Part shown: positions 1 through 64,000 of the stretch, piece after piece
Layout: each line of letters opens with the position of its first letter
How positions within the stretch are numbered: the stretch's first letter is position 1
Source of the DNA: an uncultured Marivita sp.
GTDB lineage: Bacteria > Pseudomonadota > Alphaproteobacteria > Rhodobacterales > Rhodobacteraceae
Direction: 5' to 3'
NCBI RefSeq assembly: GCF_947488135.1
Contig: NZ_CANKYW010000008.1
Span: 1 to 64,000 of the forward strand
Length of the DNA stretch: 64,000 bases
Notes under the pieces: generated by a model
The model's database searches: none
Seen by the model: only the letters and a program-made list of their open reading frames with translations
Told to the model about the DNA's origin: nothing
Translations under genes and position numbers: made by a program

Positions 1-15
1 TCTGGCCGCGTCCAA

Positions 16-996
16 ATGAAAGATTCCGACATGCACGTTCTCATCATCGGCGCCGCTGGCATGATTGGACGCAAGCTGGCCGAACGCATCGCCGCAACGG
101 GCGCGTTGGGCGGCAAACCGGTGAATGCGATGACGCTTGCGGATATCGCGGAGCCGCAGGTCGCGCCCGATTTCTCCGGCACGCGCACCGCGCTGGCAGC
201 CGACTTGACGGACCCCGGCACCGCCGACAGCCTGATCGCGGACCGCCCCGACGTGATCGTGCATGTGGCCGCCATCGTGTCGGGCGAGGCGGAAGCCGAT
301 TTCGACAAGGGCTACAGCATCAACCTCGACGGCACGCGCGCCTTGTTCGACGCGATCCGCGCAATCGACGGCTACACGCCCCGTGTGATCTACGCGTCGT
401 CGCTGGCGGTGTTCGGCGCGCCGTTCCCGCCGAAGATTCCCGACGATTACCACCTGACCCCGTTGACAAGCTACGGCACGCAAAAGGCGATCGGGGAACT
501 GCTGCTCAACGACTATTCGCGGCGCGGGTTTCTCGACGGTGTTGGCATCCGCTTTCCCACCATCTGCATCCGCCCCGGCAAGCCGAACAAGGCGGCCTCC
601 AGTTTTTACTCCGGCATCCTGCGCGAGCCTTTGAACGGGCAAGAGGCGGTGCTGCCCGTGGGCACCGATGTGCGGCATTGGTTCGCCAGCCCGCGGTCCG
701 CTGTTGGTTATATCGACCATGCGGCGACACTGGACACGACGCAGTTGGGCGCACAGCGCAACATGACCATGCCGGGGGTGTCGGCCACCGTGGGCGATCA
801 GATCGAAGCGTTGCGCGCCGTCGCCGGAAACGAAGCGGTGGCGCTGATTAGGCACGAACCCGACCCGATGGTATCCGCCATCATCTCGGGCTGGCCCCGC
901 GATTTCGTCACCGCGCGCGCCTGCGATCTGGGCTTCCGCGCCGAAGAGAATTTCCGACAGATCATCGAGGTCTATCTGGAAGACGAGATGGGCTGA
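16..996 (+). CDS. denD: D-erythronate dehydrogenase (NAD-dependent epimerase/SDR family)
   Basis: Extended SDR-type oxidoreductase of 326 aa. The N-terminal Rossmann motif (LIIGAAGMIGRKLAE) and a YGTQK motif supply the NAD site and the catalytic Tyr/Lys. In characterised tetronate clusters DenD oxidises D-erythronate to 3-oxo-tetronate. That role fits here because ltnD, otnK, otnC and otnI follow on the same strand. The ATG at 16 overlaps a TGA (17-19) that could end an upstream gene reading ...LAASK, which supports this start; an ATG at 31 is the alternative. It probably belongs to an operon that begins before the window. The family is clear; the exact acid-sugar substrate is inferred from neighbours. 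Confidence 0.85.
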   Translation: MKDSDMHVLIIGAAGMIGRKLAERIAATGALGGKPVNAMTLADIAEPQVAPDFSGTRTALAADLTDPGTADSLIADRPDVIVHVAAIVSGEAEADFDKGYSINLDGTRALFDAIRAIDGYTPRVIYASSLAVFGAPFPPKIPDDYHLTPLTSYGTQKAIGELLLNDYSRRGFLDGVGIRFPTICIRPGKPNKAASSFYSGILREPLNGQEAVLPVGTDVRHWFASPRSAVGYIDHAATLDTTQLGAQRNMTMPGVSATVGDQIEALRAVAGNEAVALIRHEPDPMVSAIISGWPRDFVTARACDLGFRAEENFRQIIEVYLEDEMG

Positions 997-1081
997 CACG
1001 CCCTGCCCCGTGCCGGGCCTGACGGCACATCGAACATCCTGCGTTTCGCGCAGGCCGAAAACAAACTGGGAGGAGACCCAA

Positions 1082-2050
1082 ATGAAACACACCTTTACCG
1101 CCCTCACCGGCGCCCTTGTCCTTGCGGCAGGCGTCGCATCGGCCCAGCAGAACATCGTCGTGGGCCATTCCCTGTCGCCCGAGTCGCATTACGGCGTCGG
1201 CGCGCAGGCGTTCATCGACACGCTGACCGAACTGTCGGGCGGCGAATTCACCGGCAGCCAGGCGCCCGCGGGTCAGCTTGGCGGCGAACGCGACATGATC
1301 GAAGGGCTGCAAATCGGTTCGATGGACGTGGTCATCACCTCCACCGGCCCGCTTGGCAACTTCGTGCCCGAGGTCTACGCGCTCGACCTGCCGTTCCTGT
1401 TCCGCGACTACGATCACGCGCGCAAGACGCTTGACGGAGAGATCGGCCAGGAGCTTCTCGAGAAGATCAACGAGAACCAGCTTGTCGGCCTTGCCTGGAC
1501 GGAAAACGGCTTCCGCCACGTGACCAACTCGCAGCGCCCGGTGCGCACACCCGAGGACCTTGAGGGACTGAAGCTGCGCACGATGGAGAACCGCGTGCAC
1601 ATGGAAGCCTTCTCGGAAATGGGCGCGTCGCCCACCCCGATGGCCTTCCCCGAGCTTTTCACCGCGCTTCAGCAAGGCGTTGTCGACGGGCAGGAAAACC
1701 CCGTCACCGTCATCACCGCATCGAAGTTCTGGGAAGTTCAGGGCCATGTGTCGCTGACCGGCCACGTCTATTCCCCGGCAGTCGTTCTCGCCTCGCCGAT
1801 CCTGATGGACGGCCTGACCGAGGAACAGCGCGGCTGGTTCTACGAAGCCGCCAAGGCATCCGCTGCCGCCACGCGCGCCGAGGTCAACCGCCTCGAGGAT
1901 GCGGGCGTCGCGCTGCTGCGTGAAAACGGGATGGAGGTCATCACCGATATCGACAAGGCCCCCTTTGCCGCCCTCGCGGAGCCGGCCTACGCGGTCTACA
2001 CCGACCAGTACGGCACCGAGATGGTCGATCGCATCAAGGCGGTCGAGTAA
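1082..2050 (+). CDS. TRAP transporter substrate-binding protein (DctP family)
   Basis: Periplasmic binding protein of 322 aa for a tripartite ATP-independent transporter. It begins with a Sec signal peptide (LVLAAGVASAQQ). DctP-family stretches follow, including the conserved region around GFRHVTNSQRPVRTPEDLEG, where an Arg normally binds the substrate carboxylate. I chose ATG 1082 because GGGAGGAG sits just upstream and the signal peptide then starts cleanly; the track start at 1010 is an extension. It is followed by a strong intercistronic hairpin and then by the small and large TRAP membrane subunits. By context it probably binds erythronate or threonate. Confidence 0.93.
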   Translation: MKHTFTALTGALVLAAGVASAQQNIVVGHSLSPESHYGVGAQAFIDTLTELSGGEFTGSQAPAGQLGGERDMIEGLQIGSMDVVITSTGPLGNFVPEVYALDLPFLFRDYDHARKTLDGEIGQELLEKINENQLVGLAWTENGFRHVTNSQRPVRTPEDLEGLKLRTMENRVHMEAFSEMGASPTPMAFPELFTALQQGVVDGQENPVTVITASKFWEVQGHVSLTGHVYSPAVVLASPILMDGLTEEQRGWFYEAAKASAAATRAEVNRLEDAGVALLRENGMEVITDIDKAPFAALAEPAYAVYTDQYGTEMVDRIKAVE

Positions 2051-2058
2051 GGCATCCT

Positions 2059-2085
2059 TCGGCAGGCGGCCCACCCGCCTGCCGA
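2059..2085 (+). other. Intercistronic hairpin after TRAP binding-protein gene
   Basis: A perfect 11-bp inverted repeat (TCGGCAGGCGG / CCGCCTGCCGA) with a 5-nt loop lies just after the dctP stop and before dctQ. There is no following T-run, so it looks like an mRNA-stabilising or attenuating hairpin rather than a full terminator. Such structures are known to raise binding-protein levels relative to membrane subunits. Confidence 0.6.
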
Positions 2086-2116
2086 TCCTTTGCGGTCCTG
2101 ACCAAAAGGCAGTTTC

Positions 2117-2623
2117 ATGCGTCTTTTCCTGCGCTTCGAGGATTTCACCACGGGGCTTGCCCTGCGCCTGTCGATCACCTTCCTCGTGATTGCGGCGTCC
2201 CTCGCGCTGTTTCAGGTGATCACACGCTTCGTCTTCGGCGCGCCCTCGACATGGTCCGAGGTCATCACCCGCTCCGCGATGATCTGGTCGGTGTTCCTTG
2301 GCGTCGCGGTGGCGTTCCGGCACGGCGCGATGATCTCGGTCGACATCATCCAGAACAGCCTGCCGCCGCGCCTTGGTCTGGGCGTGTTCCTTTTTGCCAA
2401 TCTCGGCTCTGTGATATTTTTCTCGATCCTCTTCTGGCAGGGCTACCTGATGACCCTGCGCGTGGTCCCGCAAAGCCTTGCCGCGCTGGAAATCTCCATC
2501 GCCTGGGTCTACGCCGCGCTGCCGGTCGGGTCGGTGTTCATCCTGATCGCCGTTCTGGCTTCCATGATCCGCGCCGTTCAGGGGGATTGGCTGATCGCCC
2601 GTAATGCCGAGGCAGAGCAATGA
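2117..2623 (+). CDS. TRAP transporter small membrane subunit (DctQ family)
   Basis: Integral membrane protein of 168 aa with four predicted helices. It carries the DctQ features: an FQVITRFVFG segment near residue 35, the polar WSEVITRSAMIWSVFLG region, and a final hydrophobic helix. It pairs with the large DctM subunit to form the membrane part of the TRAP system. Its stop overlaps the dctM start (ATGA at 2620), so the two are translationally coupled. The length is typical for the family. Its role in tetronate uptake is inferred from the operon. Confidence 0.92.
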   Translation: MRLFLRFEDFTTGLALRLSITFLVIAASLALFQVITRFVFGAPSTWSEVITRSAMIWSVFLGVAVAFRHGAMISVDIIQNSLPPRLGLGVFLFANLGSVIFFSILFWQGYLMTLRVVPQSLAALEISIAWVYAALPVGSVFILIAVLASMIRAVQGDWLIARNAEAEQ

Positions 2624-3900
2624 ACGCCGCCCTCGGTCTCTCGCTCGCCCTCCTCTTCGTCATCGGCGTGCCCATCGCCGTGGCCATCGGCCTTGCCTCG
2701 GTCATCGGGATCGAGGCGCAGGGCCGCCTGCCGCTCTTGCTCGTGGCACAGCGCATGTTCACCGGCATCGACAGCTTCCCGCTCATGGCGATCCCGCTTT
2801 TCATCCTCGCGGGCAACCTCATGTCGGCGGGCGGCATCTCGCACCGCCTCGTTGAACTGGCGAAATCGCTGGTCGGCGGCATCCAGGGCGGGCTGGCCTG
2901 CACCTGCGTGCTGACCTGCATGCTCTTCGCGTCGGTCTCGGGCTCGTCCGTCGCCACCACATTCGCCATCGGCGCGATCCTCATTCCCGCGATGGTCAAG
3001 CACAACTACCCCCGCCCGCTTGCCGCGTCGATCCAGGCATCCTCGGCGGAACTGGGCGTGCTGATCCCGCCGTCGATCCCGCTCATCCTTTATGGCGTGT
3101 CCACCGACACCTCCATCGGCAAGCTCTTCATCGCGGGGCTTGGCCCCGGCTTCGTCGTCGCCGGATCGCTCATGGCGCTGGTGCTGGTGATCTGCCGCGT
3201 GCGCGGCATCGGCATGGAGGACGGACGCGACCGCGCGAGCGTCGGCAAGGCGTTTGTGTCGGCCATGCCCGCGCTGCTCATCCCCGTGGTGATCCTCGGC
3301 GGCATATACTCCGGCATCTTCACCCCGACCGAGGCCAGCGCCGCCGCCGTGGCCGCAGCCCTCATCGTCGGCATGGCGATGTACCGGGAAATCAAATTCG
3401 CGGACTTGCCGGAGATCCTCAAGAAGACCGTGATCTCGACCTCGGCGATCATGATCATCATCTCGGCTGCCGCGCTCTTTTCCTTCCTCATCGCACGGTC
3501 GGGTCTGCCGAACGAGATTGCGGCGTGGTTCAAGGATATGTTCGACAGCCGTATCGCGTTCCTGTTGGCCATCAACATCCTTCTGCTGATCGTCGGCATG
3601 TTCATCGAGACCTCTGCCGCGATCCTCGTGCTGGCGCCGATCCTAACCCCCATCGCCATCGCCTATGGCGTCGATCCGGTGCATTTCGGCCTGATCATCG
3701 TGGTCAACCTCGCGCTGGGGATGATCACCCCGCCCTTAGGCGTGAACCTCTTTGCCGCCTGCGCCGTGGCGAACCTGCGGGTCGAAAAGATCATCCCGCA
3801 GCTGATCTGGTTCGTCCTGACCGTCTTCGCGGCGCTGATGGTCATCACCTATGTCCCGGCGATCACGCTCTGGCCGGTCGAGCTTGTTTTTGGAGAATAA
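2620..3900 (+). CDS. TRAP transporter large permease subunit (DctM family)
   Basis: Protein of 426 aa with about 12 hydrophobic segments, the usual size for DctM. Recognisable elements are FPLMAIPLFILAGNLM near residue 45, the SGSSVATTFAIG loop and the PTEASAAAVAAALIVG segment. It forms the sodium-driven solute channel with DctQ. It is followed after 4 bp by ltnD, so transporter and catabolic enzymes share an operon. Confidence 0.95.
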   Translation: MNAALGLSLALLFVIGVPIAVAIGLASVIGIEAQGRLPLLLVAQRMFTGIDSFPLMAIPLFILAGNLMSAGGISHRLVELAKSLVGGIQGGLACTCVLTCMLFASVSGSSVATTFAIGAILIPAMVKHNYPRPLAASIQASSAELGVLIPPSIPLILYGVSTDTSIGKLFIAGLGPGFVVAGSLMALVLVICRVRGIGMEDGRDRASVGKAFVSAMPALLIPVVILGGIYSGIFTPTEASAAAVAAALIVGMAMYREIKFADLPEILKKTVISTSAIMIIISAAALFSFLIARSGLPNEIAAWFKDMFDSRIAFLLAINILLLIVGMFIETSAAILVLAPILTPIAIAYGVDPVHFGLIIVVNLALGMITPPLGVNLFAACAVANLRVEKIIPQLIWFVLTVFAALMVITYVPAITLWPVELVFGE

Positions 3901-3904
3901 TCGC

Positions 3905-4780
3905 ATGAACGTCCTCTTTGCCGGATTGGGCTCGATGGGCCTTGGCATGGCGCAAAGCCTTTTGCGCGCGGACCACACAGTTCAGGGTGTCGATCCGAAC
4001 AGCACCCGCGTCGACATGCTGTGCGCCGACGGTGGCGTTGATGATCTCGAACAGGCCGACGCGCTGGTCAGTGCCGTTCTCAACGCCGACCAGACCCGCG
4101 CGGTGCTGTTCGGCCCGGACGGACTGGCAGATCACCTACGCCCCGGCGGTGTGATCCTCTCCTGCGCCACCGTCGCCCCCGCGTTTGCCCGCGAGATGGA
4201 GGCCGAAGCGCAGGCGCGCGGTCTGCACTATCTCGACGCGCCGATTTCCGGAGGCGCGGCCAAGGCAGCCGAGGGTCGCTTGTCGATCATGGCCGCCGGG
4301 TCCGCCGATGCGTTCGAGGCGTCCGAACCCTTGCTCGACGCGATGGCCGAAACGGTGCACCGGCTGGGCGATAGCGCAGGCGCGGGATCGGCGATGAAGG
4401 CGGTCAACCAGCTTCTTGCCGGCGTGCATATCGCCGCGATGGGTGAGGCGATGGCCTTTGCCGCCTCGCAGGGGTTGGACCCAGCCAGGGTCGTCGATGT
4501 GATCTCGGTATCCGCCGGAACGTCGTGGATGTTCGAGAACCGTGCGCCGCATGTGGTCGACGCCGACTACGCACCCCGGTCCAAGGTCGACATCTGGCCG
4601 AAGGACCTCGGCATCGTTACCGACGTCGCTTCCGATGCGGCCCTTCCCCTTCCTGTCACGCAAACGGCGCTTTCCCAATTCCGCGCCACCTCGCAGGCTG
4701 GCATGGGCGACGAGGATGACGCGGCCATCGCGAAATACGTCGCGCGGCGGGGCGGCGTGAAATTACCGGGGGACGACTGA
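3905..4780 (+). CDS. ltnD: L-threonate dehydrogenase-like 3-hydroxyacid dehydrogenase
   Basis: NAD-dependent beta-hydroxyacid dehydrogenase of 291 aa. It starts MNVLFAGLGSMGLGMAQ (glycine-rich Rossmann motif). It carries the family substrate motif LDAPISGGAAKAAEG and the catalytic-Lys helix (GAGSAMKAVNQLL). LtnD enzymes oxidise L-threonate to 2-oxo-tetronate, which OtnI isomerises to the OtnK substrate. Position between a TRAP system and otnK strongly supports this over generic 3-hydroxyisobutyrate dehydrogenase. The start at 3905 is preferred to the track start 3851, which would overlap dctM. The stop overlaps otnK (ATGA-type junction). Confidence 0.85.
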   Translation: MNVLFAGLGSMGLGMAQSLLRADHTVQGVDPNSTRVDMLCADGGVDDLEQADALVSAVLNADQTRAVLFGPDGLADHLRPGGVILSCATVAPAFAREMEAEAQARGLHYLDAPISGGAAKAAEGRLSIMAAGSADAFEASEPLLDAMAETVHRLGDSAGAGSAMKAVNQLLAGVHIAAMGEAMAFAASQGLDPARVVDVISVSAGTSWMFENRAPHVVDADYAPRSKVDIWPKDLGIVTDVASDAALPLPVTQTALSQFRATSQAGMGDEDDAAIAKYVARRGGVKLPGDD

Positions 4781-6009
4781 TGCTTCTGGGCTGTATCGGC
4801 GACGATTTCACCGGCTCCAGCGATCTGGCCAATACGCTGGCCAAGCAGGGGATGCGTACGGTGCAATATACCGGCGTGCCGGATCGCCCTGCGGATGACG
4901 ATGTGCAGGCCGGTGTCGTCGCGCTGAAATCGCGCTCCATCGACCCTGACGAGGCGGTTCGGCTCTCACTCAAGGCGCTCGACTGGCTGCGCGCGCAGGG
5001 ATGTCAGCAGATTTTCTTCAAGTATTGCTCCACCTTCGACAGCACGCCCGAGGGCAATATCGGCCCCGTCGCCGACGCTCTGGCCGAGGCGTTGGATGCA
5101 GAAAAGGTCATCGTCTGTCCCGCCTTTCCGGGTGCGGGGCGTTCGGTTTATCAGGGCTATCTGTTCGTCAAGGACAGGCTGCTGAACGAAAGCGGGATGG
5201 AGAACCATCCGCTCACCCCGATGACCGACGCCGATTTGCGGCGTCTTATGGCGACACAGAGCCGTTATCCGGTGGGTCACATCCCGGCGGAGACGGTGTT
5301 CCAAGGGCGCGAGGCCATTGCCGACGCGATGCGCGCTGCGCCCGAGCGGATGTTGATCGTCGATGCCCTGCGCGACGCGGATCTCATGGAGATCGGCGCG
5401 GCGGCGAAGGGCCACCCACTTGTCACCGGCGGATCGGGCGTGGCGCTTGGCCTGCCCGCGAATTTCGGCTGCACGCCCGCGCCTGTTGAGTGGCATGGGC
5501 AAAGCGGCAAGGCGGCGATCCTGTCCGGCTCGTGCTCCACCGCCACGCGCGGGCAGATCGCGCATCACCTCAAGGCGCATCCGGGTCTGAAGATTGATGC
5601 CGCAGAAGTCATCGACGGCACGCAGACCGCTGAACAGGTGGCGCGATGGCTGGTGGAGACCGACGGCCTGCCGCTGGCCTATAGTTCCGCCGATCCGGAC
5701 GAGGTACGCCGCACGCAAGAGGCGCATGGCCGGGAGGAATCCGCCCATGCGCTCGAGACCTTTTTCGGCGATGTCGCGCGGCATCTTGTGGAGATGGGCG
5801 TCACCCGCCTTCTGACCGCAGGCGGCGAAACCTCGGGCGCGGTGGTCGAGGCGCTGGCGCTCGACACGCTGCGCATCGGGCCCGAGATCGACCCCGGCGT
5901 GCCCGCCCTGCGCGCCAGCGACAATCTGGTTCTGGCGCTGAAATCCGGCAATTTCGGCAGCGAGGATTACTTCGAAAAAGCCGCGACCCTGTTGGAGCGG
6001 GACGCATGA
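4780..6009 (+). CDS. otnK: 3-oxo-tetronate kinase (four-carbon acid sugar kinase, former DUF1537)
   Basis: ATP-dependent kinase of 409 aa. The N-terminal domain opens with LLGCIGDDFTGSSDLAN, the acid-sugar-binding motif of the family, followed by KYCSTFDSTPEGNIGP. The C-terminal nucleotide-binding domain has AILSGSCSTATRGQI and the glycine-rich LLTAGGETSGAVVEAL. The family phosphorylates 3-oxo-tetronate at O4. Both dehydrogenase branches (DenD, LtnD/OtnI) converge on it here. It overlaps ltnD upstream and otnC downstream. Confidence 0.93.
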   Translation: MLLGCIGDDFTGSSDLANTLAKQGMRTVQYTGVPDRPADDDVQAGVVALKSRSIDPDEAVRLSLKALDWLRAQGCQQIFFKYCSTFDSTPEGNIGPVADALAEALDAEKVIVCPAFPGAGRSVYQGYLFVKDRLLNESGMENHPLTPMTDADLRRLMATQSRYPVGHIPAETVFQGREAIADAMRAAPERMLIVDALRDADLMEIGAAAKGHPLVTGGSGVALGLPANFGCTPAPVEWHGQSGKAAILSGSCSTATRGQIAHHLKAHPGLKIDAAEVIDGTQTAEQVARWLVETDGLPLAYSSADPDEVRRTQEAHGREESAHALETFFGDVARHLVEMGVTRLLTAGGETSGAVVEALALDTLRIGPEIDPGVPALRASDNLVLALKSGNFGSEDYFEKAATLLERDA

Positions 6010-6653
6010 GCGATACCAAACTCCGCGACCAGATCTGCCTGCTGGCGAAATCCCTGTTCGACCGGGGCCTGACCCACGGCAGCACCGGCAACATCTCGGC
6101 CCGTACCGAGGATGGCGGGCTGCTTGTCTCGCCCACCGGGACCAGTTTCGGCCGTCTCGATCCCGCGCGTTTGTCGCGGTTCGATGCGAACGGCACGCTG
6201 ATCGACGGAGACCCGCCGACCAAGGAAATGCCGCTACACACCGCCTTTTACGACACCCGCAGCACCGCGGGCGCGGTGGTGCATCTTCATTCCTGCCATT
6301 CCGTCGCGTGGTCGATGATGCCCGATGCCGACGAGGACAATTTCCTGCCGCCGCTCACGCCCTATGCAATAATGAAGCTGGGCCGCGTGAAGCTCCTGCC
6401 GTTCTTCCTGCCGGGCGATCCCGCGATGGGCAAGGCGGTGCGCGGGCTTGCGGGCAAGCGCAGCGCGGTGATGCTGGCCAATCACGGGCCGGTGGTGGCG
6501 GGCAAGGATGTGGAAGCCGCCTGCAATGCGGTCGAAGAGCTCGAGGAGACCGCGCGCCTTGCGATGATGTTGCGCGGTGTGAACGCGCGGGGGCTGACCG
6601 ACGCGCAGGTGCAGGCCGTCGTCACGAAATTCAACGTGGAGTGGGACGCATGA
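6006..6653 (+). CDS. otnC: 3-oxo-tetronate 4-phosphate decarboxylase (class II aldolase family)
   Basis: Class II aldolase/adducin-fold protein of 215 aa. It has the phosphate-binding STGNISAR motif, a metal-binding HLH pair (AVVHLHSCHSVAWS) and the ANHGPVVAGKDVEAA motif containing the third metal His. OtnC decarboxylates 3-oxo-tetronate 4-phosphate to dihydroxyacetone phosphate, the step after OtnK. It overlaps otnK by 4 bp and otnI by 4 bp. The family also contains fuculose-phosphate aldolases, but the otnK-otnC-otnI order makes OtnC the best call. Confidence 0.9.
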   Translation: MSDTKLRDQICLLAKSLFDRGLTHGSTGNISARTEDGGLLVSPTGTSFGRLDPARLSRFDANGTLIDGDPPTKEMPLHTAFYDTRSTAGAVVHLHSCHSVAWSMMPDADEDNFLPPLTPYAIMKLGRVKLLPFFLPGDPAMGKAVRGLAGKRSAVMLANHGPVVAGKDVEAACNAVEELEETARLAMMLRGVNARGLTDAQVQAVVTKFNVEWDA

Positions 6654-7432
6654 TCCGCCTGTCCGCAAACCTTGGTTTTCTGTTCACCGAATTGCCCCTG
6701 CCCGACGCCATCCGCGCCGCCAAGCAGGCCGGGTTCGACGCGGTGGAGTGCCACTTTCCGTACGAAACGGACGCCGGAACCGTACGGTCCGCGCTTCTTG
6801 AGACCGGCTTGCCCATGCTTGGCCTCAACACATGGCCCGGCGACCGGGATGCGGGCGATTTCGGGCTGGCCGCCCTGCCCGACCGAATGGAAGAGGCGCG
6901 CACAGAGATCGCCCGCGCGGTGGACTATGCCGCGGCAACCGGCACCCGTGCGGTGCATGTCATGGCAGGCCGCACCGATGGGAGCGAGACCGCCGAAGCG
7001 TGCTTTCGCGACAATCTCGCCCACGCCTGTGATCTGGCAGCCAAGCATGAGATCACCATCCTAATCGAACCGATCAATACGCGCGACGTGACGGGCTATC
7101 ATCTCTCGGGCACCGATCATGCCGAACGCATCCTCGACGCACTGGACCGGCCGAACCTCAAGATCATGTTCGATTGCTACCACATGCAGATCATGCAGGG
7201 CGATCTGGGCACCACGATCCAGCGACTGCTGCCGAAGATCGGCCATATCCAGATCGCCGCCGTCCCCGACCGGGGCGAACCCGACCGGGGCGAGGTCGAT
7301 TACGGGTGGCTCCTGTCGGACCTCGCACGCTTGGGCTATGACGGCTTCGTCGGCGCAGAGTACCGCCCGCGCGGGGGAACGCGGGAGGGTCTGGGCTGGA
7401 TGACCGCGTTGCGGGGGTCCGGCACGGCGTAA
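6650..7432 (+). CDS. otnI: 2-oxo-tetronate isomerase (hydroxypyruvate isomerase-like)
   Basis: Xylose-isomerase-like TIM-barrel protein of 260 aa, the usual length of the Hyi/OtnI family. Metal-binding stretches are visible: ILIEPINTRD (Glu), KIMFDCYHMQIMQGDL (Asp/His), IGHIQIAAVPDR (His) and FVGAEYRPRGGT (Glu). OtnI interconverts 2-oxo- and 3-oxo-tetronate, linking L-threonate oxidation to OtnK. I use ATG 6650, which overlaps the otnC stop, instead of the 374-aa track ORF. It is the last gene of the operon and converges on the phosphate transporter gene. Confidence 0.88.
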   Translation: MIRLSANLGFLFTELPLPDAIRAAKQAGFDAVECHFPYETDAGTVRSALLETGLPMLGLNTWPGDRDAGDFGLAALPDRMEEARTEIARAVDYAAATGTRAVHVMAGRTDGSETAEACFRDNLAHACDLAAKHEITILIEPINTRDVTGYHLSGTDHAERILDALDRPNLKIMFDCYHMQIMQGDLGTTIQRLLPKIGHIQIAAVPDRGEPDRGEVDYGWLLSDLARLGYDGFVGAEYRPRGGTREGLGWMTALRGSGTA

Positions 7433-7450
7433 AACTGACCCGTGCGTCAG
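7431..7450 (-). terminator. Short possible terminator for the PiT gene
   Basis: Read on minus, CTGAC-GCACGG-GTCAG is followed by TTTT, directly at the 3' end of the PiT gene. The stem is only 5 bp and overlaps the convergent otnI stop, so the call is weak. Confidence 0.3.
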
Positions 7451-9012
7451 GGCAGCATCATGCCCCGGATCATGAAGAAGAACATGGCCGACAAGATCGC
7501 GGCGATGGGGACGGTGATGATCCACGCCGTCGCGATGCGCAGCAGCAGGTTGCGTTTCACCAGTTCGACACGGTGCACGCGCCCGAGGCCGCGTCGTTCC
7601 TGTTTGCCAAGCAACCGGTCCGCCGCAGCCTGCGCCTTCATCTCGCGCAGCATGTCGCCCTTGGTGGCGACATCCGCCGCTTCGAATTCCGCCAGAAACG
7701 CATCTACCGCGTCCGGGTCGCTGTCGGCATGATGGTCGCGGATATCGTCGAGCATGCGCGCGTAGCTCGACTTGATGTATTCGCGCAAGAAGCCGACGCC
7801 GAATACGCCACCCACGGCGATATGGGTCGAACTGACCGGCAGACCGAGCTGCGATGCGATGATGACGGTGATCGCGGCGGCCATGGCGATGCAGAAGGCG
7901 CGGGTCTTGTCGAGCTCGGTGATCTCGCTGCCGACGGTGCGGATCAGTTTCGGCCCGTAAAGCGCCAGCCCCAACGCGATCCCGATCGCGCCCACCGCCA
8001 TGACCCAGATGGGAATCCCGGCCTTGGTCGAGATCTCTCCCTGGGTGATGGCTTCGTTGATCCCGGCAAGCGGCCCCACCGCATTTGCCACATCGTTCGC
8101 GCCATGCGCAAAGCTCAGAAGGGCTGCGGCGAAGATCAGGGGCACGGTGAAAAGGTCGTTCACACTGGCTTTGTGGTTTTCCAGCTTCGCCGTCGCGCGG
8201 GCGATGTGCGGTCGCATCACGACATAGACCGCAACGGCCACAACCACCCCGATCAGCAGAGCCATCGGGAAGGACACGGCGACGATCTTCTTGACGCCTT
8301 TCAGCATCAGGTAGGTCGAAAACGCCCAGGCCATGACCGCGACCAGCACCGGCACCATGCGGTTGGCCGCCGTCAACACATCGCGCTTGTAGGTGATCGT
8401 GCGCTTGATGAGAAACAGAAAGCCCGCCGCGATCAGTCCACCCATCAGGGGCGAAATCACCCAGCTTGCCGCGATCTGGCCCACCACGGACCAATCCGCG
8501 ATATTCCAGCCCGCCGCTGCGATCCCGCCGCCAAGAACGCCTCCGACGATGGAATGCGTGGTGGAGACCGGCGCACCAACGGCGGTCGCGAAATTGAGCC
8601 AGACCGCCGCCGCCAGAAGTGCCGCGATCATGATCCAGATGAACGTGTCCCGATCCGCCACCAGATCGGGGTCGATGATCCCGCTCTTGATCGTTCCTAC
8701 GACATCGCCACCCGCAACCAGCGCGCCGCCGGCCTCGAAGAAGGCGGCGATGAAGATCGCCCCGGTCAGGGTGATGGCGTGCGATCCGACGGCGGGACCG
8801 ACATTGTTCGCCACGTCATTGGCGCCGATATTCATGGCCATGTAGCCGCCGATCATTGCGGCGGCGACCAGAAGGATGCCGTCGATACCCCCGTCCGTCC
8901 GGACGATGGTGAACAGCATGATGCCGACGATGAAAAGCAACGCCGTGCCAAAGCGGAACAATTCGTCCCGGTTCCGCTGCGCGGCGTTTTCGATTTTTTC
9001 CGTTCTCAACAC
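7447..9012 (-). CDS. Inorganic phosphate transporter, PiT family
   Basis: Membrane protein of 521 aa with about ten hydrophobic segments. The two inverted PiT signatures are present: GANDVANNVGPAVGSHA near residue 64 and GANDVANAVGPLAG near residue 305, together with GAPVSTTHSIVGG and GLPVSSTHIAVGG. PiT proteins move metal-phosphate by proton or cation symport. The C-terminal ~60 aa form a cytosolic segment and two more helices (MIRGMMLP end). It is divergent from an Na/Pi-type transporter; 199 bp separate them and I could not find a convincing Pho box there. Confidence 0.93.
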   Translation of the reverse strand: MLRTEKIENAAQRNRDELFRFGTALLFIVGIMLFTIVRTDGGIDGILLVAAAMIGGYMAMNIGANDVANNVGPAVGSHAITLTGAIFIAAFFEAGGALVAGGDVVGTIKSGIIDPDLVADRDTFIWIMIAALLAAAVWLNFATAVGAPVSTTHSIVGGVLGGGIAAAGWNIADWSVVGQIAASWVISPLMGGLIAAGFLFLIKRTITYKRDVLTAANRMVPVLVAVMAWAFSTYLMLKGVKKIVAVSFPMALLIGVVVAVAVYVVMRPHIARATAKLENHKASVNDLFTVPLIFAAALLSFAHGANDVANAVGPLAGINEAITQGEISTKAGIPIWVMAVGAIGIALGLALYGPKLIRTVGSEITELDKTRAFCIAMAAAITVIIASQLGLPVSSTHIAVGGVFGVGFLREYIKSSYARMLDDIRDHHADSDPDAVDAFLAEFEAADVATKGDMLREMKAQAAADRLLGKQERRGLGRVHRVELVKRNLLLRIATAWIITVPIAAILSAMFFFMIRGMMLP

Positions 9013-9211
9013 GACATGGTCCCCCCGGGCTTTTGCGCGATCGAAGGCTGATCATCACAGACCGGCGAAAACCGCGAATGAGCCATGTCAAAGACAGCCC
9101 TTTCGACCGCCGGTATGTCATGGAATTGCAACACTCCGAGGATCCGGCAGAGGTGGCAGGACAAAGCGTAGAGATCGTCGCGCATAAACACGCCCGGGCG
9201 TTCCCGTCGCC

Positions 9212-11026
9212 ATGACACGCATTTACCTGCCCATCGTCATCGGAGCGCTTTTGCTGACCTTCTGGGTCAGCCCCGACGCGCAGGAGATCGCGGCGGGGGT
9301 TGCGATCTTTCTTTTCGGGATGCTGATGCTCGAGGACGGGTTCAAGCTCTTCGGCGGTGGCGCGCTGGAGCGAATCCTCGAACGCGCCACCGGGTCGACG
9401 CTTCGGGCGATTTCGTTCGGGATCGCGTCGACCACGCTCTTGCAGTCCAGCTCTTTGGTGTCGGTCATCACCATCTCGTTTCTGAGCGCGGGTCTGATCT
9501 CGCTCATCGGCGGTGTCGGCATCATCTTCGGCGCCAATATCGGAACGACGACAGGCGCATGGCTGGTTGCGGGGCTTGGGCTGAAGATCGACATCGCGGC
9601 CTACGCGATGCCGATGATCGCGCTCAGCGTCATTCTGGTGTTTCAGAAATCCAAACCCCTGCGCGGCATCGGATATGCGCTGGCGGGGCTCGGTTTCCTG
9701 TTTCTCGGCATCCACCACATGAAAGAGGGCTTTGACGCCTTCAAGGACCAGATCGACCTGACACGGTTCGCGCTGACCGGGCTTCTGGGTCTCTTCGTCT
9801 ATTCCCTTATCGGCACTGCCGCCACGGTGGTCATGCAATCGAGCCATGCCACGATGGTCCTGATCCTCACGGCGCTGTCCGCCGGGCAAATCAGTTACGA
9901 AAACGCGCTGGCGCTTGCCATCGGGGCGAATATCGGCACGACGATCACCGCGATCCTCGGCTCTCTCGGCGCGAATTTTCAGGGCAAGCGCTTGGCGCTC
10001 GCGCATCTGATCTTCAACACAGTGACCGCGCTGGTCGCGCTGGTGCTTATCGTCCCGCTGCGCGACGCGGTGGATTGGGTCAGCGATCTTGTCGGGATCG
10101 CGCCCGGCGACTACGCGATGAAACTCGCGGTGTTCCACACGATATTCAATGTGCTGGGCGTCGCGCTGATGCTGCCGGTGCTCAATCGGCTGATCACGTT
10201 TCTCGAACATCGCATCGTCGAACCCGTACCGGACGTGAGCCGCCCGCGTTACCTCAACGAGGCGGTGGACGAATTCCCGCAGACGCTCGAGATCGCGCTG
10301 CGCAAGGAAGTGTTGCACCTTTATGAAAACGCAGTCGAGTTGATCCTGCACGGTCTCAACCTGCATCGGGACGAGGTGTTCGCCACCGACAATGTCGCCG
10401 ATCTGGTGCGGCACAGCCGAACGCCGTTCGAGCTCGATCTCGACGAAAGCTATGAGCGGCGCGTGAAAACGCTTTATGCGGGCATCGTGGAGTTCACGAC
10501 GCGCGTGGGCGACAAGCGGGTCGATCAGGATATCGCCGAACGGGTCTACGCGCTTCGCGATGTGGCCAGCGATATCGTGCAGGCGGTGAAATCCGTGAAA
10601 CATCTCCGCAAGAACATCCTGCGCTACACGGTGCGCCGCCAGGGCGCCACGACCGAGCTTTACGACGAATTGCGCACCGAGATCGCGCGCATCACCATCG
10701 AAATCCGGAAGCTTGGCCTGACCGAACCCGAGAACCGCAGCGCGCTCTGGCTCGATCAGGAGCGCGCGCAGATCGAGGACGACGCTCGCACAACGTCGCA
10801 GCGCGTCGATGCTCTGATCCGCAAGGGCGCGCTCAACGCCACCGCCGCCACGTCGTTCATGAACGATTCCGGCTACGCCTACGGCGCGATGCGTGATCTG
10901 ATCGAAGCGGCGCGCAGCTACTACATCGAACGCGAAAGCGCGATGGCCGAGGTGGAACGCCTGCTGTCGCTCGACGAGGAAGAACTCAGCGAAGCGGTTA
11001 CAGAACACGCGAAGGACCCGGGATGA
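9212..11026 (+). CDS. Na/Pi cotransporter family protein with PhoU-like C-terminus
   Basis: Protein of 604 aa in two parts. Residues 1 to about 330 hold two Na/Pi-cotransporter repeats with QSSSLVSVITISFLSAG / GANIGTTTGAWL and QSSHATMVLILTALSAG / GANIGTTITAILGSLG. About 250 soluble helical residues follow, resembling the PhoU-like extension of YjbB/NptA-type proteins. The family transports phosphate or exports excess phosphate. A second phosphate transporter facing PiT suggests phosphate handling matters on this replicon. Whether it imports or exports is unclear from sequence. Confidence 0.9.
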   Translation: MTRIYLPIVIGALLLTFWVSPDAQEIAAGVAIFLFGMLMLEDGFKLFGGGALERILERATGSTLRAISFGIASTTLLQSSSLVSVITISFLSAGLISLIGGVGIIFGANIGTTTGAWLVAGLGLKIDIAAYAMPMIALSVILVFQKSKPLRGIGYALAGLGFLFLGIHHMKEGFDAFKDQIDLTRFALTGLLGLFVYSLIGTAATVVMQSSHATMVLILTALSAGQISYENALALAIGANIGTTITAILGSLGANFQGKRLALAHLIFNTVTALVALVLIVPLRDAVDWVSDLVGIAPGDYAMKLAVFHTIFNVLGVALMLPVLNRLITFLEHRIVEPVPDVSRPRYLNEAVDEFPQTLEIALRKEVLHLYENAVELILHGLNLHRDEVFATDNVADLVRHSRTPFELDLDESYERRVKTLYAGIVEFTTRVGDKRVDQDIAERVYALRDVASDIVQAVKSVKHLRKNILRYTVRRQGATTELYDELRTEIARITIEIRKLGLTEPENRSALWLDQERAQIEDDARTTSQRVDALIRKGALNATAATSFMNDSGYAYGAMRDLIEAARSYYIERESAMAEVERLLSLDEEELSEAVTEHAKDPG

Positions 11027-11096
11027 CGACCGGTGTCATGGCGATGTTGCGAAATATGTTCAAGCTGGCCGCGGCAACACGATTGGAGAAGCGAAG

Positions 11097-11345
11097 ATGG
11101 GTCTGAAAAAGCTGGCCGCGAAAGTCGAGGACTACAACGCGCGTCTCGAAAGCGGGAAGGCGAGCAAGATCAAGCCAAGCCACGTGGAGAAGGTCTTGCA
11201 AAAGCTCCGCGTGAAGGCGGCGGAGTTGGAGGCCGAAATCGCCTCCGCCCCTTCTGCCGACAAGAAAGACCGGCTCGAGGGCAAGCTCGCCATCGCGCGA
11301 ACCCATATCGACCGCGCGGAATGGTTGCTGAAAGAGCTGGCGTAG
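11097..11345 (+). CDS. Small coiled-coil hypothetical protein
   Basis: Highly charged protein of 82 aa (MGLKKLAAKVEDYNARLESG...), predicted to be almost all helix with heptad-like spacing between residues 25 and 80. It has no signal peptide or membrane segment. A purine-rich stretch (GAGAAGCGAAG) precedes the ATG. I do not recognise a named family and assign no function. It lies 70 bp after the Na/Pi transporter and before a spermidine-synthase-like gene. Codon use resembles neighbouring genes, so I consider it real. Confidence 0.65.
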   Translation: MGLKKLAAKVEDYNARLESGKASKIKPSHVEKVLQKLRVKAAELEAEIASAPSADKKDRLEGKLAIARTHIDRAEWLLKELA

Positions 11346-11459
11346 CACCAGTGATCCCCCGCCCCCGCTCCTGATCCACCTCGCAGAATAGTGCGTGGCA
11401 TCTCGGCGCGAAGCGTGGCAGGCACAGCGCGACCCCGGGACGACGACAAGGAGAGTAGA

Positions 11460-12944
11460 ATGCGGTTCTGGATCATCATCGGTCTGATCCTTGTGCTGTC
11501 CGCGCTCGGCCTCACCTACGAGATTGCCGCAGGCCGTGTTCTGGCGCCGTTCTTCGGCACGTCCCTGCTGACATGGACCACCGTCATCGCGACCATCCTT
11601 GCGGGGTTCTCGCTTGGCAGTGCGCTTGGCGGTCTCATCGCCGAACGGGAACGTCCGGCCGCCGCCAAGGCGGTGCGCAAGGCGCTGGTCGCGACGGCGA
11701 TCCTGATGGCGTTGTCGCCCAGCGTTCTGGGGCTGATCTACGCCATGGGCGCGCGGAACACCGGCGGGATGCTTCTGGCGGTGTTTGTCGCCTTTTTCCC
11801 GGCGTCGGTCCTTGTCACCTTGCCCTCGCCGTTCCTCGCCAAGCTTGCGGTCGAGGCCAGACCGGGGCGGGAAGGGTCGTCGCTCGGGCTGGTTCTGGCT
11901 GCGGGATCGCTTGGCGCGATCGTGGGCGCGATCCTCGCGGGGTTCGTCGCGCTGCCGCTGGTCGGCTCGGTTGCCACTTTCGCCGGGTGCGGGGCCGCTG
12001 CGTTGCTTTGCGTGGCGTTGATCCGGGATGCGCCACCCGACGACGGAAGCCGTGGACAGCGCACGGATCGGCCCCGGCACACCGGACCGAACGTCCCCAT
12101 CGGCGTGGCGGGGCTTGTGGTCGTGGCGAGCGTCGCCAGCGGTTCGGTCTGCCGCTACGAGTCGGGCCTATCCTGCATCGACGTCGTGACCCGGGGCAGC
12201 ACCGTCTACCTCTATTCCGACCGCACCCAGCAAGCCGCCGAGCGGGCACGGCCGGACACGGACGCACCCGATGCGTCGCGACCGCTGGTGATGCCCTATA
12301 CCAGATGGATCTGGGACCGCATGGACCGCGATCTGGATGCTGATCCGTCGGTCCTTTTCATCGGAGGCGGCGGCTACACCTTGCCGACCAAACTGTTGGA
12401 GACGCGTCCCGAGGCGCAGGCCATCGCGGTCGAGATCGACCCGCTGATCACGCGCGTGGTTCAGGAGAACCTGCCCTGGGCCGGCGCGATGATCGCGCGT
12501 GCGGGCTTTGACGCGACCACCGGAGGCGATGGTCGCCTGGGCATCGTTCACGCCGACGGGCGGGTGTATCTCAATGAAACGACACGACGCTTCGACGCCG
12601 CCGTGATGGACGCGTTCTCATCCGGGTCCGTTCCGGCACATCTGGCGACGATGGAGACCTATGAACGGCTCCATGCGATTGTCGACGGGCCTGTCTACGT
12701 GAACCTGATCGACGCGCCGGACGGTCCCCTCGTGCGTGGCATCCACGCGATCCTGAGTGACCTTTATCCCCATGTCGAAACCGTCCAAAGCCCGATCAGC
12801 CAGCGCGGTCTTGCCAATATCGTGCTGGCCGCATCTCCGACCCCGCTTGCCCCACTGGACGACCTGCCGACCGACTACGAAACGGTCGAGGTCACGCCGG
12901 ACCGTGCCTTCACCGATGATCGCGGCTGGGTCGGCCATAGGTGA
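11460..12944 (+). CDS. Membrane-anchored spermidine-synthase-like protein (fused MFS/spermidine synthase type)
   Basis: Protein of 494 aa. The first ~210 residues contain about seven hydrophobic helices, opening with LSALGLTYEIAAGRVLAPFF. The C-terminal half is a spermidine-synthase/methyltransferase Rossmann domain with VLFIGGGGYTLPTKLL (motif I), the acidic AIAVEIDP (nucleoside binding) and FDAAVMDAFSSGSVPAHL (catalytic-loop region). ATG 11460 follows AAGGAGAG and removes a 23-aa track extension. No SpeD/SpeH partner is nearby, so aminopropyl transfer is not assured. The substrate is unknown. Confidence 0.8.
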   Translation: MRFWIIIGLILVLSALGLTYEIAAGRVLAPFFGTSLLTWTTVIATILAGFSLGSALGGLIAERERPAAAKAVRKALVATAILMALSPSVLGLIYAMGARNTGGMLLAVFVAFFPASVLVTLPSPFLAKLAVEARPGREGSSLGLVLAAGSLGAIVGAILAGFVALPLVGSVATFAGCGAAALLCVALIRDAPPDDGSRGQRTDRPRHTGPNVPIGVAGLVVVASVASGSVCRYESGLSCIDVVTRGSTVYLYSDRTQQAAERARPDTDAPDASRPLVMPYTRWIWDRMDRDLDADPSVLFIGGGGYTLPTKLLETRPEAQAIAVEIDPLITRVVQENLPWAGAMIARAGFDATTGGDGRLGIVHADGRVYLNETTRRFDAAVMDAFSSGSVPAHLATMETYERLHAIVDGPVYVNLIDAPDGPLVRGIHAILSDLYPHVETVQSPISQRGLANIVLAASPTPLAPLDDLPTDYETVEVTPDRAFTDDRGWVGHR

Positions 12945-13014
12945 GGTGAGGCCGTCCAGGAACCGGCGTGACCCTTAGGACCGCCAATGCGGACACGACA
13001 CGTCGTGCGATGCG

Positions 13015-13842
13015 TCATCCCGCAACGATGGCGTAGACGAACCGCAGGCAGACAATCGCGAGAAATGACCCGAAGGCGAGCTCGAGGGCCCTGCCGGACA
13101 TGCCATGCGCCATGCGCACGCCGAGGTTGGCCGTCAGGATGGTCGTCGGCACGAAGAGGCTCACGCCAATCAGCGACACGAAACCGATGGCGTCGGGTGG
13201 CAGTCCGGGCTGTCCCCACCCCGCCAAAATATAGCCGATGGCACCAGGCACCGAGATCAGCACGCCGATCCCGGCCGAGGTGGCAACGGCCTGATGGATC
13301 GGGCGTCCGTGCAACGACATGATGATGTTGGAGATTTGCCCGCCGCCGATCCCCATAAGCGAGGCGAGAAACCCGATCAGCCCTCCGTATACCCGCAGCA
13401 GCGGCCCGGTCGGCAAGTCAGGGGCAAGGTCCCATAGCTTGGTGCCCGAGATCAGCTTGATTGCATTGATCCCCGCAACAAGGACAAAGACGATCTGAAA
13501 CACCACCGCTGGCGCGTATCTCGCGATCACGGCGCCGACCAAGACGCCAAGCACGATCGGCACGGCCCAGGCCCGGAGCAGCGCATCGTCCACCGCGCCA
13601 CGGGACCGGTGGCTGAGCCAGGATCGGATCGAGGTCGGGATGATGATCGCCAGAGAGGTGCCGACAGCAAGCGGCATCCGCGTTTCATCGGGCACGTCGA
13701 GCACGCCGAAGACCTCGTACAGGACCGGCACGATCAACGCACCTCCTCCGACCCCGAACAGCCCGGCGAGGATCCCGGTCAACGCACCGGCCACGAGAAG
13801 CGTCGCCGCGATGAGAAGAAAATCGGGGGAGAGGAGGTCCAT
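13015..13842 (-). CDS. Sulfite exporter TauE/SafE family permease
   Basis: Membrane protein of 275 aa with about eight hydrophobic segments and the duplicated family motif: GLFGVGGGALIVPVLYEVFG near residue 30 and GFLASLMGIGGGQISNIIM near residue 160. TauE/SafE proteins export sulfite, sulfoacetate or other small organic anions. It stands alone on minus, 142 bp downstream of the FAH-family gene 13985-14671 in the same direction. The substrate cannot be inferred. A second, different TauE/SafE gene lies at 16724. Confidence 0.88.
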   Translation of the reverse strand: MDLLSPDFLLIAATLLVAGALTGILAGLFGVGGGALIVPVLYEVFGVLDVPDETRMPLAVGTSLAIIIPTSIRSWLSHRSRGAVDDALLRAWAVPIVLGVLVGAVIARYAPAVVFQIVFVLVAGINAIKLISGTKLWDLAPDLPTGPLLRVYGGLIGFLASLMGIGGGQISNIIMSLHGRPIHQAVATSAGIGVLISVPGAIGYILAGWGQPGLPPDAIGFVSLIGVSLFVPTTILTANLGVRMAHGMSGRALELAFGSFLAIVCLRFVYAIVAG

Positions 13843-13932
13843 CAGGAGCGTTCCTTGGTTTCGGAAAAAGATCGCACGACATGCGCCACGGGGCGCAATG
13901 CGTGACCGTATCTGGCGGCGCGACGTATGGGT

Positions 13933-13956
13933 GCCTCCGGCCGCAAGGCCGGGGGC
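13933..13956. other. GC-rich hairpin with GCAA tetraloop
   Basis: A 10-bp stem (GCCTCCGGCC / GGCCGGGGGC, one G-T pair) is closed by GCAA, a stable GNRA-type loop. It lies downstream of the minus-strand FAH gene and upstream of tauE. There is no T-run, so it is probably an mRNA 3'-end or intercistronic structure. Confidence 0.5.
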
Positions 13957-13984
13957 TGTCCCAATCCGCGCGCGACGGGTTGTG

Positions 13985-14671
13985 TTACGTGACGGTGACG
14001 GTCAGGGTTCCCAGCCCGTCGATGCTCAGCTCCATCGTGTCGCCCTTGGACACGGGGCCGACGCCGGACGGTGTGCCGGACAGGATGACATCGCCGGGGG
14101 CCAGTTCGAAATATTCGGACAGGTAGGAGATCATTTCCGGCACCTTCCAGATCATCTGGTTCAGATCGCCTTCCTGACGAACCTCTCCGTTGACCTTGAA
14201 CTCCAGATGACCCTCGCTCGGATGTCCGACTTCAGAGACCGGATGGATCGGACCACAGGGCGCGGAACGCTCGAACGCCTTGCCGATCTCCCACGGGCGA
14301 CCCGCTTTTTTCGCGATCCCCTGAAGGTCGCGCCGCGTCATGTCGAGCGCGAGGCCGTAGCCGAACACATGATCCAAAGCCTTGTCGACCGGGATGTTGG
14401 TGCCGCCCGTCTTCAGCGCCACCAGCATCTCGGCCTCGTGGTGCACATCCGAGGTGTGCGGCGGGTACGGAAACCTGCCGGAGGTGTCGAGGTTGTTGGG
14501 GTTCTTCTGGAAGAAAAACGGATCTTCGCGGTCCGGATCATGCCCCATCTCGATCGCATGTGCAGCGTAGTTCCGGCCGATGCAATAGATGCGGCGCACC
14601 GGGAAAACCGCGTCCTGTCCGGCCACGGGCAAAGCCGTCACGGGCGGTGTTTCGATTGCGTATTGGGTCAT
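13985..14671 (-). CDS. Fumarylacetoacetate hydrolase family protein (fumarylpyruvate hydrolase-like), copy A
   Basis: FAH-fold hydrolase of 228 aa. It has the N-terminal IYCIGRNYAAHAIEMGHD motif (catalytic His/Arg region), metal-binding acidic residues around DVHHEAEMLVAL, and the DMTRRDLQ and SGTPSGVGPV motifs. Short FAHs of this type cleave the C-C bond of acylpyruvates such as fumarylpyruvate. By eye it is highly similar along its full length to the protein at 45974-46657, so the two are paralogues. It is divergent from the FadR-type regulator at 14851, with a palindromic operator nearby. Confidence 0.87.
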   Translation of the reverse strand: MTQYAIETPPVTALPVAGQDAVFPVRRIYCIGRNYAAHAIEMGHDPDREDPFFFQKNPNNLDTSGRFPYPPHTSDVHHEAEMLVALKTGGTNIPVDKALDHVFGYGLALDMTRRDLQGIAKKAGRPWEIGKAFERSAPCGPIHPVSEVGHPSEGHLEFKVNGEVRQEGDLNQMIWKVPEMISYLSEYFELAPGDVILSGTPSGVGPVSKGDTMELSIDGLGTLTVTVT

Positions 14672-14764
14672 GCGTCACTCCGGGTTCTTCGAACATTCAA
14701 CCGTGCTGTAGCCCAGCCAAATCGGTAAATCAATCGCGACCAACATGGGGAATACAAGAAAATC

Positions 14765-14788
14765 GTTGATTGATCGCCCAATTTGGGC
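14765..14788. promoter_or_regulatory. Candidate operator elements shared with the 47.5-kb regulator promoter
   Basis: The divergent FAH/FadR region contains GTTGATTGATCG (14765-14776) and CGCCCAATTTG (14775-14785, part of an inverted repeat GCCCAA/TTGGGC). Both words recur exactly upstream of the second FadR-type gene at 47534-47563, in a different order. The sharing suggests a common regulator family binding both promoters. Confidence 0.45.
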
Positions 14789-14822
14789 TTAATTATCGCA
14801 TGTTTCGCGCCGCATTGGCGCA

Positions 14823-14838
14823 TATTGGTATACCAATA
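14823..14838. promoter_or_regulatory. Perfect 16-bp palindrome, probable FadR/GntR operator
   Basis: TATTGGTATACCAATA is a perfect palindrome whose core TGGT-AT-ACCA fits the GntR/FadR-subfamily pattern. It ends 12 bp before ATG 14851, where a bound regulator would block ribosome binding or transcription. This suggests autoregulation of the downstream regulator gene. Confidence 0.6.
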
Positions 14839-14850
14839 AAAGGTTTGGTC

Positions 14851-15540
14851 ATGTTGATGAATGCCGTATCGGTCGAAGCGGACGACGTCGTCGCCAAGCT
14901 TCGGTCCTATATCGAGGAAGGTGGCTACAAACCTGGCGACCGCCTTGAATCCGAACGCGACTTGATCGTGCGGCTTGACGTGACCCGCGCCCGGTTGCGC
15001 AAGGCATTGGACACTCTGGAACATGAAGGCGCGATCTGGCGGCACGTGGGCAAGGGCACGTTCATCGCGTCGCCCAATGCGGGATTCGGGCTGGGCGATC
15101 TGGCGGGGCTCAGTCAGGAAGTGACCCCGGTTCAGCTGATGCGCGCGCGTCAGGCGCTGGAGCCGGCGATCGCCCGCGAAGCCGCGCTGCACGCCACATG
15201 GGACGCGATACGCCAGTTGAAACAGTGCCGCGACCGCGCCGTAGACGCGCCCAACTGGGACGAATACGAGGCGCAGGACGACAACTTTCACAGGACCTTG
15301 GCCGAAGCGACGGACAATGTCCTGCTGCTGTCGCTGTTCGATCATCTGAATGCCGTGCGCCGGGCCGTGGCGTGGAACACCGTGGTGCGGAGTTCCGACC
15401 GCCCGGCCCGCACGCATTCAAGCTTTGCGGAACACGACGCCATCGTGGCGGCCATCGAAGCGCGCGATCCGACCGCAGCACATGCAGCGATGCGGACGCA
15501 TCTGGGCTCGGTCGCCGCGCGGCTGTTCGGGGAGGCGTGA
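14851..15540 (+). CDS. GntR-family transcriptional regulator, FadR subfamily (FCD domain), copy A
   Basis: Regulator of 229 aa. The N-terminal winged helix (residues ~10-75) has PGDRLESERDLIVRLDVTR and the wing IWRHVGKGTFIAS. A helical FCD ligand domain follows, with probable metal ligands in DNFHRTLAEATDN and SSFAEHDAIVAAIE. ATG 14851 places the start just after a 16-bp palindrome; upstream in-frame starts (14770, 14800) would put that palindrome inside the gene. It resembles the regulator at 46816-47529, and both sit next to paralogous FAH hydrolases, so they probably control related acyl-pyruvate or aromatic-acid pathways. Confidence 0.85.
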   Translation: MLMNAVSVEADDVVAKLRSYIEEGGYKPGDRLESERDLIVRLDVTRARLRKALDTLEHEGAIWRHVGKGTFIASPNAGFGLGDLAGLSQEVTPVQLMRARQALEPAIAREAALHATWDAIRQLKQCRDRAVDAPNWDEYEAQDDNFHRTLAEATDNVLLLSLFDHLNAVRRAVAWNTVVRSSDRPARTHSSFAEHDAIVAAIEARDPTAAHAAMRTHLGSVAARLFGEA

Positions 15541-15619
15541 ACTTACAACCAGTGTGACGGGGAAGAGGAAAGAGAAGCACACGCCATGTCGTAACAAACG
15601 TGTCTCGGGGAGGAGGACG

Positions 15620-15733
15620 ATGTTGACCAAGAGTGTATCGGTTCAAGCGGCGTCACGGGGATCAGACATCTGGTCCCGGTCGGTCGGACTGCGAACAGCG
15701 TTGCACGCCGCCGAAGGAGACCCGCGGGCGTGA
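15620..15733 (+). CDS. Possible small leader ORF coupled to the NMT1-like gene
   Basis: A 37-codon ORF (MLTKSVSVQAASRGSDIW...) begins 5 nt after an excellent ribosome-binding site (GGGGAGGAGG). It ends at a TGA that overlaps the GTG start of the next gene (GTGA at 15730). That arrangement is what a translationally coupled leader or small protein would show. No homologue is recognised and the composition is uninformative. It may simply be leader sequence with a chance SD. Confidence 0.35.
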   Translation: MLTKSVSVQAASRGSDIWSRSVGLRTALHAAEGDPRA

Positions 15734-16722
15734 GCAACCTGAACCTGACACTTGCCACATGGGACCACGACCGCGTCATGGCGTTGCATGACGGGCGCGT
15801 GACCATTCCGGGTGTCACGCTGGAAAGCCACATCCATCCGACGTCCAAGCTTTTCCCTTGGGCCGTGCAGGAGGCGCGGTTCGACATCACCGAGATGTCG
15901 GTGTCGAGCTACGTTCTGCAACTGTCGCGCGGTGGGTCGGATTACACGGCGATCCCGGCGTTCGTCAGCCGCGCGTTCCGGCACAGCGGGTTCTTTGCCC
16001 GCGCCGGTTCAGGCATCGAAAGCCCGGCTGATTTCGCAGGACACAAGATCGGCGTGCCCGAATACCAGATGACCGCCGCCCTCTGGATGCGCGGTATTTT
16101 GGCGGATGAATACGGCGTGGCGTGCGACGACATCCACTGGCGCACCGGCGCGTTGGACGAAGGCGTGCGGCGCGAGCGGCTTGAACTTGCGCTGCCCGAA
16201 GGCATGGTGGTCGAACCGATCACCGAAGGCGACACGTTGCAGGACATGCTTCTGCGCGGTGAAATCGACGGGTTGCTCGCCCCGAAGCCGCCCAAGGCGT
16301 TTCTGGAGGGCAATCCCGATCTTGTGCGCCTCATCCCCGATTTCGAGGCTGCGGAACAGGCGTACCATCGCAAGACCGGGTTCTTTCCCATCATGCACCT
16401 GATCGGCATCCGCAAGACCATCGCCGAGGAAAACCCCGACCTGCCCCGCGCGCTGTACAATGCATTCGTCGAATCCCGCGATATCGCGATGGCGCGGCTC
16501 AGGTCGGTCTGGCTTGGCAATGCGAACCGCATGACGCTGCCGTGGCTCAATTCCGCGATGGAGCGGACGCTGGCCAGCATGGGGCCGGATTACTGGAGCT
16601 ATGGCTGCACCGCCAACATGGCCGAGATCGACGCGATCTGCCGTTATTCGCTGGAGCAGCACCTGTCCGCCGCCCCGGTTGATCCGATATCATTGTTTCA
16701 CCCATCGGTTCTGGACACCTGA
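15730..16722 (+). CDS. NMT1/4,5-dihydroxyphthalate decarboxylase-like protein
   Basis: Protein of 330 aa with the periplasmic-binding-protein fold (SsuA/THI5-like) but no signal peptide. It resembles 4,5-dihydroxyphthalate decarboxylase family members (TWDHDRVMALHDGRVTIPGV; EMSVSSYVLQLSRG; IGVPEYQMTAALWMRGIL). Members are annotated as decarboxylases or as cytoplasmic/periplasmic ligand binders. It starts with GTG 15730, with AAGGAG 11 nt upstream, and overlaps a possible leader ORF. It is followed immediately by a TauE/SafE permease. The catalytic role and substrate are unresolved. Confidence 0.75.
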   Translation: MSNLNLTLATWDHDRVMALHDGRVTIPGVTLESHIHPTSKLFPWAVQEARFDITEMSVSSYVLQLSRGGSDYTAIPAFVSRAFRHSGFFARAGSGIESPADFAGHKIGVPEYQMTAALWMRGILADEYGVACDDIHWRTGALDEGVRRERLELALPEGMVVEPITEGDTLQDMLLRGEIDGLLAPKPPKAFLEGNPDLVRLIPDFEAAEQAYHRKTGFFPIMHLIGIRKTIAEENPDLPRALYNAFVESRDIAMARLRSVWLGNANRMTLPWLNSAMERTLASMGPDYWSYGCTANMAEIDAICRYSLEQHLSAAPVDPISLFHPSVLDT

Positions 16723-16723
16723 G

Positions 16724-17509
16724 ATGATGGAGATGTGGCACGCAGGACTGGGATGGCCGACCGCGACGACACTGCTCGCGGTCAGTTTCGCCAGCTCGTT
16801 CATCACCATCGCCTTCGGCATCGGCGGCGGTGCGGTGATGCTGGCGGTGCTGGCGACACTACTGCCTGCCGCGGCGATCATTCCGGTGCATGGGCTTGTG
16901 CAGCTTGGTTCCAACGCGGGCCGCGCCGTCATCATGACGCGCTACATGCGGTTCGACCTGCTGGGCCCTTTCGCGATCGGCGCGCTGATCGGGATCCTTT
17001 TGGGCGGATCGCTGGTGATCCAGCTCGAGGCGGGCTGGATCCAGGTCGGTGTGGGGCTCTTCATCCTGTGGTCCGTGGTGTCGAAACCACCCGAATTCCT
17101 GCGCCGGTCCGGCATGATCACCGGCGTGTTTTCTAGCTTTCTGACGATGTTCTTCGGCGGCACCGGGCCGTTCGTGGCCACCTATGTGCGGGCGCAGGAT
17201 CTGGACCGTCACGCCCATGTCGCGACCCACGCGATGTTCATGACGCTGCAACATTTGCTCAAGACTGTGGCCTTCGGCATCCTTGGCTTTGCCTTCAGCG
17301 TCTGGGCCGGGCTGATCATCCTGCTGATCGCGGCCGGTGTTCTGGGAACGCTCGCCGGCAAGGTGATGCTGTCGCGGATCGACGACCGGCGGTTCCGGAT
17401 CGTGCTGAAGATCGTGCTCACCATTCTGGCCGCCCGGCTGATCTATGCCGGGGCCACCGATATCTATTACGCCAGCGCCGCACCGGCGCCGACAGGAGGA
17501 GTTGACTAA
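16724..17509 (+). CDS. Sulfite exporter TauE/SafE family permease
   Basis: Membrane protein of 261 aa with about eight hydrophobic helices. The N-terminal FASSFITIAFGIGGGAVMLAVLA and central MFFGGTGPFVATYVR correspond to the two family repeats. ATG 16724 is preferred; the track extension to 16601 overlaps the upstream gene. The start is 1 bp after the preceding stop, so the two are probably co-transcribed, suggesting export or import of the small anion handled by that protein. The sequence is clearly different from the TauE/SafE at 13015. Confidence 0.87.
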   Translation: MMEMWHAGLGWPTATTLLAVSFASSFITIAFGIGGGAVMLAVLATLLPAAAIIPVHGLVQLGSNAGRAVIMTRYMRFDLLGPFAIGALIGILLGGSLVIQLEAGWIQVGVGLFILWSVVSKPPEFLRRSGMITGVFSSFLTMFFGGTGPFVATYVRAQDLDRHAHVATHAMFMTLQHLLKTVAFGILGFAFSVWAGLIILLIAAGVLGTLAGKVMLSRIDDRRFRIVLKIVLTILAARLIYAGATDIYYASAAPAPTGGVD

Positions 17510-17587
17510 CCCGCCGGGAACCGCGCGATCCCTGCGGATGACCAATAGACGCGCAAGAGACCTTGAACATGAAACTGGGAGGAGACC

Positions 17588-18589
17588 ATGTCCATGAAAC
17601 CGATGATCACCCGCCGTACGCTGCTGGGAACCGGGGCTGCCGCAACGGCCCTGACCCTGGCCACACCCGGCCTTGTCCGGGCCAACACGTTCCCGGAACG
17701 CAATATCAACGTCTACGTCCCGACCTCTGAAGGCGGCGGGGCCGACCGGAACTTCCGCGCGTTTTCCAGCGTGTGGAAAGAAAAGCTCGGCACGGATTTC
17801 GAACCGGGCTTCTACCCGGGCGCTTCGGGCCGCGTCGGCTACGAGATCTACATGGGGAAAGCGGATCCTGACTGCTACAACCTGATCTTTGGCAACATGG
17901 GTCCGGAAGTCCTGAACTGGGCGATGCAGGCCCCGAGCTTTGACGTGAACGATTACTTCTACTTCGGTCAGGTCGACAAGGACCCCTGCTGTCTGTTCGT
18001 CGGTGCGGAAAGCCCGCTGCAAACGATGGACGACATCATCTCGGCCGCCAAGTCGCGCCGCCTGAATGTCGGAACCAGCCGCATGGCGCACCCGGCGTCC
18101 ATCGGCCTGCTCGCGCTTGGCGACAAGCTGGGCATCGACTTCAACCTGATCCCGCTTCAGGGCGGCAAGGGCACCGTCGCCGGTGCCGTGACGGGCGAAG
18201 TGGATTTCTCGGTCCTGACATCGGGGTCGGTGATCGCGGCGGGCGACAGCGTCAAGACGCTGCTGGTCTTCGGCGACAATATCGTGGGCGAGGCGCTCGA
18301 CAATGCGCCGAGCATCAACGACGCCTACGACATGGACCTGCCCGAAATGCTGTCGGCGCGCGCGTTCGGCATCCACCGGAAAGCGGCGGAGGACCATCCG
18401 GACCGGTTCGAGATCCTGACGACCACCTTCAAGGAGACCTTCGACGATCCGGCCCTGATGGAAGCCTATGTCGCCAACAACGGCACGCCGGAATACCTGC
18501 AATATGCAGGTGTCGAGGAATGCGAGGCGTTCAAACAGTCGATGCTCGAACTCGGTGAGCGCTACAAGTCGCTGCTCAGCGGCGCGTAA
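17588..18589 (+). CDS. Tripartite tricarboxylate transporter (TTT) binding protein, TctC family
   Basis: Periplasmic binding protein of 333 aa. Its N-terminus has a twin-arginine-like signal (MITRRTLLGTGAAATALTLA ... RA), so export may be by Tat. Mature features include NINVYVPTSEGGGADRNFRAF and the ligand region GTSRMAHPASIGLLALGDKLG. GGGAGGAG precedes ATG 17588. It is the first gene of the run tctC-tctB-tctA-LVIVD-osmC-[2Fe2S]-molybdopterin subunit. Most TctC proteins bind carboxylates; the actual ligand is unknown. Confidence 0.9.
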   Translation: MSMKPMITRRTLLGTGAAATALTLATPGLVRANTFPERNINVYVPTSEGGGADRNFRAFSSVWKEKLGTDFEPGFYPGASGRVGYEIYMGKADPDCYNLIFGNMGPEVLNWAMQAPSFDVNDYFYFGQVDKDPCCLFVGAESPLQTMDDIISAAKSRRLNVGTSRMAHPASIGLLALGDKLGIDFNLIPLQGGKGTVAGAVTGEVDFSVLTSGSVIAAGDSVKTLLVFGDNIVGEALDNAPSINDAYDMDLPEMLSARAFGIHRKAAEDHPDRFEILTTTFKETFDDPALMEAYVANNGTPEYLQYAGVEECEAFKQSMLELGERYKSLLSGA

Positions 18590-18598
18590 CCGCCACCC

Positions 18599-18627
18599 GA
18601 CCGGCAGCGCACAGGCCGCTGCCGGTC
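18599..18627 (+). other. Intercistronic hairpin after TctC gene
   Basis: A perfect 11-bp inverted repeat (GACCGGCAGCG / CGCTGCCGGTC) with a 7-nt loop lies between tctC and tctB. It has no T-run. Its position and size match the hairpin after the TRAP binding-protein gene at 2059. Confidence 0.6.
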
Positions 18628-18663
18628 ACACCGCATCCGAATTGCAGACAGGACGGCGCACTC

Positions 18664-19176
18664 ATGGCTTCAGACCCTTACAAACCGCCACGTCAAATCG
18701 GCGGAGAGCTGGTTATTCCCATCATCGCGGTGGGCTTCACGTTGTATTTCTTCTCGACCATCTGGAACTCGCCCTGGACGGCGCAGGTCAGCGCCTTCAT
18801 GGTCGGAGGCATCCTGCTTCTGGTCTGCGCCATCTTCTTCGTGCGCAGCATCATCTGGCTGCGGCGGGGTGAAGGCACACTCGGGTTCAGCAACCTTTTC
18901 ACGATAGACGACATCCGCACCGGTCGCATCGGGCTTCTGGTCATGACGATCGCCTACGTGATGTTCATCGACTATCTGGGCTTTACGCTCATGACCTTCC
19001 TCTTTCTGGCGATCAGCATGTTGATCCTCGCCAAGGGTCGGAATCCGGTCTTCATCACGCTGATCTCGGGGGTGATGGCGTTGACCGGATGGGCGGTCTT
19101 CATCTGGGCCTTCGACACCCGCTTTCCACGCGGATGGTTCGAGACGACGATGAAAGCGGTGTTGACCAATGGATAG
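18664..19176 (+). CDS. TTT transporter small membrane subunit, TctB family
   Basis: Membrane protein of 170 aa with four hydrophobic segments (around residues 15-35, 45-65, 85-105 and 115-155), the TctB pattern. TctB pairs with TctA in tripartite tricarboxylate transporters. It overlaps the start of tctA by 8 bp, so the two are coupled. It is separated from tctC by a stable hairpin. Sequence conservation in this family is low; the call rests on topology and on lying between tctC and tctA. Confidence 0.88.
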   Translation: MASDPYKPPRQIGGELVIPIIAVGFTLYFFSTIWNSPWTAQVSAFMVGGILLLVCAIFFVRSIIWLRRGEGTLGFSNLFTIDDIRTGRIGLLVMTIAYVMFIDYLGFTLMTFLFLAISMLILAKGRNPVFITLISGVMALTGWAVFIWAFDTRFPRGWFETTMKAVLTNG

Positions 19177-20683
19177 CAGCACAGCGTCGATCCTGACCGA
19201 GGTCTTTTTCGAGACCATCGGCTATTGGTACATCATCGTACCCACCATCTTTCTCGGGCTGATCGTCGGCGGGATTCCCGGCTTTTCGGCCGCGAACACC
19301 ATCATCATCCTGATGCCTCTGACACTGGCGCTCGACCTGCAATCGGGGCTGGTGTTCATGATCTCTCTCTATTGCGCGGCGCGCATGGGGGCGGGCATTC
19401 CCGCGATCCTCGTGAACATCCCCGGCACCGCCGGAGCCGCCGCAACGCCGCTTGACGGCTATCCGATGGCCAAGCAGGGCAAGGGTCAGCAGGCGCTGGC
19501 GATCTCGTTTGTCGCGTCCTGTATCGGCGGTCTCCTGACCACGGTCGTGGCATTGGCGGCCATGCCGATCCTCGCGCGCGTCGGGTTCTACATGCACTCG
19601 GTCGAGATGATCGTGGTCATGCTTTTCGGCATCTCCCTGATCGCCTCCATCGCGGCGCAGGACATGGTGAAGGGCCTGATCGCGGGCTTTCTGGGGCTGA
19701 TGATCGGCTCCATCGGCACGGACGTGGTCTATGCCACGCCGCGCGGCACGTTCGGGTTCCTCGAACTCTATGACGGGGTTCCGCTGATCCCCGCGCTTGT
19801 CGGCCTCTTCGCCGTGTCCGAGGCCTTCGTCATCATCGAAAAGCGCGTGATCGTGAACCACGACAACGAACCGAAAGCGCCCAACTGGACCGACACGTTC
19901 GATGGCGTCCGCATCGCGCTCAAGCGGTGGGTGCACATCGTCTGGACGTCGATCATCGGTCTGGTCATCGGCGTGATCCCCGGCGCGGGTGCGTCGATCG
20001 CGAGCTTCGTCGCCTACCAGCAGTCGCGCAGTTTCTCCAAGACACCCGAGCTTTACGGCACCGGCCACCCCGAGGGCCTGATCGCCCCGGAAGCGGCCAA
20101 TAACGGCGTGACCTCCGGCACATTGGTGCCGCTTCTGGTGCTGGGTATCCCGGGCGGGGCCACGGCGGCGATCATGCTGGTGGTGATGCAGTTCCACGGC
20201 GTCAGCTTCGGCCCGTCGCTGTTCGAAAACCAGCCCAAGGTCGGGTACGGCATGTTCATGGCGATGGCGGTCAGCTACGTCATCATGTTCCTGACGATCC
20301 TGCCGCTCTCGCGCTACATGAGCCACGTCACCACGATCCCGACGATCTATCTTGCGCCCATGATCATCGCCTTCACGCTGGTCGGTGGTTTCGTGCCGCG
20401 CGAATACATGTTCGACATGTATCTCGCCCTGGCCTTCGGCGTGTTGGGCTACGTCGCACGGCGCACCGGATACCACGTCGCCGCGATCCTGATCGGGGTC
20501 ATCCTTGGGCCGCTTCTGGAAAAGTACTTCCTCTGGTCGCTCAAGAAATCCGACGGCGACATCATGGTCCTGTTCTCGTCCACGCTGGGCAACATCCTTT
20601 GGGTGGCCTTCGCGATGTCGATCATCCTGCCCATCGTTTTCAACATGCGGCGTAAACGCAAACTCGAGGTCCCTGCCGAATGA
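19169..20683 (+). CDS. TTT transporter large permease subunit, TctA family
   Basis: Permease of 504 aa with about 12 hydrophobic segments. It has the TctA signatures GLIVGGIPGFSAANTIIILMP near residue 30 and IPGTAGAAATPLDGYPMAKQG near residue 85, and a duplicate GVIPGAGASIASFVAYQ near residue 270. It forms the sodium-coupled channel of the TTT system. The stop overlaps the LVIVD gene (ATGA at 20680), tying transport to the downstream enzymes. Confidence 0.95.
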   Translation: MDSSTASILTEVFFETIGYWYIIVPTIFLGLIVGGIPGFSAANTIIILMPLTLALDLQSGLVFMISLYCAARMGAGIPAILVNIPGTAGAAATPLDGYPMAKQGKGQQALAISFVASCIGGLLTTVVALAAMPILARVGFYMHSVEMIVVMLFGISLIASIAAQDMVKGLIAGFLGLMIGSIGTDVVYATPRGTFGFLELYDGVPLIPALVGLFAVSEAFVIIEKRVIVNHDNEPKAPNWTDTFDGVRIALKRWVHIVWTSIIGLVIGVIPGAGASIASFVAYQQSRSFSKTPELYGTGHPEGLIAPEAANNGVTSGTLVPLLVLGIPGGATAAIMLVVMQFHGVSFGPSLFENQPKVGYGMFMAMAVSYVIMFLTILPLSRYMSHVTTIPTIYLAPMIIAFTLVGGFVPREYMFDMYLALAFGVLGYVARRTGYHVAAILIGVILGPLLEKYFLWSLKKSDGDIMVLFSSTLGNILWVAFAMSIILPIVFNMRRKRKLEVPAE

Positions 20684-21939
20684 AACGTGAAGTCGAATAC
20701 GAACTGGCGCGCAATATCCGCCAAGTGGCCCATCTGGACATCGAGGGCGGCGGCGAAGTCACCGTGCAGGGTGGCTACGCCTTTGTCGGTCACATGAAGC
20801 CGCCGAAAGGCACGTCGATCATCGACATCTCCGACCCGGCCAATCCCAAGGTGGTGTCGCATGTCGAACCGCCCGATGAGTGGTCACACACCCACAAGGT
20901 CAAGGTGGTCGGCAACATCATGATCACCAATGTCGAACAGGACCGGCGGCATTTCCTGCGCAAGGGCGAGAAGATCGCGGGCTTGCGGGCCGAGGGTCTT
21001 TCGGATGCCGAGATCGCGGAGCGTCTGGGGGTCGAGATTTCGGACATCCCGGTTCTCGAAGAGGCGCTGGAGCGCGGCTATTCCAGCGGCGGCTTCCGTG
21101 TGTGGGATGTCTCTGACAAGACCGCGCCAAAGCTCTTGTCCTACGTCAAGACGCATGGTTTCGGGGTGCACCGCTTCGATATGGACGCCAACTACGCCTA
21201 TATCTCGACCGAGATGGAAGGCTATGTCGGCAATATCCTCGTGATCTACGACCTGGCCGACCCGACCAACCCCACCGAAGTCTCGCGCTGGCATATGCCG
21301 GGGCAGCACGTGGCGAACGGCGAAACACCCACCGGCAAGGGCTACAGCCACCGTCTGCACCATGCGATGCGCTGCGGGGACGAGCTTTGGGCGGCGGTCT
21401 GGCATGCCGGGTTCCGGGTGCTCGACGCCAGCGACATCACCAAGCCGACCGTCAAGGGCACCTACCGCTTCCCCGAGGCCATTCCCGAGCCGACCCATAC
21501 GGTGATGCCGCTCGAGCAGAAGATCGACGGCAAGCGGTTTGCCATCGCCATCGACGAAGAACACGGCCACCTTCCCGGACGGCTGCACGGCTTTCTCTGG
21601 GTCGTGGACGTCACTGACCTGTCCAAGATGGAACCGATCGCCGCCTGGGACCTGTCGGAACGGTTCTGCCCCTGGGTCAGCGAAGACGGCGTGCGCTTCG
21701 GCGCGCACCAGTTCCGCGAAAAGCTCGACAGCACGCTGATCTACGCGACGTGGTTCGCCGGCGGTCTGCGCGTGCTTGACGTGGCCGACCCTTACCTGCC
21801 TGTCGAAGTGGCGCATTACATGGTGCCCGGCGCCAGCGGTGCGGCCCCACAATCCAACGATGTCGATGTAGATGACAGAGGCCTGATCTACGTTCTCGAC
21901 CGAAACCGTGGCATTGATATTCTGGAGATGACCCTGTGA
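20680..21939 (+). CDS. LVIVD-repeat beta-propeller-like protein
   Basis: Protein of 419 aa made of repeated LVIVD-type blades: GTSIIDISDPANPKVVSHVE, GFRVWDVSDKTAPKLLSYV, ILVIYDLADPTNPTEVSRW, GFRVLDASDITKPTVKGTY and GLRVLDVADPYLPVEVAHY. Many His residues lie in the first half (SHTHKVKV, YSHRLHHAMRCGDE, HGHLPGRLHGF), resembling the metal-rich fold of selenium-binding-protein relatives. It has no signal peptide, so it is probably cytoplasmic. A ~50-aa insert (residues 85-130) is predicted to be helical. Its function is unknown; overlaps with tctA and osmC place it in the hydroxylase operon. Confidence 0.75.
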   Translation: MKREVEYELARNIRQVAHLDIEGGGEVTVQGGYAFVGHMKPPKGTSIIDISDPANPKVVSHVEPPDEWSHTHKVKVVGNIMITNVEQDRRHFLRKGEKIAGLRAEGLSDAEIAERLGVEISDIPVLEEALERGYSSGGFRVWDVSDKTAPKLLSYVKTHGFGVHRFDMDANYAYISTEMEGYVGNILVIYDLADPTNPTEVSRWHMPGQHVANGETPTGKGYSHRLHHAMRCGDELWAAVWHAGFRVLDASDITKPTVKGTYRFPEAIPEPTHTVMPLEQKIDGKRFAIAIDEEHGHLPGRLHGFLWVVDVTDLSKMEPIAAWDLSERFCPWVSEDGVRFGAHQFREKLDSTLIYATWFAGGLRVLDVADPYLPVEVAHYMVPGASGAAPQSNDVDVDDRGLIYVLDRNRGIDILEMTL

Positions 21940-22415
21940 GCGATACCGACCTTCTTCCCCCCAGCGTGGACCCGAACACCAAGGCCCTCGGCATCCGCCG
22001 CGTCAGCGCCCGGAACGAAGCCTCGACCCGGTCGGTCATGATGGTGCGGGATCACATCGTCATCACCGATGAGAAAGAGTCGAACACCGGGCCAACGCCA
22101 CTGGAAATGACCTTGTCCTCCTTGCTGGGCTGCGAAGGCGTCATCATCAACCGCTGCGCAGAGGCGATGAAGTTCGAATACACCGCCGTCGACATGGACG
22201 CCGATGGTGAGGTCGACCAGCGCGGCAGCCGTGGTGTGCAGGGCGTGCGTCCGTATTTCAACTGGGTCAAGCTGCGCATCCGCGTCCACACCGAAGAAAC
22301 GCAGGAACGGTTCGAACGGCTGACGCGCAATGTCGAATATCGCTGCCCGGTGATGAACCTGTTCAAATCGGCGGATGTGGACGTCCAGATCAAATGGGAG
22401 CGTGTCGCGCCGTGA
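21936..22415 (+). CDS. OsmC family protein
   Basis: Protein of 159 aa of the OsmC/Ohr superfamily. It has the two conserved cysteines, one in the helix LSSLLGCEGVIINRCAEAM and one in VEYRCPVMNLFKSADVDV. Family members reduce organic hydroperoxides or act on other electrophiles. It starts with GTG 21936, overlapping the LVIVD stop, and its own TGA overlaps the GTG of the [2Fe-2S] gene. Genes of this type beside molybdenum hydroxylases may protect against peroxide or handle the oxidised product; that link is inference. Confidence 0.82.
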   Translation: MSDTDLLPPSVDPNTKALGIRRVSARNEASTRSVMMVRDHIVITDEKESNTGPTPLEMTLSSLLGCEGVIINRCAEAMKFEYTAVDMDADGEVDQRGSRGVQGVRPYFNWVKLRIRVHTEETQERFERLTRNVEYRCPVMNLFKSADVDVQIKWERVAP

Positions 22416-22867
22416 CGCTGTCGCTGACGATCAACGGAACACGGTACGACATTGCTTCTGACCCGGACACGCCTTTGGTCTTTGTCCTGCGCGACGAGCT
22501 GAAGCTCAAGGGCACCAAGCTGGGCTGCGGGTTGGAGCAATGTGGGGCCTGTGCGGTGATGGTCGACGGCAAGGTCGTCTTGTCCTGCGTGAGCCCGGTC
22601 GAGGTGTTCGAGAGTCAGGAGATCACCACCATCGAAGGCATCGCCGACACCGAGATCGGTCAGCGCGTGCAGCAGGCGTTTGTCGCGGAAACGGCTGCAC
22701 AATGCGGCTACTGCACCTCTGGTCTGGTGGTGGCGGCCGCGGCGCTTCTGTCGGACGACCCGGCACCGGATAGCGACGCCACCAAAGAAGCACTGACTCC
22801 ACATCTGTGCCGCTGCGGATCACACCCGCGCGTGCTGCGCGCCATCGAACGGGCCGCCACGACATGA
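22412..22867 (+). CDS. [2Fe-2S] small subunit of a molybdenum hydroxylase
   Basis: Iron-sulfur protein of 151 aa. The plant-ferredoxin-type cluster is formed by GCGLEQCGACAVMVDGKVVLSC, and the second [2Fe-2S] cluster by AQCGYCTSGLV and HLCRCGSHPRVLRAI. This is the two-cluster layout of xanthine-oxidase-family small subunits such as those of isoquinoline 1-oxidoreductase and nicotinate dehydrogenase. GTG 22412 gives a GTGA overlap with osmC and is preferred to ATG 22394. It transfers electrons from the molybdopterin subunit encoded next. Confidence 0.92.
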   Translation: MTLSLTINGTRYDIASDPDTPLVFVLRDELKLKGTKLGCGLEQCGACAVMVDGKVVLSCVSPVEVFESQEITTIEGIADTEIGQRVQQAFVAETAAQCGYCTSGLVVAAAALLSDDPAPDSDATKEALTPHLCRCGSHPRVLRAIERAATT

Positions 22868-24972
22868 GCCTCGATGCCTACCCTCTTGTCTCGGACTGGC
22901 TGACGCCGGAGGCGGATCGCCTGCTGATCCACACCGGGAAGGTCGATATCGGCCAGCGGATTTCGACCGCTCTCGTGCGGATCGTTCAGGAAGAACTGGC
23001 GCTGCCCCTGTCGCAGGTGGCGATTGCCCCCGTCCGCACCGGCCACGCGCCGGATGAAGGCATCACCTCGGGCAGCAATTCGGTCGAGCAATCGGGCCGC
23101 GCCGTGGCCTCTGCCGCCGCGACCTTGCGGGCGCGTGTGGTGGCGCTGGCGGTCGAACAGCAAGGCGGCGATGCGGCGGATTGGGTGCTGGAGGATGGCT
23201 TTGTCCATCGCCCCTGCACCAACATTCGCCTGAGCCTGATCGACCTTGCCCGCGACCTGCCGCCTGACCTGCCCATTGATCCCGACCTGCCGCGGCACAT
23301 CCCCGAGCAACCGCCGAAACCGGACATGCGCGGCATCACCGAGATGGTGACTGGGCGCTTCACCTTCCTGCACGATCTTGACCTGCCCGGCATGTGGCAC
23401 GCCCGCCGCATCAGCCCGCCCCACGCAAAGGCGACGCTGCAAGAGATCGACCGGGCAGCCATCGACAAGGCCGAAGCGAAAGGCATGAAGGTCGTTCGCG
23501 ACGGTAGCTTCATCGCCGTGGCCGGTCCGCGCGAATGGGATGTCGTGAAGGCGGCACGCAGCCTTGGGCTGGCCTGCACCTGGGATTTGGGCGGAGGCTT
23601 CCCCGAAACCGATGTCTTTGCGCATTTGTCCGCTGAAAATGCCGAACGCTTCCCGGTGGTCGACGGCACGCCGCAAACCGCCCCCGTCCCTGCCCCGCTC
23701 GACGCGCCGGATCTGAGCGCACGGTTCGAGCGCCCCTACCAGATGCACGGCGCGCTGGCGCCGTCGGCGGCCTTGGCCGAGTGGACGGGCGAGCGGCTCA
23801 TCCTCAAAAGCCACAGCCAGGGCATCTATCCGCTGCGCGAGGCCATCGCCGACAGCCTTGGCCTGTCCGCTGATCAGGTCGAAATCACCCATGTCCCCGG
23901 CTCTGGCTGCTACGGCCACAATGGCGCGGACGATGCTGCGTTCGAGGCGGCGCTGATCGCGATGGCGCAGCCGAACACGCCGATCCTGCTGAAATGGAGC
24001 CGCGAGGACGAGCACGCGTGGGAGCCGTTCGCCCCCGCGATGGCGGTTCAGGTCGATGTAAAACTGGCGGACGGGCGCATCGCCGCGTTCTCTGCCGAAG
24101 CGCATAGCGACACCCATCGCGGGCGACCCCGCCCCGGTCCGAACCGCGCGGGGCCTGCCAAATTACTTGCCAACCGGTTCCGCGCCGAGGCGATGGATCC
24201 TTACGTTTCGCCTCCGAACATGGGCACCCATGCGGGGATGCACCGCAATCTGGATCCGATCTACGCCTTCCCGGAAAAGCGGCTGGTCAAAAACCTCGTG
24301 CGGGGCTTGCCACACCGCACGTCGGCCATGCGTTGCCTTGGCGCCGTGACCAATGTCTTTGCCATCGAATGCTCGATGGACGACCTTGCCACGCAATGCG
24401 GGATGGACCCCATCGCGTTCCGGCAGGCGCATCTGACCGATCCCCGCGCCTCAGCCGTGTTGCAGGAACTCGCCCGCCGCCTTCAGGACCGCGGGCCAAA
24501 GCCTGACGGCACCGGGCGCGGCATCGCCTATGCCCAGTACAAGAACGCCATGACCCGCGTCGGTATCGCCGTCGACGTGATAGTGACCGACGCCGCCGAA
24601 GTCCGTCTGGACCATGCGATCATCGTCGCAGATTCAGGCCGCGTGGTCGATCCCGATGGCCTGAAAGCCCAACTCGAAGGCGGGTTCATGCAGGCGGCCA
24701 GTTGGGCGCTTTGCGAGGAGGTCACATGGGACCGCGACGGGATCACCTCGCGCGACTGGGACAGCTACCCGGTGCTCCGCTTCGACAATGTGCCGGTGAT
24801 GGATGTTGTAATCCTCGAAGGACAGGACCACCCGTCCGTCGGGGCTGGAGAAGCCTCTCCCGGCCCGACTGTCGCCGCCATCGCGAACGCCATCCACGAC
24901 GCCGCCGGTCTCAGGCTCAGGCGCATGCCGTTCAACGCCGACGCTTTGACGCAAGCGGCGCTTGAGATGTGA
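22864..24972 (+). CDS. Molybdopterin-binding large subunit of a xanthine-dehydrogenase-family hydroxylase
   Basis: Protein of 702 aa related to the large subunits of isoquinoline 1-oxidoreductase and nicotinate dehydrogenase. Molybdopterin-contact stretches include SGCYGHNGADDAAFEAAL and RGLPHRTSAMRCLGAVTN. The C-terminal VGAGEASPGPTVAAI carries the conserved catalytic Glu. The start at 22864 overlaps the small-subunit stop. No FAD subunit and no cytochrome c subunit is encoded beside it, so the electron acceptor must come from elsewhere. The substrate, probably an N-heterocycle or aldehyde, is unknown. Confidence 0.88.
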   Translation: MSLDAYPLVSDWLTPEADRLLIHTGKVDIGQRISTALVRIVQEELALPLSQVAIAPVRTGHAPDEGITSGSNSVEQSGRAVASAAATLRARVVALAVEQQGGDAADWVLEDGFVHRPCTNIRLSLIDLARDLPPDLPIDPDLPRHIPEQPPKPDMRGITEMVTGRFTFLHDLDLPGMWHARRISPPHAKATLQEIDRAAIDKAEAKGMKVVRDGSFIAVAGPREWDVVKAARSLGLACTWDLGGGFPETDVFAHLSAENAERFPVVDGTPQTAPVPAPLDAPDLSARFERPYQMHGALAPSAALAEWTGERLILKSHSQGIYPLREAIADSLGLSADQVEITHVPGSGCYGHNGADDAAFEAALIAMAQPNTPILLKWSREDEHAWEPFAPAMAVQVDVKLADGRIAAFSAEAHSDTHRGRPRPGPNRAGPAKLLANRFRAEAMDPYVSPPNMGTHAGMHRNLDPIYAFPEKRLVKNLVRGLPHRTSAMRCLGAVTNVFAIECSMDDLATQCGMDPIAFRQAHLTDPRASAVLQELARRLQDRGPKPDGTGRGIAYAQYKNAMTRVGIAVDVIVTDAAEVRLDHAIIVADSGRVVDPDGLKAQLEGGFMQAASWALCEEVTWDRDGITSRDWDSYPVLRFDNVPVMDVVILEGQDHPSVGAGEASPGPTVAAIANAIHDAAGLRLRRMPFNADALTQAALEM

Positions 24973-24981
24973 GACTGTGAT

Positions 24982-25371
24982 CTAGAGCAATCCCTGCTCT
25001 GTCAGAACTTTGCGCGCGCTCCGCAGGCAGTCATGGGCCTGCGGAACACCGCAATAAATCGCCACGACATGACAGATGGCGCGGATTTCTTCAGCCGTGA
25101 CGCCGTTATTGATCGCGCCACGGCAGTGCAGTTCCCATTCATGCATCTTGCCCAAAGCACCCAGCATGGCGAGGTTCATCATGCTGCGGGTCTTGGCGTC
25201 GATGGCGTCATCGCCCCAGCCGAACCCCCAACACCACGCGGTCATCGCCTCCTGGAACGGTCGCGTCAGATCGTCGGCGCTGTCGAGGCTTTGCTGCACA
25301 TACTCCGCACCAAGCGTCGCTTTGCGCCGCTCCAGCCCCTTGTCGAAGAGATCCTCGTCAAACGTGCCCAT
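24982..25371 (-). CDS. Carboxymuconolactone decarboxylase family protein
   Basis: Small all-helical protein of 129 aa of the CMD/AhpD superfamily. It has the family core LAMLGALGKMHEWELHCRGAINNG and the C-terminal EEIRAICHVVAIYCGVPQAHDCL. It matches the single-domain PcaC-like architecture (about 130 aa) and lacks the CxxC pair of AhpD peroxidases. It is convergent with the molybdenum hydroxylase and lies upstream of nothing else on minus except the region after tctA (33 bp), so it may be the last gene of the tctC-tctB-tctA operon. A lactone decarboxylase role in ring degradation is possible but unproven. Confidence 0.82.
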   Translation of the reverse strand: MGTFDEDLFDKGLERRKATLGAEYVQQSLDSADDLTRPFQEAMTAWCWGFGWGDDAIDAKTRSMMNLAMLGALGKMHEWELHCRGAINNGVTAEEIRAICHVVAIYCGVPQAHDCLRSARKVLTEQGLL

Positions 25372-25404
25372 GCGCTGTCCTTTCCTGTTGGGTCGCGCCG
25401 CGGA

Positions 25405-26922
25405 TCAGCCCTCGGTCATGCGTTCCGCCTGCGCCTGCTTGTGGTCCCGCACCGCGAGCCAGACCGACAGGATGAGGAACCCGGCTGTCATGATATAAAG
25501 CGTGATCGAGATCGGGCTGGCGATCAGGATGCCCCAATCCCCGTCCGAGATCGACATGGCGCGGCGCAGGTTGCGCTCCATGTCGCCACCGAGCAGCAGG
25601 CCCAGGACCAAAGGCACAAGGCTCACATCGAGCTTGCGCAGCAGGTAGCCAAGCACACCGAAGAAGACCATCATCTCGAGATCGAAGACCGAGTTCGAAA
25701 TGCCGTAAACCCCCACGAACGTCACCGCCGCCACGATGGGCATGAGCGCCCATGTCGGGGTCATCATCAGCCGGGTGAACACGCCGATCATTGGCAGGTT
25801 CAGTACCAGAAGCGCGATATTCGCCATGTAGAGCGACGCGACGAGGCCCCAGACCAACTCTGGCTGGCGTTCGAAGAGCAAGGGCCCGGGCTGCACGTTC
25901 AACGAAATCAGCATCGCCAGCAGAACCGCCGTCGTGCCCGACCCCGGCACGCCCAGCGACAGCATCGGGATCAAGGCGCCCCCGGCGGCGGCGTTGTTGC
26001 CCGATTCAGGCGCCGCTACGCCGCGTGGATCGCCCTTGCCAAAGGTGCCCTTCTTGTTCGATGTCTGCTTTTCGGTCACGTAGGCCATGAACGATCCGAG
26101 CGAAGCGCCCGCGCCCGGCAAGACTCCCGCGACGAAGCCGACGCCGGAGCCGCGCAGCATGGCCCAGCGGGTTTTCCAGATCACACCCCATTGCGGCAGC
26201 CAGCTTCCCACCGGGATCGCCTTGGTACGGTCCTTCACGGTTTTTTCCAGCAGCATCAGAATCTCGGAAATCGCGAAGAGGCCCACCAGCGCCACGATGG
26301 GTTCGATCCCGTCGAACAGGTGATAATTCTCGAAAGTATAACGCGGCACGCCGGAAATCGGGTCGATGCCCACGGTGGCCAGCAACAGCCCGATCAGCGC
26401 CGACAGCAACGTCTTGCGCGGATCGACGCCCGCGATGCCGCCGATGGTGGCGAAGGCGAGGATGTAGAGCGCGAAATAGTCCGCAGGCCCGAAATGGATC
26501 GCCGCACGCGCCAAGAGCGGCGCAAAGAGCGACAGGCCGATCACCGCGATGGTGGCGCCGACAAAGGACGCGACACCCGAGATCGCCAGCGCGTTCGCCG
26601 CCTGCCCCTGCACCGCCATTGGGTAGCCGTCGAGCGTAGTCATGATCGCCGGTTCGTCGCCCGGAATGTTGAGAAGGATGGAACTTATCCGCCCGCCATA
26701 CATGCAGCCGAAATACACCGCCGAGAGCAGGATCATCGACGATGTCGGATCGAACCCGAAGGCGAAGGTCAGCGGGATCAACACCGCCACCCCGTTCACC
26801 GGACCAAGCCCCGGCAACGCCCCAAGAAGCGTACCGACGAAACAGCCCATGAGCAGCAAGCCGATATTGAGCGGCGTCATCGCGACGGCAAAACCACCGG
26901 CCAGAAGCGACAGGGTTTCCAT
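25405..26922 (-). CDS. TTT transporter large permease subunit, TctA family
   Basis: Permease of 505 aa with about 12 membrane segments and TctA signatures: GALPGLGPVNGVAVLIPLTF near residue 35, ILLNIPGDEPAIMTTLDGYP near residue 85 and GVLPGAGASLGSFMAYVTE near residue 265. It is encoded after tctC and tctB on the same strand, completing a second TTT system distinct from that at 17588. The C-terminus extends into a charged tail. The operon is divergent from an HMG-CoA-lyase-like gene and a CoA transferase, which suggests an organic acid activated to a CoA ester. Confidence 0.94.
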   Translation of the reverse strand: METLSLLAGGFAVAMTPLNIGLLLMGCFVGTLLGALPGLGPVNGVAVLIPLTFAFGFDPTSSMILLSAVYFGCMYGGRISSILLNIPGDEPAIMTTLDGYPMAVQGQAANALAISGVASFVGATIAVIGLSLFAPLLARAAIHFGPADYFALYILAFATIGGIAGVDPRKTLLSALIGLLLATVGIDPISGVPRYTFENYHLFDGIEPIVALVGLFAISEILMLLEKTVKDRTKAIPVGSWLPQWGVIWKTRWAMLRGSGVGFVAGVLPGAGASLGSFMAYVTEKQTSNKKGTFGKGDPRGVAAPESGNNAAAGGALIPMLSLGVPGSGTTAVLLAMLISLNVQPGPLLFERQPELVWGLVASLYMANIALLVLNLPMIGVFTRLMMTPTWALMPIVAAVTFVGVYGISNSVFDLEMMVFFGVLGYLLRKLDVSLVPLVLGLLLGGDMERNLRRAMSISDGDWGILIASPISITLYIMTAGFLILSVWLAVRDHKQAQAERMTEG

Positions 26923-26949
26923 GATGTCTCCTTATGTGCCCGTGCGGGG

Positions 26950-27381
26950 CTAGCCGAACAGCGTTCCGAGGAAATCGAGAGGCAATCCCAGCACCTGGTC
27001 GAACAGCGCCCAAAGCGCCGGTGCCATGAGGGCGCCCAGAAGCGTTGCCTTCCACGCAGCACCGCCCAGGATGATCCCGATCAGCGCGATCAAGGCGAAA
27101 GTGGCCAGCGGAAAGCCCAGCGGTTGCAGCAGGATCGTGTACCCCACCAGAACCGCCAGCGCCGCCGCCTGCCGCCACATCCGCTGCGGAGCAGGCCATT
27201 CGGCCTGCCCCGTCGGAAACACGACGAGCGATGCGGACAGGATCATCATCGGAATACCGACGATCACCGGAAAGACGGACGGGCCCAGCACATCACCGAA
27301 GGTGATGACATAGTCCCCCGCCTGCCAGGTGTAGAGCGCCGCGACCACGAAGATCACGACGCCCATGATCCGTGTGCTCAT
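26950..27381 (-). CDS. TTT transporter small membrane subunit, TctB family
   Basis: Membrane protein of 143 aa with four hydrophobic stretches and a short N-terminal tail (MSTRIMGVVIFVVAALYTW). It lies between tctC (4-bp overlap) and tctA (27-bp gap). The TctB assignment rests on size, topology and position. The FGTLFG C-terminus follows a final amphipathic segment. Confidence 0.88.
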   Translation of the reverse strand: MSTRIMGVVIFVVAALYTWQAGDYVITFGDVLGPSVFPVIVGIPMMILSASLVVFPTGQAEWPAPQRMWRQAAALAVLVGYTILLQPLGFPLATFALIALIGIILGGAAWKATLLGALMAPALWALFDQVLGLPLDFLGTLFG

Positions 27382-28358
27382 TGAATGATGCCGATATCGC
27401 GCGAGATGTCTTCCATGATCTGCGCCTGTTCACGCACGAAGGTCTCGAACTCGTCGCCACCGCGCCAGATCGGCACGAGACCGGATTCGGTCGCCGCTGT
27501 CTGCCACTCTTCGGAATTGTAGAGTGTTTCGAGCTTCTCGACCCAGGCCGCGTATTCTTCGTCGGTGACCTCACCGCCGGTGTAAAGCCCGCGCCAGTTG
27601 TAGCCGGTCACATCGATGCCCTGCGACGCGGCGGTCGGGATGTCCGGGAAGGCCGGGATCGGTTCGTCCGACAGAGCCGCGAGGATGCGGATGTCACCGG
27701 ATTCCACGAAGCCCGCGATTTCGCCCATGTCGGTCGAGACAACGTCGATCTGTCCGCCCATCATCTGCGTGACCGCATCGGTGCCACCGTCGAACTGCAC
27801 CCAGCGCAGGTCGGACAGGTTTTCGAGCCCGGCAGCATCGGCCACCATCAGCAGGCGGATGTGATCCCAGCCACCGGCACCGGACGATCCGGCAGTCACG
27901 ATCGAGGTCGGGTCGTTGACCATGATCTCGTTCAGCTCGGCCAGGCTTTGGATCGGGCTTTCATCGTCCACCGCGATCACGCCGACATCGGCCCCCAGCA
28001 TCGCCAGATAGCGCATCGAATCCAGCGGCGCGGGATAGCGGCCCTGTGCGATCTGCGTGATGCCCACTGTGGACGTCGCGACGATCAGCTCGGCATCGGC
28101 GGGACGCTCGGATGCGACCATCGCGAAGGTCACGGCCCCGACGCCGCCCGGCATGTTCGTGACCTGAACGTTGCCATCCACGAGATCGAGCTCGGTCAGG
28201 ATACGGCCAATGGTGCGGCAGGTGAAATCCCAGCCGCCGCCGGGGTTCGAGGGCGCGATGCACTCGGTCGCCGTGGCCGGAGCGGCCGTCAGGGTCAGCG
28301 CCGTGGCTGTCACCATCGCGGCACCCAGCTTGGCGGAAATCAGTCTTTGAAAAAACAT
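27378..28358 (-). CDS. TTT transporter binding protein, TctC family
   Basis: Periplasmic binding protein of 326 aa with a Sec signal peptide (LGAAMVTATALTLTAAPATATE). Family features are IAPSNPGGGWDFTCRTIGRIL near the mature N-terminus and a ligand loop near VTAGSSGAGGWDHIRLLM. I use the start at 28358, preceded on minus by GGGAGG, rather than the 366-aa track ORF. Aspartates normally anchoring carboxylates appear conserved. Its likely ligand is a di- or tricarboxylate such as the substrate of the divergent CoA-transferase/lyase pair. Confidence 0.9.
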   Translation of the reverse strand: MFFQRLISAKLGAAMVTATALTLTAAPATATECIAPSNPGGGWDFTCRTIGRILTELDLVDGNVQVTNMPGGVGAVTFAMVASERPADAELIVATSTVGITQIAQGRYPAPLDSMRYLAMLGADVGVIAVDDESPIQSLAELNEIMVNDPTSIVTAGSSGAGGWDHIRLLMVADAAGLENLSDLRWVQFDGGTDAVTQMMGGQIDVVSTDMGEIAGFVESGDIRILAALSDEPIPAFPDIPTAASQGIDVTGYNWRGLYTGGEVTDEEYAAWVEKLETLYNSEEWQTAATESGLVPIWRGGDEFETFVREQAQIMEDISRDIGIIQ

Positions 28359-28531
28359 CGGTTTGTACCTCCCAGTTAAACCTCCACCGAAAGGATGCGA
28401 TTTTCGCACCTTTTTCAAGGCCCTTGCGCGCGATCGTCCCGGTGCGCGAAAATCCGGCGTGCACGGGGCCCCTTGCAATGGCGAATTCCCTCGGGGCAGA
28501 GTGCCGCTTGCCGAAGACGAAAGGACAGGCC

Positions 28532-29503
28532 ATGGCCAAGACCGCCCTCCCCGCGACCACGCCGGTGCCCGATGGCGCCCGCATCACTGTGTGCGAGGTC
28601 GGCCCGCGCGACGGGTTCCAGATCGAGTCCGCCTTCATCCCGACCGACCGCAAGATCGCCATCGTCAACGCGCTCTTCGCATCTGGCTTGCGGCACATGC
28701 AGGTCACGTCCTTCGTCAGCCCCCGCGCCGTGCCGCAACTGGCCGATGCCGAAGAGGTGCTGGCCGGGATCGACCGGCCCGAGGGTGCGGTGATCACCGC
28801 GCTGATCCCGAACTTGCGCGGGGCAGAGCGGGCGGCGGCCTGCGGCGTCGACGCGGTGCACACGGTCGTGTCGGCCTCCGAGACGCACAACCTCAAGAAC
28901 GTGAACCGCTCCGTCGCCACATCGCTCAAGGATTTCGAGGCGGTGTTCACCTTGCTCGACAAGGCGGGCGTGGCCATCGAAGGCGGCATCGCCACCGCCT
29001 TCGGCTGTCCGTTCGAGGGCGAGGTGCCGCCGGAACAGGTCGCCCGGATCGCCAAGCGGTATCAGGAGCTTGGTGCGAAATCCGTGGGGCTTGGCGACAC
29101 CACCGGCATGGCGACGCCCAAGACCGTGCGCGCCGCCATCCGTGCGATCCGGACCGAGGCACCGGGGCTTGGCATCGGGCTGCATTTCCACAACACGCGC
29201 GGCGTGGGCCTTGCCTGCGTCATGGCCGGTCTGGCCGAGGGTGTCACGCATTACGACGCCTCTGTCGGCGGTCTGGGCGGGTGTCCCTTTGCGGCGGGTG
29301 CCACCGGCAATATCTGCACCGAGGATCTGGTCTACCTGCTCAACGAAAGCGGCTATGACACGGGCATCGACCTCGACCGCCTGATCGACGCGGCAAAGCT
29401 GACGCAAGAGATCATCGGCCGCGACCTACCCGGTCAGGTCATCAAGTCCGGCCCCCGCCTGCGCCGCTTCGATCCCGGTCTGACGGCGACGGCCGCAGGA
29501 TGA
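28532..29503 (+). CDS. HMG-CoA lyase family enzyme
   Basis: DRE-TIM metallolyase of 323 aa. VCEVGPRDGFQIES carries the catalytic Arg-Asp pair, and GGLGGCPFAAGATGNICTED matches the HMG-CoA lyase signature with its active-site Cys. The enzyme would split an acyl-CoA such as 3-hydroxy-3-methylglutaryl-CoA to acetyl-CoA and a ketone. It starts at 28532 and overlaps the downstream CoA-transferase by 4 bp, so a free acid is probably activated and then cleaved. Citramalyl-CoA-type substrates are an alternative. Confidence 0.88.
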   Translation: MAKTALPATTPVPDGARITVCEVGPRDGFQIESAFIPTDRKIAIVNALFASGLRHMQVTSFVSPRAVPQLADAEEVLAGIDRPEGAVITALIPNLRGAERAAACGVDAVHTVVSASETHNLKNVNRSVATSLKDFEAVFTLLDKAGVAIEGGIATAFGCPFEGEVPPEQVARIAKRYQELGAKSVGLGDTTGMATPKTVRAAIRAIRTEAPGLGIGLHFHNTRGVGLACVMAGLAEGVTHYDASVGGLGGCPFAAGATGNICTEDLVYLLNESGYDTGIDLDRLIDAAKLTQEIIGRDLPGQVIKSGPRLRRFDPGLTATAAG

Positions 29504-30687
29504 CCGATTTGCCCCTGTCGGGCGTGCGGGTCATCGACCTCACGCGCATCCTCTCCGGTCCGTTTTGCTCCATGCTGCTGGGCGATCTGGGCGCGGATGT
29601 CATCAAGATCGAAGCCCCCGGCGGCGATCACGTGCGCGGCCAGGGTGAAAAGATCGACGGGTTGTCGTGGTATTTCGCCAGCTTCAACCGCAACAAACGC
29701 TCTGTCGTGCTCGACCTGCGCGACCCCCAGGGACGCGCGGTTCTGGAGCGGCTTTTGACCGATGCCGACATCCTGACCGAGAATTTCCGCCCCGGCGTGC
29801 TGAACGAGATGGGCCTCAGCGCAGAGCGTCTGGCCGAGATCAACCCGACCCTCATCGTGGTCAGCGTGAACGGCTACGGATCGACCGGGCCTTACGCGGA
29901 TCGCCCCGCATTCGATTTCATCGCACAGGCCATGTCGGGCTACATGAGCACCAACGGCACGCTTGAATCGGGCCCCTTGCGCACCGCGCCGCCGATGACC
30001 GACCTGATCGCGGGGCTTTACGCCGCCCTTGGGGCCGTCGCCGCCCTGCGCGGGCGCGAGGCGGGCGGCCCGGCGCAGCGGGTCGAGGCGTCGATGATGA
30101 TGTCCATGATGTCGATGCTGGCCTACCTGTCGGCCAACGCGCTGGCGACGGGCATCGATCCGGTGCCGACGGGCAATGACCATCCCATCGCGTCGCCCTA
30201 CGGCCTCTTTCGTACGCAGGATGGGGATATCGCCGTCGCACCGTCGACCGTGCCGATCCTGCGGCGCTTCCTGACCGAGCTTGGGCTGGCCCACTTGCTG
30301 GACGAGCCGCGTTTTGCCGACAACGCCGCCCGCCTCGAGAACCGGACAGAGATGAACGCGCTGATCAATGCAGCACTCGCGAAGGACACGCAGGAAAACT
30401 GGATCAGCCGTTTGAACAGCGCGGGCGTGCCCAGTGGCAAGGTCCAAAGCCTGACCGAGGCCCTGGCCGATCCCCAAGTCGCCGCACAGGAGATGGTAAT
30501 GGATGTGCCGCATCCGGGGCATGGCACGGTGCGCATGACCGGCTTTCCGATGAAGTTTTCGGAAACGCCGCTCGCCCTGCGCCACCCTGCCCCCGATCTG
30601 GGCGCGCAGACCGACGCCGTGCTGACCGATGCGGGGTTCGACGCCGACACCATCGCAACGCTGCGCCGGGATGGCGTGATCGGCTGA
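29500..30687 (+). CDS. CaiB/BaiF family (class III) CoA-transferase
   Basis: Class III CoA-transferase of 395 aa. Typical elements are LPLSGVRVIDLTRILSGPFC at the N-terminus, GDLGADVIKIEAPGGDHVRG, and the active-site Asp region RPAFDFIAQAMSGYMSTNG near residue 140. The family swaps CoA between carboxylic acids through an aspartyl-CoA intermediate. Coupled to an HMG-CoA-lyase-like gene, it may resemble succinyl-CoA:hydroxymethylglutarate CoA-transferase. It converges on the LysR gene with a 9-bp gap. Confidence 0.88.
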   Translation: MTDLPLSGVRVIDLTRILSGPFCSMLLGDLGADVIKIEAPGGDHVRGQGEKIDGLSWYFASFNRNKRSVVLDLRDPQGRAVLERLLTDADILTENFRPGVLNEMGLSAERLAEINPTLIVVSVNGYGSTGPYADRPAFDFIAQAMSGYMSTNGTLESGPLRTAPPMTDLIAGLYAALGAVAALRGREAGGPAQRVEASMMMSMMSMLAYLSANALATGIDPVPTGNDHPIASPYGLFRTQDGDIAVAPSTVPILRRFLTELGLAHLLDEPRFADNAARLENRTEMNALINAALAKDTQENWISRLNSAGVPSGKVQSLTEALADPQVAAQEMVMDVPHPGHGTVRMTGFPMKFSETPLALRHPAPDLGAQTDAVLTDAGFDADTIATLRRDGVIG

Positions 30688-30696
30688 CCGCGCGCT

Positions 30697-31581
30697 TTAC
30701 AAGGCGTCCCAAAGCTTCACGGTCGACCGGTCGAATTGCGATGGGTTGGCATACGCGACGATTGACAAAGGCGTGCGCCAGGCATCGCCTCCGACGGGGA
30801 CGACCTGCCCACTGGCCAGCTCTTGCTGGATCGCGGTTTCCGGCATCCAGGCAAAACCGCTTCCCGCCATGAGCCTGCGTTTTACCGCTTCGACCAAGCC
30901 ATCGACATAAACGGTTTCCGCCGTGAACCGTTTGCGGCCGATCGTATGCTCCACGACCATGCCGAGAAAGCTGGAATGCTCATAGGCGAGGTACGGGATC
31001 GCGTCTTGGGAAGGGTCGTCCAAAGCCCATCCATGATCGCGGACCGCCTGCGCCGTCGCCACCGGGATGAGGTGATCGATCATCAGCTCTTTGCTGGCGA
31101 AGGCGGTCTCGTCGATCGTGGGCGACACGGAGCTGTGCGCATAGCACAGCATGATGTCCACCGCCCCTTCCATCAAAAGCTCGCAACAGGTGCTGAGCGA
31201 ATCCGAGATCACCCGCGTGCGCAGGTCCGGCATGTCGGCCTGAAACGCGTCGATCCGATGCGCGAGGTAATGCACAGAAATCGTGTGCAGCACAGAAAAG
31301 CGGGTGAAGCGATGCTCCCCCCGGTCGGACTCGCGCAGCGTCTGCCGCGCCTCAGCCAGTTGCGAAATCGCCGCCTTGGCGATCGGCAGGAACTGCTGGC
31401 CCGCCTCGGTCAGCTGCACCGGATAGGTGGCGCGGTTGACCAAGGGCATCCCAACCCAGCTTTCCAGCGCCTTGATCCGACGGCTGAACGCCGATTGAGT
31501 GATGTTTCTTTCATCAGCCGCCCGCGTGAAGTTCTGCGACCGCGCAAGACAGTCGAAATCGCGCAACCAGTTCAGATCCAT
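30697..31581 (-). CDS. LysR-family transcriptional regulator
   Basis: LysR regulator of 294 aa. The N-terminal helix-turn-helix (residues 1-60) reads FDCLARSQNFTRAADERNIT and FSRRIKALESWVGMPLVNR. An effector domain follows, with a His-rich VLHTISVHYLAHRID start. It is divergent from the glycine-betaine-type ABC operon at 31823 and convergent with the CoA-transferase. Divergent placement makes the ABC operon the likeliest target; control of the lyase/transferase pair is also possible. Confidence 0.92.
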   Translation of the reverse strand: MDLNWLRDFDCLARSQNFTRAADERNITQSAFSRRIKALESWVGMPLVNRATYPVQLTEAGQQFLPIAKAAISQLAEARQTLRESDRGEHRFTRFSVLHTISVHYLAHRIDAFQADMPDLRTRVISDSLSTCCELLMEGAVDIMLCYAHSSVSPTIDETAFASKELMIDHLIPVATAQAVRDHGWALDDPSQDAIPYLAYEHSSFLGMVVEHTIGRKRFTAETVYVDGLVEAVKRRLMAGSGFAWMPETAIQQELASGQVVPVGGDAWRTPLSIVAYANPSQFDRSTVKLWDAL

Positions 31582-31822
31582 CTAACACCTCTGGAAACAA
31601 GGGCTTTTTCGGCACCTTACCCATAATCATGCAAAATCGGAATAGTTTGATGAAATGTTTGAATTGGCGCGGTGCGCGAATCTGTTCCTACGCTTGACGC
31701 ATGGGCACCCGCGTACCGAACCCACCCTCATCGCGCGAGATGCCAGTGAAGCCGCGACAAGAACGGCGCACCGGAAAAATGACAGGCCACGGCACGTGGC
31801 CGGAACCAACAGAGGAAACACC

Positions 31823-32788
31823 ATGAAAACCATATTGAAGTCTCTAAGCCTCGCCACGGCGGTCAGCGTCTTCGCCCTGCCCGCGCTTGCCTCCGAAGAG
31901 GTCAAGATCGGCGTCCCGTCCTGGACCGGCGCACAGGCAATCGCGCATGTTCTGGGCGAAGTCGTCACCTCGCGCATCGGCGGGCAGGTCGAATATGTCC
32001 CCGGCAACAACGCCACGATCTTTCAGGCGATGGACCAGGGCAAGGGCGATATCGACGTGCATCCCGATGTCTGGCTGCCGAACCAGGAGAGCTTTACCAA
32101 GCAATATGTCGATGAGGCGGGCACCGTGACGCTGTCGTCGAACCCCTACCAAGGCAACCAGGGGTTCTGTGTCTCCAAGCAGTTCGGCGAAGCCAACAAC
32201 ATCACCGACATCGCCGATCTTGGCCGTCCCGACATCGCCGCGCTGATGGACAGCGACGGCAACGGCAAGGGCGAGCTTTGGATCGGTGCGCCGGGCTGGG
32301 CCTCGGCCAACGTGAACGAGGTCAAGGTCCGCGACTACGGTCTGCTTGATTTCATCGAACCCATCCGCGCCGAGGAAGCGGTGAAGACCGCGCGCATCAA
32401 GGACAGTATCGCCAAGGGTGAAGGCTATGCCTTCTATTGCTACGAGCCGCACGCGGTGTGGTTCATGTTCGACGTGATGATGCTCACCGAACCGACATTC
32501 GACGAAGCGAAATACGTCATGGTGCAGCCGTCGGATGACCCCAACTGGTACGAAAATTCGATGGTCGCCACCAAGGACGCACTGAAGGACGTGCAAATCG
32601 CGTGGTCCAATTCGCTCGAAGAGCGGTCCCCGGCGATTGCGGAATTCTTCGCCAATTTCAGCCTGAACGCCGAGGACGTGAGCCAACTCGCTTTCGAGAT
32701 CAGCGCGAACGGCCGTGACCCGGCAGAGGTGGCCGCCGAATGGGTCAACGCCAACAGCGACCGCGTCGACGGATGGCTCGGCCTCTGA
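31823..32788 (+). CDS. Glycine-betaine/choline-type ABC transporter binding protein (ProX/OpuAC family)
   Basis: Periplasmic binding protein of 321 aa with a Sec signal (SLATAVSVFALPALASEE). The OpuAC fold is shown by KIGVPSWTGAQAIAHVLGEV, the DIDVHPDVWLPNQESF loop and several Trp/Tyr residues that could build a cation-pi cage (IGAPGWASANV, YCYEPHAVWFMFD). It is followed by a hairpin, the ATPase and the permease. A quaternary amine or compatible-solute-like ligand is expected from the family; the neighbouring hydrolase suggests it could be catabolic rather than osmotic. Confidence 0.88.
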   Translation: MKTILKSLSLATAVSVFALPALASEEVKIGVPSWTGAQAIAHVLGEVVTSRIGGQVEYVPGNNATIFQAMDQGKGDIDVHPDVWLPNQESFTKQYVDEAGTVTLSSNPYQGNQGFCVSKQFGEANNITDIADLGRPDIAALMDSDGNGKGELWIGAPGWASANVNEVKVRDYGLLDFIEPIRAEEAVKTARIKDSIAKGEGYAFYCYEPHAVWFMFDVMMLTEPTFDEAKYVMVQPSDDPNWYENSMVATKDALKDVQIAWSNSLEERSPAIAEFFANFSLNAEDVSQLAFEISANGRDPAEVAAEWVNANSDRVDGWLGL

Positions 32789-32808
32789 TCGCCCGGTCCT
32801 GACCAAAG

Positions 32809-32834
32809 GGGCATCGGTGAAACCGCCGATGCCC
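32809..32834 (+). other. Intercistronic hairpin after ABC binding-protein gene
   Basis: A perfect 9-bp inverted repeat (GGGCATCGG / CCGATGCCC) with an 8-nt loop lies between the binding protein and the ATPase genes. It is the third case in this window of a strong hairpin right after a solute-binding-protein gene. It has no T-run. Confidence 0.55.
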
Positions 32835-32861
32835 GCCAATCCCCTGACAAGGCGTGGGCTC

Positions 32862-33917
32862 ATGAATGACGACACCGTCATAGAGATATCCAATGTCTGG
32901 AAGATTTTTGGCGCCAAGCCCGAGCTTGCGCTGAAAGCCATCCACGACCGCGGGCTGACCAAGGCCGAGGTGCTGGCCGAATTCAACGCGGTTGTCGGTG
33001 TGGCCGATGTCAGCCTCGACGTGAAGCGCGGTGAGATTTTCTGCATCATGGGGCTGTCGGGCAGCGGCAAGTCCACGCTTGTGCGCCACTTCAACCGCCT
33101 GCTCGAGCCGACCTCCGGCAAGATCGAGATCGAAGGCACCGACGTCATGGCGCTTGGGCCCAAAGAGTTGCAAACCTTCCGCAACCGCAAGATCGGCATG
33201 GTGTTCCAGAACTTTGCGCTGATGCCGCACCGATCGGTGCTCGACAACGTTGCCATGCCGCTGGAAATCCGGCAGGTCGCCAAGAACGAACGGATGCGCC
33301 AGGCGGCGGCGATCCTCGATATTGTCGAACTGGGCGCGTGGGGATCGAAATTCGCGCATGAACTTTCGGGCGGGATGCAGCAACGTGTGGGCCTTGCCCG
33401 CGCGCTTGCAGCGAACCCGGACGTGCTTTTGATGGACGAGCCGTTCTCGGCGCTCGACCCGTTGATCCGGCGGCAGTTGCAGGATGAATTCATCCGCCTG
33501 AGCAAGATCCTCAAGAAATCGACCGTCTTCATCACCCATGATCTGGACGAAGCCGTCCGCATCGGCGACCGCATCGCGATCATGCGCGATGGCAAGATGG
33601 TTCAGATGGGCACCGCCGAAGACATCGTGATGCACCCGGCGGATGATTACGTGGCCGATTTCGTCGCCGGCATTTCGCGGCTCAAGGTGGTGCATGCCCA
33701 TGCGGTGATGCAGCCGTTGGCCCCCTATCTCGCCAAGAATGGCCCCCTGCCCGCAGATGCGCCGCGGGTGAGCGAAAAGGAAACGCTCAGCAACCTGATC
33801 ACCCTCGCCATTAACTACACCAGCGCGATCCTTGTCGAGGACGCAGGTCAGGACGTGGGCGTGATCACCCGCGCCGATCTGTTGCGCACCGTGATCGAAG
33901 GGACGGAAGTGTCATGA
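32862..33917 (+). CDS. Glycine-betaine-type ABC transporter ATP-binding protein (ProV-like)
   Basis: ATPase of 351 aa with Walker A GLSGSGKST, signature LSGGMQQRVG, Walker B VLLMDEPFSALD and an H-loop in VFITHDLDEAV. The ProV-specific N-terminus (ISNVWKIFGAKPELAL ... TKAEVLAEFNAVVGVADV) is present. Its C-terminus holds only a short CBS-like remnant (AILVEDAGQDVGVITRADLL). The start at 32862 excludes a track extension into the upstream gene. It overlaps the permease by 4 bp. Confidence 0.93.
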   Translation: MNDDTVIEISNVWKIFGAKPELALKAIHDRGLTKAEVLAEFNAVVGVADVSLDVKRGEIFCIMGLSGSGKSTLVRHFNRLLEPTSGKIEIEGTDVMALGPKELQTFRNRKIGMVFQNFALMPHRSVLDNVAMPLEIRQVAKNERMRQAAAILDIVELGAWGSKFAHELSGGMQQRVGLARALAANPDVLLMDEPFSALDPLIRRQLQDEFIRLSKILKKSTVFITHDLDEAVRIGDRIAIMRDGKMVQMGTAEDIVMHPADDYVADFVAGISRLKVVHAHAVMQPLAPYLAKNGPLPADAPRVSEKETLSNLITLAINYTSAILVEDAGQDVGVITRADLLRTVIEGTEVS

Positions 33918-35455
33918 ACAAGATGGACATCAACCCGCTCGAAGACACCGAAAGCGATGCCGCCCTCGCCTACGCCGAGGAACGGCGCGAAAACATCCGT
34001 ACCTTCGTCCGCACCAATCCGGACTACTATATCGCGAATTTCGACAAGATCGGCGCGTCCTCCCGCTTTACCCCAACGTTCAACCTCATGGCCGGGCTCT
34101 TCGGTCCGATCTGGTTCGGCGCGCGCGGGCTCTGGTCCTGGGCGCTGCCGTTCCTGATCCTTGAAGCCTTGGCCTTCGTGCAGATCGCACGCGGCCTCTT
34201 CGGCGATCTTGCGGCGGATGCGATGGCGCGCATCGCCTCCATCGAAGGCACGCTGGATCTGCGCCGCCAGCAGCTCGCCGCCGCGATCGAAAGCGGATCG
34301 GACCGGGTCGATGCGTTTCGCCGGACGGTGGAGTCGCTGGAAGCCAATATCGGCGGCATCCGCGACGAGGCTGACGCGCTGGCCGCGCAAGGCCCGACAA
34401 TCGTGCTGACCGGCATCGTCATTCTGATCCTGGCCAAAGCGGCACAGGCAACCGTCGCCAATTGGGCGCTCGAAGCGCGGTTCTCCGAATGGATGTCGGA
34501 TCGGTCGATCCGGTCGGGGCTGCCGGTCTCGCATATCGTCTTCAGCGCGATCTTCATGATCCTGATCGTGGCGACAGCCATGCTCCACTACAGCTTCCCG
34601 GGGCGCTATTCACTGCTCAGCGCCTTCCCGACCGATCCCGATATCCGCCTGACCAGCATCACATGGGTCGAGGATTTCATCGCGTGGTGCGTGCGCAACT
34701 CAGAAGCGTTCTTCGAAGGTCTGACCTTCGGCATCCGCACGCTTCTCGACGCGCTCGAGATCATTCTGGTGCAGACGCCGTGGATCGTGATCGCCAGCCT
34801 GATCATTCTGCTCACATGGCTTACCGCCGGGCTGCGAACGGCGATCTATTCCGGAGCATTCCTGGCGTACATGGGCCTGCTCGGTTTCTGGGAAGCCGCA
34901 ATGACGACACTGGCCTTGCTGGGCACTGCCGCCTGCCTGTCCATCGCCATCGGCATCCCGCTTGGCATGTTCGCCGCGCGGCGGCCCCGGTTCTATGCGT
35001 TCATCCAGCCGATCATGGACTTCATGCAGACCATGCCCGCCTTCGTGTTCATGGTCCCGGTCATCGCCTTTTTCGGCGTCGGCAAACCCGCCGCCGTGGT
35101 CGTCACGATGATCTTCGGCGGCACGCCCGTGGTGCGTCTGACCGTGCTCGGCCTGCGCGGCGTGCCCGAAAGCGTGCGCGAGGCGGCGATCAGTTTCGGC
35201 GCGAACAAGTGGTATCTGCTGACCAAGGTGGACCTGCCGCTGGCCAGCCCGTCGATCCGGGCAGGCATCAACCAGACAATCATGCTGTCGCTCGCCATGG
35301 TGGTGGTCGCCTCGCTCATCGGCGCCAAGGGGTTGGGCGAGGACGTGCTGGAGGCGCTGCAATACGCGAATGTCGGTCAAGGCATCCTTGCCGGGTTCGC
35401 GATCCTCTTCTGCGCCATGATCCTGGACCGCATTGTGCAGGGCGCCCGAAAATGA
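33914..35455 (+). CDS. Glycine-betaine-type ABC permease (ProW-like) with DUF2628-like N-terminal domain
   Basis: Protein of 513 aa, longer than ordinary ProW. Residues ~25-85 resemble the DUF2628 membrane domain (NLMAGLFGPIWFGARGLWSW). A ~60-residue helical, coiled-coil-like segment follows (LDLRRQQLAAAIESGSDRVD) and another helix. The binding-protein-dependent permease domain is C-terminal, with the EAA-loop GVPESVREAAISFGANKW. The permease forms the membrane channel with the ATPase. The N-terminal extension may sense membrane or osmotic state, but that is a guess. The stop overlaps the hydrolase ATG. Confidence 0.88.
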   Translation: MNKMDINPLEDTESDAALAYAEERRENIRTFVRTNPDYYIANFDKIGASSRFTPTFNLMAGLFGPIWFGARGLWSWALPFLILEALAFVQIARGLFGDLAADAMARIASIEGTLDLRRQQLAAAIESGSDRVDAFRRTVESLEANIGGIRDEADALAAQGPTIVLTGIVILILAKAAQATVANWALEARFSEWMSDRSIRSGLPVSHIVFSAIFMILIVATAMLHYSFPGRYSLLSAFPTDPDIRLTSITWVEDFIAWCVRNSEAFFEGLTFGIRTLLDALEIILVQTPWIVIASLIILLTWLTAGLRTAIYSGAFLAYMGLLGFWEAAMTTLALLGTAACLSIAIGIPLGMFAARRPRFYAFIQPIMDFMQTMPAFVFMVPVIAFFGVGKPAAVVVTMIFGGTPVVRLTVLGLRGVPESVREAAISFGANKWYLLTKVDLPLASPSIRAGINQTIMLSLAMVVVASLIGAKGLGEDVLEALQYANVGQGILAGFAILFCAMILDRIVQGARK

Positions 35456-36204
35456 CGCCGGTGGTTTTCGTCCACGGCTTCATGGGCGGCAGCCGACAAT
35501 GGACCGCACTCACCGCGTCCTTGCGCGGCACTGTCGATGTGATCGCGGTGGACCTGCCGGGGTTCGGAGAAAACGCCGACCTCGAAGCGCCCGACAGCAT
35601 CGCGGGCTTCGCCCGCTGGGTGATCGACGCTCTCAGCGCGCAGGGCATCCACCGGTTCCACCTGCTCGGCCACTCGATGGGCGGCATGATCGCGCAGGAA
35701 ATCGCGGCGACGGTGCCGGATCGAGTCTCGCGGTTGGTTCTTTATGGCACGGGGGCCACAGGCGTTCTGCCTGGCCGGTTCGAGACCATCGAGACGTCGA
35801 AATGGCGCGCGCAGTCGGATGGACCGCGCAAGACCGCGCGCCGCATTGCCGCCACCTGGTTTCTCGATCGCGAAGCCTCTCCCGCGTTCGAGGACTGCGC
35901 CGCCATCGCCGAACGCAGCAGCCTCCAGGCGATCACGGCGGGACTCGACGCGATGCAATCGTGGTGCGGCGTGTCCAATCTCGCATCCATCAAGGCCGCG
36001 ACGCTGGTGGTCTGGGGCGACCATGATCGCACCTACCCGTGGCGACAGACCGAACAGCTCTGGATGTCGATCCGCAACAGCGGGCTGGCGGTGCTTCCCA
36101 ATTGCGCCCACGCCGCGCATCTGGAAAAGCCCGAGATCTTCAACGGCATCCTGCGCGATTTCATGACCGCAGAGGTCGCCCAGCCCCAGCCCGTGGGTGG
36201 CTGA
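35452..36204 (+). CDS. Alpha/beta hydrolase
   Basis: Hydrolase of 250 aa with the canonical fold. It shows an oxyanion-hole HGFMGGSRQW motif, the nucleophile elbow GHSMGG with catalytic Ser near residue 85, the acid in WGDHDRTYPW and the His in NCAHAAHLEKPE. It resembles esterases and MhpC-type C-C hydrolases; the substrate is not evident. ATG 35452 overlaps the permease stop, so the imported compound may be its substrate or precursor. The 580-aa track ORF is an artefact of reading through the permease in another frame. Confidence 0.87.
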   Translation: MTPVVFVHGFMGGSRQWTALTASLRGTVDVIAVDLPGFGENADLEAPDSIAGFARWVIDALSAQGIHRFHLLGHSMGGMIAQEIAATVPDRVSRLVLYGTGATGVLPGRFETIETSKWRAQSDGPRKTARRIAATWFLDREASPAFEDCAAIAERSSLQAITAGLDAMQSWCGVSNLASIKAATLVVWGDHDRTYPWRQTEQLWMSIRNSGLAVLPNCAHAAHLEKPEIFNGILRDFMTAEVAQPQPVGG

Positions 36205-36215
36205 TCGAAACGGAG

Positions 36216-37733
36216 CTACCCCGCCGCAACAGCCCCGGCGTAGTGATCCCGCAAGACGTTTTTTTGCACCTTGCCCATCGTGTTGCGCGGCAGGGCGTCG
36301 ATGATTTCGTAACGGCGCGGGTGCTTGAACCGCGCCAGCTTATCCGCGACCTCGTTTTCCAGCGCCTCAACGGTCGGTGCATGCCCCGGCACCATCACCA
36401 CGGCGGCGATGATGGCTTCGCCGAAATCGGCATCCGGGACGCCGAACACAGCCGATTCCTCGACCCCGTCGATGTCGTTCAGAACGTCCTCCACCTCTTT
36501 CGGGTAGACGTTGTAACCTCCGGTGATGATCAGGTCTTTGGACCGACCGACAATCGACAAATAGCCGTCCTCGCTGAACTGACCCAGATCGCCGGTAATG
36601 AAGAACCCGTTTTCGCGCAGCTCGGCGGCAGTCTTGTCGGGCATTTGCCAGTAACCCTTGAAGACGTTCGGCCCCCGCACCTCGATCATGCCGACCTCGC
36701 CCTGCGGAAGCGGCTGGCCCGTTTCGGGATCGGTCACGATCACCTCGACCCCCGGCAACGGCTTTCCAACCGTGCCCGCCCGGCGGTCGCCATCATAAGG
36801 GTTGGAGGTGTTCATGTTGGTTTCGGTCATGCCGTAGCGTTCGAGGATGCGATGCCCGGTGCGCTGGGTGAAGGCGATATGCGTCTCGGCCAGCAGCGGC
36901 GCACTGCCCGACACGAACAGGCGCATGTTCGACGTCATTTCTCTGGTCAGCCGGTGATCGGCCAGCAGACGGGTGTAGAAGGTCGGAACGCCCATGAGCA
37001 TCGTCGCCTCGGGGACCGCCGCGAGGATCGCATCGGTGCTGAAACCGGGCATGAAATGCACGCAGGCCCCCGCATAAAGCGAAGTATTGAGCGCCACGAA
37101 AAGCCCATGCGTGTGAAAGATCGGCAGCGCGTGGATCAAGGTGTCGGCATCGGTGATGCGCCACAGCTCTGTCAGCGCCTTGGTGTTGGACAGCAGGTTG
37201 TCATGGGTCAGCATCGCGCCCTTCGACCGCCCCGTTGTCCCCGAGGTGTAGAGCAGCGCCGCCAAATCATCCGGCCCGCGCGGCACGGTGTCGAACGTGG
37301 TGGGCTTGTCCGGCACCGAGGCCATCAACGTCCCCTGCCCCGCCGCATCGAGCGTCAGGAGAATGGCCCCGGCCCTGTCGGCGATCCCGGTCAGCGTCTC
37401 CACCGAGGCCGGATCGCAGACCACGATCCGCGGCGTCGCGTCCTCCACGAAATAGGCCACCTCGTCCCGCTTGTAGGCGGTGTTGAGCGGTAGAAACACG
37501 CCCCCCGCCTGAAGCGTCGCGGCATAGAGTGCGACCATCTCAACGCATTTCGGCGCTTGCACCACCACGCGATCACCGGGTGTGAGGCCTGCGTCCCGCA
37601 ACACATGCGCGATCTGGGCGACAAGACCCACAAAGGCGGCATAGCTGATCGCGGGGGCATCATCCCGCTTCAGGAAACAGGCGTCATTGTCCGCGTGACG
37701 GGCGATAAGATGATCGTAGACGTGGTTCGCCAT
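36216..37733 (-). CDS. Malonyl-CoA synthetase (AMP-forming, MatB-like)
   Basis: Acyl-adenylate enzyme of 505 aa. The P-loop motif LLYTSGTTGRSKGAMLTH is near residue 160, the adenylate motif YGMTETNM near residue 300, and the C-terminal hinge GRSKDLIITGGYNVYPKE is followed by the catalytic-Lys tail NTMGKVQKNVLRD. Its resemblance to MatB, and the 1-bp overlap with a malonyl-CoA decarboxylase gene, point to malonate + CoA + ATP giving malonyl-CoA. Methylmalonate is a possible alternative substrate. Confidence 0.85.
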   Translation of the reverse strand: MANHVYDHLIARHADNDACFLKRDDAPAISYAAFVGLVAQIAHVLRDAGLTPGDRVVVQAPKCVEMVALYAATLQAGGVFLPLNTAYKRDEVAYFVEDATPRIVVCDPASVETLTGIADRAGAILLTLDAAGQGTLMASVPDKPTTFDTVPRGPDDLAALLYTSGTTGRSKGAMLTHDNLLSNTKALTELWRITDADTLIHALPIFHTHGLFVALNTSLYAGACVHFMPGFSTDAILAAVPEATMLMGVPTFYTRLLADHRLTREMTSNMRLFVSGSAPLLAETHIAFTQRTGHRILERYGMTETNMNTSNPYDGDRRAGTVGKPLPGVEVIVTDPETGQPLPQGEVGMIEVRGPNVFKGYWQMPDKTAAELRENGFFITGDLGQFSEDGYLSIVGRSKDLIITGGYNVYPKEVEDVLNDIDGVEESAVFGVPDADFGEAIIAAVVMVPGHAPTVEALENEVADKLARFKHPRRYEIIDALPRNTMGKVQKNVLRDHYAGAVAAG

Positions 37734-39010
37734 CAGGCCTGGATCCTTCGTTTCTTCTGGGCCGCCGCCGTCTCGCCCTTGAAGCCCGGGCTTTTCGAGA
37801 TGGCACGCTCCTGAACGAACCGCTCGTGGTTCTGCTCGATCAGGTTCAGATCGTATTCGTAATTCACCATCGCACCGGCCGATTGCCGAAGGCCGTTTTC
37901 CGACATATCGGCGGCACCGTGCACAGCGTAGATCTGCGCGCCATTGCCAAGGTGAAAGCGCGCTACCGGGTCACGCGGTGCGCCGTCCGGGGTTTTTGCC
38001 GACAGCAGATACCGCACTGCTGCCGTGCGGATCTCGTCGGGCGTGGCGGCGCCCTCGCGGATCGCGGCGTAATCCGGGGCGTCCTGTTCCTTGATCCACG
38101 CCATCAGGCCCGGAATCGGCGACAGCGTGACGTAGGTCTCCAGGCCCGGCAGTTCCTGCCGCAACTCGGCCACCACCTGTTTGATCAGAAGGTTGCCGAA
38201 GGATATCCCCTTGAGCCCCGCCTGGCAGTTCGAGATGGAATAGAAGACGGCGACCTTGGTGTCATGCGCCCGGCGCGTTTCACGGTCCTCGGTCAGCACG
38301 CTCTGGATCGACTCCGGCACCGATTGGGTGAGCGCCACTTCCACGAAGATCAGCGGCTCGTCCGGCATGGCCGGATGGAAGAACGCAAAGCAGCGCCGGT
38401 CGTCCGGGTAAAGGCGGCGGCGCAGGTCTTCCCAATCGCGGATGGCGTGGACCGCTTCGTATTTGACGATCTTCTCGAGGATACTGGCCGGGGTTTCCCA
38501 ACTGATCTGCCGCAGGACAAGGAACCCCCTGTTGAACCAGCTGCGCAGAAGGTGCTGGAAATCCATATCGGTGCGGGCCAGATCGGGTTCGTCCTTCACC
38601 GCTTTCAAGAGGTCGGTCCGCATGTTCACGAGAGCCAGCGTCGCGCCGGGCGCCTGGTTCAACCGGCGCAACAGCTCCTGCCGCCGGGGTTCGGCTTGGG
38701 TGGCGATGGTTCTGTAATCCCGCGCGTCACCGCTTGTCTTGTAGGCGGTGATCGCCGCGTCCAGCGCATCGAGGTCGATCTCGAGCCCGTCGTTGAGGAA
38801 CCGGAAGAACGCCAGCCGGTCCGCATCGGACATCCGCGTATAGCGATGGACGATGGCCTGCGCCAGAGTGATCCCGGACACCTCGCCCTCGGCGTCCAGA
38901 AGCGACGTGCACATCTCTTCGATCGACCGGTCATCGCTCACCCGGGACGTGGCCCGCCGCCGCTCGAACAGCGTGTTGAGCATGTCACCAAGGAAACTGC
39001 GTTCGGACAT
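37733..39010 (-). CDS. Malonyl-CoA decarboxylase (MatA/MCD family)
   Basis: Malonyl-CoA decarboxylase family protein of 425 aa. The helical N-terminal domain (residues ~30-140) is followed by the GNAT-like catalytic domain. MCD-typical stretches are LLRSWFNRGFLVLRQISWET, YPDDRRCFAFFHPAMPDEPL and VFYSISNCQAGLKGISFGN, the last containing the region of the catalytic Ser. It converts malonyl-CoA to acetyl-CoA and CO2. It is coupled to matB downstream and preceded 4 bp upstream by a YciI-like gene. Confidence 0.9.
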   Translation of the reverse strand: MSERSFLGDMLNTLFERRRATSRVSDDRSIEEMCTSLLDAEGEVSGITLAQAIVHRYTRMSDADRLAFFRFLNDGLEIDLDALDAAITAYKTSGDARDYRTIATQAEPRRQELLRRLNQAPGATLALVNMRTDLLKAVKDEPDLARTDMDFQHLLRSWFNRGFLVLRQISWETPASILEKIVKYEAVHAIRDWEDLRRRLYPDDRRCFAFFHPAMPDEPLIFVEVALTQSVPESIQSVLTEDRETRRAHDTKVAVFYSISNCQAGLKGISFGNLLIKQVVAELRQELPGLETYVTLSPIPGLMAWIKEQDAPDYAAIREGAATPDEIRTAAVRYLLSAKTPDGAPRDPVARFHLGNGAQIYAVHGAADMSENGLRQSAGAMVNYEYDLNLIEQNHERFVQERAISKSPGFKGETAAAQKKRRIQA

Positions 39011-39014
39011 GATG

Positions 39015-39401
39015 TCAGTCGAACCTCACATTTTGCGCCGAAAGCGCCACGGAAAAGGTCAGCGACCCTTCGTTGATCAGCCAGCGGCGCAGCACGAAAC
39101 TGCGCGCTCCGTTGGCGTGCATCGGATCGGCTTCGGCCAAGGCGCGGGCGTCGTCGATCGAAGCCGCACGGTAGATAATGAGACCGATGCCCTTCATCAA
39201 CTCCCCCGTCTCGTCCGAAACCGGCCCGGCAAGGAACAAAGCCCCCCGCGCTTCAAGCTCGGCCTGATAGGCCAGATGCGCGGGCAGCGTTTCCTTGACC
39301 TTGGCCGGATCACCGCCAGGCGTCGAAAGAACCATGTAAAGCTCGTGGGCCAACGCCCCCCGCGCGCGGGCCTCGGCGGCGTATTCAGTCCAGCTGGGCA
39401 T
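39015..39401 (-). CDS. YciI-like protein
   Basis: Small ferredoxin-fold protein of 128 aa. The YciI core is DKAPAHLAYQ-like (here LPAHLAYQAELEARGALFLAGP), followed by GIGLIIYRAASIDDARALAEADPMH with conserved Asp-Pro-His region. YciI relatives resemble muconolactone isomerase, and some act as isomerases or dehydratases on lactones. It is first in the minus operon YciI-matA-matB and divergent from the FAH/dioxygenase operon. Its presence hints at a ring-cleavage lactone or enol intermediate, but catalysis is not demonstrated. Confidence 0.75.
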   Translation of the reverse strand: MPSWTEYAAEARARGALAHELYMVLSTPGGDPAKVKETLPAHLAYQAELEARGALFLAGPVSDETGELMKGIGLIIYRAASIDDARALAEADPMHANGARSFVLRRWLINEGSLTFSVALSAQNVRFD

Positions 39402-39422
39402 GTGGTTCTCCGGTGATTTTCA

Positions 39423-39443
39423 AAAATATCGATTTTATTTGAC
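39423..39443. promoter_or_regulatory. Regulatory element shared with the GntR promoter (site 1)
   Basis: An AT-rich 21-bp stretch beginning AAAATATCGATT and ending TTGAC lies in the 92-bp divergent region between the YciI-matAB operon and the FAH operon. By direct comparison it matches 19 of 21 positions with the reverse complement of 45831-45851, upstream of the GntR gene. It is probably an operator, possibly including a -35-like TTGAC. Confidence 0.6.
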
Positions 39444-39480
39444 TTGATGCTTGTTTATCGTCAAAAATTGAGTCGATCAA
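39438..39480. promoter_or_regulatory. Inverted repeats in the divergent promoter region
   Basis: Two inverted repeats follow the shared element: TTTGAC-N16-GTCAAA (39438-39465) and TTGA-gtcga-TCAA (39468-39480). They end just before the AAGGAG ribosome site of the FAH gene. They are plausible regulator or RNA-polymerase contact sites for the two divergent operons. Confidence 0.4.
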
Positions 39481-39493
39481 CAAGGAGTTTGAT

Positions 39494-40378
39494 ATGCGTT
39501 TTCTCGTTGGCACCGTCGGTGACGTGCAGAGTGTCTTCGCCATTGAGGGCGATCGGGCCACCAATCTCACCTCCGCCGTGGCCGGGATCGGGTGTGATCT
39601 GTCCGCGCTCGCTGCATCTCCTGACCTTGTGGCGCAGGCGAAAGCCGCGCTAGGCGCGGGCGACACCCTGTCCGTAGCCGACATCACGCCGGCGCTGCCG
39701 ATCACGACTCCGGGCAAGTTCATCTGCCTTGGCCTGAACTATGTCGAGCATATCAAGGAAGGCGGATACGACATCCCCGATTATCCCGCGCTTTTCATGC
39801 GCGGCCACAATTCGCTGATGCCCGCCGGGGCACCGATGGTGCGTCCGTCCTGTTCCGAAAAGCTCGATTACGAGGCCGAGCTTTTGCTGATCATCGGCAA
39901 GGGCGGACGTCACATCCCCGAAGACAGGGCGCTCGATCACGTTTTCGGCTATACCGTGTTCAATGATGGCTCTGTCCGCGACTACCAGCGAAAGACGCAC
40001 CAGTGGACGCCCGGCAAGAACTTCGATGACACCGGCGCCGTGGGACCGATCGTCGTTACACCGGAAGAACTGCCCGAGGGCGCCAGCGGGCTGAAGATCG
40101 AAAGCCGCGTCGGCAACGAGATCCTGCAATCGTCCAATACGTCGAACATGATCTGGGGCGCGGCGCGCTCCATCGCGATTATCTCGGAATACACGACGTT
40201 GCATCCGGGCGATCACATCGCGCTCGGTACGCCCCCGGGTGTCGGCCACGCCAAGAAGCCTGACCCGCGCTGGCTGCGCCCCGGCGAGACCATCGAGATC
40301 GAGATCGAAGGCATCGGCATTTGCGCCAGCCCGGTAATCGACGAAGACACCGTGGCCAGCAGAACGGCGGCCGAATGA
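39494..40378 (+). CDS. Fumarylacetoacetate hydrolase family protein (acylpyruvate hydrolase-like)
   Basis: FAH-family enzyme of 294 aa with an N-terminal accessory domain (residues 1-65) and the catalytic domain starting ICLGLNYVEHIKEGG. Metal-binding residues are in SCSEKLDYEAELLLIIG, and YTVFNDGSVRDYQ and LGTPPGVGHAKKP are typical. The family breaks C-C bonds of beta-diketo acids or hydrates/decarboxylates related compounds. AAGGAG precedes the ATG. It heads the operon FAH-reductase-TRAP-dioxygenase, divergent from malonate genes, so it may release a malonyl unit (inference). The stop overlaps the next gene. Confidence 0.87.
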   Translation: MRFLVGTVGDVQSVFAIEGDRATNLTSAVAGIGCDLSALAASPDLVAQAKAALGAGDTLSVADITPALPITTPGKFICLGLNYVEHIKEGGYDIPDYPALFMRGHNSLMPAGAPMVRPSCSEKLDYEAELLLIIGKGGRHIPEDRALDHVFGYTVFNDGSVRDYQRKTHQWTPGKNFDDTGAVGPIVVTPEELPEGASGLKIESRVGNEILQSSNTSNMIWGAARSIAIISEYTTLHPGDHIALGTPPGVGHAKKPDPRWLRPGETIEIEIEGIGICASPVIDEDTVASRTAAE

Positions 40379-41040
40379 TGGCGGACGGACAGGACAATAT
40401 GACTGACCTGCGCCGGCGCGCCCAACAGGCGGTGCGCGATCTGCGCGCGCGCAAGCCGCAACTGGATGACGCCTCCATCGACGTGATTCTGCGCGACGCC
40501 CGTTCGCACTACGCCTGGACCGACAAACCGGTCAGCGACGAGATGCTGCACACCCTTTTCGAGATCACGATTCAGGGGCCGACCAGCATGAACACCTGCC
40601 CCGCCCGCTTCGTCTTCGTGCGCAGCGACGCGGCCAAGGATCGTTTGGCGAAATCGCTCAAGGCCAAGAACATCGACAAGATGCGCGCGGCCCCCGTGAC
40701 CGCGATCATCGCATGGGATCCGCTTTATTGGCAGCGGCTGGATTTCCTCTTCCCGCACGAGGACCGCAAACCGCTGTTCGAAGGCAAGAAAGAGTATGCC
40801 CACGACACCGCGTTCCGCAATTCCACGCTGCAAGGCGCGTATTTCATGATCGCCGCCCGCGCGATGGGGCTCGATGTGGGGGCGATGTCGGGGTTCTCCA
40901 ACAAGATCGTGGACGAGGAGTTCTTTGCGGACAACGGATGGAAATCGAATTTTCTGTGTAACATCGGCTACGCGGACGAAACCGCGTTGTTCCAGAAACT
41001 TCCGCGTTTCGAATTCGATGACGTGTGCAAGGTGATCTGA
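40375..41040 (+). CDS. Nitroreductase-family protein resembling RutE (malonic semialdehyde reductase)
   Basis: FMN-dependent nitroreductase-fold protein of 221 aa. Its core parallels RutE: ARSHYAWTDKPVSDEMLHTL, the GPTSMNTCPARFVFV motif, VTAIIAWD, DTAFRNSTLQGAYFMIAARA, GLDVGAMSGF and the terminal LPRFEFDDVC. RutE in uracil catabolism reduces malonic semialdehyde to 3-hydroxypropionate; no other rut genes are here. The start at 40375 overlaps the FAH stop (ATGA), with alternatives at 40378 and 40399. Neighbouring malonate genes make a C3 semialdehyde substrate plausible; an aromatic nitro or quinone substrate cannot be excluded. Confidence 0.8.
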   Translation: MMADGQDNMTDLRRRAQQAVRDLRARKPQLDDASIDVILRDARSHYAWTDKPVSDEMLHTLFEITIQGPTSMNTCPARFVFVRSDAAKDRLAKSLKAKNIDKMRAAPVTAIIAWDPLYWQRLDFLFPHEDRKPLFEGKKEYAHDTAFRNSTLQGAYFMIAARAMGLDVGAMSGFSNKIVDEEFFADNGWKSNFLCNIGYADETALFQKLPRFEFDDVCKVI

Positions 41041-41151
41041 AGCAAGACAACGCCGGGGAGGGCGGTACGACCACGCTCATCCGAAACGGGATGATGCCTG
41101 ACTGAACAAATACGATCCGGGCGAAAAGCCCAACTTTCTGGGAGGAAATAC

Positions 41152-42225
41152 ATGAAACATACGACGAAACGCAGCCTGATGGGCGCGGCACTGGCGACCG
41201 TGATGGCGCTGCCCGCCGTGGCACAGGAAAAAATCTCGGCGGTCGTGATCGACGGCTATCCGGCCCGCGCGCTCTGGGTTGAGGAGTTCACCAACTTCTT
41301 CATCCCCGAAGTCAATCGCCGCCTGTCCGAGACCGGCAATTACGAGATCGAATGGCAGGAAAACTACGGCGGTTCCATCGTGAAGCCGCGCGGCGTGCTG
41401 GAAGGCATCCAGCTCGGTCTCGGCGATATCGGCATCGTCACCACGATCTTCCATTCGTCCAAGCTGCCCAGCCAGGGGATCGCCGGATCGACACCGTTCG
41501 TGTCCTCCGATGCGCGCGCCGTGGCCAAGGCCGTTGACGAAATCGCCCGCGAATTTCCGGCCATGAACAACGAGTTCAACGCGCAGAACCAGGTCTATCT
41601 GGCCACCGGCGTCGTGCTCGACACCTATCAGGTGTTCTGTTCGTCCGAAGTGTCCTCGGTCGCGGACCTCGAAGGCAAGAAGATCGCCGGTGCGGGCGTG
41701 AACCTGCGCTACCTCGAAGGCATCGAAGGCGCCGCGGGCGTGCGCGGGGGTCTCACCGATTTTTACAACATGGTGCAGACCGGCCTCGTGGATTGCGCGA
41801 TGCTGTGGCCCGAAGCGGCCTCGACATTCAAGATCGCCGAAGTGGCGCCCTACATGCTCGAAGCCGATCTGGGCGCGGTGAACACCAAGACCGTGACCGT
41901 GAACGCCGATTACTGGGAGAACCTCCCGGATGAGGTCAAAGAGGTGCTGCAAGCCGTCGCCATCGACTACCGCGACCACGTGGCCGGCATCGCCATGGAT
42001 CTCGCCCAAACGTCGCGCAACACCTATGTCGAGCAAGGCGGCACGATTGTCGAACTCTCGGACGAAGACCGCGCGGCCTGGGCCAACGGTATGCCGAACA
42101 TCGCGCAGGAATGGGCCGAAACGCTGAACAACAGCGGTGAACCCGGCACCGAGATGCTGGCGGCCTATCTGGGCAAGCTGTCCGAAGCCGGCTTTGACGG
42201 CGTTCGTGACTGGACAGCCGAATAA
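41152..42225 (+). CDS. TRAP transporter substrate-binding protein (DctP family)
   Basis: Periplasmic binding protein of 357 aa with signal peptide (MGAALATVMALPAVAQEK) and GGGAGGAAA directly upstream of ATG 41152. It is a longer DctP type, with YGGSIVKPRGVLEGIQLGLGDIG and the specificity region SVADLEGKKIAGAGVNLRYLEG. It is part of the dioxygenase operon, so it probably captures an aromatic or hydroxylated acid that the cluster degrades. A 111-bp gap separates it from the RutE-like gene. Confidence 0.9.
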   Translation: MKHTTKRSLMGAALATVMALPAVAQEKISAVVIDGYPARALWVEEFTNFFIPEVNRRLSETGNYEIEWQENYGGSIVKPRGVLEGIQLGLGDIGIVTTIFHSSKLPSQGIAGSTPFVSSDARAVAKAVDEIAREFPAMNNEFNAQNQVYLATGVVLDTYQVFCSSEVSSVADLEGKKIAGAGVNLRYLEGIEGAAGVRGGLTDFYNMVQTGLVDCAMLWPEAASTFKIAEVAPYMLEADLGAVNTKTVTVNADYWENLPDEVKEVLQAVAIDYRDHVAGIAMDLAQTSRNTYVEQGGTIVELSDEDRAAWANGMPNIAQEWAETLNNSGEPGTEMLAAYLGKLSEAGFDGVRDWTAE

Positions 42226-42257
42226 AGCCAAGCGGCGATCCGAAAGAGGTCACACCC

Positions 42258-42809
42258 ATGCTGAAGTCTGCCGTTGCTGGCGTATCTCGGGTCGCCAATA
42301 CCCTTGCCATCGCGTCCAACGCCCTGGGCACCCTCGTGGTGCTGGCGTTGGTCGTCATCCTGAACGTCGACGTGATCGCCCGCGGGGTGTTCTCGGCCCC
42401 GATCAAGGGCACGTATGAGATGGTGCAGTTTTCCGTCGTATTGATCGTGTTCCTGCAACTGGCCGACGTGGTCCGGGTGGACCGGCTGACCCGGTCCGAC
42501 GGTTTTCTGAACGTGGTACACAAAAGACGCCCCCGGATCGCCGCGAACATGCGGCGGATCATCAACGCGATCTCGGCCATCTTCATGGGTTTGATCGCCT
42601 ACATCACCTTCCCCGAGTTTCTGCACATGTGGGACACGCAGGATTACTTTGGCGTGCCGGGCCTGTTCACCCTGCCCTGGTGGCCGGTGAAGCTCGTCAT
42701 CACATTGGGCACGGCGCTGTCCTGCCTGATCTTCGTGCTCAAGGTGATCGCGGGCAAAGACCGCTCGGAGCTGGTGCGCACGCCCGAACATGACGAGTCC
42801 TCGCAATGA
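42258..42809 (+). CDS. TRAP transporter small membrane subunit (DctQ family)
   Basis: DctQ-type protein of 183 aa with four hydrophobic helices, including VVLALVVILNVDVIARGVFS and YEMVQFSVVLIVFLQLADVV. It is slightly longer than the subunit at 2117, with a loop before the third helix (NVVHKRRPRIAANMRRIIN). It overlaps dctM by 4 bp and is co-transcribed with the binding protein. Confidence 0.9.
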   Translation: MLKSAVAGVSRVANTLAIASNALGTLVVLALVVILNVDVIARGVFSAPIKGTYEMVQFSVVLIVFLQLADVVRVDRLTRSDGFLNVVHKRRPRIAANMRRIINAISAIFMGLIAYITFPEFLHMWDTQDYFGVPGLFTLPWWPVKLVITLGTALSCLIFVLKVIAGKDRSELVRTPEHDESSQ

Positions 42810-44110
42810 CCCCTATCGAGATCGGCCTCATCTCGGTCGTCGCCATCGTCTTCCTGATCTATTCGGGCGTCTACATCCCCGTCGCGCTTGGCATGGTGTC
42901 TTTCGTGTCGATCTGGCTGATGCGGGACAACTTCACGCTGGCGCTGAACCTGCTCAAAGTGGCGGTCGGCGACAGCGCGATGGAGTACAGCTTCGCCACC
43001 ATCCCGCTATTCACCTTCATGGGACTGATCGTCTCCAAAGCCGGGCTGGGTCGCGATATCTACGAGGTCATGACCATGCGCTTCCGCAAGGTCAAAGGCG
43101 GGATCGGCATGGCGACCGTGGGCGCAAACGCGGTGTTCGCGGCCGTGACCGGATCATCCATCGCGTCGGCCTCGGTCTTTACCAAGGTGTCGGTGCCGCA
43201 GATGATGGCGCAGGACTACAACCCGCGCTTCGCGGTCGGGGTCGTGGCCGGATCGTCGGTGCTGGGCATGATCATTCCGCCGTCGGCGATGCTCATCATC
43301 TATTCCTTCGTGGCCGAACAATCGGTCGGCGACATGTTCCTGGCCGGTGTCATCCCGGGCATCCTGCTGGCCATCGCCTATGTCGCCGCGATCTGGTTCA
43401 TGGGCCGCTTCACGCCGGGCTTCGTCGGCGGACGGGTGGTCGAAGACACCGAGTGGATGACAGGCCGCGAGATTGCGTCCAAGACGTTGCCGACCCTGTT
43501 CCTGATCACCGTGGTTCTGGGCGGCATCTACACAGGCTGGCTCACCGCGGTCGAGGCTGGCGCCGCCGGGGCGCTTGTTGCGCTGATCATCGCGTTCTTC
43601 CGCAAGTCCATGACGCCCAAGGCGTTCTGGCACGCGCTGCTCGAAACCGGTCACATCACCGCAGCGATCCTCTTCCTGATCACCGCCGCGTCGATCTACA
43701 GCCGGATGCTGGGACTTGCCGGGTTGCCGAACCAGCTCGAAGACCTGCTTGCGGGCAGTTCGGCATCATTCTGGACGGTCATGCTGCTTTACGTGCTGCT
43801 GATGCTCTTTCTCGGCACGCTTCTAGATACCGCGTCGATCATCCTGATTGTTGTTCCGCTGTTCCTGCCGCTGGCCGAGGCGCTGGATATGTCGCTGATC
43901 TGGTTCGGGATCATCACCGTGGTCGGCGCGGAAATCGGACTGCTGACGCCCCCGCTGGGCATATCGTGTTTCGTCATCAAATCGACCATCGACGATGACC
44001 GCATCTCACTCAAGGACGTGTTCATGGGCGCCCTGCCCTTCGCCTTCGTGATGCTGATCGTCCTCTTCATCCTGATCGAATTTCCGATCCTCAGCCTTGC
44101 CCTCATCTAA
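42806..44110 (+). CDS. TRAP transporter large permease subunit (DctM family)
   Basis: DctM permease of 434 aa with about 12 membrane segments. Conserved pieces are IPLFTFMGLIVSKAGLGRDIY, AAVTGSSIASASVFTKVSVP, SSVLGMIIPPSAMLIIYSF and the C-terminal GLLTPPLGISCFVIKS. It forms the ion-coupled channel with the DctQ at 42258. The intradiol dioxygenase gene follows after 11 bp, directly linking uptake to ring cleavage. Confidence 0.94.
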   Translation: MTPIEIGLISVVAIVFLIYSGVYIPVALGMVSFVSIWLMRDNFTLALNLLKVAVGDSAMEYSFATIPLFTFMGLIVSKAGLGRDIYEVMTMRFRKVKGGIGMATVGANAVFAAVTGSSIASASVFTKVSVPQMMAQDYNPRFAVGVVAGSSVLGMIIPPSAMLIIYSFVAEQSVGDMFLAGVIPGILLAIAYVAAIWFMGRFTPGFVGGRVVEDTEWMTGREIASKTLPTLFLITVVLGGIYTGWLTAVEAGAAGALVALIIAFFRKSMTPKAFWHALLETGHITAAILFLITAASIYSRMLGLAGLPNQLEDLLAGSSASFWTVMLLYVLLMLFLGTLLDTASIILIVVPLFLPLAEALDMSLIWFGIITVVGAEIGLLTPPLGISCFVIKSTIDDDRISLKDVFMGALPFAFVMLIVLFILIEFPILSLALI

Positions 44111-44121
44111 GGAGTGATCTC

Positions 44122-44991
44122 ATGCGCGACGTCACCAAGGACAACATCACCGACGTCTTCATGGGCTATATGGGCCCCGACATGGACCCGCGCCTGCGCG
44201 AGGTTCTGAGCAGCCTCGTCCGCCACCTGCACGACTTTGCCCGCGAGGTGAACCTGACGCACGAGGAATGGAACAAAGGCATCGCGTTCCTCGAAGCCGC
44301 CGGTGAGATCTCGGACAAGGAGCGGCACGAATTCGTACTGCTTTCGGATGTGCTGGGCCTGTCGTCACTGGTCGATATGCTGCATTCCAACCCAGAGGGC
44401 ACGTCATCCTCGGTGCTGGGGCCGTTTCACATCACCGGCTCTCCGCCGCTGCCGCTGGGTGGCGATCTGCGCAAGGATTTCGACGACACGGTGCTGCTGG
44501 TCGAAGGCATGATCCGCGACACCGACGGCAAGCCCATCCCGGGTGCGACGCTCGACATCTGGCAGACCGCCCCGAACGGGCTTTATTCCAGCCAGGATCC
44601 CGATCAGGACACCTACTCCTTCCACGGCATCCAAACCGTCGGCGATGATGGCCGCTACCGGTTCACCTCGGTGCGCCCGGTGGAATACACCGTGCCCTCC
44701 GATGGTCCGGTTGGCGACATCCTGCGGGCCTGCGGCCGCCACCCGTGGCGTCCGTCACACCTGCATTTCATCGTGGAAGCCGACGGCTTCAAACCGTTGG
44801 TGACAGAAGTGTTCGCCGCCGATGATCCCTATCTCGATCAGGATACGGTCTTCGGCGTGCGCAAGGACCTTGTCATGTCCTATGAACACATGCCCGCAGG
44901 CAGTTTCCCGGATCAGGGGTTCGAGCTTTCCGGCAAGGTCGATGACCCCTACCTCAGGGTCGAATTCGACCTGACGCTCGTTAAGCAATAA
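44122..44991 (+). CDS. Intradiol ring-cleavage dioxygenase (hydroxyquinol/catechol 1,2-dioxygenase family)
   Basis: Non-heme Fe(III) dioxygenase of 289 aa. The N-terminal helical dimerisation domain (residues 1-95) precedes the beta-sandwich catalytic domain. Likely iron ligands are Tyr in NGLYSSQDP, Tyr in RPVEYTVPSDGPVG and two His in RPSHLHFIV. The YTVPSDGPVG context and length favour hydroxyquinol-type enzymes over simple catechol dioxygenases. No maleylacetate reductase lies nearby, which would be expected for classical hydroxyquinol degradation. It is last in its operon and converges on the GntR gene. Confidence 0.9.
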   Translation: MRDVTKDNITDVFMGYMGPDMDPRLREVLSSLVRHLHDFAREVNLTHEEWNKGIAFLEAAGEISDKERHEFVLLSDVLGLSSLVDMLHSNPEGTSSSVLGPFHITGSPPLPLGGDLRKDFDDTVLLVEGMIRDTDGKPIPGATLDIWQTAPNGLYSSQDPDQDTYSFHGIQTVGDDGRYRFTSVRPVEYTVPSDGPVGDILRACGRHPWRPSHLHFIVEADGFKPLVTEVFAADDPYLDQDTVFGVRKDLVMSYEHMPAGSFPDQGFELSGKVDDPYLRVEFDLTLVKQ

Positions 44992-45009
44992 TCGCCGTAA
45001 CCGCCCGGT

Positions 45010-45690
45010 TCAGGACAACACGCCGTCGCCCATGAGACCGGACAGGAACGCACCGGTCGTCCGGTAGTGGTTCAACAAGTCGGTGCTGGCCTCTTCCGCA
45101 TTGCGCGCGATGGCCGCGTTCAGGATGCGGGTATGCTCGTCGCTCACATCCCGGCGTTGGTAGTTCAACGCGTTCCCGGCCAGAAACCTGTAGCGGATGT
45201 TCAGATCGTAAAGCTGCGAACAGAATTTCAGCAGGATCGGCGACTTCGCACCGGCGAGCAACGCCATGTGAAACGCCTTGTGATGTGCCTCGAACGTGGC
45301 TGCATCCGTCTCGCGTGCGCGGTGCATCCTGTGATGCGCCAGAACGATCCCCTCTTCCCAGGCCTCGGTGGCGTTGGCGATGCTCTCGCGCAAAGCCAGG
45401 TCTTCGAGGTTGCAGCGCAACATCAGGATCTCGTCGAAATTCGCCTTGCTCACCTCGGCGGTGCGGAACCCGCGCTGGTCGATGCGTTCAACAAGGTTGT
45501 CTGATGTCAGAAGGCTCAGCGCCTCGCGGATGGGCGATGCCCCGGTATCAAGACGTTTGCGCAGCCCGTCGATCTTGAGCTTTTCGCCCGGCTTCAATTC
45601 GCCCGTCACGATCATGTTGCGCAAAGAGACATAGGCGCGATGGGTGGCGGAACCCTCTTCTGTCTCGACGTCCAGATTGACGATGTTCAT
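45010..45690 (-). CDS. GntR-family transcriptional regulator (FCD domain)
   Basis: Regulator of 226 aa. The winged helix (residues ~10-75) reads LRNMIVTGELKPGEKLKIDG and GASPIREALSLLTSDNLVER. The all-helical FCD domain has probable metal ligands in FEAHHKAFHMALLAG and VSDEHTRILNAAI. ATG 45690 is likelier than the in-frame GTG at 45699. It faces the dioxygenase gene, and a 21-bp element near its promoter is repeated at the divergent catabolic promoter at 39.4 kb. It therefore probably controls both operons of that cluster and itself. Confidence 0.88.
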   Translation of the reverse strand: MNIVNLDVETEEGSATHRAYVSLRNMIVTGELKPGEKLKIDGLRKRLDTGASPIREALSLLTSDNLVERIDQRGFRTAEVSKANFDEILMLRCNLEDLALRESIANATEAWEEGIVLAHHRMHRARETDAATFEAHHKAFHMALLAGAKSPILLKFCSQLYDLNIRYRFLAGNALNYQRRDVSDEHTRILNAAIARNAEEASTDLLNHYRTTGAFLSGLMGDGVLS

Positions 45691-45830
45691 GGTCGACACG
45701 TTCCCGGATTAGCACAAAACCCCCGCCGTGAGGCGAAAGTAGCGCGGTCAATGCAAGTCGCAAAGCGAATGCCCGGTCAACTGCATCAACAGGCTCATTC
45801 ATTTCCTTTTTCTAGATATAAAGACGATAC

Positions 45831-45851
45831 GTCAATAATAATCGATATTTT
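45831..45851. promoter_or_regulatory. Regulatory element shared with the FAH/malonate divergent promoter (site 2)
   Basis: The reverse complement starts AAAATATCGATT and ends TTGAC, agreeing at 19 of 21 positions with site 1 at 39423-39443. It lies in an AT-rich island about 140 bp upstream of the GntR start, oriented toward that gene. The rest of the 45691-45914 stretch shows no ORF that I trust. Confidence 0.6.
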
Positions 45852-45914
45852 CCGTACGCCACGGACGCGTCTACCCGGAGCGGGCCAAACCCGATCCAGG
45901 ATTACTCAGACACC

Positions 45915-45955
45915 AAACAAAAAAGCCGGAGCACTGCGCGCTGCACTGCCCCGGC
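45915..45955 (-). terminator. Rho-independent terminator of FAH copy B
   Basis: On minus, a 13-bp stem (GCCGGGGCAGTGC pairing with GCAGTGCTCCGGC, two mismatched positions) is followed by TTTTTTGTTTG. It lies 19 bp past the stop of the FAH gene. Confidence 0.75.
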
Positions 45956-45973
45956 TTCCGATGTCTTGCGACC

Positions 45974-46657
45974 TTACACGACCTTGACGGTCAGCGATCC
46001 AACGCCCTCGATGGTCGCTTCCATCACGTCGCCCTTGACCACCGCGTTCACGCCCGACGGTGTGCCGGCCATGATGACGTCGCCTGCGGCCAGTTCGAAA
46101 TACTCCGACAGGTAGGAAATCATTTCCGGAACCTTCCAGATCATCTGGTTCAGGTCGCCCTCCTGACGCAGCTCCCCGTTCACGTTCAGCGCGATGCGTC
46201 CCTGATCCGGATGCCCGACCTCGGACACCGGCAGCAAGGGGCCAACCGGGCCGGAGCGTTCGAAGGCTTTGCCGATCTCCCACGGGCGGCCCATCTTCTT
46301 CATCTCGCCCTGCAAATCGCGCCGCGTCATGTCGAGCGACACGCCATACCCCCAGACATGATCGAGCGCCTTGTCGAGCGGGATGTCGGTGCCGCCGGAT
46401 TTCAGGCCGACCAGCAACTCCACCTCGTGATGCACATCGGACGTGTGCGGCGGATAGGGAAATTCGCCCGACGCATCGAGGTTGTTGGGGTTCTTCTGGA
46501 AGAAAAACGGCGGCTCGCGATCGGGATCGTGGCCCATTTCCACGGCGTGCGCCGCGAAGTTGCGGCCGATGCAATAGACGCGCCTGACGGGGAATGTGCC
46601 TCCGCCCTGCGTTGGAATGGTGTGCACCTGCGGCGCGGGAATGACATGATCGGACAT
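45974..46657 (-). CDS. Fumarylacetoacetate hydrolase family protein (fumarylpyruvate hydrolase-like), copy B
   Basis: FAH-fold hydrolase of 227 aa, clearly a paralogue of 13985-14671: both share FPVRR.YCIGRN, FFFQKNPNNLD, PYPPHTSDVHHE, DMTRRDLQG and DLNQMIWKVPEMISYLSEYF. Its active-site layout is intact. ATG 46657 follows GAGGAGG on minus; the track start adds five residues. It ends in a strong terminator and lies downstream of a FadR-type regulator on the same strand, 158 bp away. It probably cleaves an acylpyruvate such as fumarylpyruvate. Confidence 0.88.
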   Translation of the reverse strand: MSDHVIPAPQVHTIPTQGGGTFPVRRVYCIGRNFAAHAVEMGHDPDREPPFFFQKNPNNLDASGEFPYPPHTSDVHHEVELLVGLKSGGTDIPLDKALDHVWGYGVSLDMTRRDLQGEMKKMGRPWEIGKAFERSGPVGPLLPVSEVGHPDQGRIALNVNGELRQEGDLNQMIWKVPEMISYLSEYFELAAGDVIMAGTPSGVNAVVKGDVMEATIEGVGSLTVKVV

Positions 46658-46815
46658 CGCTTTCCTCCTCAAGCGTTTCGTTGCAAAGGGACCGGGTCAA
46701 ACGCGCTCTGCGTCACACTCAGAATCCCTCACGGCCCGACCAACCCGGCGCAGCCGTCACCCATTTAATCACGAACTTCCCGCGGAATTTGCAAGGTTTC
46801 CACGCTGCAACCCGT

Positions 46816-47529
46816 TCAACCATTTCCCGAATTGGTTGGATTTTGGCGCGTCATCTCGTGCGGTGCGCCGTTCGGCAGAACCCGCGAATAAACCGATTTG
46901 AGATGCGTGAGCATCGCCTGCGCCGCAAGCTCGGCGTCACCGGCACCGATGGCCGAGACGATGACATCGTGCTCATAGAAGCTGGTATATTCCTCGGGCG
47001 GTTTGCGCGTCATGCGTGGCTGGCCCCAGACGATCGACCGGCGCACCGCGTTCAGCGTTTCGAAGAAGTAGAGAAACAGCTGATTCCGCGTCGCGCGGGC
47101 GATGGCGTGGTGCAGATTGTTGTCCCACGCCTCGTAAGACCGCCAGTCTTCGGCCTCCCGGCAGCGTTGGGCGCAAAGCCGCATTTGTTCGCGATCCGAA
47201 CGCGTTGCCTGAAGCGCGGCCATGCGGCACAGCTGCGGTTCGATGGTAAAACGCACGGCCACCACCTGCTCTGGTTTGATCTGGTCGCCAAGATAGGTGA
47301 CGTCCTGCAAATTCAGCACCGGGCGCGAGCCAACGAAGGTGCCCCGCCCCACGTGCCGCCAGATGCGCCCCTGCGCCTCGAGCTCATCAAGGGCCTTGCG
47401 CAGTTGGTTCCGTGTCGTGCCCAGCATCTTGCACAATTCCCGCTCCGGCGGCACCCGATCATTGTGCCGGTATCCCGCCGTGTCGATCAATTCCCGCAAC
47501 TTGTGCGCCAGATCGGTATTCGAGGTCAT
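46816..47529 (-). CDS. GntR-family transcriptional regulator, FadR subfamily (FCD domain), copy B
   Basis: Regulator of 237 aa. The winged helix contains DRVPPERELCKMLGTTRNQLRK and the wing IWRHVGRGTFVGS; the FCD domain contains DNNLHHAIARATRNQ and YEHDVIVSAIGAGDAE. ATG 47529 gives a natural start; the 359-aa track version runs back through the promoter. It resembles the regulator at 14851, and both are adjacent to paralogous FAH genes. It is divergent from the FAH-ABC-Ldh operon at 47670, which is its likely target. Confidence 0.86.
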   Translation of the reverse strand: MTSNTDLAHKLRELIDTAGYRHNDRVPPERELCKMLGTTRNQLRKALDELEAQGRIWRHVGRGTFVGSRPVLNLQDVTYLGDQIKPEQVVAVRFTIEPQLCRMAALQATRSDREQMRLCAQRCREAEDWRSYEAWDNNLHHAIARATRNQLFLYFFETLNAVRRSIVWGQPRMTRKPPEEYTSFYEHDVIVSAIGAGDAELAAQAMLTHLKSVYSRVLPNGAPHEMTRQNPTNSGNG

Positions 47530-47533
47530 ATTC

Positions 47534-47563
47534 CGCCCAATTTGATGATTGGTTGATTGATCG
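47534..47563. promoter_or_regulatory. Candidate operator between FadR copy B and FAH gene
   Basis: CGCCCAATTTG (47534-47544) and GTTGATTGATCG (47552-47563) recur from the copy-A promoter at 14765-14785. Here they enclose an inverted repeat CCAAT-N6-ATTGG. The site is 5 bp upstream of the regulator start on minus. Confidence 0.5.
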
Positions 47564-47669
47564 AAACCGTAAGACGACGAAACATGGATGGAAAGGGGAG
47601 AGGTGTCAGTGAGTCGCGCATCACGTCGCGCGGCAATCACGTGACACCAACACGAGGGAGGATCGCCGG

Positions 47670-48557
47670 GTGCGATTGGCAACCATTTCTGTGGATGGAG
47701 ACCCCATCTGCGTTGCGTATCTGTCAGACGGCAGCATGTTGAACATTTCCGAAGCCGCAGGCTCGATGCAGGCGTTGATCGAGGGCGGGAAACCGGCGCT
47801 TGATGCCGCCCGCAAGCTCGTGTCCGAAGCCGAGGACGGCCAGCACCAGGATAAGGTGATCCGGCAGAACGCCACGCTGATGGCGCCGATTCCAAAGCCG
47901 CTGAAGAACGTCTTTTGCGTCGGCCGCAACTATGCCGAGCACATTGCCGAAGGCGACCGGGCGCAAAACCAGAAGGTCGGCGTGACGGAACATCCCGTCT
48001 TCTTCACCAAGCCGCCGACCGCGGTTGTCGCACCCGATGGCGATGTCCTGCTCTTTCCCGAAGTGTCCACTTCCATCGACTACGAGGTCGAATTGACCGT
48101 GGTGATCGGCACGCCGGGCCGCAACATTTCCAAAGCGGATGCGATGGATCACATCTTCGGGTATACGATCCTCAACGACATCACCGCACGCGACATCCAG
48201 CGCCGCCACGGTGGGCAGTATTTCAAGGGCAAGGGGCTCGATGGCTCCTGCCCCATCGGTCCGGTCATCGTGACCGCCGACGAAATCGACGACCCGCACG
48301 CCCTGTCCATCGGCCTCACGGTCAATGGCGAACAGCGTCAGGACGGGAACACGAAGGACATGATCTTCGACATTCCGACGCTCATCGCATCCCTGTCCGA
48401 GGGGCTGACGCTCGAACCCGGCGACATGATCGCCACCGGCACACCGTCGGGCGTGGGCTATGCGATGGATCCGCCGCAGTTCCTCAAGGACGGCGACACT
48501 GTGATATGTAAAGTTTCCGGAATCGGCACGCTCAGCAACACTGTACGCGCCGTATAA
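47670..48557 (+). CDS. Fumarylacetoacetate hydrolase family protein (two-domain type)
   Basis: FAH-family protein of 295 aa with an N-terminal domain (residues 1-80) and a catalytic domain from VFCVGRNYAEHIAEGD. Metal-site residues lie in STSIDYEVELTVVIG, and DITARDIQRRHGGQYFKGKGLDG and ATGTPSGVGYAMDPP match the family. It starts with GTG 47670 after GAGGGAGGA. It begins an operon with an NMT1-like ABC transporter and an Ldh-type dehydrogenase. Likely activities are acylpyruvate hydrolysis or 2-oxo-hept-3-ene-dioate-type chemistry. Confidence 0.86.
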   Translation: MRLATISVDGDPICVAYLSDGSMLNISEAAGSMQALIEGGKPALDAARKLVSEAEDGQHQDKVIRQNATLMAPIPKPLKNVFCVGRNYAEHIAEGDRAQNQKVGVTEHPVFFTKPPTAVVAPDGDVLLFPEVSTSIDYEVELTVVIGTPGRNISKADAMDHIFGYTILNDITARDIQRRHGGQYFKGKGLDGSCPIGPVIVTADEIDDPHALSIGLTVNGEQRQDGNTKDMIFDIPTLIASLSEGLTLEPGDMIATGTPSGVGYAMDPPQFLKDGDTVICKVSGIGTLSNTVRAV

Positions 48558-48617
48558 AGGCCCCGCCGCTGCGGAAAGCGGCCAAAAGGGTCAGACACGA
48601 TTGGGAGGAGAACCATC

Positions 48618-49646
48618 ATGATCAACAGAAGAACATTCACCGCCTCATTGCTCGCCGCCGTCCCGGCGACGGGCCTGATGGGCACATCGGTACTGGCGCA
48701 AGACCTGCGCGACATCACCTTCGTGCAGCCAAGCCCGTCGGCCATCAACTCGTTCCCGGTCTTCGTCGCCATCGGCGAGGGCTTCTTCGAGGAAGAGGGC
48801 CTGAACGTCACCGTCGAGGCGATCAACGGCTCGGGCGCGGTGCTGCAAGCGCTGTCCGCAGGCCAGGCGCATTTCGGCCGTCCCGGCCCCGGTCCGATGA
48901 TCGCGGCCAAGACGCGCGGCGTCGATGCGGTCCACATCTACAACGTTGCAGCACGCAGCAACTTCGGCATCGCGGTGCAGCAGGACAGCGACATCCAGAG
49001 CGTCGAAGACCTGCGCGGCAAGGTGATCGGCACAGGCACAGCCGACGGCGCGGAAGTGGGCTTTGCCCGCAACGTGATGTCCGGCGCGGGCATGACCGAA
49101 GGCGAGGATTACCAATTCCTCACCGTTGGTGACGGCGGCCCGGCAACGGCGGCGTTCCTGAACGGCGAAATCGACGCCTACTCCGCATCTACAGCGGACA
49201 CCGCCATCCTGAACCAACGCGGCATGGCCGTGCGCGACATCACCCCGGCCGAGTTCGGCCGCTTCTTCGGCAACGGCATCGCGACGATGGCCGACACCAT
49301 CGCCAATGACCGCGAGCTGGTCGAAGCCTGGAGCCGCGCCTTCGCCAAGGGTCACGCTTTTGCTTTGGACGACGCCAACCGGGAAGCAGTGCTTCAGCAT
49401 CTTGCAGACGGCAACCCGCAGGAAGGTGAAGACAAGGAGTTCCAGTCCGCGCTCTTCGATGCGGTCCGTTCCAAGACCATTCCGTCCGACGACGCCCCGC
49501 ATCTGGGCTGGTATCCGGCCGAGGTCTGGCAGGAATGGGAAGATGCGCTGGTCGCAGGCGGAGAGATCGAGGCACCGCTCGAGGATCTGAGCGCTGTCTG
49601 GACCAACGAATTCGCCGCCATCGGCGCGGAGGCGGCAGGCGGATGA
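48618..49646 (+). CDS. ABC transporter substrate-binding protein (NMT1/SsuA-like)
   Basis: Periplasmic binding protein of 342 aa with a signal peptide (MINRRTFTASLLAAVPATGLMG ... LAQ) that contains a twin-Arg-like RRTF. Mature motifs include FVQPSPSAINSFPVFVAIGEGFF and AINGSGAVLQALSAGQAHFGRP, typical of nitrate/sulfonate/thiamine-precursor binding proteins. GGGAGGAG precedes ATG 48618. ATPase and permease genes follow with stop-start overlaps. An aromatic or small organic acid ligand is likely by context. Confidence 0.88.
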   Translation: MINRRTFTASLLAAVPATGLMGTSVLAQDLRDITFVQPSPSAINSFPVFVAIGEGFFEEEGLNVTVEAINGSGAVLQALSAGQAHFGRPGPGPMIAAKTRGVDAVHIYNVAARSNFGIAVQQDSDIQSVEDLRGKVIGTGTADGAEVGFARNVMSGAGMTEGEDYQFLTVGDGGPATAAFLNGEIDAYSASTADTAILNQRGMAVRDITPAEFGRFFGNGIATMADTIANDRELVEAWSRAFAKGHAFALDDANREAVLQHLADGNPQEGEDKEFQSALFDAVRSKTIPSDDAPHLGWYPAEVWQEWEDALVAGGEIEAPLEDLSAVWTNEFAAIGAEAAGG

Positions 49647-50452
49647 ACACAGCCGTCGCACACGACTATTCCGGCGCGCCTCTTGGCGCGCCGGTCTACG
49701 AGTTGACACAGGTCAGCAAGACCTATGCGCGCAACCGTGTGGTCGCGCTTGAAAATGTCAGCCTCACCCTGCGCAAGGGCAGCTTTACCTCGGTCATCGG
49801 GTCCAGCGGCTGCGGGAAGTCGACGCTGCTCAAGATCATGGCCGGACTCATCCCGCCCACCAAGGGCCGGGTGATCCTTCAGAACCAGCCCGTCAAGGGC
49901 CCCCGTCGGGACATCGGCATGATGTTCCAGCAGGCGACGCTCTTCCCGTGGAAGACCGCCGTGGAAAACATCGTGCTGCCCATCGAAATCCGCGATGGAA
50001 AGGCCGCCGCCAAGAAGGCGATGGACAAGGCCCACGAACTGCTCGAGATCGTCGGCCTCAAGGGCTTTGAAAACGTCTACCCGAACGAGCTTTCGGGCGG
50101 CATGGCGCAACGCGCGTCGATCTGCCGGATGCTCATCACCGAACCGGCGGTCCTGCTGCTGGACGAACCGTTCAGCGCGCTCGATGAACTATCGCGCGAC
50201 ATGATGAACATGGAGCTTCAGCGGATCTGCCGCGAACAGGATGCAACGGCCTTCCTCGTCACCCACTCCATTCAGGAAGCCGTGATCCTGTCGGACGACA
50301 TCGTCGTGATGAAACCGCGCCCCGGCCGCATCGCCGAGGTCGTGAGCGTCGATCTTCCGCGCCCACGGACACTCGAGATGATGACGACGCCGAAATTCGG
50401 CGAAATCGTCGACCACATTCGGGGCATGCTGGACAAGGGAGAGGACATGTGA
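49643..50452 (+). CDS. ABC transporter ATP-binding protein (nitrate/sulfonate type)
   Basis: ATPase of 269 aa with Walker A GSSGCGKST, Q-loop MMFQQATLFPWKT, signature LSGGMAQRAS, Walker B VLLLDEPFSALD and H-loop FLVTHSIQEAV. It is of the SsuB/TauB type. ATG 49643 overlaps the binding-protein stop; the longer track ORF starting at 49535 is rejected. It overlaps the permease with a GTGA junction. Confidence 0.94.
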   Translation: MNTAVAHDYSGAPLGAPVYELTQVSKTYARNRVVALENVSLTLRKGSFTSVIGSSGCGKSTLLKIMAGLIPPTKGRVILQNQPVKGPRRDIGMMFQQATLFPWKTAVENIVLPIEIRDGKAAAKKAMDKAHELLEIVGLKGFENVYPNELSGGMAQRASICRMLITEPAVLLLDEPFSALDELSRDMMNMELQRICREQDATAFLVTHSIQEAVILSDDIVVMKPRPGRIAEVVSVDLPRPRTLEMMTTPKFGEIVDHIRGMLDKGEDM

Positions 50453-51315
50453 CCGAGTATCAGACAAACGCGCCCACCGACGCCGAGACGATCCAGGACA
50501 CCGTGTGGGAACAGGAAATCGCCTTCATTGACTCGGTGCCGCGCTGGATCGCCATGACCTTTGTTTTCGTGGTGTTCATCGGCACCTGGCAACTGGTGAC
50601 AAGCTTCGGGCTCGTCTCGCCGATCATCCTGCCGACACCGATGGAAACCCTCAAGGACATGATCTTCGTCGGTCAGAACCTGGCCACGGGCGGCTACATG
50701 CTCGTCTCGCTCTGGATCACGATTCAAGAGGTGATCTACGGCTTCGCCCTCGCCATCGCCATCGGGTTCTCGCTCGGCGTGCTCGTCGGGGAAACCGCGT
50801 TCGGGGAAAAGGCGGTCATGCCCTACCTCGTCGCCATCGACACCATGCCAAAGGTGGCGTTCGCGCCGCTATTCGTGGCGTGGCTGGGGTTCGGCATCGA
50901 ATCCAAAGTGGCCCTCGCCGCATTCATCGCGACCTTCCCCATCGTCGTGGGCACGGCTGCCGGCCTGCACGCCGCCGATGAGAACGCGCGGATGCTGTTC
51001 AAGACCATGGGCGCAAGCCGGATGCAGACGCTCATCAAGATGAAGCTGCCCACCGGCCTGCCCCAGATTTTCACCGGTCTCAAGATCGGCGCGGTCGGCG
51101 TCATGGCGGGTGCGATCACCGGCGAATTCCTCGGTGGCGGCAAGGGCTTTGGCGAGCTGATCCGCGTTGCAGCGTCACAGCTCAACACACCACGTGTGTT
51201 CTCGCTGATCCTCTATCTCAGCGTGGTGGGTCTCGTGCTCTACCTCATCGTGCAGTGGACGCAGCGCCGTGTCGTCTTCTGGCAAAAGGAAACCGTGGGA
51301 TCCTACGATGGCTGA
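50449..51315 (+). CDS. ABC transporter permease (nitrate/sulfonate type)
   Basis: Permease of 288 aa with about six membrane helices. The EAA loop reads AADENARMLFKTMGASRMQTL near residue 180, and LPTGLPQIFTGLKIG follows. It is of the SsuC/TauC type. A ~40-residue hydrophilic N-terminus precedes the first helix. It starts with GTG 50449 and overlaps the Ldh gene by 8 bp. Confidence 0.92.
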   Translation: MTEYQTNAPTDAETIQDTVWEQEIAFIDSVPRWIAMTFVFVVFIGTWQLVTSFGLVSPIILPTPMETLKDMIFVGQNLATGGYMLVSLWITIQEVIYGFALAIAIGFSLGVLVGETAFGEKAVMPYLVAIDTMPKVAFAPLFVAWLGFGIESKVALAAFIATFPIVVGTAAGLHAADENARMLFKTMGASRMQTLIKMKLPTGLPQIFTGLKIGAVGVMAGAITGEFLGGGKGFGELIRVAASQLNTPRVFSLILYLSVVGLVLYLIVQWTQRRVVFWQKETVGSYDG

Positions 51316-52381
51316 CGGCTCTGCGATCGCGGTCGCGGACTTGCGCGACTTCGTCTCCCGCGCGCTCATGGCGCGCGGGGTGCCGGACACCGACGCGGCC
51401 AAGGTCGCGGGCTTCATGGTCGAGTCGGACATCTACGGCTACGGCACCCACGGCGTGTTCCGCCTGCGCCAATACCTCGCGCGGCTGGACGGCGGCGGGT
51501 GCAACCCGACCCCGAATATCTCCATCGCGCAGCAGACCGTCGCCACAGGCCTGATCGACGGTGATAATGGGCTTGGGCATCTCGCAATGGCCGCCGCCCG
51601 CGATCTGGCGATCGACAAGGCGCGCGAGGCCGGGATCGGCTGGGTCGGCGTACGAAACGGCAACCATGCGGGCCCACTGGCGCTCTACGTGCGCCCACAG
51701 GCCGAAGCCGGGCTTCTGGGCATGGCCGCCGCCGTCGGCAGCGCCAACCACGTGCCCCCCTATGGCGGCACCGACCTGCTGCTTGGCACCAACCCCATCG
51801 CTTTCTCCGCCCCCGCGGCGGGGCCCGATCCCTTCGTGTTCGACATGGCCACCACGGTGGCGGCGATGGGCAAGATCAAGACGCTCCTGCAACAGGGCGA
51901 ACCGATGCCCGAGGGCTGGATGGTCGGGCGCGACGGCAAACCCCTGACCGATCCCGCGAAGAAGTCCGAAGGCTTCCTCCTGCCCATCGGCGGGCCCAAG
52001 GGCTTCGGCCTGTCCGTCGCCATCGGGCTGATGGCTGGCGTGATGAACGGCGCGGCGTTTGGCTCTGACGTGGTGGATTTCACCAAGGACACCACCTCGC
52101 CCACCAATACGGGCCAGTTCGTCGTGGCGATCGACCCCGCCGCTTTCGGCATCGGTGCTGGGTTCGCTGAAGAGGCCGCCCGCGTCTTCTCCGAGATGCG
52201 CGCCTCCCCTCCCCTGCCCGGTCACGACCCGGTGCGCCTGCCCGGTGACGGCAAGACCGCCGCCGCAGAGGCCCGCCGCAAGGACGGGCTGACGCTGAAA
52301 GCCGCCCTGCGCCGCGATCTCAACGCGCTTGCCGCAGATTGCGGCCTCGACGCGCCTTTCCCGGACGACGGGACCGCGTAA
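51308..52381 (+). CDS. Ldh family oxidoreductase (malate/L-sulfolactate dehydrogenase type)
   Basis: NAD(P)-dependent 2-hydroxyacid dehydrogenase of 357 aa. Family features are YGYGTHGVFRLRQYL (conserved His), VGVRNGNHAGPLALYV (catalytic His) and TDLLLGTNPIAFSAPA (cofactor region). Related enzymes oxidise malate, sulfolactate, ureidoglycolate or delta-1-piperideine-2-carboxylate. It could interconvert a 2-oxo and 2-hydroxy acid released by the upstream FAH enzyme. ATG 51308 overlaps the permease stop. The stop codon sits in the loop of a hairpin. Confidence 0.87.
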   Translation: MADGSAIAVADLRDFVSRALMARGVPDTDAAKVAGFMVESDIYGYGTHGVFRLRQYLARLDGGGCNPTPNISIAQQTVATGLIDGDNGLGHLAMAAARDLAIDKAREAGIGWVGVRNGNHAGPLALYVRPQAEAGLLGMAAAVGSANHVPPYGGTDLLLGTNPIAFSAPAAGPDPFVFDMATTVAAMGKIKTLLQQGEPMPEGWMVGRDGKPLTDPAKKSEGFLLPIGGPKGFGLSVAIGLMAGVMNGAAFGSDVVDFTKDTTSPTNTGQFVVAIDPAAFGIGAGFAEEAARVFSEMRASPPLPGHDPVRLPGDGKTAAAEARRKDGLTLKAALRRDLNALAADCGLDAPFPDDGTA

Positions 52382-52390
52382 CGCGGTCCC
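52370..52390 (+). terminator. Stop-codon hairpin at the end of the Ldh gene
   Basis: GGGACCGCG-TAA-CGCGGTCCC is a perfect 9-bp inverted repeat whose loop is the TAA stop. No T-run follows, so any termination would be factor-dependent; it may instead protect the mRNA 3' end. Confidence 0.5.
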
Positions 52391-52730
52391 ACCCGGACCA
52401 CTCCTTCCGATAGCGGATCCATTCAGGCCTTGAGCTCGCCTAGCGAGCCCCCGGATCGGCTCCCAAGCGACTTCAAAAGCCCTAAAAATCCGCACCCTGC
52501 CCGCGCTCTGCGATTTTCTGCTCATACGGCGGCGATAAACCGCCACGTCGCTCCGCAGGCGCACAATTTCTGGATGACTCCGAAAAACAAGGGATAGCCT
52601 CAAAGATGTGGAATCGCGGCTGGACCGGCCCGAGTCCGGCAGGGCCATTTGCGCCCTGACAGGGCGTGCGCAACGCCCCGCAAGACAAGCGCGGCCCAAG
52701 TCGCGATGACAACAGGAAGGATCGACAAAA
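52391..52730. other. Intergenic region upstream of the large nuclease gene
   Basis: About 340 bp without a credible ORF. It contains a hairpin GCTCGC-cta-GCGAGC at 52434-52448 and a GC-rich repeat-like stretch (GGGCGTGCGCAACGCCCC) near 52660. AGGAAGGAT precedes the nuclease ATG. I found no convincing Pho box, although phosphate control of such a nuclease would be expected. Confidence 0.5.
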
Positions 52731-55700
52731 ATGAGCTTGATGATAACCGGAGTGATCGACGGCCCGCTGAGCGGCGGCGTCCCCAAGGCGATACAGCTTT
52801 ACGCGCTCGCTGATATTCCCGATCTGTCGATCTACGGCGTCGGGTCAGCGAACAACGGCGGCGGATCGGATAACGAAGAATTCACCTTCCCGGCGGTCGC
52901 GCTGGCCGCTGGATCAACCCTCTATGTCGCGTCCGAAATTCCGGGATTTACCGATTTCTTCGGCTTCGCACCCGATTACACAAGTTCCAGCGCCAGCATC
53001 AACGGCAACGACGCGATCGAGCTGTTCCAGATCGGCGCGGTGATCGACGTTTTCGGAGACATCAATGTCGACGGTTCGGGTGAGGTTTGGGATTACATGG
53101 ACGGCTGGGCCTCCCGCACGCCATCCGAAGGGCCAAACCCCATCTTCGATCCCGCCGAATGGACCTTCAGCGGCGCAAACGCTCTGGATGGCGAGACCAG
53201 CAACGCCACTGCCGCAACGCCCTTTCCCTTCCCCGATAGCGGCGGAACGGGCAGCCCCGATATCGTCATCAACGAAGTCCGCATCTCGCAATCCGGCCCG
53301 GACACGGACGATTTTGTCGAACTGTTCACGACACCCGGCGCGTCTTTCGACGGCAAGACGCTGGTCGTGCTGTCCGGCGAATTTGCACCCGGCCAGATCG
53401 ACTTTGCCATAAGCCTCGACGGCGCGGTGGCCGACGAAGACGGCTTTCTGCTCATCGCCAATAGCGAGAATCCGAACCTTGATGCGGGTGATGTCGGTGT
53501 TTTGGGCCTCGATTTCTTCGGCTCTCCGCAGACCTTCCTAGTGGTCGACGGGTTCTCCGACCTTCCTGGGGCCGATCTGGACACCGACGATGACGGCACG
53601 CTCGACACGACGCCGTGGACCGAGGTGATCGCGAGCCTGTCCTTCGAGGATGGCGATACCACCCCGGATGTCAGCTATTCCGACATGGTCATCCCCCCTG
53701 ACGGCACGTTTACCGCAGCCGGGGCCGCGCGGGACACGGACGGAACCGGGGCTTTTACCCCCCTTCCCTTCAACGACCTGTCCGCCGACACGCCGGGCAG
53801 CACGAACACCCCCGTGATCGCCCCCGACCGCGTCACCATCATGGAAATTCAGGGCGCGGGCCATGTCTCGGGCCTCGTCAGCGCGACGCCACTTGATCCG
53901 ACCACCGGCGCAAATGGTCCGCGTGTCACCACGACCGGCATCGTCACAGCGGTGGATTCCAACGGATTCTACATGCAGGACGCCACCGGCGACGGCGATA
54001 TCGCCACCTCCGACGCCATTTTCGTCTTCACCGGCAGCACCCCCACCGTAAGCACCGGGGATGAGGTGGACGTGACCGGCACAGTCTCCGAATTCTATCC
54101 CGGAGGCGCATCCAGCGGCAATCTGAGCACGACGCAGCTTGCCGGTTCGCCCGAGGTCACGGTCCTGTCCACGGGCAACGCGCTGCCAAGCGCGGTGATC
54201 CTCGGCGCGGGCGGGCGGCCCCTGCCCGACCAGAACATCGACGATGACGCCTTCGCGTCCTTCGACGTGGACACCGACGGTATCGACTATTTCGAAAGCC
54301 TCGAAGCGATGCTCGTCACCGTCCCGCAACCCGTCGCCATTTCCGGCACCAACGCCTTTGGCGAGGTCTTCGTTGCGGTCGATGGCGGTGCCGGGGCCAC
54401 CGGCCTGTCGGAACGCGGCACGCTCAATATCTCACCCGACGATTTCAACCCCGAGAAGGTGCAGATCGACTGGGATTCCACCGTCAGCCCGGGCGATGTC
54501 GCCTCGGTCAGCGTCGGCGCGGCGTTCGACGACATCATGGGCGTCGTGTCCTACAGCTTCGGCAATTACGAGATCGTGCCGACCGAAACCGTTGTCGTGA
54601 TCGAACCCTCCGCGCTCGAGGCGGAAATGACCGATCTGACGGGATCCGACACCGATCTGAGCATCGCGACCTACAACGTGCTCAATCTCGACACAAACGA
54701 TGCTGACGGAGACACCGACGTGGCCGATGGCCGTTTCGATGCGATCGCCGAACAGATCATCACCAACCTCAACAGCCCCGACATCATCGCGCTGCAAGAG
54801 GTGCAGGACAATTCCGGCTCGGTCGATGATGGTGTGATTTCCGCCTCGGCCACCTATGAGGCCCTGATCGACGCGATCGACCTTGCCGATGACGGCGTGT
54901 TGAACGACAGCACCGGCTATGCCTTCATCGACAACACCTTCATCGGCAACAACACCAGCGGCGGCCAGCCGGGCGGCAACATCCGCACCGGGTTCCTCTA
55001 CAACGAAACCCGCGTGACGCTGATCGAAGGCTCGGTGCAGACCATCGGCAGCCAGGCACCCGGTGGTGCCTTCGAGGGCGCGCGCCTGCCCCTTATCGCG
55101 AGTTTCGACTTCAACGGCGAAGAGATCACAGTGGTCAACAACCACTTCTCCTCCAAAGGCGGCAGCGCGCCGATCTTCGGGGTCGAACAGGACTTCGCGG
55201 ACCGTCAGGAAGACGTCACCGTAAACGGCTCGCTCGACGAACGTCAGGCGCAATCGGCGGCGGTCAGCAGCTTTGTTTCAGGAGCCTTGGCAGAGAATGC
55301 AGAGGCCAATGTGGTCGTTCTGGGCGATCTCAACGAGTTCGAATTCGTCTCTCCCGTCACCGGGCTCGAAGACGCCGGTCTGACCAACCTGACCAACACG
55401 CTTGATCCCGATGAACGCTACACGTTCAACTTTCAGGGCAACAGCCAATCGCTGGATCATATCCTCGTCTCCGATGCCCTGCTCGGCGGCGCGCAGTTCG
55501 ACGTGGTGCACACCAACTCCGAATTCGCCGCCACCGACAGCAGCGCCAGCGACCACGACCCCCTCCTCGCATTGCTGAGCTTCGACGCCCCGGAACCTGA
55601 CACGATCACCGTCGCGGTCACGTTCGACACCTTCGGCTTCTTCGGCTCTCGGGCGACCGAGACCGTGGAGGACGCCGTGGTCGACACCGGCCGCGTGCCG

Positions 55701-56141
55701 ACGATCCGCAACAGCCTCGATTTCGACGGGGTCGATATCGAACTCGGCGCCAGTGCCGGGGGCGTTGAATATGTGACCAGCTACAAGGGCGAAATCGGGG
55801 TCTTCTCGTTCGGCGACAGGGTCTTCCGCGGCGAGGCAGGATTGGTCAACGATGACGAAACCCTGATCTTCGACATCGAAGACGGCGCATTTGGCGATGC
55901 GCTCATGGCGATGTTCGATTTTGCCACCGTGAAAGGGTCTGGCAATGTCGAAATCGCGTTCTTCAACGACGGGGTAGAGATCGGATCGCAGGTCGCGTCC
56001 GCCGCAAGCGGCTCTGTCACGGCGGAACTCGACGGTCAGAGCTTCGACAGCGTTGAGCTTTCCGCCCTCGGCAACACCGCGTTTTCGCTGGTCGGGTTTT
56101 CCTTCGAGCGAACTGCGATGGATGATTTCCTGATCGTGTAA
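52731..56141 (+). CDS. Large secreted ExeM/NucH-like nuclease with lamin-tail-like domain
   Basis: Acidic protein of 1136 aa. Residues 1-190 and ~190-330 form two lamin-tail-like domains (NDAIELFQIGAVIDVFGD; NEVRISQSGPDTDDFVELF). An OB-fold-like segment (~390-600) precedes an endonuclease/exonuclease/phosphatase domain (~640-960). Catalytic motifs are SIATYNVLNLD, IIALQEVQDN, VVNNHFSSKGG, VVLGDLNEFE and SASDHDPLLAL. There is no N-terminal signal; a C-terminal ~170-aa domain ending MDDFLIV and many Asp-rich turns suggest type I secretion. It probably degrades extracellular DNA for phosphate or nutrients. Confidence 0.85.
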   Translation: MSLMITGVIDGPLSGGVPKAIQLYALADIPDLSIYGVGSANNGGGSDNEEFTFPAVALAAGSTLYVASEIPGFTDFFGFAPDYTSSSASINGNDAIELFQIGAVIDVFGDINVDGSGEVWDYMDGWASRTPSEGPNPIFDPAEWTFSGANALDGETSNATAATPFPFPDSGGTGSPDIVINEVRISQSGPDTDDFVELFTTPGASFDGKTLVVLSGEFAPGQIDFAISLDGAVADEDGFLLIANSENPNLDAGDVGVLGLDFFGSPQTFLVVDGFSDLPGADLDTDDDGTLDTTPWTEVIASLSFEDGDTTPDVSYSDMVIPPDGTFTAAGAARDTDGTGAFTPLPFNDLSADTPGSTNTPVIAPDRVTIMEIQGAGHVSGLVSATPLDPTTGANGPRVTTTGIVTAVDSNGFYMQDATGDGDIATSDAIFVFTGSTPTVSTGDEVDVTGTVSEFYPGGASSGNLSTTQLAGSPEVTVLSTGNALPSAVILGAGGRPLPDQNIDDDAFASFDVDTDGIDYFESLEAMLVTVPQPVAISGTNAFGEVFVAVDGGAGATGLSERGTLNISPDDFNPEKVQIDWDSTVSPGDVASVSVGAAFDDIMGVVSYSFGNYEIVPTETVVVIEPSALEAEMTDLTGSDTDLSIATYNVLNLDTNDADGDTDVADGRFDAIAEQIITNLNSPDIIALQEVQDNSGSVDDGVISASATYEALIDAIDLADDGVLNDSTGYAFIDNTFIGNNTSGGQPGGNIRTGFLYNETRVTLIEGSVQTIGSQAPGGAFEGARLPLIASFDFNGEEITVVNNHFSSKGGSAPIFGVEQDFADRQEDVTVNGSLDERQAQSAAVSSFVSGALAENAEANVVVLGDLNEFEFVSPVTGLEDAGLTNLTNTLDPDERYTFNFQGNSQSLDHILVSDALLGGAQFDVVHTNSEFAATDSSASDHDPLLALLSFDAPEPDTITVAVTFDTFGFFGSRATETVEDAVVDTGRVPTIRNSLDFDGVDIELGASAGGVEYVTSYKGEIGVFSFGDRVFRGEAGLVNDDETLIFDIEDGAFGDALMAMFDFATVKGSGNVEIAFFNDGVEIGSQVASAASGSVTAELDGQSFDSVELSALGNTAFSLVGFSFERTAMDDFLIV

Positions 56142-56181
56142 ACGGGCGCGAAATCTCCTCGATTGACTTCGCTAACTCCGG

Positions 56182-56218
56182 AAACAGTCTCTAACCGCCG
56201 CGTTAGAGACTGTTTTTT
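56182..56218 (+). terminator. Strong terminator of the nuclease gene
   Basis: A 14-bp perfect stem (AAACAGTCTCTAAC / GTTAGAGACTGTTT) with a 6-nt loop is followed by more T residues. The stem contains GTCTCTAAC, a word that recurs twice inside repA, so the palindrome may also serve as a protein-binding site. Confidence 0.85.
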
Positions 56219-56539
56219 CGTTCTGCTGCGCCCGGATACAACTCGATTCGGCCGGAAGCCACCGCAAGTGTGCCCTCGCTGGCACCACCTGTCATGGGGT
56301 CTGAGAGCGACTTATTTCGCACCAGAGCCACGCAAATGTGGAATTTCCCAGATAAATGACAATATTTTCAGTGAGTTACAAACTTCCTTGCGTTGGCCGA
56401 CAGAAAAATATCAACATCTGGACGCAGCCCGTGCAGGCGACCCTGCGAAGAAAGCTTGCCAAACGGCCCCTCGCTTGCCTAAAAGAAACGATAAATAAAG
56501 CGCTGACGCAAAACAGCGTTACTGAGCAGAGGCAATGAG
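56219..56539. other. Upstream region of the repABC operon
   Basis: About 320 bp, more AT-rich than the surroundings, with no credible ORF. It should hold the repABC promoter and RepA operator. Short AT-rich blocks (GACAATATTTTCAG near 56358; ACGATAAATAAAGCG near 56489) are visible, but I cannot assign -35/-10 boxes with confidence. Confidence 0.45.
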
Positions 56540-57712
56540 ATGGACGCGATCCACATCAATCGGCGTATCCGCGAGAACGCCGAGAACCTGAGCGATGCGC
56601 TGGAAAGCCACATGCTCAAGGTCTTCGCCCCCGACGCCCGCAAGGAGCTGCGACGCTTCAATGCCCGTGAAGTGGCGGACCTTCTCGGGATTTCCACCTC
56701 TTTCCTGCGAAAGCTGCATTTCGACGACCGTATCCCGGACGTGCATACCACGCCCGGAGGCCGGCGCCACTATACCGCCGCCGATATCCAGGTGGTGCGC
56801 GAGGCGCTGGAGCAGACCGCCAAGACCAAGGGCGCCTACATGCGCGGGCGGCGGCCCGGTGACAAGTTGCAGGTGCTGTCCTTCCTGAACTTCAAGGGCG
56901 GATCCGGCAAGACCACGTCTTCGGTCCACACCGCGCAGCGACTGGCACTCAAGGGCTACCGCGTTCTGTGTGTCGATATCGACCCGCAAGCGTCTCTAAC
57001 CACGCTGTTCGGCTATAGACCGGAGTATGATTTCCTTCACTCCGGCACCGTTTACGACGCCATCCGCTACGATGACCCCCTGCCCTTGTCAGCCGTCATC
57101 CAGCAGACCTATTTCACCGGAATCGACCTCGCCCCCGGCGGGCTGTTGTTGCAGGAATTCGAACACGAAACCCCGCAGGCACTGCGCCACAACATCCAGC
57201 CGCCGTTCTTTTCGCGTATGGCCACCGCCCTGCAAGAGGTCGAGGACCGCTATGACGTGGTGATCTTCGATTGCCCGCCGCAGCTTGGCTATCTCACCAT
57301 GTCGGCGCTTTGTGCCTCCACCGGCGTGCTGATCACCGTCATTCCCAACATGCTCGATATCGCGTCCATGTCGCAATTCCTGCAAATGAGCGCCGATCTT
57401 CTGGATGTCGTCTCTAACGCAGGCGCAAGCATGGAATTCGACTTCCTGCGCTTCCTCATCAACCGCTACGAGGCCAATGACGGACCGCAGCAACAGGTGG
57501 TCGCCTTCCTGCGTCAGCTCTTCGGCGACGAGGTGATGGTGGCCCCCGTTCTCAAATCCACCGCGATCTCGGATGCGGGGCTGACGCACCAGACCGTTTA
57601 CGAGGTGGACCGGTCACAATTCCACCGCAACACCTACGACCGTGCGGTGGATTCACTAAACCTTGTGAACGATGAAATCGAGTTGCTGATGCAAAACGCA
57701 TGGGGGCGCTGA
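56540..57712 (+). CDS. repA: Plasmid partition ATPase RepA (repABC family)
   Basis: ParA-type partition protein of 390 aa. The N-terminal ~110 residues hold a MerR-like DNA-binding region (FNAREVADLLGISTSFLRKL, TPGGRRHYTAADIQ), as in repABC RepA proteins. The ATPase domain has the deviant Walker A FLNFKGGSGKTTSS, VLCVDIDPQASLTTLFG and VVIFDCPPQLGYLTMSAL. With RepB it segregates the replicon and represses the operon. It ends in a TGATG junction with repB. Two rare-codon GTCTCTAAC words occur at 56992 and 57410. Confidence 0.95.
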   Translation: MDAIHINRRIRENAENLSDALESHMLKVFAPDARKELRRFNAREVADLLGISTSFLRKLHFDDRIPDVHTTPGGRRHYTAADIQVVREALEQTAKTKGAYMRGRRPGDKLQVLSFLNFKGGSGKTTSSVHTAQRLALKGYRVLCVDIDPQASLTTLFGYRPEYDFLHSGTVYDAIRYDDPLPLSAVIQQTYFTGIDLAPGGLLLQEFEHETPQALRHNIQPPFFSRMATALQEVEDRYDVVIFDCPPQLGYLTMSALCASTGVLITVIPNMLDIASMSQFLQMSADLLDVVSNAGASMEFDFLRFLINRYEANDGPQQQVVAFLRQLFGDEVMVAPVLKSTAISDAGLTHQTVYEVDRSQFHRNTYDRAVDSLNLVNDEIELLMQNAWGR

Positions 57713-58665
57713 TGGCACGTAAAGGCATTTTAACCACTGAACCGAACACCTCACCGAAACGGCGGGCACCCGAACCGGTCGCACCGCGCGGAGCCGTGGG
57801 CGCGCTGCAAAGCTCGCTGACCAAGCTCCAGGAAAACGCGGTGCAGGACATCGCGGCGCATTTGATCGACGACGCGGGCATCGAAGACCGGCTGGCAATC
57901 GACCCGGACTCACAGGCACAGCTCAAGGCAAGCCTGAAAACCTATGGTCAGCAGGTTCCGGTGCTCTTGCGCCCCAACCTCGACAAGCCGGGCCGCTACG
58001 AGATCGTCTATGGCCGCCGCCGTCTGGCCGCGCTGCGCGATCTCGGAATGCCGGTCAAGGCGATGGTGCGCAATCTGGACGATCACGCGTTGGTGCTGGC
58101 CCAGGGCCAGGAAAACACCGCCCGGCAGGACCTGAGCTTTATCGAAAAGGCCAGTTTTGCCACCCAGCTCGCGCAATCCGACTATGACCGGCAAACCATC
58201 GCCGCGGCGCTCTCGATCGACCTGCCGATGGTCAGCCGTTTGCTCAAGATCGGCACCGAACTTCCGCTGGAGTTTCTCCGCCGCATCGGGTCGGCCCCGG
58301 GCATCGGGCGCGACCGCTGGACCGCGCTTGTCAAGATGTTCAACGACGACCCGAACGCCCGTCGTCGTGCCTACGAGACGTCGCGCAGCGCGGGCTTCGA
58401 CGAACTGCCTTCGGATGACCGGTTTGAAAAGACCTTTACCGCCGCCGCCAACAAGCGCCGTCCGGCTGACACGCCGCCGACCCCGAAGGCCCGCACGCTG
58501 CGCGGCAGGGATGGCACGGCGATTGCCGACATCCGCAGCACACGGCGCGGTGTGACGCTGAACATCCCGGCGCGCGACGGCTTCGATGCCTGGATCGCAG
58601 AACACGCCGAGACCCTGATTTCCGACCTTCACGACCGCTGGCAAAAAGAGCGGACGGAAGACTGA
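57712..58665 (+). CDS. repB: Plasmid partition DNA-binding protein RepB (ParB family)
   Basis: ParB-like protein of 317 aa. The ParB N-terminal domain (residues ~60-150) has QVPVLLRPNLDKPGRYEIVYGRRRLAALRDLG and the GQENTARQDLSFIEKASFA segment. A central helix-turn-helix follows (DRQTIAAALSIDLPMVSRLLKI). The C-terminal RepB-specific region ends in a helical dimerisation segment. It binds parS-like palindromes and RepA. ATG 57712 overlaps the repA stop by 1 bp; the four-residue track extension is not needed. Confidence 0.95.
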   Translation: MARKGILTTEPNTSPKRRAPEPVAPRGAVGALQSSLTKLQENAVQDIAAHLIDDAGIEDRLAIDPDSQAQLKASLKTYGQQVPVLLRPNLDKPGRYEIVYGRRRLAALRDLGMPVKAMVRNLDDHALVLAQGQENTARQDLSFIEKASFATQLAQSDYDRQTIAAALSIDLPMVSRLLKIGTELPLEFLRRIGSAPGIGRDRWTALVKMFNDDPNARRRAYETSRSAGFDELPSDDRFEKTFTAAANKRRPADTPPTPKARTLRGRDGTAIADIRSTRRGVTLNIPARDGFDAWIAEHAETLISDLHDRWQKERTED

Positions 58666-58711
58666 GGCACCGAAAACCAGACCTAAGGAGGCACGAGCAG
58701 AAGCCGACAAA

Positions 58712-58760
58712 AGAAAAGCCCCCCAGGAGTCTCCCGGAAGGCCCTTCTCAATCTTCGCAC
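58712..58760 (-). ncRNA. Probable antisense (incA/ctRNA) between repB and repC
   Basis: In repABC plasmids a short antisense RNA from this gap represses repC. On minus I see TTGACA (58789-58794), a 17-nt spacer and CTATCT (58766-58771) as a promoter. A transcript of about 45-50 nt would end in a hairpin built on GGAG/CTCC and GCC/GGC, followed by TTTTCTTTT at 58709-58717. Position, size and terminator fit the family. The exact ends are estimated. Confidence 0.65.
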
Positions 58761-58845
58761 CTTTGAGATAGCAACCGGACTCCAACCCTGTCAACTCCAT
58801 GTCGCGGCATGGGGGCAGGATTTTGTTGTCTTTCGTGAAAATTTG

Positions 58846-59982
58846 ATGAGCTATGCGTTCCAGACACCCGTCGGGCGGCCGGTCGAGGCTTGCCTGACGG
58901 CTGACAACCCCGCCATCGGCCCCGACAAGTGGCAGATCCTGTCCGCTTTGACCGACGCCGCCGACCGCTTTGGCCTGAGCCACAGACCGCTCTGCGTGCT
59001 CCGCGCCTTGCTGACCTTCCTGCCCGAACGCCACATCCCCGAGGGCCACCGCGCCATCGTCTTTCCCGCAAACCGAACTCTCTCGGATCGGCTGGGCGGA
59101 ATGCCGGAAAGCACGCTGCGGCGGCATCTGGCGACATTGGTCAAGGCCGGGATTGTCAGCCGTCACGACAGCCCGAACCGCAAACGATACGCAAAACGTA
59201 TCAAAGGCGGGATCGCGCTGGCCTTCGGCATCGACCTCGCACCGCTGGTGAAAAAGGCGCGCGCTATTCTGAACGCAGCTCAAGAGGCACAGGAGCGCGC
59301 CGAGAGGCTTCAGGTGCTTCGCGCCCGTCTCATCTCTTTGCGCCACGAGCTGCGCGTCTCGGATAGGGCAGGGGAGGCGGAGGCGCTTTGCGAAGATGTC
59401 GCCCGTGCGCTGCGGCGCAAACTCTCCGAGGCGGACCTGCGAGACTGGCTGAGCCGTCTGGAACACGCTTTGAAAAACAGCATCAACGCAGAAGAAATGA
59501 GCGCCAGCGACATCCAGAATGAGCGGCACATACAGGGTAAAAAAAGATTAAACTCTGACTCTGAAGCACCCGACCAACCCGCGATTGTCAGCCGGACAGA
59601 AATTGCTGAGAAAGACAGGCGCACCGGTCCGAAGCAAACCGAGATCAGCCTTCGCCAGGTGATTGACCGATACCCCGGTTTTCAGTGCTTCTTCCCCGAT
59701 CCGGTTCGGTCCTGGAGAGACCTCGAAGAGATTGCCAGCCGTCTCGCCCCGATGATGGGGATCGATCAACCTGTCTACGCCGAAGCGCGGCAGCGCATGG
59801 GCCCGGTCGCCAACATTGTCACCGTGCTTTACATCCACGACCGGTTGGCAGAGATCAAAAACCCGGGCGCGTATCTGCGGCGCCTCAGTCAGACCGCACC
59901 TCGGCATGGGTTTGACGTGATGGCCCTGCTGCACGGCGGGAAATCGGGAAAATTGTCAGCTGACAATCCAGAAACCGTATGA
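58846..59982 (+). CDS. repC: Plasmid replication initiator RepC (repABC family)
   Basis: Replication initiator of 378 aa. RepC features are DKWQILSALTDAADRFGLSHRPLCVLRALLTFLPE near the start, followed by the HTH region LSDRLGGMPESTLRRHLATLVKAGIVSRHDSPNRKRY. The C-terminal domain (~260-360) includes the AGPVANIVTVLYIHDRL-type helix. ATG 58846 is preferred to TTG 58843. The gene contains an AT-rich stretch that may be the origin, and copies of a GGCTGACAATC-like word, including a full palindrome at its 3' end. Confidence 0.95.
   Translation: MSYAFQTPVGRPVEACLTADNPAIGPDKWQILSALTDAADRFGLSHRPLCVLRALLTFLPERHIPEGHRAIVFPANRTLSDRLGGMPESTLRRHLATLVKAGIVSRHDSPNRKRYAKRIKGGIALAFGIDLAPLVKKARAILNAAQEAQERAERLQVLRARLISLRHELRVSDRAGEAEALCEDVARALRRKLSEADLRDWLSRLEHALKNSINAEEMSASDIQNERHIQGKKRLNSDSEAPDQPAIVSRTEIAEKDRRTGPKQTEISLRQVIDRYPGFQCFFPDPVRSWRDLEEIASRLAPMMGIDQPVYAEARQRMGPVANIVTVLYIHDRLAEIKNPGAYLRRLSQTAPRHGFDVMALLHGGKSGKLSADNPETV
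59530..59560. other. AT-rich stretch in repC, candidate origin of replication
   Basis: The sequence around GGGTAAAAAAAGATTAAAC is the most AT-rich part of repC. The repABC origin is known to lie inside repC, usually in its AT-rich middle, which fits this position. No experimental boundary can be drawn. Confidence 0.4.
59952..59967. promoter_or_regulatory. Candidate parS partition site at the 3' end of repC
   Basis: ATTGTCAGCTGACAAT is a perfect 16-bp palindrome. It has the same length and the same central GC and TT/AA positions as the 16-bp palindromic parS pattern described for rhizobial repABC plasmids, differing only in the outermost bases. It uses codons rare for this gene (TCA, GCT, AAT), suggesting selection for the DNA sequence. 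Confidence 0.55.
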
Positions 59983-60242
59983 AAAACAATGGGTTGTCTG
60001 TTTTGAACCGTCTGACAATCGGTCGATATGGGTGTTTTGAGCGCCAAAAGGCTGTGGGAAGCCACTCAGTGTCTGGATCGGACGTCCATAGCATCAGTTC
60101 TCGGCAAATAGACGGGGCAGGGCAACTGCGTCGCACCGACCTTGCCAAAAACTCGGACAATACCGTGACCACGGCCCTCACTTGCCAGAAATCCGCGCAT
60201 ATCCTATCTTCCCATGTCATACGCATGATCCATGGGTGCAAG

Positions 60243-60464
60243 ATGGGACGCATCAAGGTGAACCTGACGCTCGACGCGGACGTGGCCAACGCGGCGCGGG
60301 AGCTTGGGCTGAACATGTCGCGCCTCGCCGAAGCCGCGATTTCCGACGCTGCCAAGCTGGAACGCAACCGCGTGTGGCGGGAAAAGAACAAGGCCGCCAT
60401 CGACACCTATGCCAAGGAAGTCGAACGCGAGGGTCTGGCGCTGTCGCGATTCCGCAGCTTCTAG
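60243..60464 (+). CDS. ccdA: CcdA-family antitoxin
   Basis: Antitoxin of 73 aa. The N-terminal ribbon-helix-helix reads RIKVNLTLDADVANAARELGLNMSRLAEAAI, and the acidic/basic C-terminal tail (WREKNKAAIDTYAKEVEREG) matches the CcdB-neutralising region of CcdA proteins. ATG 60243 is chosen over the 161-aa track ORF, whose first 88 residues look noncoding. It lies 12 bp before ccdB and 260 bp after repC. CcdA binds CcdB and represses the operon. Confidence 0.85.
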   Translation: MGRIKVNLTLDADVANAARELGLNMSRLAEAAISDAAKLERNRVWREKNKAAIDTYAKEVEREGLALSRFRSF

Positions 60465-60476
60465 GCGGGGCAGGGG

Positions 60477-60770
60477 ATGGCGCAGTTCGATCTTTTTCGC
60501 CTTGGCAACGGGCAACTGGTCGTGGACCTGCAAACCGACCTGATCGGCATTGACGCCACCCGCATCGTCGCACCGCTGCGCGACGCTGGCCGCTACGCCG
60601 CGTTCCCGGGCCTCACGCCCCAGGTCGAGGTGGACGGCACCACATGGATCGTCCGCACGCAGGAGCTCGCTGCGGTGCCGGGTTCGGAGTTGCGCGATTG
60701 CGTGGGGTCACTTGCCGATCATCGCGACGCGCTGAAACGGGCGCTGGACATTCTGATCGACGGGGTTTGA
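60477..60770 (+). CDS. ccdB: CcdB-family gyrase-targeting toxin
   Basis: CcdB-like toxin of 97 aa (E. coli F CcdB has 101). Core motifs are QFDLFRLGNGQLVVDLQTDLI, RIVAPLRDA, PQVEVDGTTWIVRTQELAAVP and the helix ADHRDALKRALDILIDGV. The F-plasmid toxin ends WGI, with Trp99 important for gyrase poisoning; here the aligned end is DGV, so activity may be altered. With ccdA beside repC it most likely stabilises the replicon by killing plasmid-free cells. Confidence 0.85.
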   Translation: MAQFDLFRLGNGQLVVDLQTDLIGIDATRIVAPLRDAGRYAAFPGLTPQVEVDGTTWIVRTQELAAVPGSELRDCVGSLADHRDALKRALDILIDGV

Positions 60771-60801
60771 ACGGCTGACACATCGGTGCGGCCAGATCCC
60801 C

Positions 60802-61950
60802 TCACGACATCGCCGCAATGACCCCACGCAGTTCTGCGAGGCCGCGCAGGCGGCCGATGAGGGTGTAGCCCGGCTGGACCGGGCGGCTGGCATCCGAAAG
60901 AAGCGCGTGGCCGTGATCGGCGCGGAAGGGCAGGTCGACGGCGCGGTTGGCTTCGGTTTCCAGAAACTCGTCGATGACGGCGACCATGTCGACATCGCCA
61001 CCCAGATGCGCGCTTTCCGAGAAAGAGCCATCGGGGTCCTTGGTGACATTGCGCAGATGGACGAAATGGATACGCGGACCAAAGCGCCGGGCGATGGCCG
61101 TCACGTCATTGTCGGGATGCGACCCGAGCGATCCGGTGCACAGCGTCAGCCCGTTTTCCGGCGCGTCGACTGCGTTGAGAATCCACTCGATATCCGCCTC
61201 TGTCGATACGATCCGGGGCAGGCCAAGGATGTCGCGGGGCGGATCGTCGGGGTGGATGCAGAGCTTGACACCAAGCTCCGCCGCCGTCGGGACGACCTCT
61301 TGCAGAAAGCGGCGCAGGTTCGCGCGCAGATCGTTAGGGGTGAGGCCGTCATAGCTCTGCAAGACACCCCGCAGCCCGGCGATGTCATAGCGGTCCACGG
61401 CACCGGGCAGGCCGGACATGCCAGCGTGCAAAAGCGCTGTGCGGTCCTCCTCGGTGCTGTCCGAGAACCACGCATCCCCGATGGCAATCGCCTCGGGATG
61501 GTATTCGTCCCGCGCCGCCTCACGGCCCAGCATGTGCACCTCGAAAGCGGCCATGTGCGCGGCGGAAAACCGAAGGCAGGTGCCGCCGGTTGCCACGGGA
61601 AAGGCGAGGTCGGTGCGCGTCCAATCGAGGATCGGCATGAAGTTGTAGCACACTGTCCCGATCCCTTCCGCCGCGAGGTTGGCGAGAGACTGGCGGTAGG
61701 CCGCAAAGAGCGGAGCAAGATCGCCGGTGCCGCGTTTGATATCCTCGTGAACGGGAAGGCTCTCGACCACGTCCCAGGACAGCCCTGCGGCTTCGATCTC
61801 GCGGCGGCGGGCGGCGATGGTCTCTTGCGGCCAGATTTCGCCGTAGGGAAGGGCGTGCAGGGCGCTGACGATGCCGGTGGCGCCGGTCTGACCCACCTCT
61901 GACAGGGCGATGGGGTCGAATTCGCCGAACCAGCGCCAGGTTTCACGCAT
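60802..61950 (-). CDS. uxuA: Mannonate dehydratase
   Basis: UxuA-family TIM-barrel dehydratase of 382 aa, near the usual ~390. Signature regions are TWRWFGEFDPIALSEVGQTG, the near-invariant TVCYNFMPILDWTRTDL, metal-binding IHPDDPP, CTGSLGSHPDNDV and FVHLRNV, and RADHGHALLSD. It converts D-mannonate to 2-keto-3-deoxygluconate, which KdgK phosphorylates. The start at 61950 overlaps the upstream RraA-like gene by 8 bp; the 468-aa track ORF is too long. Confidence 0.93.
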   Translation of the reverse strand: MRETWRWFGEFDPIALSEVGQTGATGIVSALHALPYGEIWPQETIAARRREIEAAGLSWDVVESLPVHEDIKRGTGDLAPLFAAYRQSLANLAAEGIGTVCYNFMPILDWTRTDLAFPVATGGTCLRFSAAHMAAFEVHMLGREAARDEYHPEAIAIGDAWFSDSTEEDRTALLHAGMSGLPGAVDRYDIAGLRGVLQSYDGLTPNDLRANLRRFLQEVVPTAAELGVKLCIHPDDPPRDILGLPRIVSTEADIEWILNAVDAPENGLTLCTGSLGSHPDNDVTAIARRFGPRIHFVHLRNVTKDPDGSFSESAHLGGDVDMVAVIDEFLETEANRAVDLPFRADHGHALLSDASRPVQPGYTLIGRLRGLAELRGVIAAMS

Positions 61951-62686
61951 CGCGACTGGCCTTCCAGGTCTCGAACGCCTCCAGCGTCTTGGGCTCGGTC
62001 GGCGGATAGAGCCCCCGGATCGACGCGCCACCTTCGACCTGTTCCAGAACGAACGCCTCGAAAAGCTCCATGCCCGTGGTCTCGGCGGCGATTTCGTCGG
62101 CCAAATGGCGCGGGATGACCATGACCCCGTCGGCATCGCCCAAGAGGATATCGCCGGGATAGACCGCAACGCCGCCGCAGGCGATGGGCAGACCGATATC
62201 GACCGCATGATGCTTGGTCAGGTTCGTCGGAGCCGAGGGTTTGGCGGCGAAAACCGGCATGTCGAGCGCGGCGGCCCCGGCGGCATCGCGGATGCCCCCA
62301 TCACTGACCACACCGGCCACGCCGCGCCTCTGGCAGCGCGTGAGCAGGATGGTGCCGGCAGAGGCGGCTGAGGCGTCCTGACGGCAGTCCATCACGAGCA
62401 CCGCGCCCGGCGGACAATCCTCGACCGCGACACGCTGCGGATGATCCGGTTCGCGGAACGCCTCGAGCGGATCGGTGTCGGGACGCGCCGGGATATGGCG
62501 CAGCGTGTAGGCTGGCCCGACCATCGTGCCCGTGTCGCGGCCCAGGGGCAGCACGCCCTGAATATAGGCGTTGTGATAGCCGCGTTTGAACAGGAGCGTC
62601 GCCACACTGGCGGTGCTTGCCTGTTTTAGCCGGTCCAGCGTGTCGGGGGCCAGATCGATGGTCGCGGCGTCGGGTGGGTTCGGCAT
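61943..62686 (-). CDS. RraA-like protein (HMG/CHA aldolase fold)
   Basis: Protein of 247 aa of the RraA/4-hydroxy-4-methyl-2-oxoglutarate aldolase superfamily. GVAGVVSDGGIRDAAGAAAL contains the Arg-Asp pair used for pyruvate and metal binding in the aldolases, and PGDILLGDADGVMVIP is the other conserved loop. Retained catalytic residues suggest an enzyme rather than the RNase E regulator. It lies between kdgK and uxuA, so it may cleave or process a 2-keto-3-deoxy acid. Another role cannot be excluded. Confidence 0.82.
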   Translation of the reverse strand: MPNPPDAATIDLAPDTLDRLKQASTASVATLLFKRGYHNAYIQGVLPLGRDTGTMVGPAYTLRHIPARPDTDPLEAFREPDHPQRVAVEDCPPGAVLVMDCRQDASAASAGTILLTRCQRRGVAGVVSDGGIRDAAGAAALDMPVFAAKPSAPTNLTKHHAVDIGLPIACGGVAVYPGDILLGDADGVMVIPRHLADEIAAETTGMELFEAFVLEQVEGGASIRGLYPPTEPKTLEAFETWKASRDA

Positions 62687-62690
62687 GGGC

Positions 62691-63605
62691 CTATCCTTTG
62701 GGAAGAGGGGGCAGGTCGGCATCGACCAGAGCGCCCCTGTGCTGCACGACCTCGCGCGACAGGGCGCAGGCATAGGTGATCCCGTCCGCAAGGCTTTGCC
62801 CGGTGGCGTGGCCTGCAAAGAACCCCGCGTTGAAGCTGTCGCCGGCGGCGGTGGTGTCGGTGACGCGATCGAGCGCGGTCACGGGGACTTCTCCGAACCG
62901 CTCGCCCTCGGCATAGAGCACGGGCGAGGGGCCATTCTTGACGACGACAGTCATCACCCCGGCGTCGAGATACCGTTGGGCGGTGGCCCTTGGCGTGGCG
63001 TCGGCGAACCAGCTGGCCTCGTCCTCGAAAGAGGGCAGGGCGATGTCACTGACGGCGGCGCCCTGCATGATGGTGTTTCGCATGACGTCCGGCGATTCCC
63101 AAAGCCTGGGGCGCAGGTTCGGATCGAAAGCGATGGTCCTGCCCTGCGCACGCGCCTCGCGGAGCGCCTTGAGGAGGGTTGCGCGTTTGTCGGGGGCCAG
63201 AATGGCGAGGGTGATGCCGGAAAAGTAGATCAGATCGGCGTCAGACATGGCCCGCGCCAGCCTCTCCGGGTCATCGGCCAATGTCCGGGCAGCGGACTGG
63301 CCGCGCCAGTAGGAGAAGCTGCGTTCGCCATTGTCGAGAGAGATCAGGTAAAGACCGACGGTCCGATCCGCGTTGGTCTGCACTGCGCGCGTATCGATCC
63401 CCGAAGCCTGCATGAACTCTGTCAGGCTTTGTGACAGCCTGTCTTCGCCGACCGCCGTCAGATAGGCGACGGAGACCTGCGGCGCGACCCGCGCCATGTA
63501 CCACGCGGTGTTGAACGTATCGCCCGCAAAGCCCAACCGATACTCGCCGGGCGCATCGGACGGGGCCAGTTCGGCCATACATTCGCCAATCGCGAGAAAG
63601 CGCAT
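62691..63605 (-). CDS. kdgK: 2-keto-3-deoxygluconate kinase (PfkB family)
   Basis: PfkB sugar kinase of 304 aa. The N-terminal GECMAELAP and GYRLGFAGDTFNTAWYMAR bind substrate, and the C-terminal signature DTTAAGDSFNAGFFAG carries the catalytic Asp and anion hole. The KdgK-like GFAGDTFNTA motif and a uxuA neighbour support 2-keto-3-deoxygluconate as substrate, giving KDPG. No KDPG aldolase gene is visible in the window. It is 4 bp upstream of the RraA-like gene. Confidence 0.88.
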   Translation of the reverse strand: MRFLAIGECMAELAPSDAPGEYRLGFAGDTFNTAWYMARVAPQVSVAYLTAVGEDRLSQSLTEFMQASGIDTRAVQTNADRTVGLYLISLDNGERSFSYWRGQSAARTLADDPERLARAMSDADLIYFSGITLAILAPDKRATLLKALREARAQGRTIAFDPNLRPRLWESPDVMRNTIMQGAAVSDIALPSFEDEASWFADATPRATAQRYLDAGVMTVVVKNGPSPVLYAEGERFGEVPVTALDRVTDTTAAGDSFNAGFFAGHATGQSLADGITYACALSREVVQHRGALVDADLPPLPKG

Positions 63606-63615
63606 CTCCGGGGCC

Positions 63616-63927
63616 TTACAGGAAATCGTCGCGGCGCGGGGTGAAGCAATCCACGAGCGTGCCCGGCTCGAGGCACACGCAGCCGTGCATCATCTCGGAC
63701 GGGATGACGAAACTGTCCCCCGGACCCACCTCGCGTTCCTCGTCGCCCAGCGTAAACCGGAAGCGGCCGCTTTCCACGTAGGTGGACTGGATATGCGGAT
63801 GGTTGTGCATCGCGCCGATGGATCCTTCCGCGTCAAAGCGGAAGGCCACCACCATGAGGTCGGGATGATCGGCGAGAACCTGACGGGTCACGTTCTCGCC
63901 GGTCGAGACAACGGGGAATTCAGACAT
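63616..63927 (-). CDS. Cupin protein, KdgF-like
   Basis: Single-domain cupin of 103 aa. The metal motif is GAMHNHPHIQSTYVESGRFRF (His-X-His, Gln), and the second motif PSEMMHGCVCLEPG supplies another His. It resembles KdgF, which helps linearise unsaturated uronates on the way to KDG. ATG 63927 follows GGAGGTG on minus; the track GTG 63933 is less likely. It is co-directional with kdgK (10 bp gap), consistent with a uronate operon. Confidence 0.82.
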   Translation of the reverse strand: MSEFPVVSTGENVTRQVLADHPDLMVVAFRFDAEGSIGAMHNHPHIQSTYVESGRFRFTLGDEEREVGPGDSFVIPSEMMHGCVCLEPGTLVDCFTPRRDDFL

Positions 63928-63939
63928 GGCCACCTCCGG

Positions 63940-64000
63940 TTACGAGAACAGCATACCGCCGTTGATATCGATATTGGTCCCGGTGATGAAGGCACTGTCG
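63940..64000 (-). CDS. SDR-family oxidoreductase, C-terminal fragment (cut by window edge)
   Basis: Only the last 19 codons are present: DSAFITGTNIDINGGMLFS and a TAA stop. The GTNIDINGG motif is typical of classical SDR C-termini. In this operon it could be a uronate or deoxyketose reductase such as a KduD- or fructuronate-reductase-like enzyme. Nothing about the active site can be seen. Confidence 0.75.
   Translation of the reverse strand, partial: DSAFITGTNIDINGGMLFS

Follow-up and report, generated by a model that had tools for sequence, protein, structure and literature searches.

The region from 36216 to 45690 of the DNA that was analysed (the window, 64,000 nucleotides of one contig of an uncultured Marivita sp.) carries a gene cluster that is shown, by sequence comparison with 110 non-redundant relatives, to be a real, conserved pathway unit. 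We read it, with moderate confidence, as the lower, central portion of an aerobic route for aromatic compounds. The ring-cleavage substrate would most likely be 1,2,3,5-tetrahydroxybenzene or its oxidised form 2,6-dihydroxybenzoquinone, and the predicted activities would yield pyruvate and malonate, the latter being converted to acetyl-CoA.

Gene content and layout

Two divergent, tightly packed operons are read directly from the sequence: yciI-matA-matB on one side and FAH hydrolase-rutE-TRAP PQM-idx on the other, then gntR. The label idx stands for the intradiol dioxygenase gene of the cluster. The first-pass annotation, made from the sequence alone, had described the genes of both operons and their divergent arrangement; all of them, and gntR, were recovered in place with strong family matches (Pfam, NCBIfam), and the operon structure is confirmed by short gaps and overlaps (matA and matB overlap at position 37733 and the FAH and rutE genes at position 40378; yciI and matA are 4 bp apart, the DctM gene and idx 11 bp). 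The GntR gene extends 9 bases past the region 36216-45690, to position 45699. The features are as follows:

36216-37733, minus strand: matB, malonyl-CoA synthetase (NCBIfam NF005702, 774.5 bits, cut-off 558)
37733-39010, minus strand: matA, malonyl-CoA decarboxylase (Pfam MCD, 1.8e-94, and MCD_N)
39015-39401, minus strand: YciI-like small protein (Pfam YCII, PF03795, 1.6e-12)
39402-39493, no strand: divergent promoter region between both operons (direct reading)
39494-40378, plus strand: FAH-superfamily hydrolase, proposed 2,4-dioxoadipate (malonylpyruvate) hydrolase (Pfam FAA_hydrolase, PF01557, 2.3e-62)
40378-41040, plus strand: RutE-like reductase of the FMN nitroreductase fold (NF003768 malonic semialdehyde reductase, 264 bits, above the cut-off of 152)
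41152-42225, plus strand: TRAP solute-binding protein DctP (family match)
42258-42809, plus strand: TRAP small permease DctQ (family match)
42806-44110, plus strand: TRAP large permease DctM (family match; 70-98% identity between clusters)
44122-44991, plus strand: idx, hydroxyquinol-type intradiol dioxygenase, proposed 1,2,3,5-tetrahydroxybenzene ring opener (Dioxygenase_N and Dioxygenase_C)
45010-45699, minus strand: GntR/FCD regulator (Pfam GntR and FCD)

The genes for malonyl-CoA synthetase and malonyl-CoA decarboxylase thus overlap within one operon, the arrangement by which MatA/MatB malonate catabolism was recognised, and matA is single-copy in the window genome. An OsmC gene, which in relatives usually lies between rutE and the TRAP genes, is missing from the window cluster; any role given to OsmC would be a guess.

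Candidate reactions from ring opening to acetyl-CoA

In the proposed pathway the TRAP system would import the ring compound or a close precursor, and the RutE-like flavoprotein would keep it reduced as the tetrol. The idx product, whose reaction type is supported by its family, would open the ring of this presumed substrate to give 2,4-dihydroxymuconate or a lactone or keto form, which the YciI-like protein might conceivably isomerise or hydrolyse to 2,4-dioxoadipate. This acylpyruvate would be split by the FAH-type hydrolase into pyruvate and malonate, a step for which the family, the fold, the residues and the genome context all give support, and MatB followed by MatA, both strongly supported by family, would carry malonate through malonyl-CoA to acetyl-CoA. 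GntR would regulate the unit. The conversion of 1,2,3,5-tetrahydroxybenzene to pyruvate and malonate, put forward in the first-pass annotation, was found correct by enumeration of polyhydroxybenzenes: intradiol cleavage followed by an acylpyruvase cut gives malonate only from this compound or from pentahydroxybenzene. Literature searches on malonylpyruvate, dioxoadipate or dihydroxymuconate in catabolism returned nothing relevant, and no paper joining three of the cluster's genes was retrieved.

The iron ligands of the dioxygenase (Y155, Y189, H213, H215) are invariant in 14 aligned sequences, and its nearest solved relatives are hydroxyquinol dioxygenases; because several of these are about equally close, its substrate cannot be read from the sequence. 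The cluster shares with the classical hydroxyquinol pathway an intradiol dioxygenase of the same family, but contains FAH and malonyl-CoA genes in place of maleylacetate reductase. The absence of this reductase, noted at first for the cluster, extends to the whole window genome (no orthologue; the best match is a 34%-identical iron alcohol dehydrogenase) and to 34 of 36 idx genomes, true orthologues being present in the other two; at locus L069 a maleylacetate reductase adjoins a 37%-identical dioxygenase. It is nevertheless conceivable, if improbable, that the genes encode a variant hydroxyquinol pathway, wherein the dioxygenase makes maleylacetate from hydroxyquinol, the RutE-like enzyme forms 3-oxoadipate in place of maleylacetate reductase, and the FAH protein cuts the keto acid into succinate (or fumarate) and acetate, matAB being a neighbour with a separate duty. 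The hydroxyquinol type of idx agrees with this, as does the pairing of its sister clade (46% identity) with 3-oxoadipate:acetyl-CoA acetyltransferase; RutE-like enzymes are flavin reductases, and with the classical enzyme missing a replacement would be needed. The distribution of matA and matB across genomes, given below, argues against it.

Residues H86, E89, E127, E129, D158, Q165 and K175 of the FAH protein are invariant, and the solved proteins closest to it, in sequence as in fold, have 2-oxo or 2,4-dioxo acids as substrates. These neighbours include 2,4-diketo-3-deoxyrhamnonate hydrolase and fumarylpyruvate hydrolase, and YisK is the closest match by fold; decarboxylases and isomerases belong to the superfamily as well. 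Taking the catalytic residues of FAHD1 as reference (PMC7056447), FAHD1-type residues, domain and fold were recognised, with two of the ten positions differing (R25 is replaced by L81, and K47 probably by R103). L-2,4-diketo-3-deoxyrhamnonate hydrolase and the acylpyruvase FAHD1 resemble the FAH protein in superfamily, conserved His-Glu lid pair, metal ligands and fold (TM about 0.8); the proposed co-product here is malonate, where those enzymes release lactate or other acids.

The best solved relative of the RutE-like protein is IstO, and within the scanned portion of the window no further rut gene family turned up; a function as quinone-to-hydroquinone reductase is a guess. Relatives of the YciI-like protein conserve H42 and D92-P-M-H95. 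Since a sequence search among solved structures gave no significant relative, its role also stays a guess, either an isomerase or hydrolase for the ring-cleavage product or a quinone-handling step.

Conservation across genomes and a variant form

The first-pass annotation had proposed a search for conserved co-occurrence of these genes. The full core is kept in 89 of 110 non-redundant loci, gammaproteobacteria included; with this gene order found again in about 90 genomes, chance can be excluded. Culturable carriers include Ruegeria arenilitoris and Marinovum algicola. The GntR regulator is found in 68 of 71 FAH-type clusters. In the family, matA is present in 38 of 41 genomes with idx versus 73 of 257 without it (p = 1.8e-15; the sampled genomes are related, and p-values overstate their independence). 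It remains beside yciI even where matB and FAH are gone. A variant hydroxyquinol pathway gives no reason for either observation. FAH-idx pairs also persist alone in other settings (L077, L117, and L114 as FAH-idx-flavin monooxygenase).

Clusters lacking matAB, which had been named in advance as evidence against the route, do occur: no matA was seen within the flank of 28 of the 71 FAH-type clusters, although a matA-matB pair lies elsewhere in seven of the eight tested genomes whose FAH cluster is without matA.

A matPQMAB operon has been reported for E. meliloti (PMC5237526). Malonate catabolism of the matPQMAB or matABC type (Sinorhizobium, Rhizobium) likewise brings together matA and matB with a TRAP system and a GntR regulator, whereas malonate here would arise inside the cell from an aromatic ring, and the TRAP genes go with the dioxygenase instead of matAB. 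That the locus is a malonate uptake and use operon like that of Sinorhizobium meliloti, adjoining aromatic genes by chance, would account for the same gene kinds (DctPQM, matA, matB, GntR) and is highly improbable: the TRAP genes belong to the dioxygenase operon, on the strand opposite to matAB, and in every one of the 89 core clusters they accompany rutE and idx, matAB present or not. Malonate import by the TRAP genes was rejected because it is the dioxygenase, rather than matAB, that they accompany.

About a dozen lineages have neither FAH nor matB in the cluster but keep matA, and carry a DRE-TIM gene (isopropylmalate/homocitrate synthase-like) instead, which at L066, for instance, occupies 11454-12665; this joint loss of FAH and matB is left unexplained by a variant hydroxyquinol pathway. 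Clusters with FAH number 78 and those with the DRE-TIM gene 8, none having both, and FAH is missing from the whole genome in 14 of 14 carriers of the DRE-TIM gene. On the tree of idx, the swap calls for a minimum of 7 changes. matB is found in none of the 7 DRE-TIM clusters with enough flank versus 39 of 71 FAH clusters (p = 0.012), and in 3 DRE-TIM carriers no matB was detected anywhere in the genome at E<=1e-100. FAH plus MatB (via malonate) and the DRE-TIM enzyme therefore look interchangeable, to judge from their mutual exclusion in clusters and genomes and the repeated swaps. In the DRE-TIM protein the C-terminal FxHxSGIH motif reads NFIRESGIGI, both histidines being replaced, and its bit scores fall under all NCBIfam synthase cut-offs; an ordinary synthase function for this homocitrate-synthase-like gene was rejected on account of the two lost histidines. 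In these relatives the enzyme may perhaps lead directly to malonyl-CoA. We put forward, tentatively and as a rather doubtful extension, a bacterial 1,2,3,5-tetrahydroxybenzene central pathway of which two forms can replace each other: one is hydrolytic (FAH, MatB and MatA, with free malonate), the other CoA-dependent, and in the latter the DRE-TIM metalloenzyme without the synthase histidines would cleave 2,4-dioxoadipate thiolytically to pyruvate and malonyl-CoA. To our knowledge, such a cleavage is not known for the DRE-TIM superfamily.

Comparative genomics gives good support to a link between ring cleavage, FAH and malonyl-CoA metabolism, through conserved clusters, co-occurrence of matA, lone FAH-idx pairs and the exchange of FAH and matB for the DRE-TIM gene; the first-pass interpretation is to this extent partly supported. 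The link may also be right with another ring substrate: pentahydroxybenzene, a ring supplied as a quinone, or an analogue of the tetrol that is substituted, halogenated, methoxylated or carries an amino group. Neighbouring genes do vary by lineage, with a DesA-like O-demethylase near idx (L055), a PehA-like sulfatase with TAXI-TRAP and a monooxygenase (L155), and the L114 monooxygenase, and YciI family members include the dehydrochlorinase TftG. Such a substrate is judged unlikely, as these lineage-specific modules are rare and the upstream genes vary far more than the core does, which fits a single central intermediate common to all. Near the cluster of the window genome, no hydroxylase that would make the tetrol was found, and a search of this genome with the L114 monooxygenase gave no close homologue at the threshold used.

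Relation to described pathways and significance

A 1,2,3,5-tetrahydroxybenzene central pathway has been described in fungi (Martins et al. 2024, as cited in PMC12388069 and PMC13094099), of which the first-pass annotation was unaware, so that the chemistry is not wholly new. According to the same citing papers, ring opening in fungi is proposed to be the work of a DUF3500 protein and to yield 5-hydroxydienelactone, and the pathway seems restricted to fungi (PMC13094099, a 2026 paper). The present cluster shares with it the proposed ring-cleavage substrate and an FAH-like hydrolase beside the ring opener (FAH-idx pairs L114, L077 and L117; 78 core clusters), the FAH proteins being likened by description. 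It differs in its ring opener, which would be an intradiol dioxygenase, and in TRAP import, RutE-like and YciI proteins and clustered matAB. Besides its FAH-like hydrolase, the fungal gene cluster is reported to include a monooxygenase and a small protein. DUF3500 (PF12006) is absent from the window genome and from 24 of 29 idx genomes; in the other 5 there is no match on the contig of the cluster. Because the pathway is known in fungi and described as restricted to them, the unit would represent its bacterial counterpart, in which another kind of enzyme opens the ring. In the tft hydroxyquinol branch of 2,4,5-T degradation (TftG, benzoquinone reductase, TftH, TftE), a small protein of the TftG type is likewise followed by a quinone reductase step and then by a hydroxyquinol dioxygenase, as described together with the TftG reaction in PMC3975901, but this branch ends in maleylacetate and 3-oxoadipate, not malonate.

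If the proposed pathway is true, the unit would be a natural source of intracellular malonate; as malonate inhibits succinate dehydrogenase, this would be the reason for coupling matAB to it. Two enzyme activities are predicted, an acylpyruvase that forms malonate and a DRE-TIM lyase that depends on CoA. In the usual descriptions, bacterial aromatic catabolism converges on a small number of ring-cleavage intermediates. A conserved unit leading from tetrahydroxybenzene to malonate, present in many marine Rhodobacteraceae and Stappiaceae and in some gammaproteobacteria, would bring in a central pathway described as restricted to fungi (PMC13094099), which could help explain the use of gallate-, syringyl- or phloroglucinol-type phenolics by marine bacteria.

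Gene content and replicon

All genes that the first-pass annotation had named were found in place by gene calls and strong family matches, and the proteins encoded by matB and the rutE-like gene surpassed NCBIfam cut-offs.

36216-37733, minus strand: matB, overlapping matA
37733-39010, minus strand: matA, 4-bp gap to yciI
39015-39401, minus strand: yciI, first gene of the minus-strand unit
39494-40378, plus strand: FAH hydrolase gene, first gene of the plus-strand unit
40378-41040, plus strand: rutE-like gene, plus-strand unit
41152-44110, plus strand: TRAP P, Q and M genes, plus-strand unit
44122-44991, plus strand: idx, intradiol dioxygenase gene, last gene of the plus-strand unit
45010-45699, minus strand (reversed): gntR, after idx
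56540-59982: ParA, RepB and RepC genes

Since ParA, RepB and RepC genes are present on the same 183-kb contig, the cluster is located on a repABC-type replicon (plasmid or chromid), and may be mobile. The adjacent region (45974-52381) contains a second FAH gene (45977-46672), a GntR gene, a third FAH gene (47670-48557), an NMT1-type ABC transporter and an Ldh_2 dehydrogenase; this FAH-GntR-FAH-Ldh set also adjoins the idx cluster in two relatives (L137 and L143), and a copy of the second FAH gene (74% identity) lies at 13985-14671. On the matB side, a LysR regulator with an HMGL-like lyase and a class III CoA-transferase (28424-31581) precedes a stretch (31655-36204) that encodes a ProX-type glycine-betaine-like ABC system and, convergent with matB, an alpha/beta hydrolase.

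Conservation of the cluster

Orthologues of idx (at least 55% identity, mostly at least 68%) were found in about 41 of 298 genomes of the same family, sampled at one per genus, and were clearly separated from the other intradiol dioxygenases of this set (at most 48% identity to idx). A scan of GTDB genomes detected 354 relatives, 80 of which were retrieved (Rhodobacteraceae/Roseobacteraceae, Stappiaceae (Roseibium), Pelagibius, Granulosicoccaceae and one Thioalkalivibrio-labelled genome). The cluster is a real, conserved unit: the co-occurrence across genomes that had been proposed as a check was observed, and of the 110 loci left after removal of duplicates 89 contain every core gene, namely yciI, rutE, the genes for TRAP P and M, and idx. 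An osmC-like gene is inserted between rutE and the TRAP genes in 59/71 FAH clusters with enough flank and is absent from this junction in the window; a role of OsmC in the pathway would be a guess. Decaying clusters were also seen, with idx split into two separate pieces (L070) or broken genes (L062). A metallo-beta-lactamase-fold protein is encoded near the cluster in 12 loci (L036, 3353-4417, and 11 others), and a second TRAP system with HbpS-like and cupin-like proteins adjoins it in several genomes (L110, 11890-16193; L157, 2803-6979).

Ring cleavage and the proposed route to malonyl-CoA

The protein encoded by idx shares its fold family and its iron ligands (Y155, Y189, H213, H215) with hydroxyquinol dioxygenases. 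The claim that no maleylacetate reductase accompanies it extends to the whole genome, where no orthologue was found; this gene was likewise absent in 34/36 idx genomes, and as a control it directly adjoins a 37%-identical dioxygenase in L069. Enumeration of all polyhydroxybenzenes agreed with the chemistry put forward initially: only 1,2,3,5-tetrahydroxybenzene gave pyruvate and malonate by intradiol cleavage followed by an acylpyruvase cut, pentahydroxybenzene giving hydroxypyruvate and malonate.

Sequence and predicted fold (pLDDT 80) both place the FAH protein closest to YisK, L-2,4-diketo-3-deoxyrhamnonate hydrolase and fumarylpyruvate hydrolase, which act on 2-oxo and 2,4-dioxo acids. The catalytic FAHD1 residues H30, E33, E71, E73, D102, Q109 and K123 correspond, by motif rather than by a printed pairwise alignment, to H86, E89, E127, E129, D158, Q165 and K175, whereas L81 stands in place of R25 and R103 probably in place of K47. 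Isolated pairs (FAH-idx-flavin monooxygenase in L114, Granulosicoccaceae; FAH-idx-gntR in L077; a second FAH-idx pair in L117) tie the FAH protein to the dioxygenase product. The RutE-like protein might reduce a quinone, which would fit uptake of anionic 2,6-dihydroxybenzoquinone, and YciI might handle a lactone or quinone; both roles are guesses.

Among FAH-type clusters with enough flank, matA is present in 43/71 and matB in 39/71. Clusters lacking matAB, which the first-pass annotation had named as a refutation of the route, do exist, but 7 of 8 FAH-type genomes without local matAB carry the pair elsewhere, the eighth (G072) having matB and no matA. Overall, matA was found in 38/41 idx genomes versus 73/257 others of the family (Fisher p = 1.8e-15, a guide only since the genomes are related).

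In 14 family genomes the FAH gene is replaced by one for an HMGL/DRE-TIM protein of about 403 aa, whose closest relatives are isopropylmalate and homocitrate synthases; in most carriers this gene adjoins the cluster. The clusters comprised 78 with FAH, 8 with DRE-TIM, none with both and 3 with neither, two of the latter (L038, on the same contig, and L057) having the DRE-TIM gene elsewhere. No FAH orthologue was found in the 14 carriers (best paralogues about 35-46% identity), and no DRE-TIM gene in the 23 FAH-cluster genomes tested. The exchange required 8 changes on the idx tree, of which branches with good support impose at least 7, and such repeated one-for-one swaps look like functional equivalence. 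In DRE-TIM clusters matA is kept (6/7) and matB is missing (0/7 versus 39/71 in FAH clusters, p = 0.012); no matB was detected genome-wide at E <= 1e-100 in carriers G185, G057 and G049. G013 is a further case of decay: its idx stands alone, and a matA fragment lies beside a DRE-TIM fragment (C1:2578027-2579454).

In the simplest reading, FAH and MatB would yield malonyl-CoA via free malonate, and the DRE-TIM enzyme would yield it directly. Its sequence reads NFIRESGIGI at the synthase motif FxHxSGIH; as both histidines are lost, it is unlikely to be an ordinary synthase that condenses acetyl-CoA. Its use of CoA is inferred, and the putative CoA-dependent branch, the most novel part of the model, is tentative and rather doubtful. 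A malonyl-CoA outcome is likely, while the whole model from 1,2,3,5-tetrahydroxybenzene, the best single guess for the substrate, is only somewhat favoured.

Related gene sets and upstream feeders

In L067, the genes linked to the sister-group dioxygenase (46% identity) encode HpaB, a reductase (from a small flavin-reductase-like gene), a PcaD-like hydrolase and a 3-oxoadipate:acetyl-CoA acetyltransferase (BKACE; 492 bits, cut-off 350), which is a different lower pathway; part of this set, including the dioxygenase, HpaB and the hydrolase, recurs in L068, and it looks like another little-described route. In L080 (8015-10870), idx lies beside BKACE-like and SMP-30-like genes while the FAH gene of the cluster is absent; this may represent a third means of splitting the ring-cleavage product.

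A central pathway through 1,2,3,5-tetrahydroxybenzene was described in fungi in 2024, with a DUF3500 protein proposed for ring opening to 5-hydroxydienelactone (as cited in PMC12388069). A 2026 paper describes the pathway as confined to fungi and, so far, unique to them (PMC13094099). Here the candidate ring opener is an intradiol dioxygenase, and no DUF3500 gene occurs in the window genome or in 24/29 idx genomes. An FAH-like gene and one for a small protein are also reported for the fungal cluster. The initial statement that no description was known thus holds for the cluster itself, for which a literature search thin on subscription journals found no paper, but not for the central pathway.

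No single peripheral module is conserved among the clusters compared. L114 has an MhpA-type monooxygenase; its 61%-identical relative in L155, a flavin monooxygenase, is accompanied by TAXI-TRAP genes and a PehA-like sulfatase gene (237-7700). In L055/L156, a DesA-like syringate-type O-demethylase occurs together with TAXI-TRAP and sulfatase genes (L156, 11423-17926). The TAXI-TRAP and PehA-like sulfatase module recurs in L155, L156 and L077 (9362-12061), near idx in the last two, and might feed sulfated or methoxylated phenolics into the pathway. For a central pathway, one would expect just this: a core that stays the same and feeders that vary.
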